Virus record (IMG/VR): IMGVR_UViG_3300010151_000130
Span: 1-26,231 of that record
Source: a virus
Length of the DNA stretch: 26,231 nt
Direction: 5' to 3' (one strand)
The notes below the pieces were generated by a model. The model searched no databases. It saw only the letters and a list, made by a program, of their open reading frames with translations, and had not been told where the DNA came from. Positions 1 through 26,231 of the stretch are shown one piece after another. The translations under genes were made by a program, and so were the position numbers. Each line of letters begins with the position of its first letter. Position 1 is the stretch's first letter.

Positions 1-2
1 AC

Positions 3-80
3 ACCTATCGTTCTGGTTGGAACAACTCAACCAGTGATGGCGAATTCCTCGTCACCACACAATTGAGTATTACATTCTGA
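3..80 (+). CDS. C-terminal end of an unidentified rightward gene (partial)
   Basis: One frame is open from the window edge to a TGA at 78-80 and encodes 25 residues beginning TYRSGWNNSTSDG and ending QLSITF. It alternates polar and hydrophobic residues like a beta-rich structural protein, and an intrinsic terminator follows about 40 bases later, which fits the end of a transcription unit. The other two forward frames stop earlier (36 and 66). Too little is present to name it; a tail or fibre protein is a guess from composition only. Confidence 0.5.
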   Translation, partial: TYRSGWNNSTSDGEFLVTTQLSITF

Positions 81-117
81 TACATATATGAAACGGGACT
101 TGTCCCGACACTTCAGC

Positions 118-150
118 AACCCCCTTGGAGAATTCCGAGGGGGTTGTTTT
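118..150 (+). terminator. Intrinsic (rho-independent) terminator
   Basis: An 11-bp stem (118-128 pairing with 135-145, one G-T pair) encloses the six-base loop AGAATT and is followed directly by a T-rich tract (GTTTTTAT). The orientation fits the rightward gene ending at 80. Reading leftward there is no T tract after the hairpin, so it is unlikely to serve the HNH gene whose stop codon lies at 150-152. A smaller perfect hairpin (CGGGAC-TT-GTCCCG) lies just upstream at 94-107. Confidence 0.85.
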
Positions 151-671
151 TATAATTGTATCCAACGTTCCCACAATTTCTTACCCTGCGTATCCAAACC
201 AATCATTTGAAGTGCGAGTCTTCTTGGTTTTTTTGGCTTATTAATTAAACTCATTTGACATTCTTTAAGGAGTCTATTTCCCTTTTTAACGTTGCATTTG
301 GGACAAGCCGTAACCAAATTAGTCCACTGTGTTCCCCCACCCCTAGAGCGGGGGTGTACATGATCTATTGTTAATTTTTTGGGGTTCTTTGATCTATATC
401 TACAATATTGACAAGTATTATCATCTCTCTTAAAGACGTTTTGTCTTGACGGTGATATAGAATCCTCTGAATATGGCATGTAGACATATTTAACAAGGAC
501 GATTGCGGCAGGAATTTTATATTCCCCCCGAACCGTCCTTATAGAATAACTTTTAGAATAATTATATGGTTTTTTTGCTTTACCAGAAACTAATAATTTT
601 ATGGCTTTTTTCCAATTAATTACTTTAATAATCTCTTCACTCGAATTTAACAGAAGAACATTTCTATTCAT
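150..671 (-). CDS. HNH endonuclease
   Basis: This 173-residue protein has a complete zinc-supported HNH site near its C-terminus: a CxxC knuckle at C87/C90, the catalytic IDHVHP stretch (D103-H104), N118 in TNLV, and a second CxxC at C123/C126 followed by N127. The first ~75 residues (VLLLNSSEEII, NWKKAIKLL) match the N-terminal half typical of stand-alone bacterial and phage HNH proteins. Such enzymes nick or cut DNA using one divalent metal; in phages they act as free-standing homing or packaging-associated nucleases. An AAAGGAG ribosome site lies 6 bases before the ATG. It is divergent from the protease gene and ends inside the terminator hairpin region. Which of the two roles applies cannot be decided: it is not inside another gene, and no terminase genes are in view. 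Confidence 0.9.
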   Translation of the reverse strand: MNRNVLLLNSSEEIIKVINWKKAIKLLVSGKAKKPYNYSKSYSIRTVRGEYKIPAAIVLVKYVYMPYSEDSISPSRQNVFKRDDNTCQYCRYRSKNPKKLTIDHVHPRSRGGGTQWTNLVTACPKCNVKKGNRLLKECQMSLINKPKKPRRLALQMIGLDTQGKKLWERWIQL

Positions 672-759
672 GAATTCTCCTTTGGAATTTTTTTCTAATA
701 TATTTAGGAAAAGTGAATTTTAAAATTTCTAAAAATAAAACTTTTATACATATTAGTGG
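672..759. promoter_or_regulatory. Divergent intergenic region between HNH and protease genes
   Basis: This 88-bp, very AT-rich spacer must hold promoters for both divergent genes. On the right strand TATACA at 745-750 is a plausible -10, but no good -35 is visible. It would start transcription only a few bases before the protease ATG at 760. On the left strand an ATATATTAG-like box near 690-700 could serve the HNH gene. Neither is convincing alone. Confidence 0.35.
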
Positions 760-1500
760 ATGTTTAAGTCGGTTGCATATCTTTTAGCAACTTTGTTATG
801 TTTGTCTGGTTGTGTTTCGAGTTTACCTGCAACACCAGTCCAACCTCAAAAAATAAAACCTGCTCCTCCAGTAACTCATACTTATCTGGATACTTTTCTA
901 TTTGATCCTTATCCTTATGTGGGTTCGGTGAGGTATGAGGAAAATGGGATGTTAATTGGGGGCGGGGTTCTCGTTGCACCAAGAGTGGTAATCACTGCTG
1001 CACATGTCACCGAAGGACATGATGATATAATTTATATTGAACATGATGGTGATGAGTATTGTATAGAAGAGGTAATATATTATCCAACATATACTCCTGA
1101 TCTATTGGTACATGATATTGCAATAATCATCCTTGAAGTGGCTTCGGATGAAGTCCCAGTGAGTCTCTTTGATCCCAATAAAGATATAACTTACAAGAGA
1201 ATGAATTTAACCACAGTCGGATTTGGGACAGGAAGAAAACGATTCAGCAATTACGATATGTTTTGGTATTATGGTAGATTGATTGGAAGACCAGAATTTA
1301 TGATAATGTTACCCACAGAAGCAAGTATTTGGTTCGGTGATTCTGGTGGTGCGGTTCTCACACCAAACAGAAAATTGATAGGTGTTATGTCATATTTTAT
1401 GCTAACAAAAAAAGGAAAGATTTTTGAGAACGGATGCGCAAGCATTGAGTACTATAGAGATTGGTTATTAGAAATAATGAAAGAAAGGATAATCGAGTGA
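760..1500 (+). CDS. Trypsin-like serine protease, predicted lipoprotein
   Basis: This is a 246-residue protein. Residues 1-18 form a short signal peptide ending in the lipobox LSGC, so C18 would be lipidated and the enzyme anchored facing the periplasm. A proline-rich linker (23-38) leads to a chymotrypsin-fold domain with an intact triad: H82 in ITAAH, D119 in HDIA and S195 in GDSGGA. Two further cysteines (C101, C226) could form a disulfide. The residue six before the catalytic serine is S189, which in the family points away from trypsin-like Lys/Arg specificity; that is inference. The ribosome site is poor (only AGTGG before the ATG). The gene overlaps the next by GTGA, so the two are probably translated together. 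A periplasmic protease is unusual cargo for a phage; roles in lysis, superinfection exclusion or host surface change are all possible. Confidence 0.85.
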   Translation: MFKSVAYLLATLLCLSGCVSSLPATPVQPQKIKPAPPVTHTYLDTFLFDPYPYVGSVRYEENGMLIGGGVLVAPRVVITAAHVTEGHDDIIYIEHDGDEYCIEEVIYYPTYTPDLLVHDIAIIILEVASDEVPVSLFDPNKDITYKRMNLTTVGFGTGRKRFSNYDMFWYYGRLIGRPEFMIMLPTEASIWFGDSGGAVLTPNRKLIGVMSYFMLTKKGKIFENGCASIEYYRDWLLEIMKERIIE

Positions 1501-1658
1501 ACAGTAAACTAACAACTGCATTAATTTGTTCGGGAAGAATGATGTTCCAGTCCATTTGTAATATATTAGCAGACTCCTATGTGATGTCTGCTTTCTGGTT
1601 TGGACTTGGAACATTCTTCTGGTTTTATTCGTATAAGAAATTATATAAACCAGTATGA
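1497..1658 (+). CDS. Small membrane protein (53 aa), translationally coupled
   Basis: The start chosen is a GTG at 1497 that overlaps the protease TGA (GTGA), with AAAGGA seven bases upstream; a longer version from 1461 would overlap the protease needlessly. The 53-residue product has one strong hydrophobic segment (about 27-46, aromatic-rich, AFWFGLGTFFWFY) and a basic C-terminus (YKKLYKPV), so it is probably an inner-membrane protein with its tail in the cytoplasm. No family is recognised. Its position behind a lipoprotein protease and ahead of another tiny membrane peptide suggests a membrane-targeted cassette. A holin-like or inhibitor role is speculation. Confidence 0.65.
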   Translation: MNSKLTTALICSGRMMFQSICNILADSYVMSAFWFGLGTFFWFYSYKKLYKPV

Positions 1659-1735
1659 CAGAAGCACTTCTTGAGATTGGAATAATTTTAATGATTTTTT
1701 TCCTACTCCCAGAAGAAAACAACACATCTAAATAG
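1655..1735 (+). CDS. Tiny hydrophobic peptide (26 aa)
   Basis: An ATG at 1655 overlaps the preceding TGA as ATGA and opens a 26-codon frame ending at TAG 1733-1735. The product is a short hydrophobic helix (ALLEIGIILMIFFLL) with an acidic start and a polar PEENNTSK tail, so it could cross or lie in the membrane. No separate ribosome site is needed because of the overlap. The very short length makes it uncertain, but the stop/start coupling, hydrophobic core and lack of a better use for this stretch support it. Confidence 0.45.
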   Translation: MTEALLEIGIILMIFFLLPEENNTSK

Positions 1736-1753
1736 GTTATAGGAGAATATGTT

Positions 1754-2320
1754 GTGATCATTTCCGGAATAGACTATTCAATGAGAAGTCCCAGCATTTG
1801 TATATTTGTTGGTATTAATAATGAAACATTTTCTTTCGAAAGGTGTAAATTTTATTTTTTAACCGATGTAAAGAAATATGCCAACTTATTTCTTAATAAT
1901 ATTTTTGGTGAATCATTTTCAACGTGGGATGAAGATTCAGAGAGATATAAGAGCATTAGTGATTGGGCAATGGAAAAAATAATTGGCTCAGATCAAATAG
2001 CAATCGAGGGATATTCCTACAATTCAACTGGTAGAGTATTTCATATTGCAGAAAATACAGGAATATTAAAATATAAAATTTTTGAAATTGGAATACCACT
2101 AGAGGTAATTCCACCAGCAAATATTAAAAAACTGGCTACGGGAAAAGGAAATGCAGACAAAGATATGATGCACAAATCATTCATGGCAGAAACAAATTAT
2201 AATCTCAAAGAAATAATAACACCTAAAAAAAATAAAATTGGCAATCCGGTTTCGGATATTATTGATTCATATTATATTTGTAAACATCTATATGATTCAA
2301 TTAAGTGTTCTTCTTCTTAA
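1754..2320 (+). CDS. RuvC-fold nuclease / Holliday-junction resolvase-like protein
   Basis: This 188-residue protein shows the acidic pattern of the RuvC/RNase H fold: D7 in GIDYS on the first strand, E85 in IAIEGYSY, and D168/D171 in SDIIDSYYI near the C-terminus. A PANIKKLATGKGNADKD stretch (121-137) is like the basic segment before the last helix in RuvC enzymes. The family cuts four-way DNA junctions, which phages need to resolve branched DNA before packaging. The start is GTG at 1754 with AGGAG eight bases upstream (1741-1745). It is the last gene of the rightward cassette and overlaps the convergent gene at 2301 by 20 bp. Length fits RuvC-type resolvases. The substrate is inferred, not shown. 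Confidence 0.8.
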   Translation: MIISGIDYSMRSPSICIFVGINNETFSFERCKFYFLTDVKKYANLFLNNIFGESFSTWDEDSERYKSISDWAMEKIIGSDQIAIEGYSYNSTGRVFHIAENTGILKYKIFEIGIPLEVIPPANIKKLATGKGNADKDMMHKSFMAETNYNLKEIITPKKNKIGNPVSDIIDSYYICKHLYDSIKCSSS

Positions 2321-3308
2321 ATCCATTTTTTATTTTTATTTCAGAAACAATTCTCTTTGTCATATCACTTGTTAGATTAGATGCAATACCACCAGGACCA
2401 AATATTTCTTTTCGTTCCTCAAGAGAAAGACGATTTTTCATTTCTTCTATTAATTCAACAACTTCTTTTATTGCTTTCTTATCATTCTTACCATCTATCA
2501 ACATCCATGCCACCACTCCTAATGTAGCAAAGAAACCGACGATTAGAATAATAAGACCAATTGTTGCAATCTCTTCAAGATAGTATTGACTTGCTGATGC
2601 AAATCCTACAGTTAATACTCCTATTGCAAGAACAACACCACCAAGTTTACCACTAACCCAGAAGGTGAGAAATGCACCACCAATGAGCATACCAAACCCT
2701 ATCACAAAAAACAGGGTTATAAAATTATAAAGATTACCTAGTGCTTCTCTGCGAACTTCTCGGTCGGAGTGTTCGTATTCTATTACCAGATTTTCTAGAT
2801 CTTCTATTTGACCAACTGCGGCTGCCACTCTGACGTTCGCTGTTTCTAAGTCCTCTAACGCCTCTTCGACTCGTATCTGTTCTTTCTCCGCATTGTCCAC
2901 ATGTTCCTTGATGGCCTCTGCGGAATTCTCGATGCTGTCTAAAGTTGGGTCTATGTTGTAGTTGCGGTCGTCCGGCACTAGTGCTATGTCGTTCAGAATC
3001 GACTCCGCTTCGTTGTCGATGTTTTCCAGACTTCCTGCTATCTCTCCAGTTGCATCCGTTATCTCGTCCGTCTGCTCTCTCTGTTCTCTCAGACTATCCA
3101 CCACGGTCGAAGCGGTGTTTGTTGGAGGGTTCTCCCCTGTGAGTTGCCATGTCTCGCATCCCACGCTTACGAGGGTTATCAGTACGAGAATCCTCGCTAG
3201 ATGCCTGGTTCTTCTTCCACTCAGTAAACCTTTCTCGGGCTTGCTCTGGTGTAAGTTTGCCATCTTCGATTGCCATTCTAATCCGTTGTCCAATTTTTTC
3301 TCGTTCAT
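2301..3308 (-). CDS. Lipoprotein-like coiled-coil protein with C-terminal membrane segments (spanin-like topology)
   Basis: This is a 335-residue protein if started at the ATG at 3308, which has GGAG seven bases upstream. Residues ~32-51 look like a lipoprotein signal (Arg-rich, then ILVLITLVSVGC). The lipobox is imperfect because serine sits at -3 where Leu/Val is usual. Residues ~70-190 are charged and helical with repeated E/D/Q, likely coiled coil. Then come about three hydrophobic segments (~197-218, 221-243, 247-270) and a charged cytoplasmic tail rich in E and K. A lipid anchor followed by a long periplasmic rod and inner-membrane segments resembles one-protein (unimolecular) spanins, which fuse inner and outer membranes during lysis; those usually have one membrane segment. 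The 5' half is GC-richer than the 3' half. The first ~215 bases also read in another frame (3094-3321). The true start might be internal. Confidence 0.65.
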   Translation of the reverse strand: MNEKKLDNGLEWQSKMANLHQSKPEKGLLSGRRTRHLARILVLITLVSVGCETWQLTGENPPTNTASTVVDSLREQREQTDEITDATGEIAGSLENIDNEAESILNDIALVPDDRNYNIDPTLDSIENSAEAIKEHVDNAEKEQIRVEEALEDLETANVRVAAAVGQIEDLENLVIEYEHSDREVRREALGNLYNFITLFFVIGFGMLIGGAFLTFWVSGKLGGVVLAIGVLTVGFASASQYYLEEIATIGLIILIVGFFATLGVVAWMLIDGKNDKKAIKEVVELIEEMKNRLSLEERKEIFGPGGIASNLTSDMTKRIVSEIKIKNGFKKKNT

Positions 3309-3321
3309 TATTTATCTCCAA
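3094..3321 (-). CDS. Small protein in a second frame overlapping the lipoprotein-like gene
   Basis: A second leftward frame is open from a TTG at 3321 to a TAG at 3094. Its first half (EKIGQRIRMAIEDGKLTPEQ followed by ARERFTEWKK) looks like a genuine compact helical protein: LTPEQARERF-type helix starts are common in real small proteins. Its second half is polar and disordered, as expected if the other frame carries the constraint there. TTG has no good ribosome site. The ATG at 3308, in the other frame, does, and an A6 run lies seven bases into that gene (3293-3298), where a -1 shift would lead into this frame. It could be a nested gene, a frameshift product or the result of an indel. No function is recognised. 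Confidence 0.4.
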   Translation of the reverse strand: MEINNEREKIGQRIRMAIEDGKLTPEQARERFTEWKKNQASSEDSRTDNPRKRGMRDMATHRGEPSNKHRFDRGG

Positions 3322-3355
3322 GTCCTGTGCAACAAATAATAAAAATATTTTTATT

Positions 3356-3700
3356 CTATTTATTTTGAGGGGGAATCAGATATGACATTGTGCCGTATTT
3401 CTCATCCATTATGATAATTGGAGTATTTGGATTTCTGTGAGCATATTCTCTTATATCTTGGTTTTCCATTACATCCATATCTAATTTTCTATTCCACCTT
3501 TCATATTTTTTTCTACCATAATTAGACCTCATAAATTCATCTGTTGTTACTTCAAAGACATCACAACCAGCAAATTTCTTTTTCTTTTTTCTTGGCTTAA
3601 CTGTAACGTCTAGTGGATTTTCGTTATATCCCATCCCCATTATTTCACCAGAAGATGCAATATTTGCAATTTCTTCTTTTATTTCTTTATAACTTTTCAT
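3356..3700 (-). CDS. Conserved-type small phage protein with T4-like leader
   Basis: This is a 114-residue protein. It begins MKSYKEIKEEI, close to the T4 internal-protein leader MKTYQEFIAEA, with an (I)xE site at residues 7-9. A lysine run (KPRKKKKKF) is followed by a compact region GCDVFEVTTDEF, RKKYERWNRKL, DIREYAHRNP and a C-terminal IIIMDEKYGTMSYL. From memory this GCDVF/RW/Y...N/GTMSYL pattern recurs in uncharacterised proteins of marine T4-like phages, but no name can be given. Its ATG overlaps the upstream stop (ATGA, 3697-3700), and an AATAAATA box (3720-3727) lies upstream. Function unknown; nucleic-acid binding is possible from the basic patch. Confidence 0.75.
   Translation of the reverse strand: MKSYKEIKEEIANIASSGEIMGMGYNENPLDVTVKPRKKKKKFAGCDVFEVTTDEFMRSNYGRKKYERWNRKLDMDVMENQDIREYAHRNPNTPIIIMDEKYGTMSYLIPPQNK
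3357..3364 (-). promoter_or_regulatory. Possible late promoter, one mismatch (AATAAATA)
   Basis: The leftward strand reads AATAAATA, one base from the T4 late consensus TATAAATA. It sits just inside the 3' end of the 3356-3700 gene and about 50 bases before the ATG at 3308, so it could drive the lipoprotein-like gene. Such AT-rich boxes occur by chance in this sequence, so confidence is low. Confidence 0.3.
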
Positions 3701-3912
3701 GCTCTTTTATTCTTTTTTATATTTATTAGTGTTTGAATTTCTGATGCTGTCATTAATTTTGGTTCTTTGTTCTTAGAAGAAGCATTTAACAATACACTTC
3801 TTTTTTGGATTCTCTTGTCGCAGGAGTTCAATTTATGCTTGACTGGAAACTTCTTCAATTTATTATTAACTGAAGAATTCTTTGTTTTATTTTTTCCACA
3901 TCCGCATCCCAT
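3697..3912 (-). CDS. Small basic Cys-Gly-start protein (71 aa)
   Basis: The start is the ATG at 3912 because AAGGAG lies seven bases before it; a TTG two codons earlier would overlap the upstream gene. The product begins MGCGCGKNK, a cysteine/glycine cluster that could bind a metal, and contains many lysines and asparagines with one more cysteine (NSCDKR). The end (MTASEIQTLINIKKNKRA) is probably a helix. An exact TATAAATA box lies 40 bases upstream. The stop overlaps the next start (ATGA). MGCGCG-type starts are seen in other small phage proteins, but no family or role is assigned. Confidence 0.65.
   Translation of the reverse strand: MGCGCGKNKTKNSSVNNKLKKFPVKHKLNSCDKRIQKRSVLLNASSKNKEPKLMTASEIQTLINIKKNKRA
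3720..3727 (-). promoter_or_regulatory. Possible late promoter, one mismatch (AATAAATA)
   Basis: The leftward strand reads AATAAATA 20 bases before the ATG at 3700, within the end of the preceding gene. The spacing is like the exact boxes at 5302 and 19465, but the first base departs from the T4 late consensus, and the gene could instead be translated by coupling to its upstream neighbour. Confidence 0.3.
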
Positions 3913-3914
3913 TT

Positions 3915-4418
3915 TCAATCTCCTTCAATTTGCGAAAAGTAAGAATCGTTATATTTATAAATTGGGACACCAAATGCATACCCGACACAATTATTATACT
4001 CAGTCTTCATTGCATTTCCAAATGCTTCTTCAGTTAACTCTTGTTCTACATCAATTCCTTCTTTACCAAGAAATTCTTTTATAAATTCTTCAAATTCCTG
4101 ACCATCTCCCCCCAGACTCTCTATGTCTTCTTTCACCAAAAACGTAGCAGTAGGAAGAGTGGTAAGCATAGAGCGAATTCTAGTATCGGGAACAAGAGCA
4201 AATATTTTTTTAATGTTTATTATTAACCTATCAAATATAGAAGAGGCTTCTCTTTCTTGTGAGGTTTTTAATTCGTGGGTTTTCTTCAAAAAGGTTCCAT
4301 GTCTGTCTATTATACCGAGTTTATATGCATCCATCAACTCAAAGGGCATTGTAATCGCTTTAATAAATTTATAGACAGTGAATGCATTGACAATTTTATT
4401 TAGATCTGCTGTTGACAT
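3915..4418 (-). CDS. Uncharacterised phage protein (167 aa)
   Basis: This protein is mostly helical. The N-terminal part contains FTVYKFIKAITMPFELMDAY and KLGIIDRHGTFLKK, then ASSIFDRLIINIKKIFALVP, and an acidic centre GGDGQEFEEFIKEFLGKEG. The VYKFIKAIT...FDRLIINIKK combination recurs, from memory, in uncharacterised proteins of T4-like marine phages. That fits the block of small genes here, but no function is known to me. It has a good ribosome site (GAAAGG, 7 bases before the ATG) and no membrane segment or signal. The stop codon lies three bases from the next start. It probably shares a transcript with the 4420-5277 genes. Confidence 0.8.
   Translation of the reverse strand: MSTADLNKIVNAFTVYKFIKAITMPFELMDAYKLGIIDRHGTFLKKTHELKTSQEREASSIFDRLIINIKKIFALVPDTRIRSMLTTLPTATFLVKEDIESLGGDGQEFEEFIKEFLGKEGIDVEQELTEEAFGNAMKTEYNNCVGYAFGVPIYKYNDSYFSQIEGD
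3952..3959 (-). promoter_or_regulatory. T4-type late promoter box TATAAATA
   Basis: This is an exact match on the leftward strand to the T4 late promoter -10 consensus. It lies 40 bases before the ATG at 3912, with an AAGGAG ribosome site between, and inside the 3' end of the upstream gene. T4 late promoters need no -35 and are read by host polymerase with the phage sigma factor and clamp; whether this phage has those factors cannot be seen here. Confidence 0.5.
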
Positions 4419-4419
4419 T

Positions 4420-4797
4420 TTATAACCTTTCTAGTACTGAAAATATTTTATTATCAAATGGAATTTTAATTATTTCCACTTCTGGTATTTCTTGTGGTAA
4501 ATAATTCAAATAATTTAAAAATGTTTTCAAATATGAGTGATATTGGCTTTCTATTTTGAAAAATAATATCCTAGAACAACCTAGCGGACCAAAAACATTA
4601 TTTAATACAATCATATGATTTAATATTAACCTTTCTTTAATTTCACCTTTTACATCAAATTTCTTCAATAACCTTTTAATATATTTAATCCGATTTAGAT
4701 CTTCATAAAATTCTTCTATACTCTCACATTGAGAATTTCGATATTCTCTCATAGCATATAGTAAAAAATTATCATCAGTCAATTTCTTTAAAATCAT
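4420..4797 (-). CDS. Conserved small phage protein of unknown function (125 aa)
   Basis: This is a helical 125-residue protein with a clear pattern: KLTDDNFLLYAMREY at the start, CESIEEFYEDLNRIKYIKRL, then ERLILNHMIVLNNVFGPLG, RILFFKIE, and LKTFLNYLNYLPQEIP near the end. The YIKRL...ERLILNH(I/M)IVL.NVFG signature is familiar from a family shared by many tailed phages and labelled only as a domain of unknown function; I do not trust my memory for its accession. No ribosome site is obvious. The 24-base gap to the upstream gene holds only AT-rich sequence, so coupling to that gene is likely. Function unknown. Confidence 0.8.
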   Translation of the reverse strand: MILKKLTDDNFLLYAMREYRNSQCESIEEFYEDLNRIKYIKRLLKKFDVKGEIKERLILNHMIVLNNVFGPLGCSRILFFKIESQYHSYLKTFLNYLNYLPQEIPEVEIIKIPFDNKIFSVLERL

Positions 4798-4821
4798 AAT
4801 ATAATGTTATAATATTATCCT

Positions 4822-5277
4822 CTATTCCGAAGATGTAGGTGATATTGAAGGTGACATTTTATACAGACCACTTGGAAGTTTTTCTGTATTTACCTTTAAA
4901 CTATATGAATTTTCAGAATTAGAAATACCATCTGTTCTTTCAAATTCATCAAAGGGAGTGTCTGTACTTTTTCCAAACGTCCCACCATGTCTATTTACAG
5001 GATATTCTTTCATTCCTTCATATGATTTTTCTTGCGGATTGCATTCAAAATCATAACCAGCCATGTTTAATTTGTTTTTAATTTGAAATAGAGCACCCTT
5101 TGGGTCTAAGAATTCTCTACTAGAAACTGCATTCAAAAATGCATTAAGGCGAGATAATTGTTCTGGATCCTCAATTCGATGAACACCATAATCACTCATT
5201 GCACTACGAGCATCACCGCCCATAGGTGTGTCTTCCATTTCAGTTAATGTTGTTTTCAATTCGTTATATCGTTTCAT
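4822..5277 (-). CDS. Uncharacterised phage protein with capsid-targeting-like leader (151 aa)
   Basis: The N-terminus MKRYNELKTTLTEM resembles the T4 capsid-targeting leader, with an (L)xE site at residues 11-13. The central part contains GVHRIEDPEQLSRLNAFLNA and FLDPKGALFQIKNKLNMAGYDF, a compact helical region that from memory recurs in marine T4-like phage proteins. The C-terminal third is polar, glycine- and serine-rich and probably disordered. It has a strong ribosome site (AAAGGAG) and an exact TATAAATA late box 25 bases before the ATG, so it is probably a late gene and may head the 3.3-5.3 kb block. Function unknown. Confidence 0.8.
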   Translation of the reverse strand: MKRYNELKTTLTEMEDTPMGGDARSAMSDYGVHRIEDPEQLSRLNAFLNAVSSREFLDPKGALFQIKNKLNMAGYDFECNPQEKSYEGMKEYPVNRHGGTFGKSTDTPFDEFERTDGISNSENSYSLKVNTEKLPSGLYKMSPSISPTSSE

Positions 5278-5301
5278 TAAAATCTCCTTTTAATTGCATT
5301 A

Positions 5302-5309
5302 TATTTATA
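5302..5309 (-). promoter_or_regulatory. T4-type late promoter box TATAAATA
   Basis: This is an exact consensus box on the leftward strand between two genes. It follows the stop of the 1087-residue gene by five bases and precedes the ATG at 5277 by 25 bases, with AAAGGAG in between. This spacing (box, short leader, ribosome site, start) is what T4 late genes show. It is the best promoter candidate of the set. Confidence 0.6.
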
Positions 5310-5313
5310 TAAA

Positions 5314-8300
5314 TTAATATGCTTCTCCCCCCAGAGTGGGGCCAACTGCTGTATCATAATGACCTATTTTTAGTTTATCAGTATCTTTTGTTTTTCTTTT
5401 TTCTGTTCTTGCTGTCTGTTGTAAAGCCACTTGTTGTACGCGGTTCTTTAGTTGATTATAATAATACCTTTCACCTGCCTTATAGCCGAGGGGATCATCT
5501 GCTTTTTCCGAATGGTCAATATCTTCATCTTCTTTGGGTGCTGGATCTTTCCGGTCTGTTGCGGGTGGACGGGGAGTTTGTGGTTTTACTCGATCTAGTC
5601 TTGGCAGTGGAACTGGCGTGATGTCGGTTGAAGTGTCGGTTGAAGTGTCTTGCCTAGGCGTTACTCTTGGTTCAAGTTTTGTGTCTGGGCCTACTGGGTC
5701 TGGCGTTGGGTCTGGCGATGGGTCTTGCAGTGGGAAATAAGGTATATATGGTATAGGTCTGGGCACAGGTGCAGGTTGTGGTGTAGGTGTAGGTCTGGGC
5801 ACAGGTGCAGGTTGTGGTGTAGGTGTAGGTCTGGGCACAGGTGCAGGTTGTGGTGTAGGTGTAGGTATGGGCACAGGTGCAGGTGCAGGTTGTGGTGTAG
5901 GTGTAGGTCTGTGTGGACTTGGTTGTGTGCCAGGTCTACTTGGCCTTGGCCTTGTTGATGGTCTGACAGAACTTGTGCCCTTTGGAGCGTATCCGTTTGA
6001 GGAAATCCTTTTTACATTACGACTTGTATCCAAACCGGTATCAAAACGCCTGGTCCCCTTCGCAAATCTCGAACCAGATTGCACAATACGAGCAGGAGCA
6101 CCGAATACAGGTGCAAGAGTTAATGCTGTCATTCCAATTGCAACCGGGTCTCCAGACGCAATCGGATCCCACAATTGTGCTTTGGCTTCTTTTCCAATTG
6201 CTGGTGCCAAAATGCTAGGATTCCATGCACTAGTGGGTTCATCTTGCGTATTTGCTACATTTTTTAAAGCGGCACCAATTCTTCTTTTATGTTCTTCTGA
6301 ACCTCGCTTCGCGGAAGGAAGAGGAATATCAATCCCTGGTCGAAGAGGAAGTCCTTTATCTAATCTTCGTTGAGCGAGGGCATCAATCTTAGAAGAATCT
6401 GAAGTGTTGACTCGTTGCAGTCGGACACGGTGATCATTAATCTCTTTTAAAAAATTTTTGTCAAGATCCACAGATTCATCATAACGACTGCTATGACTTG
6501 GTCCACCTCCATTTGATCTTGATCTATATCTGCTTCGTGCCTGATTTAACTCATCAGATTTTGTGGCTTGCTCGGCAGCCTTCGCCTTATCACGCCTCGT
6601 TTGAAGTTTGATGTGATTGATGACTTCGTCAGCCTTCGCGGCAGATATCTCATCACGCTTCGCTTGAAGTGCCGCCTTGCCATCGTCAGTATACTTCTCT
6701 TTCCTGATTGTCTTCTTCCATTCTGTATTTTCTGCGTCGGTGTATCCGGCGTCTGGATCCGCAGCGTCAGGTCGCGTCATGCCCATAGTCTTAGCCTCCC
6801 AATCCGCTTGACTTCTCTTACCCACAGGCAAATTCGCCATAAACTCTTTGGCAACCCTGGTTGCTCTTGCTTGGTTACGCAAACTCGGAGTCGTTGCCAC
6901 CGGTCCTGCGCGACGGTTCAGCCGATTCGCCAGCGGACGTACTGGATCATCCCTTTTTTTCTCTCTGTATTCTCGTTTCTGGTCATCAGTGACCTTTGGA
7001 GATGCTTCCCAAGCCGCCCGGACCACAGAGTCATCTACGGGTCTATTGGCGTGAGCGATGCCTGCCAGCACTTCCGTCGAAGTCGTTTTGCCCCGTATAT
7101 AGTCATTATACGCCTGCGATTTACCGGCAGTTTGTTTATCAACCCCTGCTTGTATAGAAGGACTCGATGCAATAGCATCCCGGCGTGCTGCTGCTCTTTC
7201 TTCGGGCGTTTGTGCTGCACGTTTTTTATCTATCCTATCCATAATTTCTTGACCCGTTTCACCTGTCTTTGAATGTATTGGTATACCCCTACTGTTAACG
7301 AATTGCCCCGCGCTGTTCATTTGTCGTTGTGATGGTTTGGGTGTAGGTGCTGTTGCTGCTGTCGTAGGAGCAGGTGCTGTTCCTGATACACTGCTCGGCT
7401 CGTCACTGTGGCGTGTTCTGGAGCCCCCACGCCAAAGATTAACCAACGCCGCCTGGTTCGCAAGCGAATCCATTTTCGTTACTGGAGTTGATTTAACTTT
7501 ACCACTAGAAGTTATTGTAGCATCCTGTCCCGGTGGAACAGGAATTATTCCAGCAGACACTTGTGCTTCGGTTCCTACATGAAGAGGGAGTCGTTGTGAT
7601 GGTTTGGGTGTAGGTGCTGTTGCTGCTGGCGTAGGAGCAGGTGCTGTTGCTGCTGGCGTAGGAGCAGGTCTGTGTGGACTTGGTTGTGTGCCAGGTCTAC
7701 TTGGCCTTGGCCTTGTTGATGGCGTAGGAGCAGGTGGTTGTCGCATCACAGTCCCGTCAACATTCATTATTGTTGGAGGTTTGACTTTATCTAGAGCAGC
7801 CATAGCAGCCTCCCTCTCTTCTGGAGAAGTCGTTCTGTGTTTTGATGTGTCAATTGGACCATATGCGGTCATGGTTTTTCTTGTTTTTTCCGCTTCTGTC
7901 TCTGGTGGGTGCCATGCTTGCTGATGCCCCCTGTTATAAACGACATCTGTTCCTGTGGTTTTAGTTCCCCCCAGCAACCAAGGAAGAGTCATCTTTCTAG
8001 TCATTTTATCCCAATCAAATATTGGTGTTGGTGCTTTAGATAGCACACTTGAAGAACCTGCATCCCCCACCATAGAAGAGACGACATTACCTGTTGGTTC
8101 TGGTGGATCCTCTGGACCTCCAGCGAGTGGAGCCTCTACTGGATCCCACCCACCATACTTGGCTTTTACACCAGTAACATTACCGTGCTTATCTCTTCGA
8201 ATCCTTGTACCGGGACCTACTTTGATTTTTCTACCAGTTCTTGTGGATGTTAATTCTGTAGAAGGTTGATTCCAAAACTGGGCGGTATACTCATTTAGTT

Positions 8301-8577
8301 CTTGATTCATGGGTGCCCGTGGTGCCCGTTCGTTCAAATGGTTTTTAATTTCTTCTAAGCGTTCCTGTAGACAAAATGTTGATTCTACCACCAATTTAGC
8401 AGTTTTCTTAAATATATTCGAAACTCTGTTTCCGTGGTCAGACTCATCTAAAGATTCCATAACAACCTCAATCCTATTAGTTGTTATATTAGTGAGTTCC
8501 GTTACCAAATAACGAAAAACATCATTTTTGATGATGATGTCACCCTCTTGAAGATTTTTAACCGATTTAAAATTCAT
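5314..8577 (-). CDS. Large proline-rich, low-complexity protein (1087 aa)
   Basis: The first ~85 residues are folded: a small beta-rich unit (LQEGDIIIKNDVFRYLVTEL, with an LQE site at 9-11) and a helix. Residues 100-270 are polar. Residues 280-420 carry proline/alanine-rich stretches (PTPAATAP repeats). Residues 430-700 are strongly charged and helical, rich in K, R, E and A. Residues ~757-773 (SEEHKRRIGAALKN) resemble a NUMOD3-like DNA-binding motif. A mildly hydrophobic stretch lies at 803-835. Residues 870-945 are proline repeats of the type RPTPTPQPAPVP, and an acidic/polar tail follows. The same STRPRPSRPGTQPSPHRP segment occurs twice (287-304 and 874-891). The middle of the gene is GC-rich compared with its neighbours. 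It has a TGGAG ribosome site. It is probably an extended virion or scaffolding protein; no family is recognised for the whole. Confidence 0.8.
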   Translation of the reverse strand: MNFKSVKNLQEGDIIIKNDVFRYLVTELTNITTNRIEVVMESLDESDHGNRVSNIFKKTAKLVVESTFCLQERLEEIKNHLNERAPRAPMNQELNEYTAQFWNQPSTELTSTRTGRKIKVGPGTRIRRDKHGNVTGVKAKYGGWDPVEAPLAGGPEDPPEPTGNVVSSMVGDAGSSSVLSKAPTPIFDWDKMTRKMTLPWLLGGTKTTGTDVVYNRGHQQAWHPPETEAEKTRKTMTAYGPIDTSKHRTTSPEEREAAMAALDKVKPPTIMNVDGTVMRQPPAPTPSTRPRPSRPGTQPSPHRPAPTPAATAPAPTPAATAPTPKPSQRLPLHVGTEAQVSAGIIPVPPGQDATITSSGKVKSTPVTKMDSLANQAALVNLWRGGSRTRHSDEPSSVSGTAPAPTTAATAPTPKPSQRQMNSAGQFVNSRGIPIHSKTGETGQEIMDRIDKKRAAQTPEERAAARRDAIASSPSIQAGVDKQTAGKSQAYNDYIRGKTTSTEVLAGIAHANRPVDDSVVRAAWEASPKVTDDQKREYREKKRDDPVRPLANRLNRRAGPVATTPSLRNQARATRVAKEFMANLPVGKRSQADWEAKTMGMTRPDAADPDAGYTDAENTEWKKTIRKEKYTDDGKAALQAKRDEISAAKADEVINHIKLQTRRDKAKAAEQATKSDELNQARSRYRSRSNGGGPSHSSRYDESVDLDKNFLKEINDHRVRLQRVNTSDSSKIDALAQRRLDKGLPLRPGIDIPLPSAKRGSEEHKRRIGAALKNVANTQDEPTSAWNPSILAPAIGKEAKAQLWDPIASGDPVAIGMTALTLAPVFGAPARIVQSGSRFAKGTRRFDTGLDTSRNVKRISSNGYAPKGTSSVRPSTRPRPSRPGTQPSPHRPTPTPQPAPAPVPIPTPTPQPAPVPRPTPTPQPAPVPRPTPTPQPAPVPRPIPYIPYFPLQDPSPDPTPDPVGPDTKLEPRVTPRQDTSTDTSTDITPVPLPRLDRVKPQTPRPPATDRKDPAPKEDEDIDHSEKADDPLGYKAGERYYYNQLKNRVQQVALQQTARTEKRKTKDTDKLKIGHYDTAVGPTLGGEAY
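5755..5904. repeat. Tandem 36-bp repeat encoding proline-rich units
   Basis: Three identical 36-bp units (5755-5790, 5791-5826, 5827-5862) are followed by a 42-bp variant (5863-5904) carrying one extra hexamer. Read leftward each encodes a 12-residue proline-rich unit (PTPTPQPAPVPR). Identity at the DNA level, including silent positions, points to recent slippage or unequal exchange, so copy number may vary between relatives. Confidence 0.9.
5905..5961. repeat. 57-bp dispersed repeat, copy 1
   Basis: This is identical over 57 bp to 7666-7722, 1.76 kb away in the same gene and orientation. It encodes the shared RPRPSRPGTQPSPHRP segment. Flanking sequences differ. The direct repeat could mediate deletion of the intervening part of the gene by recombination. 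Confidence 0.85.
7324..7381. repeat. 58-bp dispersed repeat, copy 1
   Basis: This matches 7591-7648 with one mismatch. Both copies encode PAATAPTPKPSQR-type sequence in the proline/alanine-rich part of the 1087-residue protein. With the 57-bp pair it shows that this gene has grown by internal duplication. Confidence 0.8.
7591..7648. repeat. 58-bp dispersed repeat, copy 2
   Basis: Second copy of the 7324-7381 block, same orientation, 267 bp away, one base different. It runs almost directly into the second 57-bp repeat (7666-7722), making a mosaic of reused proline-rich modules. Confidence 0.8.
7666..7722. repeat. 57-bp dispersed repeat, copy 2
   Basis: Identical to 5905-5961. It lies in the N-terminal proline/alanine-rich section of the 1087-residue protein, while copy 1 lies in the C-terminal one. 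Confidence 0.85.
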
Positions 8578-8617
8578 ATATTAACTCCAAAGTGTAAAGA
8601 AACCTGTTATTATATAT

Positions 8618-9250
8618 CTATGGTTTATGATTTTTTCCATAAGACAATTCAACCTCAATTATATTTCTCGCACTTAATATGGGTTCTTTGATTAGTTCTT
8701 CATCAATTAAATCCGCCTTAGACCAACTGCACCATTGACACATTATATAACCAGTAATCTGAGATTTCGTTTTGATGGGAAGAAACGAAAAACTTACAAC
8801 ATTATTACTTTCTAGGAATTGTTTACACCAAGAATCTTCCATTAATTGTGTTATGTGTATTTTTGGGTCATTTTCCAATAATAAATTCATACCATTTATA
8901 CAACCAGAAAGTAAAATATCCTTCTTCGTTTTCATCTCAGAAGAAATGCCACCCTCTAGGGATTCATGAGTTAGTGTCATTTTCTTCATAGAAATTCCAT
9001 CAAGAAATTCACCCCCATTGTGAAATTGGACCAATTGTGTTCTAGCACAATCAACTTTGACTCGAAGTTCGGTTAAACTTTCATGAATTCTAGTATGAAT
9101 ATTCCAAAAATCTTTATTTAGACTAAAACTTTTCTTCCATTTTTTCATGTTTCTACGAAATGACACAAAAAAACCACAAGCAAATGCAAAAAATGCTATT
9201 CCAATTTCCATCCAAAAAAATACATCAACTTCTTCTATTGTGTCTAGCAT
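8618..9250 (-). CDS. Membrane-anchored protein with possible GAF-like sensor domain (210 aa)
   Basis: After a short acidic start, residues ~12-31 (FFWMEIGIAFFAFACGFFVSF) form one transmembrane helix followed by basic residues, so the bulk should be cytoplasmic. Residues ~45-205 look like one alpha/beta domain: a helix ELRVKVDCARTQLVQFHNGG, then MKKMTLTHE, HITQLM, a hydrophobic strand VVSFSFLPIKT and GYIMCQWC. The order of a helix, an FHNGG turn, strands and a late GYIMCQW strand is reminiscent of GAF/PAS-type small-molecule sensors, but this is a shape judgement and no ligand can be named. It overlaps the upstream gene by 26 bp. Other possibilities include a membrane-bound lysis or exclusion factor. 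Confidence 0.7.
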   Translation of the reverse strand: MLDTIEEVDVFFWMEIGIAFFAFACGFFVSFRRNMKKWKKSFSLNKDFWNIHTRIHESLTELRVKVDCARTQLVQFHNGGEFLDGISMKKMTLTHESLEGGISSEMKTKKDILLSGCINGMNLLLENDPKIHITQLMEDSWCKQFLESNNVVSFSFLPIKTKSQITGYIMCQWCSWSKADLIDEELIKEPILSARNIIEVELSYGKNHKP

Positions 9251-11174
9251 TATTTTTACCTATTATTTTTGCAAATGGTGTATCTTTCAATAATCTTTTA
9301 AGTAATTCCTCAGTTCCAATTTCTCCAGCACCATACTCTTCATCAACAATAGGATCATATGAATCTTTAATTGCTCTATTTTTAGATGCATTCATAACTT
9401 GTAAATTAGACGAATTATTATTTTGCGGATTTCCGTCTTTATGGTGAACATCATTTCCATCACCCTTAGAAACCCTTCCTTTTTTTTCTAATTTTCTTCT
9501 GGCCAATACTCTATTAGTTCTGTTTGCTATCTGTTTTGGTTTTCCATGATATTCTCTATATTCTTTTTTGTAGTCTCTTTCCTCCTTTACTTCCGAAACG
9601 TGAACTTCGTCTGCTTTTGGATATTCTGGTCCCTCAATATAACCTTGACCATTTTCGGGTTTGTTAGAAACTGGAATTTTAAACTCTTTACCATTAACAG
9701 TAATAAAATTATATGCAACTTTTGGTTGTTCTTGTTTAACCAGGTGTAGTTTAACATTATATTCAAAGGAAAATTCATTTTCGCATATTAGTGCTATTAT
9801 TTCTGGTAAATTTTGTTCTATGAATTTCATAACATCAATTCGTTCATAGTTTCCCATTTGTTCTAATAAGCCATAATCTGTTAAAACAGAAGAAAGTTGA
9901 TGTAGATGTGGGATTGCAGATAATTTACCATCAAGTAAATATTTCAAGTTTGAAATATTTTTCTCTTTGTTTGTATTGGGTTTAAATTGAATCTTCAATT
10001 CAAATGCATCACTCTTAATGAGATTGTCGCAATATTCTAAATTTATAAAATTCGTAGTATGTGGTGTTAATACAATATCAGATGATGCCAATGGACCAAA
10101 TTTATGATTAATATCATAGGTATATTTTCCACTTAAGAGTTCATATAGCAAATGTGTCTTAAATTTGTCACTCTTTAAAGTTTTATACATGGTTGAACTG
10201 ATATTTTCTTTAATCTTCTTGAAGTTTATTTCTGGTTTATTAAAATTATTAATAAATTTTCTATAAACTTTGACCAGTTGGTTTTGATCCATTTTCAAAT
10301 AATTTGATATTGTGGTGATAATGGAGTTAGAAGTATTATTATCTTTTATATTAGACGAATTCAAATTACCTTCGAGGTTGATAGTAATACCCAACACAGC
10401 ATCATTTTCAGTAAATTCATTCAAATAATCTGTTTGGTCTGGATATAATAAAAGTTCACTTTTTGCATCTCTGAAATCGCCCATTCCCATTTCCGACCAA
10501 CTAGCAATACCAGCCAATCTTTGAGGTGTCCACCCTTCTTGATCAATCAATCTTCGTATAATATTTTTACAACTCTCGTAAATTTCTGGAGAAACTTGAG
10601 TTAGTTGTGGAGCAGCATCAACCCTCGACTGAATATCATCTTGACTGAATCCAGCAACTTGTATTGCTATGAGGGTTATAGCGTGTGCATAATGCACATT
10701 ATCACTAACTTCTTTAGGAATTTCCCCGACAACATTTGCTCTTTTTAGTGCATTGATGTCTCTTGGAGAAAGAGTTGCTCTAACTTCTTCTCGCCCTATA
10801 GTATCCAAGGAACGGGGAATACCATCTATGAAGTAATTCTGCTCATATTCCATTTGAGCAATTTCTTCTGGAGTGAATTGTGCTTCTTCTGGTTGTTGAG
10901 GATCATCTCCACCATCTTTAGAATTTGGAGGTGCTGGGGGATTTTCAGATCTTTCTACTCGTTTTCTGGCAGAATCACGATCTTTTTTGTTGTCTATACC
11001 TGTACCTTTTGACATCTCTGAATCCATTTTACTGGCTTTTGAAGATTTATCTTCAGATACAAATATATGAAAAGTGGAAAGGTTTTCTAAAATAAAAGGG
11101 TTTTTATTATATTCTTTGGAGAATTTAACAAATTCTGCCTCATTGAACCATATTGGATGTGTTTTTTCTTCCAT
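9225..11174 (-). CDS. 649-aa protein with C-terminal HNH motif
   Basis: The first ~45 residues form a small folded start. Residues 46-110 are polar with many K, E and P. Residues 110-270 are helical (EEIAQMEYEQNYF, LDTIGREEVRATLSPRDINA). The middle (270-510) is mixed alpha/beta, with LLYELLSGKYTYD and GPLASSDIVLTPHTTNF. Residues ~550-605 carry an HNH-type site: NRTNRVLARRKLEKKG, DVHHKDGNP (H577-H578) and NNNSSNLQVMNASKNRA. A VHHKDGN...NL pattern is typical of phage HNH nucleases that lack zinc knuckles. A nuclease motif fused to such a long unrelated body is unusual. Possible explanations are a homing-type insertion domain or a structural protein with nuclease activity. It has an AAAAAGG ribosome site and overlaps both neighbours (35 and 26 bp). 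The body is not recognised. Confidence 0.75.
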   Translation of the reverse strand: MEEKTHPIWFNEAEFVKFSKEYNKNPFILENLSTFHIFVSEDKSSKASKMDSEMSKGTGIDNKKDRDSARKRVERSENPPAPPNSKDGGDDPQQPEEAQFTPEEIAQMEYEQNYFIDGIPRSLDTIGREEVRATLSPRDINALKRANVVGEIPKEVSDNVHYAHAITLIAIQVAGFSQDDIQSRVDAAPQLTQVSPEIYESCKNIIRRLIDQEGWTPQRLAGIASWSEMGMGDFRDAKSELLLYPDQTDYLNEFTENDAVLGITINLEGNLNSSNIKDNNTSNSIITTISNYLKMDQNQLVKVYRKFINNFNKPEINFKKIKENISSTMYKTLKSDKFKTHLLYELLSGKYTYDINHKFGPLASSDIVLTPHTTNFINLEYCDNLIKSDAFELKIQFKPNTNKEKNISNLKYLLDGKLSAIPHLHQLSSVLTDYGLLEQMGNYERIDVMKFIEQNLPEIIALICENEFSFEYNVKLHLVKQEQPKVAYNFITVNGKEFKIPVSNKPENGQGYIEGPEYPKADEVHVSEVKEERDYKKEYREYHGKPKQIANRTNRVLARRKLEKKGRVSKGDGNDVHHKDGNPQNNNSSNLQVMNASKNRAIKDSYDPIVDEEYGAGEIGTEELLKRLLKDTPFAKIIGKNNARHNRRS

Positions 11175-11718
11175 GCAATAAACCTTTTTGGACTTCTTTA
11201 AATAACTGTTTAGAGTCAGATATATGTATATTTTTTGGCAAACCTATACAGAAATCCTGAAAATTATTGCTTTTAGCGAACTGTCTCATTTGTTTAGAAG
11301 ATATTCCTTCTATTGAAGTATTTTCAATTTTACTTCTGTCAACTGAGACGATTTTAAGAGAATCAATATCAAATTCAGATCCAACATAATGAAGCAATTT
11401 CTTTTCAAAAATCCTTTTTCTGTCAGATCCCACAACCATGATTAAATTCTTATATCCATCATTACTCAAATCTTTAATTACATCAAATATGCTTATTATG
11501 CTGTTTGATTTCTCTATTTTGACCCCCAAAATAATTTCAATGAACTTTACCTTTTCATCATAGGGGAGTGGATTTATTTTATTATCTTCTTTTTGTGAAG
11601 TATATACCCTATATGAACAACCCAAATGATTTGAAATTCTTTTCATTTCATTTATGATCTCTACATGACCTTTTGTTGGAGGGTTAAATCTACCAAAAGT
11701 AAAAACTACATCGTTCAT
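11140..11718 (-). CDS. HIGH-type nucleotidyltransferase (adenylyl/cytidylyltransferase fold)
   Basis: This 192-residue protein shows both signatures of the cytidylyltransferase superfamily: FGRFNPPTKGH at residues 8-18 (the T/HxGH nucleotide-binding motif) and ISSKQMR at 139-145 (the ISSxxxR phosphate-binding motif), with VVGSDR at 95-100 between. These enzymes join a nucleotide to a phosphate-bearing substrate; relatives include NMN adenylyltransferase (NAD synthesis), pantetheine-phosphate adenylyltransferase and glycerol-phosphate cytidylyltransferase. T4-like phages often carry NAD-related members, so an NMN-type role is plausible, but the substrate cannot be read from sequence. It overlaps the adhesin gene by ATGA and the next gene by 35 bp, so it is tightly co-translated. 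No other NAD gene is in view. Confidence 0.85.
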   Translation of the reverse strand: MNDVVFTFGRFNPPTKGHVEIINEMKRISNHLGCSYRVYTSQKEDNKINPLPYDEKVKFIEIILGVKIEKSNSIISIFDVIKDLSNDGYKNLIMVVGSDRKRIFEKKLLHYVGSEFDIDSLKIVSVDRSKIENTSIEGISSKQMRQFAKSNNFQDFCIGLPKNIHISDSKQLFKEVQKGLLHGRKNTSNMVQ

Positions 11719-14700
11719 TGTATATGAATTCTTCTTGCTAATTTAATGTTGAAACTGCTTTTGTCATTTGACAATGCTTTACTTGACACTAACGAGACAA
11801 ACCCAAACTCATTTGTTTTTCCAAATTGCTGTGAAAAGATATAGTTGGTATTGTCAATTTTAGTATCCATAACAGTAGAGGTTATATAAACACCGTCCAT
11901 ATTTAACTCAACATTAGTATCTTTGGTTATTCTAGCAACAAATGCCAATTCGTCTTGACTCATTATATACCAATCATCATAACCATACAAGAAAGATTTT
12001 CTAATGTGGTTTGTCAACTTCGACCCAAGACCATAAAAGTCAACACCATCACCATAGATGTTATAATGTCCATTATACGGAGAAGTCTTATTGCTTCCAC
12101 TTGCTGTTATTAACTGCTTTTCGTCCACCTGCAAATCAGATGGATATAGAACTAGTGCCCATTTATTATTAGAACTTTCGTTAAATGATCCTCTTGCTCT
12201 ATAGTTTGATGCGGTCCCACTTTGTATGTTTCCGAAAACTTCAGAATTATTAATTCCCCCAGTCTCGAAAATACCAACATAAATTCCATTTTGGTAATAG
12301 TCACCAGGGCTCATAGAACTGAAAGTGGAAGCATTTTCAAATTTAGATGAATTATTAAAGTTTACGGCAGAAGAACTTGAGGGTTTTTCTGGCGGCAGAG
12401 GGCATGGGGCTTCCGAACACATTATTGGTAATGAGTCTTCTGGGATACTCCAAATGCCACCCCTTTCTTCGCACCATTCCCTCTCAACTGAATCGGAGCA
12501 AGAATACGCTGTTGATTCTGAATTTAAGAAACAGCAAGAACTAATTAAAATTTCGTTCATAATATCAGGAACTACAGATGCTGGTAACCCAGACAAATCT
12601 CTAGATTTGGTTTTATTTAGTTTCAGACCATCATTTGATACTATAGTTGATACTGGACATGAAACGGCATCACATGACCTACCAGACCAAAACATTTGAT
12701 ATCTTTCTTCGCAATTTGAAGAAACTGTCATGATACAATCACCATTTATTTTGTTACAACATGCACCAACAATTTCAGCACGAGACCCCGAACCGCAATT
12801 TGATGATTGGCAAGACGTACCATATCCCATCCAACCACTTTCACATTGGAACTTTTCTGAGATGTTGTTACAGCAATTTCCCATTTTACAATTGTAATTG
12901 CAACACGCACCAGCACCACAATTTATACCTTCGCATAATATTCTATTATTGGGATCATGTCCATGCCAATTCGCATCTGTGCTTCGACTATAACAATCAC
13001 GTTCTGTTGTGTTTATACACTTAACATTAGAATCAGAGGAATAACAACATGCTGCCTTTTCATTGCCAGTTTCATTGCCATAAAACCCCGTAGTATTACA
13101 AGGAGAAGGAGATGATTCACATAATTGGTTTTTATTGAAAACTCCGCCATGCACATCCTCACACTCTGTTTGAGACATTAGCATACAATTCAACATACCA
13201 CCATCAGCAAGAATTGAATCTATTATTGAGTCTAATTGTTCTATATTAAGAGCAGCATGATAAGAACCACCAGTTCGATTGGCCAGTTCCTTCAATCTTA
13301 CTTCTGCCACTGATCCCTCTTCAACACCAAAACCTATTGTTATATAAGTCGTCTGTGGATCATTATCGTCCATCCATTGAATATAATCATCAGAGTTTGG
13401 TGCGCCGTCTGAGAAGAATATAGCAATGCTTTTAGTACCGCCGGTGTGATATGCGTCGTCTATATCATAAGAATGGTGCAATTGGATAGGATTTAAGTAA
13501 TCAGTATTATACCAAAGAGGAAGATATTCATCATTAATCCACGGTGGTAATAAATTCCACCAAGCGTGCAATACTGGTTCGTACTTGTCGTTAATTACTC
13601 CAGACCACAGATCAACAGAAAAGTATATTCCCCGGTCAGGATCAATGACTTGTATCATCTTATTAATTAATTTTTCACTCCATCGTATTATATCATCAGC
13701 ATTGCTGCCTATACTTAAACTTTTGTCAAGTGAAAGTGATATTAAACCTAAATTCTGCTCAAGTTCCAGACAACATGCACCATAACACCCACCCTCACCA
13801 TCCATTCCTGGGCATGCCGCCTGACCACCATCTGCACATGGAGTGTCACATCCGTGCCAACAAACAGTATCTGGATCATGCACACCATCAAGCATCCATG
13901 ACATACATTGGCCCATGGTTAATTGCACACAATCCCAAACATCCGAGCCATCGAACAGGCCACAACATGCTCCAACACATCCTTGTCCTAACTCACATAT
14001 AATTTCATCACACTTCTTTCCAATCGTACCATAATAATCTACTCCGGGAAACACTGAAGATTCTCTTTGATAACACTCAGTTATAGTACAAACATCTTCG
14101 CACAATTCTGCACCAAGATCACTCATATAGCAACATGCATATTTTTCTCTTATGTCTATAGTTTCTCCTTGTGGAGTTTCTTTAGAACAAGAAATGTCAG
14201 GATCCTCAACAGAAGAGCAATCACCATCTATCCATATTCCATCATTCCTTTCACATTCACATTCTGTTACCATTTTTAGGCCATCTGCTGAGATTCTTTC
14301 AGTTTCACATACACTCAAATCAGAACATAATATTTCAGAATACCATGTTCCATCACAATCTTCACTCTTAATTCTATCCGAACAAGTATTATTCTCGCAA
14401 CATGCACCAAGCAAATCACAAACCCCATCACCAGAACAATTTGTCCCCACTCCCAGGAAAGATCCCCGCAAAGTAGCACATTCCGATGAAGTTTTGAGAC
14501 TGCATACTCCATCAACGCAACAAGCACCATTGAAACTAGAACCACAGGGAGTATCAGTACATATACTATAATTGCCCAAGTACTCTCCCTGATAATAATT
14601 CAAACATTCTTCTTCTGTTATATCAGATATACACTTATTGAATGAACAGCACGCTCCTTTTGGAGAACATGGTTTATTATCGCATGATGTGTTTTGCCCT

Positions 14701-16328
14701 AACCATATTCCTTCTAGTGATTCACATTGATATTTTGTTGCAGAAACACAACCACTACTTGGGGTACAACATGACCCGATTAAATCACCAGGAGAAAAGA
14801 GATATAATTTCCCGTTTGTTAATAATGACGTATCTTTTAATATTGGCTGTCCTATAAGGAGATAATTAGTATCATCTTTTACGTCGCTCCCACCCTGAGA
14901 AGATGAAATAGTTCCTGCATAATGTGTTTTATTACCTATGCTCCCTAAACTATCACCAACAATTTCTTGTACCGGGAACATAGTATCTTCCCAGTTAGTT
15001 TGTGTTTTATAAACATAAACAGATTGTTCTATATCAGATATGAAGATATAATCATGAATAAACGAAACAGAATACCCAGAATCAACATTAAATTCTTGTT
15101 GTGCTATCTCTGTATAATTTGCGGGTGTATATAATTTAGACTTCAAATTCCATTTCATTCCATCTCGCTGAAAAACCAACCCAATAATTGTGTTATTTTT
15201 TATTCGTATTCTAGATTTCAATAAACAAACCATTGTGTGGGTTGTTTCATTAACATGAAGTTCTAGTATATCAGAATTTATGTTATAATTTCTGATATCA
15301 ATATACGAATCTATAATCCAGTCATCGTAAACTTTCTTATAAAAGTTTATTGTACCAGATTCAGCCATAATAAATGTGTCATCATAAAACCAAAATGCTG
15401 AATTGGATAACATTTTATTATTTTCGCTAGAAAATGTAGTAGAATGTTGCCAGTTGTTGTTGGAATCCTTTTCATATAAGTAAAAACTACCAACAGGTTC
15501 ATTATAAACATCCTTTAATGGTTTATTATATCCAGTATATTTGGAACCTATTATTAATTTTGTATCGCTAAACATCCTAACATTCTGACCAAATCCCCCG
15601 CACAAATTGTCTGAACACTTCAATGATGTTTCTGGTGAAGTTATGGTTTGTGTGATAGACCAAGAACCATCTTTTTCGTATATGAATACTTTTCCATCAT
15701 CAGAACAAACACCACCATTACAACCATTTATTTTATACGATTTTGGAAATCCAATAGCAAGAGTATCACCAAAGACATCAAGATCTGCACCAAATGATCT
15801 GTTGCAGAAATTTGAAGCATCATGAGAACTAGCACTATCAATTGCTGTTGGGGCTGACCAAGTTTTCAAATCTGAATTATAATCAGAAACCATAACCTTA
15901 GTCGGTTTGGTTGCTTTTATATAATCTGATTCATTCGAACATCCATCATCAGAATCCCTGGCAGAAAAAATAGAACTAACATTTCCATCAGAATCAACAA
16001 CTAATTTAACTTTAGTTCCATAATACGCCCCAGTTGTGGCTCCCGCTATAGAACTTTCATCATTCCAGATATATGTGTTTGCCCCACTTTCTCTAAAATC
16101 CCAAACTTGTTCGCTTGAATATACGCAAGAACAACAACACCCCAAAGAAGACTGTTGGGGGCATTCTGTGTCGTTTATAAAAAACAATCCTGAAGCATTC
16201 AAACAATCGTAATAAGTAGTTTCTTCTTTTGTACCATCGGGAAAACAGCAATATCCCTGAGTAGTATTACCACCCAGCGGATTTGCAGAATATATATTCT
16301 TATTTTTAAAGTGGTACTGAGAAGACAT
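11715..16328 (-). CDS. Giant cysteine-rich adhesin with vWA domain (1537 aa)
   Basis: Residues 20-70 carry a first cysteine cluster (GYCCF, LGCCCSC). Residues ~80-515 look like a beta-propeller: DVFGDTLAIGFPKS, MFSDTKLIIGS and YLLIGQPIL repeat with blades ending in V(F/Y)IYEKD. Residues 516-855 are repeated cysteine modules of about 40 residues, consensus GACC(x5-6)C(x6-8)C(x5)G(x5)G(x5)C(x4)C. A von Willebrand A-type domain lies at ~856-1045, with MIDAS DxSxS at D868-S872 and FFSDGAPNSDD at 971-981. More cysteine modules run from 1046 to 1310. After a serine linker, the C-terminal 200 residues contain DDWYIMSQDELAF (1451-1463), like the W-x-P-S-x-x-EL core of DUF1566/Lcl adhesin domains. No signal peptide is visible. 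All parts are binding modules, so a tail-fibre or surface adhesin is likely. So many cysteines are odd for a protein assembled in the cytoplasm. Confidence 0.8.
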   Translation of the reverse strand: MSSQYHFKNKNIYSANPLGGNTTQGYCCFPDGTKEETTYYDCLNASGLFFINDTECPQQSSLGCCCSCVYSSEQVWDFRESGANTYIWNDESSIAGATTGAYYGTKVKLVVDSDGNVSSIFSARDSDDGCSNESDYIKATKPTKVMVSDYNSDLKTWSAPTAIDSASSHDASNFCNRSFGADLDVFGDTLAIGFPKSYKINGCNGGVCSDDGKVFIYEKDGSWSITQTITSPETSLKCSDNLCGGFGQNVRMFSDTKLIIGSKYTGYNKPLKDVYNEPVGSFYLYEKDSNNNWQHSTTFSSENNKMLSNSAFWFYDDTFIMAESGTINFYKKVYDDWIIDSYIDIRNYNINSDILELHVNETTHTMVCLLKSRIRIKNNTIIGLVFQRDGMKWNLKSKLYTPANYTEIAQQEFNVDSGYSVSFIHDYIFISDIEQSVYVYKTQTNWEDTMFPVQEIVGDSLGSIGNKTHYAGTISSSQGGSDVKDDTNYLLIGQPILKDTSLLTNGKLYLFSPGDLIGSCCTPSSGCVSATKYQCESLEGIWLGQNTSCDNKPCSPKGACCSFNKCISDITEEECLNYYQGEYLGNYSICTDTPCGSSFNGACCVDGVCSLKTSSECATLRGSFLGVGTNCSGDGVCDLLGACCENNTCSDRIKSEDCDGTWYSEILCSDLSVCETERISADGLKMVTECECERNDGIWIDGDCSSVEDPDISCSKETPQGETIDIREKYACCYMSDLGAELCEDVCTITECYQRESSVFPGVDYYGTIGKKCDEIICELGQGCVGACCGLFDGSDVWDCVQLTMGQCMSWMLDGVHDPDTVCWHGCDTPCADGGQAACPGMDGEGGCYGACCLELEQNLGLISLSLDKSLSIGSNADDIIRWSEKLINKMIQVIDPDRGIYFSVDLWSGVINDKYEPVLHAWWNLLPPWINDEYLPLWYNTDYLNPIQLHHSYDIDDAYHTGGTKSIAIFFSDGAPNSDDYIQWMDDNDPQTTYITIGFGVEEGSVAEVRLKELANRTGGSYHAALNIEQLDSIIDSILADGGMLNCMLMSQTECEDVHGGVFNKNQLCESSPSPCNTTGFYGNETGNEKAACCYSSDSNVKCINTTERDCYSRSTDANWHGHDPNNRILCEGINCGAGACCNYNCKMGNCCNNISEKFQCESGWMGYGTSCQSSNCGSGSRAEIVGACCNKINGDCIMTVSSNCEERYQMFWSGRSCDAVSCPVSTIVSNDGLKLNKTKSRDLSGLPASVVPDIMNEILISSCCFLNSESTAYSCSDSVEREWCEERGGIWSIPEDSLPIMCSEAPCPLPPEKPSSSSAVNFNNSSKFENASTFSSMSPGDYYQNGIYVGIFETGGINNSEVFGNIQSGTASNYRARGSFNESSNNKWALVLYPSDLQVDEKQLITASGSNKTSPYNGHYNIYGDGVDFYGLGSKLTNHIRKSFLYGYDDWYIMSQDELAFVARITKDTNVELNMDGVYITSTVMDTKIDNTNYIFSQQFGKTNEFGFVSLVSSKALSNDKSSFNIKLARRIHIQ

Positions 16329-16335
16329 TCAAAAC

Positions 16336-16443
16336 TCAGTCTTTATTCCATGGAAGAAATCCCTTAGTCCATTTCCACAGAGGAATGCCAACAACTGTTC
16401 CTGCAATAAACATCAAAACCGACCACCAAATTGTACCTAACAT
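16336..16443 (-). CDS. Small single-pass membrane protein (35 aa)
   Basis: A frame too short for usual gene calling starts at ATG 16443, with AAAGGA six bases upstream, and ends at TGA 16336-16338, seven bases before the adhesin ATG. The product begins MLGTIWWSVLMFIAGTVVG and ends with the basic, aromatic WKWTKGFLPWNKD. That is one hydrophobic helix with a cationic tail, probably in the inner membrane. It fills most of the otherwise empty gap 16329-16483. The adhesin has no clear ribosome site, so coupled translation from this small gene is likely. A holin or tail-assembly role cannot be judged. Confidence 0.65.
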   Translation of the reverse strand: MLGTIWWSVLMFIAGTVVGIPLWKWTKGFLPWNKD

Positions 16444-16483
16444 ATCTTATCCTTTCAGTTTAATATAATGAAAACCTTTATAT

Positions 16484-17641
16484 TTAGTCAGTTTTATTTC
16501 CCCATGCGATGAAATTGTTCCGACTAAATTCCAATCTGTCTATCAATTTTATTATCTTATTTTTACCATCTACAACAACCAATCCCTCTGGTTGTGTTTC
16601 TTTGAGATTACCATCTATATCAAAAAAAGTATTAATATCATCTGTGTTATTTATTCTACTAATGAAGATATTTTTAATTTTTAATAATTTTCTCCGAATT
16701 TTAAAAAAAATCCTAATTTCAGCATCGTGGTCGTTTATGAAATCAAACAAAACCTTTCGTTTGTCGTCTCTTAATCTTTTACCCCGAATCGTTTTTAGTT
16801 TTAATTTTTCATCTTCTATTTTATCAGACAACCACTTCAGAAATGAATCTAAACTATCCTCTTTAATGTTATTCTTGACGTTGTGATTAAAATATTTATT
16901 TAAATATGACGTTAGGTAATTTTGGTCTTCAAGTTCATCGAGGAATGGTTCTAAACCAACGTTTTTAATCAATTTCATTTCAGAAGAAATTAAATTCTTT
17001 TCTCCATTTGTCAACAGAGAAATGTTTGTGTATGATGAATCAATAGCCCAAATATTTTTATTTTTCGCAAAGTTAGATATATCTGGACCATATTCTGGTC
17101 TCAGTTTAGAAATTTTCCTTCCAGAATATTTCGTATGAAAAACAATACCAAATTTAGAAGAATTGATTTTTTTACCCAATTTGCTGGAATTAACAACACT
17201 ATATGTTATAGTATTGGGTTTAAAGGTCAAATGCTTCTGATGGTTAATGGATCTCTTTCTGACCAGAGAAGGCCAAAATAACAAATCTCCCTGATAGATA
17301 CCATCTATTCCTAATTTAGAAAGTTCAACCAACAATGACGAAAGCAAATAAGATAAATTCTTATTATTTTTATAATTTTTCTTAATATCAGACAATGTGT
17401 AATTAAGAATTGGTATTTTATTAAATACACCCTTTGTGCCAATAAAGAATTTCCTATTTTCTGGATTTATTCCACACACAATACTAGGAGACCCGTCCCA
17501 TTTCAAAGAAGTTTTTATCTTTTTTGTTGGCGTTCCTGAAAATATCTTCTGCAATTCAGAAAAAAAGGAAAAGATTTCACCCATTCCTCTTTTTCCATGT
17601 AACATTAGATCTTCTGCATGTAAAATGGTAGTATTTTTCAT
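16484..17641 (-). CDS. Ligase-like KxDG nucleotidyltransferase
   Basis: The start is the ATG at 17641 (GGAGG eight bases upstream), not a TTG five codons earlier; it overlaps the exonuclease stop as ATGA. The 385-residue protein has the motif order of the DNA/RNA ligase and capping-enzyme superfamily: LKWDGSP with the nucleotide-accepting lysine K47, FFIGTKG at 65-71, YQGDLLFW at 116-123, EGLVVVDG at 352-359, and a final basic motif KIIKLID with K362/K365. It matches, from memory, a family of uncharacterised proteins in T4-like marine phages (KWDG.P.I.CG.NPE...FF.GTKGVF), listed I believe as DUF6267. No OB-fold is obvious. It could be a DNA or RNA ligase, or a nucleotidylating enzyme that modifies something else. 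The exonuclease upstream suggests end-processing. Confidence 0.8.
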   Translation of the reverse strand: MKNTTILHAEDLMLHGKRGMGEIFSFFSELQKIFSGTPTKKIKTSLKWDGSPSIVCGINPENRKFFIGTKGVFNKIPILNYTLSDIKKNYKNNKNLSYLLSSLLVELSKLGIDGIYQGDLLFWPSLVRKRSINHQKHLTFKPNTITYSVVNSSKLGKKINSSKFGIVFHTKYSGRKISKLRPEYGPDISNFAKNKNIWAIDSSYTNISLLTNGEKNLISSEMKLIKNVGLEPFLDELEDQNYLTSYLNKYFNHNVKNNIKEDSLDSFLKWLSDKIEDEKLKLKTIRGKRLRDDKRKVLFDFINDHDAEIRIFFKIRRKLLKIKNIFISRINNTDDINTFFDIDGNLKETQPEGLVVVDGKNKIIKLIDRLEFSRNNFIAWGNKTD

Positions 17642-18282
17642 ATATGTCCCCTCCAATATTCCTCAATAGTACCCTTAAGGGCTTTAACATAATTTTGGGG
17701 TTCTTTGATAAATTCTTGGACAATTCCTTCTTCGGAACTTATTAAAATCACAATCTGTTCTATAGGAATCCCAGTTCGTTCCTGCCACATTATAGCATAA
17801 GCAGTGGCTTGGAGAAAATAATTCTCTATTTCTGACTCTTTTTTGGGATTTGTGCTTCCCTTAAAGTCAATAATAGATAATTTTCCTTTATAATTAGCAA
17901 CACAGTCAACTCTGCCTGCAAGTTTCAATAGACTGCTCCAAAGAGGAACTTCTAAAGCATGAATAATATCAATATGATTGACTAAATAATCTTTTATCTG
18001 AAAGAATAGATCTTTAATATTCTCTTTATTTTCTAAAAAATTATCTTTTTCTAGAAGAAATTGCTCTATTGCTTCATGGAGATCATTTCCCCTCTTCAAA
18101 ACTCGTCTAGATTCTCTTGGGTTATTCTTTCTCCATTGTTTAAAGAATTGAGATTTTTTCCAACCCGTTACAGTAGTAACCGATGGGTATTTTCCCTCTG
18201 GAGAAATATAATACCTGCTATTATTTTCCATAATAGCAGGTATTTCGATTATATTATAATCATTTTTATGAATAAATGTCAT
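17638..18282 (-). CDS. PD-(D/E)xK exonuclease (RecB/MGME1-like)
   Basis: This 214-residue protein has the full set of RecB-family nuclease motifs: RGNDLHE (H69-E70), E111 in HALEVPLW, D126 in AGRVDCV, the catalytic IIDFKGS (D139, K141) and QATAY (Q158, Y162). The N-terminal RYYISPEGKYPSVTTVTG is characteristic of phage and mitochondrial MGME1-like exonucleases that trim single-stranded DNA ends. The ATG at 18282 has no ribosome site and lies about seven bases after a sigma70-like -10, so the message may be leaderless. An alternative ATG at codon 18 sits in the loop of a perfect hairpin. The first residues (FIHKNDYN) resemble other family members, which favours 18282. The stop overlaps the ligase-like gene (ATGA). 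Confidence 0.88.
   Translation of the reverse strand: MTFIHKNDYNIIEIPAIMENNSRYYISPEGKYPSVTTVTGWKKSQFFKQWRKNNPRESRRVLKRGNDLHEAIEQFLLEKDNFLENKENIKDLFFQIKDYLVNHIDIIHALEVPLWSSLLKLAGRVDCVANYKGKLSIIDFKGSTNPKKESEIENYFLQATAYAIMWQERTGIPIEQIVILISSEEGIVQEFIKEPQNYVKALKGTIEEYWRGHI
18210..18244 (-). other. Perfect 14-bp inverted repeat in the 5' coding region
   Basis: Arms 18210-18223 and 18231-18244 are perfect complements around a seven-base loop. In the leftward message this forms a strong hairpin covering codons ~14-25 of the exonuclease gene, with the in-frame ATG of codon 18 at the loop edge. No T tract follows on either strand, so it is not an intrinsic terminator. It could control translation, bind a protein, or be chance. 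Confidence 0.75.
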
Positions 18283-18288
18283 GAATAT

Positions 18289-18316
18289 AGTATAACTTCA
18301 AAGTGAAAAAAGTCAA
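18289..18316 (-). promoter_or_regulatory. Sigma70-like promoter for exonuclease/ligase-like pair
   Basis: Reading leftward, TTGACT (18316-18311) is followed after 16 bp by TATACT (18294-18289); each matches five of six consensus bases. It lies between the stop of the 96-residue gene and the exonuclease ATG. A start about seven bases downstream would fall on the ATG itself. It differs from the TATAAATA late boxes and would allow early expression by unmodified host polymerase. Confidence 0.6.
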
Positions 18317-18320
18317 TAAA

Positions 18321-18611
18321 TTATTTTGGGTTTCGTAATCCGCCAAGTATCTTTATAATTTTGTCAACTAGATTTGCTTTGCCTTTATTCTTTTTTGGAA
18401 TATCACTAGCATATACCATCTTTGAATATTGTGGATCTTTGCGACTTGAATCTGGTCCAAGTTTAACCAAAGGAATTTCGCCTTCTTTTGGTTTTTCGTT
18501 TTCCAAAATTTGTGTTAGTGGATCATTCATTTTCATGGTGCGCATATAATCAACGTGTTCTGGTGATTGTTTGGCAGCATTTACCCAATTAAAAAAATCT
18601 TTATTACTCAT
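18321..18611 (-). CDS. Uncharacterised small protein (96 aa)
   Basis: It begins MSNKDFFNWVNAAKQSPEHV, an aromatic helical start, followed by a polar middle (LENEKPKEGEIPLVKLGPDSS) and a basic, hydrophobic C-terminal helix (ANLVDKIIKILGGLRNPK). It has an AAGGAA ribosome site before the ATG. The leader lacks the (L/I)xE site of its neighbours. No family is recognised and no membrane segment is strong enough to call. It lies between the basic repeat protein and the exonuclease promoter and probably ends a late transcript. Confidence 0.65.
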   Translation of the reverse strand: MSNKDFFNWVNAAKQSPEHVDYMRTMKMNDPLTQILENEKPKEGEIPLVKLGPDSSRKDPQYSKMVYASDIPKKNKGKANLVDKIIKILGGLRNPK

Positions 18612-18642
18612 TGTTCTTTTCCTTGTTTTTTTCCTTTAAAAA

Positions 18643-19443
18643 TTACCATTTCATTACACTCCTACCACTGTCATCAACTTGGTGTTTTGGTCCTTCTATG
18701 ACTCTGGCCAAATATGCTCCAGCCCATTTACCCAAACTATGCCTCATTGCTCTCCTCCTGTTACGTTTAATCTTTTTTCTTTCTGCTTTTGGAAGTTTTT
18801 TAAGATCCGCTTTTGAAAACTTATCAACTTTTGCAAATGGATTTGTCAATTTAAAATCATATTTTGGGGAGTCTGTCGTTGTTGATTCTGGATCAGACCG
18901 TCCAGCCTGTCTTGCTGTCCTTCTTGTTCTTTGTGCTGAAGGTCTATCTCTGTGTGATCCAGCAAGAGGAACTTCATCACCACCTTCACCACCAGCAACT
19001 GGGGTAAAACCATGTTGCGTGGTAAAATCTGCCACAGCACCATGCAACGGGGTGGATGATCTATCTCTTCCTGATAAATTAACTCCATGTGTTTCACGAG
19101 AGAGGGAAGATTGATATTTTTCTATCCCCTGTCTGAATCCTGAGAAAAAACCACCCCCACGAGCACGAGAAGGAGTTTCCACCGGTCTTGGTTTATCTGG
19201 TTCATATAGAACAATATTTTTCGGTCTTGGTTTATTTGGTTCATATAGAACAATATCTTTTGGATCTTTTGGATCTTTTGGTTTTGGATCTTTTGGTTTT
19301 GGATCTTTTGGTTTCTTTTTACCAAGCCACCGCTGAGCCGCTCGGGTGCGCCTGGGAGCAGAAGAACTAGCAGGATTTGCACTAATTGGGAGCCCCTTCT
19401 TGGGGCCCCTTGCTTCTAATAACCAATTATTAAACTGTAACAT
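18643..19443 (-). CDS. Very basic repeat-containing protein with capsid-targeting-like leader (266 aa)
   Basis: The leader MLQFNNWLLEARG matches the layout of T4 internal-protein leaders, with a predicted cut after LLE at residue 10 followed by A. After it come KP/D repeats (PKDPKPKDPK) and two copies of NIVLYEP-KPRP (about 64-88). A glycine/aromatic stretch GGGFFSGFRQGI follows. The C-terminal half is Arg/Lys-rich (RTRRTARQAGR, KKLPKAERKKIKRNRRRAMR). The protein is strongly basic overall and would bind DNA, as T4 internal proteins do in the head. It has an AAGGAC ribosome site and an exact TATAAATA box just upstream. An internal head protein is inferred from leader plus charge, not from homology. 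Confidence 0.75.
   Translation of the reverse strand: MLQFNNWLLEARGPKKGLPISANPASSSAPRRTRAAQRWLGKKKPKDPKPKDPKPKDPKDPKDIVLYEPNKPRPKNIVLYEPDKPRPVETPSRARGGGFFSGFRQGIEKYQSSLSRETHGVNLSGRDRSSTPLHGAVADFTTQHGFTPVAGGEGGDEVPLAGSHRDRPSAQRTRRTARQAGRSDPESTTTDSPKYDFKLTNPFAKVDKFSKADLKKLPKAERKKIKRNRRRAMRHSLGKWAGAYLARVIEGPKHQVDDSGRSVMKW
19184..19261. repeat. Tandem 39-bp repeat, two copies
   Basis: Units 19184-19222 and 19223-19261 differ at only a few bases and encode the duplicated NIVLYEP-KPRP segment. They are followed at 19262-19315 by shorter hexamer/15-bp repeats (GGATCTTTTGGTTTT type) encoding the PKDPK tract. Copy number is likely to vary. Confidence 0.8.
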
Positions 19444-19464
19444 ATTGAATGTCCTTCATTATTC

Positions 19465-19472
19465 TATTTATA
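19465..19472 (-). promoter_or_regulatory. T4-type late promoter box TATAAATA
   Basis: This is an exact consensus box on the leftward strand in the 32-bp gap between the 176-residue gene and the basic repeat protein. It is 22 bases before the ATG at 19443, leaving a very short leader that still contains AAGGAC. It supports late expression of the basic protein. Confidence 0.55.
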
Positions 19473-19475
19473 GAA

Positions 19476-20006
19476 TTAGGTATCCTTACGGGTGACAGAA
19501 ATTATTTTTTCTATTTGCTTTTTTAATTTAATTTCTCTATCGGGCCAATAGATGTAATTTTTATCTGATGATTTCATCAAATTATACAAAAGAGGAAGAA
19601 TCATTTCTTCAATGGATATCATTCTCTCTTTAGTATTTTGTTCCAATTCATGCTTTCTTTCTTCAATCTCATCTATAATGACCTTAATATTATCAGAATT
19701 ATTTTGCATGGCTTGTGAAAACTCATTAGTTTCGATATTCAATATCTTATCAATTTTTTCCTCAATCCTAGAAAAATCCAAATCATTAGAAATATTATCA
19801 TCATCAGAATCTAATAGCATAAAAATAGAGTTTATTCTGGAATTTATCTTTTCCATATTCTCTATGATTTCATCAGAAGAAACAACAGAAGATTGAACTT
19901 GTTCTTCTGATTCAACAGAATCATCGTCCACCGCAGTGAATCCGAAATCAAAATCCGTGTTGAAATATTCCTCTAAAGGAACAAATTGTTTTTCTGAATC
20001 AGACAT
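19476..20006 (-). CDS. Acidic coiled-coil phage protein with YIxWPDR motif (176 aa)
   Basis: Residues 1-55 are acidic and mostly disordered but include FDFGFTAVDDD. Residues ~45-140 are long amphipathic helices, likely coiled coil (ENMEKINSRINSIF, RIEEKIDKILNIE, EIEERKHELEQN). The end carries LPLLYNLMKSSDKNYIYWPDR and a last helix IKLKKQIEKIISVTR. The LLYNL...YI(Y/H)WP.R ending is, from memory, shared by uncharacterised T4-like phage proteins; I cannot name a function. The start overlaps the upstream stop by one base (TAATG) with no ribosome site, so translation depends on the upstream gene. It lacks a targeting-type leader. Confidence 0.8.
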   Translation of the reverse strand: MSDSEKQFVPLEEYFNTDFDFGFTAVDDDSVESEEQVQSSVVSSDEIIENMEKINSRINSIFMLLDSDDDNISNDLDFSRIEEKIDKILNIETNEFSQAMQNNSDNIKVIIDEIEERKHELEQNTKERMISIEEMILPLLYNLMKSSDKNYIYWPDREIKLKKQIEKIISVTRKDT

Positions 20007-20368
20007 TATGATGTTTTGTTTCTACTTGTTCTTTTTGAGGTCTGGGTCAAAAGTTCGGATCTTCTTTTGCCACCCAAAATTTTCAATCTGGTGTTTCTTA
20101 CATCGTGCGCACGTTTTCCTCTTGCACTTGCATACTTTCTTGTTAGTGGTAGTTTGTACTTTACATATTTTTCTTCTTCTTTGCCAGTATCGGCACCAGC
20201 GAAGAAATCCCATACTCTCCCAAGAATATTTCTATTCTCATTCAGCATAGAGACAAGATTATTCAATGCGAATATGTGCTCCAACACCAACTCTCGATTT
20301 TCCTTTTCGGTCAAATTGTCTTGTTTTATTTGATTTATAAAGTTCTCTACTAGTTCATTTCGTTCCAT
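20006..20368 (-). CDS. Small protein, helical N-half and basic C-half (120 aa)
   Basis: The first 60 residues are helical (ELVENFINQIKQ, ELVLEHIFALNNLVSMLNE), with an (L)xE site at residues 6-8. A short aromatic stretch, LGRVWDFFAGAD, leads to a strongly basic C-terminal half (YKLPLTRKYASARGKRAHDV, KRRSELLTQTSKRTSRNK) that probably binds nucleic acid. It has an AAAAGGA ribosome site eight bases before the ATG. It is the first gene of a leftward unit, divergent from the 83-residue gene, and is coupled to the acidic coiled-coil gene by a one-base overlap. A basic/acidic pair made together could form a complex, but this is inference. No family recognised. Confidence 0.75.
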   Translation of the reverse strand: MERNELVENFINQIKQDNLTEKENRELVLEHIFALNNLVSMLNENRNILGRVWDFFAGADTGKEEEKYVKYKLPLTRKYASARGKRAHDVRNTRLKILGGKRRSELLTQTSKRTSRNKTS

Positions 20369-20431
20369 AAGACAAATCCTTTTAAATAAATATTGATATA
20401 ATATATATAATAAGGAAAAGGAGACTTAGCC
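20369..20431. promoter_or_regulatory. Divergent AT-rich promoter region
   Basis: This 63-bp spacer is almost entirely A and T. Rightward it holds AATAAATA (20385-20392, one mismatch to the late box) and ATATATAATAA (20403-20413), followed by AAGGAG for the 83-residue gene. The ATATATAATAA string also occurs leftward at 8607-8617 and 22901-22911 before other starts. The leftward promoter for the 120-residue gene is not clear. Confidence 0.4.
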
Positions 20432-20683
20432 ATGATGGATGTATATCGAGGTCTATTTCTTGTAGATATAACGGGAGACGCAGGAATATCTGCAAATAAG
20501 GGTGTCATTCTCACAAGCAATAACACAACTGCCGTAACTGTAACACTAACCTTCTTTGATATTTTTGGTCTGACGGGAGCCACTGCTAATGTGTCCACAT
20601 CGGGCGGTCAACCAACCGTTGTTCCTATGATGGTGAAGGGTGTTGGAGCGGTTTCTGGAGGCAAAGTCTTAGGAATCAACTGA
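20432..20683 (+). CDS. Isolated rightward small beta-rich protein (83 aa)
   Basis: A strong AAGGAG site eight bases before the ATG at 20432 supports it. The product has short hydrophobic strands with G, T, S and N turns (VYRGLFLVDITGDAGI, KGVILTSNNTTAVTVTLTFF, PTVVPMMVKGVGAVSGGKV) and almost no charged residues after the start, so it is probably a small beta-sandwich or beta-roll. It lacks a signal peptide. It is the only rightward gene in the last ~24 kb and has its own promoter region, so it is expressed separately. Composition suggests a small virion or decoration protein, but no family is recognised. It ends 15 bp inside the convergent nucleotidyltransferase gene. Confidence 0.75.
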   Translation: MMDVYRGLFLVDITGDAGISANKGVILTSNNTTAVTVTLTFFDIFGLTGATANVSTSGGQPTVVPMMVKGVGAVSGGKVLGIN

Positions 20684-21586
20684 TTTATTATCCTCTATTT
20701 GTAGAGGATAATCAGCAAAAGACTTCAATTTTTTCGCTTCTCTTTTAGAGAGAGTTCCGTCGTCTCCGAGAACATTCTTTAAATCTTTATATAACCTGAT
20801 ATAATAATACTTCTCAAGCATCTTATAGATGACATTCTTGGGAAGTTTGTTATATTTCCCATACTTCTTTATTTGTTCTGGAGTCATATCACGATTAAAT
20901 CCATCATCTTTGGCTTTAGTGATATCCTGCCCTATATTGATAATGTCTTTCATATCTTGTTCTATTTCCTTCAATTTTCCGGAAACAGCAGTGCTCAGGT
21001 TGGCAACATCATCATCATCTAATTCTTCCAATTCCTTGAAGTCGATAAGATCACGAACAAATTCACCCTTAACAACATCTAAACCATAGACCTTATTTTT
21101 AAATTGCTTAACATATAAGTTTGCATCTATTGGAGAAGAGTCTGAAATTTTCTCAAATTTGTTTGTTCCTATGTTATAAACAGCATCAGATAAGTCATTT
21201 GCACGATTAAATATATTTTCGTCTACTATAACAAAATAGTTTATGGGGTGTTTAGTTCCTGTAATTTCTTTTCCATTAGCACGCAGTGCTTCTTTCTTCA
21301 GTTTATCATGCATCATTGCACGTTTCTCTACAGGAACATCAAAAAGAATATTAATATCTAAATCGGCATCTTTTCTATATTGTTTTGTTAGAATGGAACC
21401 TATCAATCTATAATCTTTAACCGATGCAATTTTAGAAAATTTTTCTATTTGCTTTTCTATTGTGCTTCTAATGTGTCGTTTTAATGTTGGACGTTTAGAA
21501 TGAAATCTATCAAAGATACTCCTCGAATAATCTTTCCGAGGAATATCAATGATAGATTCAATCAATTTGTTATATGTGAGTCCCAT
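20669..21586 (-). CDS. GSx(n)DxD nucleotidyltransferase with capsid-targeting-like leader (305 aa)
   Basis: The start is the ATG at 21586 (TGATG overlap with the upstream stop, GAGG just before), not the TTG one codon earlier. The leader MGLTYNKLIES has LIE at residues 8-10, the position of the T4 internal-protein cut. The core shows the polymerase-beta-type nucleotidyltransferase signature: IGSILTKQYRKDADLDINIL with G63-S64 and metal-binding D75 and D77; a third acid may be D121 or nearby in NYFVIVDE. The rest is helical and acidic (DFKELEELDDDDVANL). Family members transfer nucleotides to proteins, RNA or small molecules. Relatives with this layout are, from memory, found in T4-like marine phages. 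The target is unknown. If packaged, it could act on the host right after injection. Confidence 0.8.
   Translation of the reverse strand: MGLTYNKLIESIIDIPRKDYSRSIFDRFHSKRPTLKRHIRSTIEKQIEKFSKIASVKDYRLIGSILTKQYRKDADLDINILFDVPVEKRAMMHDKLKKEALRANGKEITGTKHPINYFVIVDENIFNRANDLSDAVYNIGTNKFEKISDSSPIDANLYVKQFKNKVYGLDVVKGEFVRDLIDFKELEELDDDDVANLSTAVSGKLKEIEQDMKDIINIGQDITKAKDDGFNRDMTPEQIKKYGKYNKLPKNVIYKMLEKYYYIRLYKDLKNVLGDDGTLSKREAKKLKSFADYPLQIEDNKSVDS
20687..20712. other. Perfect hairpin between convergent genes
   Basis: An 11-bp perfect stem (20687-20697 with 20702-20712) encloses the loop TTTG, just after the rightward stop at 20683 and inside the last codons of the leftward nucleotidyltransferase gene. 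Its position suits a transcription end for the rightward gene, but no T tract follows on either strand, so intrinsic termination would be weak. It may instead protect mRNA 3' ends. Confidence 0.55.
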
Positions 21587-21786
21587 CAATCCTCTTCAAA
21601 AATTTCCTCTGGATCATAGTTAAAATATTCATTCAAAGCAGCAGTAGTTATGTTCATATTTTCTAAAATTTCGTAAATATTTTCGGTCTCTATTGTTTCT
21701 TCTGTTAGGATACCACCTTCCATAAGGCCATCAAAAAAATCTGAAACAATTTGTTCGACTAATTCTTTATGTTCTAAATTGTGCAT
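21586..21786 (-). CDS. Small acidic protein (66 aa)
   Basis: This helical and strongly acidic protein begins MHNLEHKELVEQIVSDF, with an (L)xE site at residues 9-11, continues FDGLMEGGILTEETIETENI, and ends in ALNEYFNYDPEEIFEED. It has a strong ribosome site (AAAGGAG) before the ATG. The stop overlaps the nucleotidyltransferase ATG (TGATG), so the two are made together. A small acidic partner directly ahead of a nucleotidyltransferase could be an inhibitor or cofactor, as in toxin-antitoxin pairs, or just another small head protein. No family recognised. Confidence 0.7.
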   Translation of the reverse strand: MHNLEHKELVEQIVSDFFDGLMEGGILTEETIETENIYEILENMNITTAALNEYFNYDPEEIFEED

Positions 21787-21819
21787 AATTTGCTCCTTTA
21801 TTAATTTAGATTTTTTTCT

Positions 21820-21837
21820 AATCGTCTATAGACGATT
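21820..21837. other. 18-bp perfect palindrome in an intergenic gap
   Basis: AATCGTCTATAGACGATT is self-complementary over all 18 bases and lies in the 63-bp gap between two leftward genes. As RNA it makes a 7-bp stem with a TATA loop. As DNA it could be an operator for a dimeric protein. On neither strand is it followed by a T tract long enough for a terminator; the leftward continuation is A-rich. Confidence 0.6.
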
Positions 21838-21849
21838 TCATTTTATGTC

Positions 21850-22134
21850 TTATTTTGTTTTCTTTAACATTTCGTCTAATTGAAATGCTAAATTAAAGAT
21901 ATAATCAATTGCCTCATTAACATAAATGGCAGTGTCTTCTTCATTAAGAGATTCGTTTAAACTTCCATCTAGAATATCAGAAAGATATTGCTCTGCAAGA
22001 GAAAGCGACCCCCCTTCAATATTTTGAACCTCTGTTATTTCTTCATTGAGAGGTTCTGGTTGCGGGGAATGAGACACAACAACTTGCATTGCTGCATCTT
22101 TAAGGCTGTTATGGGAGTTTCTAGAAATTGTCAT
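21850..22134 (-). CDS. Small acidic protein with MTISR leader (94 aa)
   Basis: The first residues, MTISRNSHNSLKDAAM, match the start of the next upstream gene product (MTISRKTHNNLNEDIL), though the rest differs. The middle is acidic and repetitive (GSLNESLNEEDTAIYVNEA), and the C-terminal part is helical (IDYIFNLAFQLDEMLKKTK). It has an AAGGAA ribosome site. The shared leader suggests a common sorting or processing signal. Here the expected (L/I)xE cut is LKD at 11-13, with Asp for Glu, though PLNEE at 28-32 offers another site. No family recognised and no membrane segment. Confidence 0.7.
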   Translation of the reverse strand: MTISRNSHNSLKDAAMQVVVSHSPQPEPLNEEITEVQNIEGGSLSLAEQYLSDILDGSLNESLNEEDTAIYVNEAIDYIFNLAFQLDEMLKKTK

Positions 22135-22164
22135 AGTTAGGTTCCTTTTTATTTTCTAATTATA

Positions 22165-22887
22165 TTATCTATCTTCTGGATAAGTATATGGGGGATTTTT
22201 TTCTCCGCCCGGGTTTTCAATTTTCTTTTTTATGTCATATTTCCATTCCCCGGCATTCGGGTGGTCTTGTGCTGCTTTGAGAACTTCATGGTTGTCGCTG
22301 TGCTGCCACGCGTGCCATACAGTCTCTTCACCGGATTTGGGGTGTTTAAGTGCGGCTAGTGCAATATTGGGATTTTTATGGCCCCCCATAGGAGCAATAC
22401 TATCTTCATCAGAGTATGAGTGAGAAAGTATCAGGTTTCCAAGTTCGTCATCTTCCCGAGCATCATGATGCATCGATGCATGATATAATGTCTTGGTGTC
22501 CGCTTTTGAATGCTGAACAGCCGCTTTAACGACACTTAAATCATCATGCTTCGCAGCAATTCTTGTGTCGTGATGATCCGACAAAGAATGAGAAAGTGCA
22601 ACTTTAACAGTATCTGGATCATCACTACGAGCAAAATGTTCAACATGTTCTTTATTAGCATCAGAGTGCGATAATGCCATTTTGGCAATTTGATGCATGG
22701 TCACCTCGGATTTTGGTTTTTGAACATTCGGGTTCCGGCGAACAACCCGGACACCCTTTCGACCTTCTTCATCATGTGTGGACCAGTCTGGCCCGTGTCG
22801 CCGATCTTCGTTAATTGAGCGAGAAGGAAAAATAACATTCAATATATCTTCGTTCAAATTATTATGTGTTTTTCTTGATATTGTCAT
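22165..22887 (-). CDS. Helical-repeat protein with MTISR leader (240 aa)
   Basis: The leader MTISRKTHNNLNED has an (L)xE site at residues 11-13. A basic stretch (RKGVRVVRRNPNVQKPKS) follows. From ~60 to 220 there are about six divergent repeats of roughly 26 residues of the type (D)xxV..A..H(S/P)(x8-9)A..HxD, for example DDLSVVKAAVQHSKADTKTL and NPNIALAALKHPKSGEETV. They resemble variant leucine-rich (LRV) or HEAT-like helical repeats and match those of the 25336-26231 gene and the end of the 23032-24255 gene. These scaffolds usually bind protein. The C-terminus is polar (GGEKNPPYTYPEDR). The ribosome site is weak (AAAGAG). GC-richer than its neighbours. Confidence 0.75.
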   Translation of the reverse strand: MTISRKTHNNLNEDILNVIFPSRSINEDRRHGPDWSTHDEEGRKGVRVVRRNPNVQKPKSEVTMHQIAKMALSHSDANKEHVEHFARSDDPDTVKVALSHSLSDHHDTRIAAKHDDLSVVKAAVQHSKADTKTLYHASMHHDAREDDELGNLILSHSYSDEDSIAPMGGHKNPNIALAALKHPKSGEETVWHAWQHSDNHEVLKAAQDHPNAGEWKYDIKKKIENPGGEKNPPYTYPEDR

Positions 22888-22946
22888 TTGAGTGTTCTCT
22901 TTATTATATATTCTTTTGTTCTTCTTGTTACGACATTCGATGAACT

Positions 22947-23081
22947 TTACTTGAATGTTTGAGCAGAATAATCATCTACTGAGTCTAAAAACTGCACACA
23001 GGATTTTAATAAAATATTGGATCCAACTAATTCATATTTCTCTTCTGAGAGAATTTTGTTTTTCCAATTTTTTAAAAACAT
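22947..23081 (-). CDS. Short overlapping frame (44 aa): separate gene or frameshifted C-terminus
   Basis: A 44-codon frame starts at ATG 23081 inside the 3' end of the 407-residue gene (+1 frame, 50-bp overlap) and continues well past that gene's stop to TAA at 22947. Its sequence (MFLKNWKNKILSEEKYELVG, then SNILLKSCVQFLDSVDDY) reads like a real helical protein end and fills an otherwise empty gap. There is only a weak ribosome site (GGTGA). An A6 run at 23071-23076 lies in the overlap, so a +1 shift or an indel could instead join it to the helical-repeat protein. The remaining gap up to 22888 shows nothing else. Confidence 0.5.
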   Translation of the reverse strand: MFLKNWKNKILSEEKYELVGSNILLKSCVQFLDSVDDYSAQTFK

Positions 23082-24255
23082 ATTCACCAGCCTTAGGATG
23101 ATCTCTGATCTTTTTGGCTATTTCTGGATCATCTCTGTTTATTGGGGGTACAACCATACTTAAAGTAAAATCATCAACATTAGGATGATCTATGATCTTT
23201 CTGGCCATTTCTGGATCATCTCCGTGGTGAACTGCAATACGTGTTAAAAAAGCCGAAGAAACTTCACCAGCCTTAGGATGACCCATGATCTTTCTGACTA
23301 CTTCTGGTTCATCATGATGGTGATCTATCATTATTCTCATACTACGTTCCTCGCCGTCGGTCCATGCGGCATTGAATTTAGGATTATTTAAAACACCCTT
23401 CCAATCACCTTTATATCCACCCGGAAACGTGAATTGATGATGCACTTGTTGTTCAGATCTTTTTGGCAATAACTCGTGTGTTTTTTCTGCCACTTCATCA
23501 TGATTTTCAATAAGAGAATTCTGGCTGTCAACAATTCCTCTATCCGAATATCCATGACCAAGAACGGGATGTGTTGTTCCTTCTTTGGTGTAGAGCATGA
23601 ATCCATGTCCCTGAGAATATCCTGTCATGAATTGGTCATTAGAAGCAACACACCAAGTAGCATTCTCCCCGCAACTTGGTTTTATGAATTCCCTTTGTGC
23701 TTGTTTGACTCTATCTTTTCCATGCGTCTTATTGTGGAAATTATAAACATCCAATGGACCATGAGAATCAGTTTCAATTGTCCCCAATTTATGCTCGGAA
23801 AACTCATCCAGAATCTTTCTTTCTTTTTCTGAGCCACCCATATGTTTCTTTGATTCTATTGGATGAACTTCATCCAAGTGTTCAGTTGCATGTTCTGGAG
23901 TGTGATACCACCCAATATTGTGTTCGGGATCAACTTTCCCCTTAGCCTTCGCACTCCTATACCTTTTCATGATATTCTTGACCATTGGAGAATCTTCATT
24001 ATCTTCATGTCGCACATGATCATCAAGAACCCATTTGGCAACAATCATTCTTTCAGCATGATTCTGACCGTGGTCTATAGAAAATTCCATAGCACCACGC
24101 ATCCATTTGTTCCAGTCTGACCAGTTATTCAACTCATCGCCTGCGTTTTGAACGTCATGATCTTTATGCAATTTCATAAAGCGATTGATTTCATTCTCTC
24201 TGGCTTCAAAGAGATAGTTCTCGTTAATAAATCTTATAAATCTTATAATGCTCAT
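23032..24255 (-). CDS. TWCVAS-domain protein with C-terminal helical repeats (407 aa)
   Basis: The leader (FIRFINENYLFEARENE) contains LFE followed by A at residues 15-18, and INE at 10-12, both possible prohead-protease sites. Residues ~25-130 are helical, His- and Trp-rich. A globular alpha/beta domain at ~150-265 contains GENATWCVASNDQFMTGYS (C202) and GFMLYTKEG, ending GIVDSQNSLI. From memory a WC(T/V)AS...YS...LY core recurs in large phage proteins, often beside helical repeats, but no activity is known to me. Residues 305-395 hold about three repeats (DEPEVVRKIMGHPKAGEVSS, DDPEMARKIIDHPNVDDF, DDPEIAKKIRDHPKAGEY) related to the flanking repeat genes. It overlaps the upstream gene as ATGA. 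The C-terminus may be extended by the frame at 22947-23081. Confidence 0.75.
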   Translation of the reverse strand: MSIIRFIRFINENYLFEARENEINRFMKLHKDHDVQNAGDELNNWSDWNKWMRGAMEFSIDHGQNHAERMIVAKWVLDDHVRHEDNEDSPMVKNIMKRYRSAKAKGKVDPEHNIGWYHTPEHATEHLDEVHPIESKKHMGGSEKERKILDEFSEHKLGTIETDSHGPLDVYNFHNKTHGKDRVKQAQREFIKPSCGENATWCVASNDQFMTGYSQGHGFMLYTKEGTTHPVLGHGYSDRGIVDSQNSLIENHDEVAEKTHELLPKRSEQQVHHQFTFPGGYKGDWKGVLNNPKFNAAWTDGEERSMRIMIDHHHDEPEVVRKIMGHPKAGEVSSAFLTRIAVHHGDDPEMARKIIDHPNVDDFTLSMVVPPINRDDPEIAKKIRDHPKAGEYVFKKLEKQNSLRREI

Positions 24256-25283
24256 TTTTTCACACCCTTTGCTTTATTTTTCCAAAACAAATTCCGTAGT
24301 TTTCCAATAAAATTTGATTGCTTATACTTCTTCCAAGATGTGTCATCAGTCGCATGATGTGTAGGAGGTGTCGCCACAACATCTTCATTTGTTGGATTTG
24401 TTGGACGCCTATGACGATGCAAATGTCTATGGAACATATCCATTTGTTTCTGTGAACGTTTTAAATCTTCTGGTGTGGGTGTGGTTAATGAAATATGCCT
24501 TCTTTGCTCTGAAGAAAGAGCAGATTTATCTGGGGGGTCTTCGGGGGGACTTTCCCCACGAAGTTGCCTCAGTTGTTTTTCCATACTATAAAGGTTGTTA
24601 AGTGCAATAATTTCATGTTCAGTCTCAACAGAAGACTTCCGTCTTGGAGGTGGGTCCGACCCCCACATTCCAGCATTATCGCCAATGGAAGAAGATAAAT
24701 CCCCCTGTGTTCTTCTACTCTGTAACATATCCTCCTGTTTTCTTCTACCCCTTATTGCATCATACACACCTCTTGTTCCTTCTTTTTTACGGGTTAATTC
24801 TTTTATTTTTTTTCTACGTCTTATTATGTCTCTAATACCTTCATATAAAGATTCTCCCATAATATCATGGAAACGATGTGCAGACTTTAATGAATCATCA
24901 GGAACAGAATGTGCTAATTCCCTTGCAAGTGTTAATGTATTATTAATACGCTCAGAATCAATCCCTGCTTCTTTCATGTGATCTGCAATATCATCATGAC
25001 GGTGAGTGGTTCTCATTTGTTTATTGTAGTGGTTATTCTGTTGATCATGGAAGTCATGTCTTCTTTGATCTTCTGGAGACATTCTATTCTTCATTGACAC
25101 ATAGGAATCATGTGATGTGCCTCTTCTTCCGTATTTGTTTTCTATTTGTTGTAATTTCTTCACATGAAAGTCGGACTGTCTTCCTGCAAGATGCCAATTG
25201 AATGCCTGTTTTCCGAGGTTATTCAATTGTTCTTGATGGTGGTCAGAAGTTTGTTCTTTTATGAATATATTGAACTTTTTCAT
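24252..25283 (-). CDS. His/Arg-rich helical protein with capsid-targeting-like leader (343 aa)
   Basis: The leader MKKFNIFIKEQ is the closest in the window to the T4 pattern MKTYQEFIAEA, with IKE at residues 8-10. The remainder is almost all charged helix: DHHQEQLNNLGKQAFNWHLA, SPEDQRRHDFHDQQNNHYNK, a basic stretch IRDIIRRRKKIKELTRKK, then polar and proline-rich linkers (SDPPPRRKS, ESPPEDPPDKS) and HRHLHRHRRPTNPT near the end. It is strongly basic with many histidines, suggesting DNA contact inside the head. No enzyme motif or membrane segment is seen. It has an AGGTG ribosome site, and its stop overlaps the next ATG (ATGA). No family recognised. Confidence 0.72.
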   Translation of the reverse strand: MKKFNIFIKEQTSDHHQEQLNNLGKQAFNWHLAGRQSDFHVKKLQQIENKYGRRGTSHDSYVSMKNRMSPEDQRRHDFHDQQNNHYNKQMRTTHRHDDIADHMKEAGIDSERINNTLTLARELAHSVPDDSLKSAHRFHDIMGESLYEGIRDIIRRRKKIKELTRKKEGTRGVYDAIRGRRKQEDMLQSRRTQGDLSSSIGDNAGMWGSDPPPRRKSSVETEHEIIALNNLYSMEKQLRQLRGESPPEDPPDKSALSSEQRRHISLTTPTPEDLKRSQKQMDMFHRHLHRHRRPTNPTNEDVVATPPTHHATDDTSWKKYKQSNFIGKLRNLFWKNKAKGVKK

Positions 25284-25335
25284 TTTATTTCACCTGTGTG
25301 GGGTATAGATCTATTTAGGAAATCTAGTTTGTTGT

Positions 25336-26231
25336 TTACCCAATGTTGGTCCGTGAGTCCCTTAATGGATGCTCTAATGCCGCCCGGACCACAGAGGGAT
25401 CTTTGTGTCTTGCCGCACGCACCACAGCCCCAGAATTCGCCGCTGGATGCTTCAATGCCGCATGGACCACAGAGGGATCTTCGTGTTGTGCCGCCCTCTC
25501 CACAGCATAAGAACTCACCTCTGGATGCTTCAATGCCGCATGGACCACAGAGGCATCTTCGTGTCCTGCCGCCCACATCACAGCCTCAGAACTCACCTTT
25601 GAATGCTTCAATGCCGCATGGACCACAGAGGGATCTTCGTGTCTTGCCGCACGCGCCACAGCATCAGAATTCACCTTTGAATGCCCCAATGCCGCATGGA
25701 CCACAGAGGCATCTTTGTGTTGTGCCGCATGCTCCACAGCATCAGAATCCGCCTTTGAATGCCCCAATGCCGCATGGGCCACAGAGGCATCTTTGCGTTT
25801 TGCCGCCATCATCACAGCATAAGAACTCACCTTTGGATGCTTCAATGCTGCATGGGCCACAGAGGCATCTTTGTGTCCTGCCGCCCTCTCCACAGCCCCA
25901 GAATTCGCCAATGAATGCCCCAATGCCGCATGGGCCACAGAGGGATCTTCGTGTTTTGCCGCACGCGCCACAGCATCAGAATTCACCTTTGAATGCCCCA
26001 ATGCCGCATGGACCACAGAGGCATCTTTGTGTTGTGCCGCATGCGCCACAGTATGAGAACTCACCTCTGAATGCTTCAATGCCGCATGGGCCACAGAGGG
26101 ATCTTTGTGTCCTGCCGCATAATACACAGCCCCAGAACTCACCTTTGAATGCTTCAATGCCGCCCGGGCCACAGAGGGATCTTCGTGGTTTGCCGCATGC
26201 GTCACAGCATTAGAATTCACCTTTGAATGCC
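25336..26231 (-). CDS. 26-residue helical-repeat protein, 5' end outside window (partial)
   Basis: The frame is open from the window edge (codons readable from 26229) to TAA at 25336. It consists almost wholly of 26-residue repeats: ten complete and one partial unit after an incomplete first one. The consensus is H(K/E)D(P/A)SV(A/V)xAALxH(S/P)xxxSxAVxxAAx. The pattern is like variant leucine-rich (LRV) repeats, two short helices per unit, which stack into a curved protein-binding surface. The most variable residues are the pair after AV (YY, AH, AR, ER, MM, MW, VR), probably on one face. DNA units are nearly identical 78-mers. It ends abruptly in HPLRDSRTNIG without a capping domain. Related repeats occur in the 240- and 407-residue proteins. 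The leader is not visible, so packaging cannot be judged. Confidence 0.8.
   Translation of the reverse strand, partial: HSKVNSNAVTHAANHEDPSVARAALKHSKVSSGAVYYAAGHKDPSVAHAALKHSEVSSHTVAHAAQHKDASVVHAALGHSKVNSDAVARAAKHEDPSVAHAALGHSLANSGAVERAAGHKDASVAHAALKHPKVSSYAVMMAAKRKDASVAHAALGHSKADSDAVEHAAQHKDASVVHAALGHSKVNSDAVARAARHEDPSVVHAALKHSKVSSEAVMWAAGHEDASVVHAALKHPEVSSYAVERAAQHEDPSVVHAALKHPAANSGAVVRAARHKDPSVVRAALEHPLRDSRTNIG
25360..26231. repeat. 78-bp tandem repeat array
   Basis: About eleven 78-bp units in direct array fill the gene. Units at 25644-25732 and 25956-26044 are identical over 89 bp and lie exactly four units (312 bp) apart, which suggests segmental duplication within the array. Base differences cluster in a few codons per unit. 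The array also leaves other frames open on both strands, which should not be read as genes. Confidence 0.9.

Follow-up and report, generated by a model that had tools for sequence, protein, structure and literature searches.

What kind of phage protein is built largely of repeated cysteine modules, and how would such a protein come to use its cysteines if it is made in the cytoplasm of the host? The question is raised by the window analysed here (the whole 26,231 bp of an IMG/VR record), which holds a single intact open reading frame of 1537 codons plus stop, termed P0001 (Table 1). P0001 has 92 cysteines, i.e., 6.0% of its residues versus a mean of 0.5% in the other window proteins (n = 24 examined); their count is even in most segments and zero in the vWA and C-terminal domains. 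Full-length and C-terminal queries gave no significant match in PDB, Pfam, PHROGs or NCBIfam, the module block queried alone reached a best match at chance level (E = 6), and tblastn of 50,697 deposited phage records detected no relative. DNA repeats inside the gene were discarded as a separate feature, as they just reflect the GACC codons, and matches to T4-type late promoters were no more than chance. An earlier note, made from the letters of the DNA alone, had proposed a binding fibre assembled from transferred extracellular modules; its observation is confirmed, and its interpretation holds only in part. On balance, we consider it probable that P0001, encoded by an uncultured T4-superfamily phage, is an adhesin of the virion that is assembled late, stabilised by disulfides and probably metal-dependent, and that it derives from a short form by expansion and relocation.

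Table 1. Features of P0001 and its flanking genes, with positions in the window
Feature	Residues	Position	Strand	Basis
Cytidylyltransferase-like gene		11140..11718	-	PF01467 3e-7, phrog_3041 1e-44; overlaps P0001 by 4 bp
P0001, predicted modular Cys-rich adhesin, 1537 aa	1-1537	11715..16328	-	ORF with stop; homologous gene ends in L001/L031 and L032
SSCC module and Lcl_C/DUF1566-like C-terminal domain	1255-1537	11718..12566	-	Profile links
Extra GACC modules	1092-1224	12657..13055	-	L032 lacks them at the same point
GACC module interrupted by nested vWA	850-1077	13098..13781	-	Module and MIDAS alignment
vWA domain, Cys-free	861-1045	13194..13748	-	MIDAS D868/S870/S872, T942 (probable), D974
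Cys-rich GACC-type module; approximate start of insertion 2	786-835	13824..13973	-	Sequence; also in L032
TECEC/ACC module, putative ancestral middle	686-775	14004..14273	-	Common to short family
Four tandem GACC modules	518-674	14307..14777	-	Independent module profile
FG-GAP-type beta-propeller (moderate confidence), insertion 1	76-515	14784..16103	-	Blade profile, Foldseek; model pLDDT 45
Cys module, predicted N-terminal anchor	1-75	16104..16328	-	gp13-adjacent family profile
DUF6267 gene, T4-like cyanophage family		16484..17656	-	PF19782 1e-85

Domain architecture of P0001

The GACC module spans approximately 36 residues with six cysteines (GACCxxxxC-x7-C-x13-C-x4-C). A profile derived from 95 modules on virus contigs other than the window matches P0001 at E = 5e-14 and none of 50 shuffles and the reversed sequence (0/51), confirming the repeated modules claimed on both sides of the vWA domain; likewise, [GAS][AS]CC tetrads number 10, versus a mean of 0.2 and a maximum of 4 in 5000 residue shuffles. 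A DNA-pattern scan found the GACC pattern in at least 120 contigs, most matches being genuine modules within proteins of phages, and collagen-like GXY N-termini being present in many of these proteins; a first pattern geometry was dropped, as it caught mainly out-of-frame or low-complexity DNA. A distinct GACC family is formed by small virus ORFs of 70-290 aa (e.g., L058, L064, L070, L072), which start with MPC, often end in NPLP and apparently belong to other phages.

The propeller assignment is of moderate confidence: the blades of another phage protein (L061) match residues 76-515 at E = 7e-5, no control (200 shuffles, the reversed sequence and the rest of P0001) scoring better than E = 0.03, and a Foldseek search with a low-confidence model retrieved mostly beta-propellers, in agreement with the propeller-like N-terminus first suspected. 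The FG-GAP profile PF14312 reaches 13.1 bits, under its cut-off of 23. At the other end, the Lcl_C/DUF1566-like domain proper (residues 1335-1537) lacks cysteine, and P0001 itself has no match to Pfam PF07603. The assignment is transitive: the P0001 C-terminus aligns in hhalign with a family of fibre ends, A4 (E = 4.5e-7, probability 92.6), of which 6/9 members match Pfam Lcl_C (best 2e-5, those displayed falling under the curated cut-off), and the WY-x-x-S-x-DEL motif is common to P0001 and PF07603, which points to the DUF1566-like end that had been proposed. As both AlphaFold2 models are poor (pLDDT 41 and 45), our fold claims lean on sequence motifs and on similarity to fold classes taken as a whole.

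Beyond the flanking modules noted earlier, the vWA domain itself sits within a GACC module, between its second and third cysteines, with the GACC itself at residues 850-853 and the remaining four cysteines at 1048-1077. The plan is identical in L032, and two further phage lineages, L150 and L119/L145, have the nesting in unrelated protein regions; an HMM scan across 1398 virus ORFs yielded four proteins that combine GACC modules with a vWA domain, and each of them displays it. The MIDAS residues are clear, save for a threonine that is probable by alignment. For P0001 there is no Pfam VWA match at E ≤ 1, let alone one above the curated cut-off; sequence comparison does pick up its L032 homologue (E = 6e-14), and the relative L119 clears the cut-off (PF00092, 9.5e-13). 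The closest PDB folds to residues 9-208 of the model (approximately 858-1057 of P0001; low confidence) are integrin I and vWF A domains, with Z up to 11.8. Together, the residues, the homologue and the nearest folds uphold a vWA domain with a DxSxS MIDAS. L001 appears to lack the second MIDAS aspartate, having ITRGR in place of FLSDG, and metal binding may therefore not be universal.

Homology to a short protein encoded beside gene 13

A single short phage protein of 431-636 aa, found at 77 IMG/VR loci, aligns collinearly with three segments of P0001 (residues 23-73, 686-775 and 1255-1513). The profile of this family matches residues 23-73 with an i-E of 1.5e-15, stretches within residues 21-100 show 38-54% identity, and the N-terminal cysteine motif reads GYCCFPDGT...CCCSC. 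With composition correction off, the middle segment scores 29.0 bits, whereas none of 200 shuffles exceeds 16.3; with the HMMER correction on, it has no match. From this collinearity, P0001 is the short protein enlarged by two insertions, the first comprising the propeller and four GACC modules and the second GACC modules and the vWA domain.

At 71/71 testable loci, namely those with enough downstream sequence, the short protein is encoded ahead of the neck gene, T4 gene 13, at a distance of 0.5-0.8 kb, judged by gp13 within 1.5 kb downstream. Clustering at 80% identity divides the 77 short forms into 48 groups, and the adjacency is therefore not one clone counted repeatedly. In G018 the short form is followed by gp13, gp14, gp15, gp17, gp18, gp19, gp20, gp21 and gp23, in this order. 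Across the loci, the gene ahead of the short form usually encodes a cysteine-rich, fibre-like protein, often with collagen-like repeats. At L375 and L373/L396, this upstream gene is a giant fibre-like ORF, the extreme being 346 Cys in 2659 aa. The analysis reveals a conserved cysteine-rich virion gene cluster without a tblastn match among the 50,697 phage records. GACC modules are also found in proteins with the T4 baseplate-wedge domain (phrog_219; L062:5816-8116, E 1e-160, and L071:3212-5599), and the Gp23-bearing record G010 encodes proteins of 1512 and 1378 aa, with 158 and 123 Cys, next to baseplate-wedge genes.

The fibre role first suggested for P0001 draws its support from this gp13-adjacent family; as the window gene is not itself beside gp13, its virion role rests on homology. 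The same position is occupied by wac in T4, which would fit a fibritin-like protein of the neck whiskers or collar, serving to guide the assembly of fibres or to sense conditions, with no binding to the host. We regard this as unlikely: neither P0001 nor the short homologue matches any PHROGs family, including those of the known T4 fibres (wac, gp12), P0001 itself is located elsewhere, and domains of a binding type are what its propeller, its vWA domain and its Lcl_C-like end represent.

Probable relocation of the gene

P0001 lies between the DUF6267 gene, which has matches in 457 phage records, and the cytidylyltransferase gene. These two adjoin in G010, and both halves of the pair fall in a single PHROGs family (phrog_455); thus, the adhesin gene splits genes that neighbour each other elsewhere. 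P0001 would appear to be a relocated version of the short gp13-adjacent protein. The Gp23 major capsid protein is absent from the 26-kb fragment and occurs in 4/20 related records; the DUF6267 and HNH genes are common to the window and Gp23-bearing G010.

Relocation away from the virion genes, together with the indirect route by which P0001 is placed in the virion, would also suit a soluble adhesin released at lysis and acting off the particle as a decoy, superinfection blocker or biofilm binder. This strikes us as quite improbable, since the N-terminal anchor and the C-terminal domain are common to a family whose genes keep a constant place among virion genes.

Cysteine chemistry and cellular relatives of the modules

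All six cysteines are kept in 722/772 GACC modules. Those without Cys2 also lack Cys6 (5/5), and those without Cys4, which are four related sequences, also lack Cys1 (4/4); such paired loss fits the expectation from disulfides, and the pairs may tentatively be Cys1-Cys4, Cys2-Cys6 and Cys3-Cys5. As 35 modules lack Cys6 alone, we treat this pairing as hypothetical. A hydrophobic N-terminus is present in 68/85 full-length bacterial GACC proteins versus 5/101 viral ones, and P0001 has neither this nor an export signal, which gives substance to the earlier concern that its cysteines face a reducing cytoplasm. Because the cytoplasm is normally reducing and P0001 lacks an export signal, we infer that its disulfides form at or after lysis. 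No thioredoxin-family gene was found in 21 records, all of them possibly fragments, and no description of GACC phage proteins was found in the literature searched.

Among the genome matches listed for the module, 64/80 have Planctomycetota titles, mostly of Phycisphaerae, which makes good the planctomycete lead. The Phycisphaerae proteins have the same six-cysteine module and mostly a hydrophobic, export-type N-terminus, which the phage versions lack. A recent transfer of the modules from hosts is not established by these matches: GACC modules already have a wide distribution among phages and belong to a conserved phage locus. No homologue of the short form was found in 397 Phycisphaerae genomes (a search without positive control), and as one Phycisphaerae genome carries a distant Gp23, we claim no host link. 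The concentration of modules in this class is a lead, not proof, to host or habitat.

A very high cysteine content could also mark a metal-binding protein active in the cytoplasm in its reduced state; the pairwise cysteine loss, the six-cysteine modules, the export-signal-like N-termini of most bacterial relatives and the adhesive companion domains all speak against this, and we hold it to be very improbable.

Integrity of the contig and other genes of the window

The 3' portion of the P0001 gene, coding for its C-terminal part, recurs at 51-53% identity in two independent contigs (L001/L031 and L032), followed in the same order by genes for nucleotidyltransferase, HNH, membrane and Pro-rich proteins, then by several small genes and finally by RuvC-like and trypsin-like genes. 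As this gene end and its neighbours are found in both, the locus is not a misassembly. The phage origin is supported, and the shared synteny rules out the misassembled host fragment that had been named as a possible refutation. A chimeric assembly with a host fragment in a phage contig, to which the GACC modules of Phycisphaerae might point, can be practically dismissed in view of the same gene end with ~10 syntenic genes in two other contigs, the one open frame and the 4-bp overlap with the next gene.

A search with the 649-aa neighbour protein matched only at its HNH end. Elsewhere in the window, positions 760-1500 (+) encode a trypsin-like serine protease (PF00089, 4e-14). Its N-terminus is of the lipoprotein type (LLCLSGC); the protein is conserved at ~35% in L032 and L178 and is apparently a secreted phage protease. 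A low-complexity Pro-rich protein of 1087 aa (5314-8577, -) aligns over only its first ~83 aa with the versions of 743 and 810 aa in L001 and L032. A 78-bp tandem repeat in 11 copies (25336-26231, -) encodes a 26-aa repeat (HKDPSVVHAALKHSKVSSDAV...), the opposite strand being likewise open, and a 35-aa membrane-peptide ORF (16337-16444, -; MLGTIWWSVLMF...) stops just ahead of the P0001 start codon.

Proposed mode of action

From the computed architecture, the homology to the gp13-adjacent family, the nesting and the absence of a signal, we posit that P0001 is present in the virion, carries disulfides and binds its target in a metal-dependent manner. The N-terminal cysteine module would anchor the protein, the GACC modules would act as rigid six-cysteine spacers, and the propeller and the MIDAS-bearing vWA domain would be outward-facing binding heads, the latter held in a loop between Cys2 and Cys3 of its module, with the Lcl_C-like domain closing the chain. 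P0001 would be synthesised without an export signal in the reducing cytoplasm, its disulfides probably forming only at or after lysis.

More speculatively, and with considerable doubt on our part, a large uncultured T4-like lineage may assemble the fibres of its neck and baseplate out of a kit of oxidation-dependent domains shared with exported Phycisphaerae proteins. Such fibres would be made reduced and become rigid and binding-competent only once lysis exposes them to oxidising water, and the vWA domain would be pinned within a disulfide module in such a way that oxidation gates its display. This raises a testable question: is the folding of fibres in some phages completed only outside the cell?

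Comparison with known systems

The short homologue resembles gp12 and wac, the neck-adjacent short-fibre and whisker genes of T4, in its place: it lies directly upstream of gp13 and is followed by neck, terminase, sheath, tube and portal genes. Unlike gp12 and wac, it has cysteine modules in place of T4-type sequence, and P0001, at 1537 aa, is relocated. The vWA fold, with a MIDAS as in P0001, is also that of integrin I domains and of the minor pilin PilB of Streptococcus sanguinis (Z ~11.3-11.8); in contrast to these, the P0001 domain is nested in a six-cysteine module of a virus protein without a signal peptide.

A disulfide network has been described in the virion of the myophage Milano of Agrobacterium, including its neck and collar, and its authors note that other myophages do not have so many cysteines (PMC10491603). 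The Milano bonds (PMC10491603) are between subunits of ordinary structural proteins, whereas P0001 is a predicted cysteine-repeat adhesin. The contractile-tail fibres of eCIS are reported to have beta-propellers accompanied by collagen shafts and TNFR-like domains, and also to have VWA domains (PMC12923769); these are injection systems of cellular genomes, whereas P0001 belongs to a T4-like phage, has GACC modules and carries its vWA domain nested in one of them. P0001 suggests that contractile-tailed phages, too, use integrin-like domains in their fibres.

Follow-up and report, generated by a model that had tools for sequence, protein, structure and literature searches.

The window analysed here, the whole 26,231-nucleotide stretch of viral DNA, is, judged from its block genes, a 26-kb fragment of a Kyanoviridae-like phage of the T4 superfamily: phrog_407, DUF6267, a cytidylyltransferase, phrog_298 and RuvC (phrog_159) are all present according to Pfam/PHROG matches, and the assignment goes as far as Kyanoviridae-like, with the family rank unproven, because the fragment carries no hallmark gene (terminase, capsid). 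Two markers of the conserved gp41–gp61 block, phrog_407 (4420..4797, minus strand) and phrog_18642/2086 (3915..4418, minus strand), were placed by PHROG matches, neither having a leader of the kind described below. Neither a Megablast search of phages with the window's right half nor tblastn against phages with the 23032, 25336 and 20669 proteins gave a match, and single-protein contig scans for DUF6267, 23032 and 25336 found no relatives. Since no protease, scaffold or capsid gene was seen on the 26-kb fragment, the processing machinery of the window itself is out of view; a gp21 family search over the fragment gave no match, its controls giving no match either. A gp21-type protease is encoded in the relatives HTVC008M, C48C1 and S-CREM2, whose capsid proteins have an (L/I)xE site (LTE or LGE in HTVC008M and C48C1).

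Leader-bearing genes of the window

An earlier note on this DNA listed ten proteins whose N-termini carry a short leader ending in (L/I)xE, and the positions of all ten were confirmed on the translations: the glutamate is residue 10 in 18643-19443, 20669-21586 (from the ATG at 21586) and 24252-25283, and lies elsewhere in the genes at 3356 (E9), 4822 (E13), 5314 (E11), 20006 (E8), 21586 (E11), 22165 (E13) and 23032 (E12 and E17). This loose motif occurs in 12 of the 26 window genes versus 82 of 552 genes (15%) of five related phages, a significant excess (Fisher p=2e-4), although the background rate implies about four chance matches among the window genes. Neither is it limited to leader genes, because LEE is found at E13 of gene 19476-20006 and IIE at E13 of the PD-(D/E)XK exonuclease (MTFIHKNDYNIIE; phrog_298; 17638..18282, minus strand; Pfam/PHROG), which had wrongly been described as free of the motif and in which the match is a chance one. 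The loose motif was dropped as a criterion, matching as it does both this exonuclease and 15% of the relatives' genes.

A profile search was made with a position-specific profile trained solely on DUF6267 leaders of other phages, against a null of 2353 internal-Met pseudo-starts whose model leaves N-terminal codon bias outside; two of the 32 training leaders (MLIEDVLTE and MLIEEVLNE) were anchored at the wrong glutamate and contribute little to the columns. T4 IPII and IPIII, as positive controls, score 15.3. Five of the 26 window genes pass at p<0.01 where 0.26 are expected (binomial p=5.5e-6), compared with 16 of 552 genes of the relatives (p=0.0015). The claim of ten leaders thus holds for five genes well above chance, with 3356 borderline (p=0.04), and fails for 5314, 20006, 21586 and 22165, which look like chance (p about 0.1 or more).

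The leaders of 18643, 24252, 20669, 23032 and 4822 are about 10–19 residues long and end in (L/I)xE. Mutagenesis of the T4 IPIII leader has assigned residues 4 and 7 to targeting and residues 8 and 10 to processing (PMC9026906), and all four are found in 24252-25283 (F4, F7, I8, E10), whose leader MKKFNIFIKE (25254..25283, minus strand; score 10.8, p=0.0008) would be cut before Q, in front of an orphan basic candidate cargo (24252..25283, minus strand; 343 aa, pI 9.9) with no Pfam and no significant PHROG match. The leader of 18643-19443, MLQFNNWLLE followed by AR (19414..19443, minus strand; score 8.6, p=0.0013), has F4, W7, L8, E10 and A11, and precedes a very basic candidate cargo (18643..19443, minus strand; 266 aa, pI 10.6) with KDPKP repeats and no significant family in Pfam or PHROG. 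In 23032-24255 the aromatic or hydrophobic residues are shifted by two positions, the leader being MSIIRFIRFINE followed by N (24220..24255, minus strand; score 5.8, p=0.0013); an alternative cut would be LFE before AR, at E17. Its body (23032..24255, minus strand; 407 aa) is an accessory gene product with His/Asp-rich C-terminal repeats, for which Pfam, tblastn against phages and the contig scan found no relatives, and strain L097, 99.88% identical, departs from the window at position 23063.

Residues 4 and 7 are not aromatic or hydrophobic in 20669 and 4822, and are aromatic in many relatives of both. The leader of 20669-21586, MGLTYNKLIE followed by SIIDIPR (21557..21586, minus strand; score 4.2, p=0.006), has a glutamate invariant in 14 of 14 aligned sequences, many relatives reading FKD(F/Y)IKE followed by (S/A)(I/V)IDIPR. 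Its body (20669..21586, minus strand) is of nucleotidyltransferase fold (PF01909, Pfam E=1.5e-5), resembling AadA, MNT and CD-NTases in a predicted model of modest confidence, on account of which no specific enzyme identity is claimed. In 4822-5277 the leader MKRYNELKTTLTE is followed by M (5239..5277, minus strand; score 4.5, p=0.005), and relatives begin with MKTFKQHIKE, MKSFKQHIKE, MKNFKNHIAE or MIKFKELNTFLTTLFE; the conserved 151-aa protein (4822..5277, minus strand), with relatives in 10 loci and 46% identity to an L015 protein, adjoins phrog_407. A weak leader, MKSYKEIKEE followed by I, is found at 3356..3700 (minus strand; p=0.04), with relatives beginning MKTYEKLIEE and MKTYRELTEE. This gene possibly belongs to the family of gp160 of S-CREM2 and SSCSM1_97, both virion-detected; BLAST gave no link between the 3356-3700 protein and S-CREM2 gp160. 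The bodies behind the leaders are diverse, one being a nucleotidyltransferase, another a repeat protein and others very basic, with no Pfam/PHROG family in common and falling into many clusters among relatives.

Leaders and virion proteins of related phages

Two window genes without a leader have leader-bearing kin. DUF6267 (16484..17641, minus strand; Pfam E=1e-85) is ligase/nucleotidyltransferase-like by its predicted fold, and is not claimed as a proven ligase, the fold match having E=0.02. Among 63 distinct leaders of its relatives in 78 environmental loci, 49 end in [LIVMF]xE directly before the start of the conserved domain, and in the profile set F stands six residues before the glutamate in 26 of 30 and Y/F three before it in 30 of 30, both being positions outside the selection of that set. 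One DUF6267 lineage, MFSFKGF(I/V/F)TK, has kept the targeting residues and lost the cleavage glutamate. The cytidylyltransferase/NMNAT-like gene (11140..11718, minus strand; phrog_3041/395) is 30% identical to S-CREM2 gp154 (E=3e-26), and its cyanophage homologues have the leader and are virion-detected. In relatives, the block contains leaders of exact T4 form (aromatic 4 and 7, L/I 8, E10), and the tagged families comprise DUF6267, cytidylyltransferase, nucleotidyltransferase, adenylate-kinase-like and zeta-toxin-like kinases and nucleotidase, the leader glutamate being conserved in the nucleotidyltransferase and 4822 families. Scores of at least 8 are reached by 112 of 1909 gene calls in environmental loci, spread over many unrelated families, versus 9 of 4415 internal Mets, DUF6267 being the training family.

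According to the S-CREM2 virion report (PMC10665884), 5 of the 7 genes (among 215) with leader scores of at least 8 are detected in purified virions, and outside the structural regions the virion-detected share is 4 of 6 leader genes versus 9 of 157 others (p=3.4e-4). The virion-reported cytidylyltransferases of S-CREM2, S-SCSM1 and S-SZBM1 all bear the leader: the S-SCSM1 NMNAT, which was detected in virions, as were most proteins encoded beside it in the block, begins with MKSFLQFLKE followed by A, and the S-SZBM1 enzyme with MRFRQFIIE followed by A. The S-SM1 virion likewise contains a cytidylyltransferase, GC190 (PMC3037559). None of the leader-bearing window proteins has a close virion-detected homologue.

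Packaging, trimming and delivery of the cargo

The leader stands above background, its motif is kept across families, and it is tied to virion detection in S-CREM2. At least three proteins of the fragment, and probably five or six, have a T4-type capsid-targeting sequence, and the gp41–gp61 block of Kyanoviridae-like phages is a site for such cargo. It is very likely that these are T4-type capsid-targeting leaders and that their cargo enters the head, loses the leader by a cut behind the glutamate and is delivered to the host. For the window phage we infer targeting, cleavage and injection as follows: while the head is being assembled, the leader, with aromatics near 4 and 7 ahead of (L/I)xE, would attach to the prohead core, a gp21-type protease of the phage would cleave behind the glutamate, and the trimmed body would stay in the head alongside the DNA until ejected at infection, where it may serve early host take-over or counter-defence. 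The earlier proposal of a capsid-internal protein set holds for roughly half of its genes, supported by the relatives' leaders, gp21 and the S-CREM2 enrichment; its list is over-inclusive. Several observations count against the reading, namely the lack of a protease, scaffold or capsid gene on the fragment and of close virion-detected homologues of its leader-bearing proteins, the leaderless DUF6267 and cytidylyltransferase of the window despite their leader-bearing kin, the absence of aromatics at 4 and 7 in 20669 and 4822, the high score of the C48C1 replication gene UvsW (MKDYSHFMVEA), and the scarce enrichment in HTVC008M (4 of 197 genes at p<0.01).

A loose pattern can be fitted by short N-termini with much Lys, Leu and Glu, and the motif in 15% of related phages' genes, in the exonuclease and in 19476, together with four of ten listed genes at background level, would fit matches arising by chance; for the set as a whole this is very unlikely and is refuted by the five genes passing a profile trained elsewhere, the conservation of the motif within families and its tie to virion detection, whereas it stands for 5314, 20006, 21586 and 22165. 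The tags may instead target scaffold or core proteins that build the prohead without delivery to the host, as T4 core proteins are likewise cut at (L/I)xE (PMC9026906) and the small basic 18643 and 24252 could condense DNA as core components. We regard this as unlikely, since enzymes are among the cargo, part of the cargo differs between near-identical strains, and many internal proteins of T4, as well as Alt, are ejected (PMC9026906). It is highly improbable that the conserved N-termini serve partner binding, translation control or folding, with virion detection due to co-purification. Possible co-purification of enzymes is indeed a caveat voiced in both the S-CREM2 and the S-SCSM1 study, and the internal-Met null ignores N-terminal codon bias; however, the motif falls on the four positions mapped in T4, N-termini in HTVC008M, phiM12 and a Rhizobium phage are hardly inflated, with 5 of 286 genes passing at p<0.01 versus 2.9 expected, and replication proteins such as polymerase, clamp and helicase are absent from the S-CREM2 virion protein list (PMC10665884).

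Building on packaged and ejected cargo, we tentatively propose, at somewhat under even chances, that in marine T4-like phages a swappable tag, gained and lost between lineages, loads the head with an enzyme kit acting at entry. The kit would comprise nucleotidyltransferase, NMNAT/cytidylyltransferase, kinases, nucleotidase and the ligase-like DUF6267, with the tag coming and going before one and the same enzyme, lineage by lineage; the cargo of the MFSFKGF(I/V/F)TK lineage might be packaged yet untrimmed, and the kit might go to work on the host's nucleic acids or NAD at once, ahead of phage transcription. NMNAT-like enzymes have been repeated finds in cyanophage virions, so far explained as cargo or contaminants, and a recognisable leader would tell the two apart by sequence alone, would predict which uncharacterised genes of abundant marine phages reach the host at the start of infection, and would give exact predicted N-termini searchable in existing mass-spectrometry data, such as those right behind E10 in S-CREM2 gp154, gp14, gp13 and gp6 and in SSCSM1_91.

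Comparison with known systems

The window leaders are worth comparing with those of T4 IPI, IPII and IPIII, which share the 10-residue form with L/I at 8 and E at 10 and with aromatics at 4 and 7, here in 18643, 24252 and, shifted, 23032, its use on unrelated bodies, a gp21-type protease (here in relatives) and variable loci. Unlike in T4, enzymes are among the cargo, many genes are clustered in the gp41–gp61 block, and E10 is missing in some relatives; no body similar to IPI–III is among the Pfam/PHROG matches of the window. T4 Alt, a packaged and injected ADP-ribosyltransferase, is likewise a head-carried enzyme with a short N-terminal propeptide, but its leader scores low on the profile (-0.2), and the window cargo has a nucleotidyltransferase and no recognised ADP-ribosyltransferase. 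A further comparison is with the virion cytidylyltransferase/NMNAT and APH/ChoK-like kinase of S-CREM2, S-SCSM1, S-SZBM1 and S-SM1, which probably belong to the same phage family; their cytidylyltransferases and that of the window form one group of genes, with the leader present on those checked (the enzymes of the first three phages and the S-CREM2 kinase) and, in contrast, absent from the window enzyme. The available text of these virion reports makes no mention of the leader. The phiKZ/SPN3US phages form a different group, with another cleavage motif and other propeptides. Their inner-body and ejection proteins are capsid-internal and trimmed after glutamate by a gp21-related protease (PMC9026906), and the window resembles this system in its predicted capsid-internal proteins trimmed after a glutamate.

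Identity of the fragment and its gene block

Genes of the window match families of the T4 superfamily, mainly those of marine Kyanoviridae, including an exonuclease (17638-18282; phrog_298), DUF6267 (16484-17641; phrog_455), a cytidylyltransferase (11140-11718; phrog_3041/395), phrog_407, phrog_18642/2086 and RuvC (phrog_159), and the closest annotated relatives, at about 30-50% identity, are Pelagibacter phage HTVC008M, Methylophilales phage Melnitz-3, phage C48C1 and cyanophages. The interval between gp41 (helicase) and gp61 (primase) holds DUF6267, cytidylyltransferase and phrog_407 in HTVC008M and several cyanophages, and the window looks like a rearranged form of that block in which many genes are orphans. 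A trypsin-family, lipoprotein-like protease (PF00089; 760-1500) adjoins RuvC on the opposite strand, and the cysteine-rich repetitive protein of 1537 residues at 11715-16328 matches nothing in Pfam or PHROG. His-rich repeats of about 20 residues (HPKxxxxAVxxAAxHxDxSVxxAAL type; no Pfam family) occur at 22165-22887 and at 25336-26220, the latter gene extending to the contig end; the former shares the start MTISR..HN.L with its neighbor at 21850-22134, the bodies differing and (L/I)xE occurring there in one only.

Candidate leaders in window genes

The most defensible reading is that the window genes at 18643, 23032, 24252, 20669 and 4822 carry putative leaders of the T4 capsid-targeting type, short N-terminal stretches ending in (L/I)xE. 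Family evidence points to this for two of them. Every one of the 14 aligned sequences in the 20669 nucleotidyltransferase family keeps the leader glutamate, frequently as FKD(F/Y)(I/L)KE↓(S/A)(I/V)IDIPR (arrow, predicted cut), and in some relatives (locus L108) the LKE↓SIIDIP site is internal to a fused protein; the structural model of the nucleotidyltransferase, of modest confidence, shows a statistically weak resemblance to AadA, MNT and CD-NTases. Members of the 4822 family start with MKTFKQHIKE, MKSFKQHIKE or MKNFKNHIAE, and the nearest relative, on locus L015, begins MIKFKELNTFLTTLFE. Because no relatives were found for 18643, 23032 and 24252, their assignment depends on how they score against the profile and how well they match the T4 positions.

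The profile comprises 32 DUF6267-type leaders, none from the window, with 2353 internal-methionine pseudo-starts as the null. Five window genes fall at p<0.01 versus 0.26 expected; T4 IPII and IPIII, the positive control, score 15.3, and a check of N-terminal bias gave 5/286 genes at p<0.01 in HTVC008M, phiM12 and Rhizobium phage together. In the collected loci, 112 of 1909 gene calls score at least 8, versus 9 of 4415 internal methionines, and are spread over many unrelated clusters, the largest being DUF6267, itself the training family; Pfam identifies some of the others as adenylate kinase, zeta-toxin/AAA_33 kinases, an NT5C-type nucleotidase and DUF6321.

The earlier note had proposed ten leader genes as encoding capsid-internal proteins. 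All ten (L/I)xE positions were correctly placed, and the profile upholds the five genes named above, leaves 3356 borderline and lends no support to 5314, 20006, 21586 and 22165. The exonuclease, offered there as a control free of the motif, in fact has IIE with the glutamate at residue 13. The loose motif is present in 12 of the window's 26 genes and in 82 of 552 from five related phages; it is thus enriched, yet about four chance matches are expected.

DUF6267 homologues, gathered from viral contigs by profile alignment, gave 63 distinct leaders (78 loci with a readable start) preceding the conserved domain start KNTHLEHLED, 49 of them ending in [LIVMF]xE. The pattern M-x-x-F-x-x-(Y/F)-(L/I)-x-E is kept while residues differ, as in MYSFKQYLNE↓AKNTH, MLSFKQYLTE↓GKNTH, MNRFAQYISE↓AKNVH and MKFTEYLTE↓GKEGKN. 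One lineage (loci L031, L038, L047, L053, L056, L062, L063, L067, L076 and others) starts MFSFKGF(I/V/F)T(K/T/R), retaining the targeting residues F4 and F7 and losing the cleavage glutamate at 10. The domain has the motifs KxDG, EGxV and KLxDR, and its model (mean pLDDT 86) matches best, if weakly (E=0.02), DNA/RNA ligases and capping enzymes.

Leaders of virion enzymes in cyanophages

S-CREM2 virions have been analyzed by mass spectrometry (PMC10665884). Seven of 215 S-CREM2 genes score at least 8 on the profile, of which two 55-residue ORFs were not detected in virions and five were: gp154 cytidylyltransferase (MKNFSSFLTE↓A), gp14 APH/ChoK-like kinase (MKRFDAFLTE↓E), gp13 (MKDLHSFLTE↓Q), gp136 (MQTFSMFFSE↓D) and gp6 SAM hydrolase (MKDFDSFLEE↓F). 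Outside the structural region, 4/6 leader genes versus 9/157 others are detected (Fisher p=3.4e-4; the exclusion was our choice, and p=0.01 without it). The virion-detected S-SCSM1 NMNAT begins MKSFLQFLKE↓A, the virion-reported S-SZBM1 cytidylyltransferase begins MRFRQFIIE↓A, and cytidylyltransferase GC190 is present in S-SM1 virions (PMC3037559); six neighbors in the S-SCSM1 NMNAT block are annotated virion proteins. In two of these studies the authors left open whether such enzymes are contaminants; the presence of the leader argues that those bearing it are cargo.

The annotated start of C48C1 cytidyltransferase (L007:21567-22998; MNPPTIGH) is probably too late, since the frame, read further upstream, gives the leader KNFSQYLLEEEREVYFTFGRMNPP. 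S-CREM2 gp12 (L178:7704-10313), the virion-detected 'Cas9' protein, without a Pfam match at E<=0.01, has an offset leader-like LRFASFMAE↓A at residues 17-25. The N-terminal arm of the S-CREM2 capsid protein has a GFTGxxAxxGPxAGxDPxM-like motif that is also present in the virion proteins gp160 and SSCSM1_97 and, in part, in a protein related to window 3356 (sites: L177 gp145 and gp160; L184:1522-1707; L015:10272-11084).

Comparison with T4 processing and internal proteins

The first ten residues of T4 IPIII are enough for packaging; positions 4 and 7 act in targeting, positions 8 and 10 in processing, and an Asp at position 10 prevents processing while leaving targeting intact (PMC9026906). All four positions are matched by 18643 (F4 W7 L8 E10) and 24252 (F4 F7 I8 E10). 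Since no capsid module was recognized on the 26,231-base virus fragment, the protease and its specificity are taken over from relatives: HTVC008M and C48C1 encode gp21 homologues conserving the T4 stretches GEL.HP, GVS(S/T)RG.GSL and D.V..PSAP, and the N-terminal arm of their capsid proteins contains FLGE or FLTE (the HTVC008M site aligning some columns off), T4 gp23 having FLTE↓A.

That T4-like phages may load various proteins in this manner is already a general idea in the T4 literature (PMC9026906); our search of open-access papers turned up no account of such leaders in cyanophages or pelagiphages. We speculate that the cargo may modify the RNA, protein or nucleotide pools of the host, or act in counter-defense. 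The strain represented by L097, 99.88% identical across 4081 bases, diverges sharply at window position 23063, upstream of which it carries a different gene (L097:1-1524) in place of 23032. The divergence could conceivably be an assembly error; taken as genuine, this replacement makes part of the cargo appear accessory, like the ip loci that vary among T-even phages (PMC12373910).
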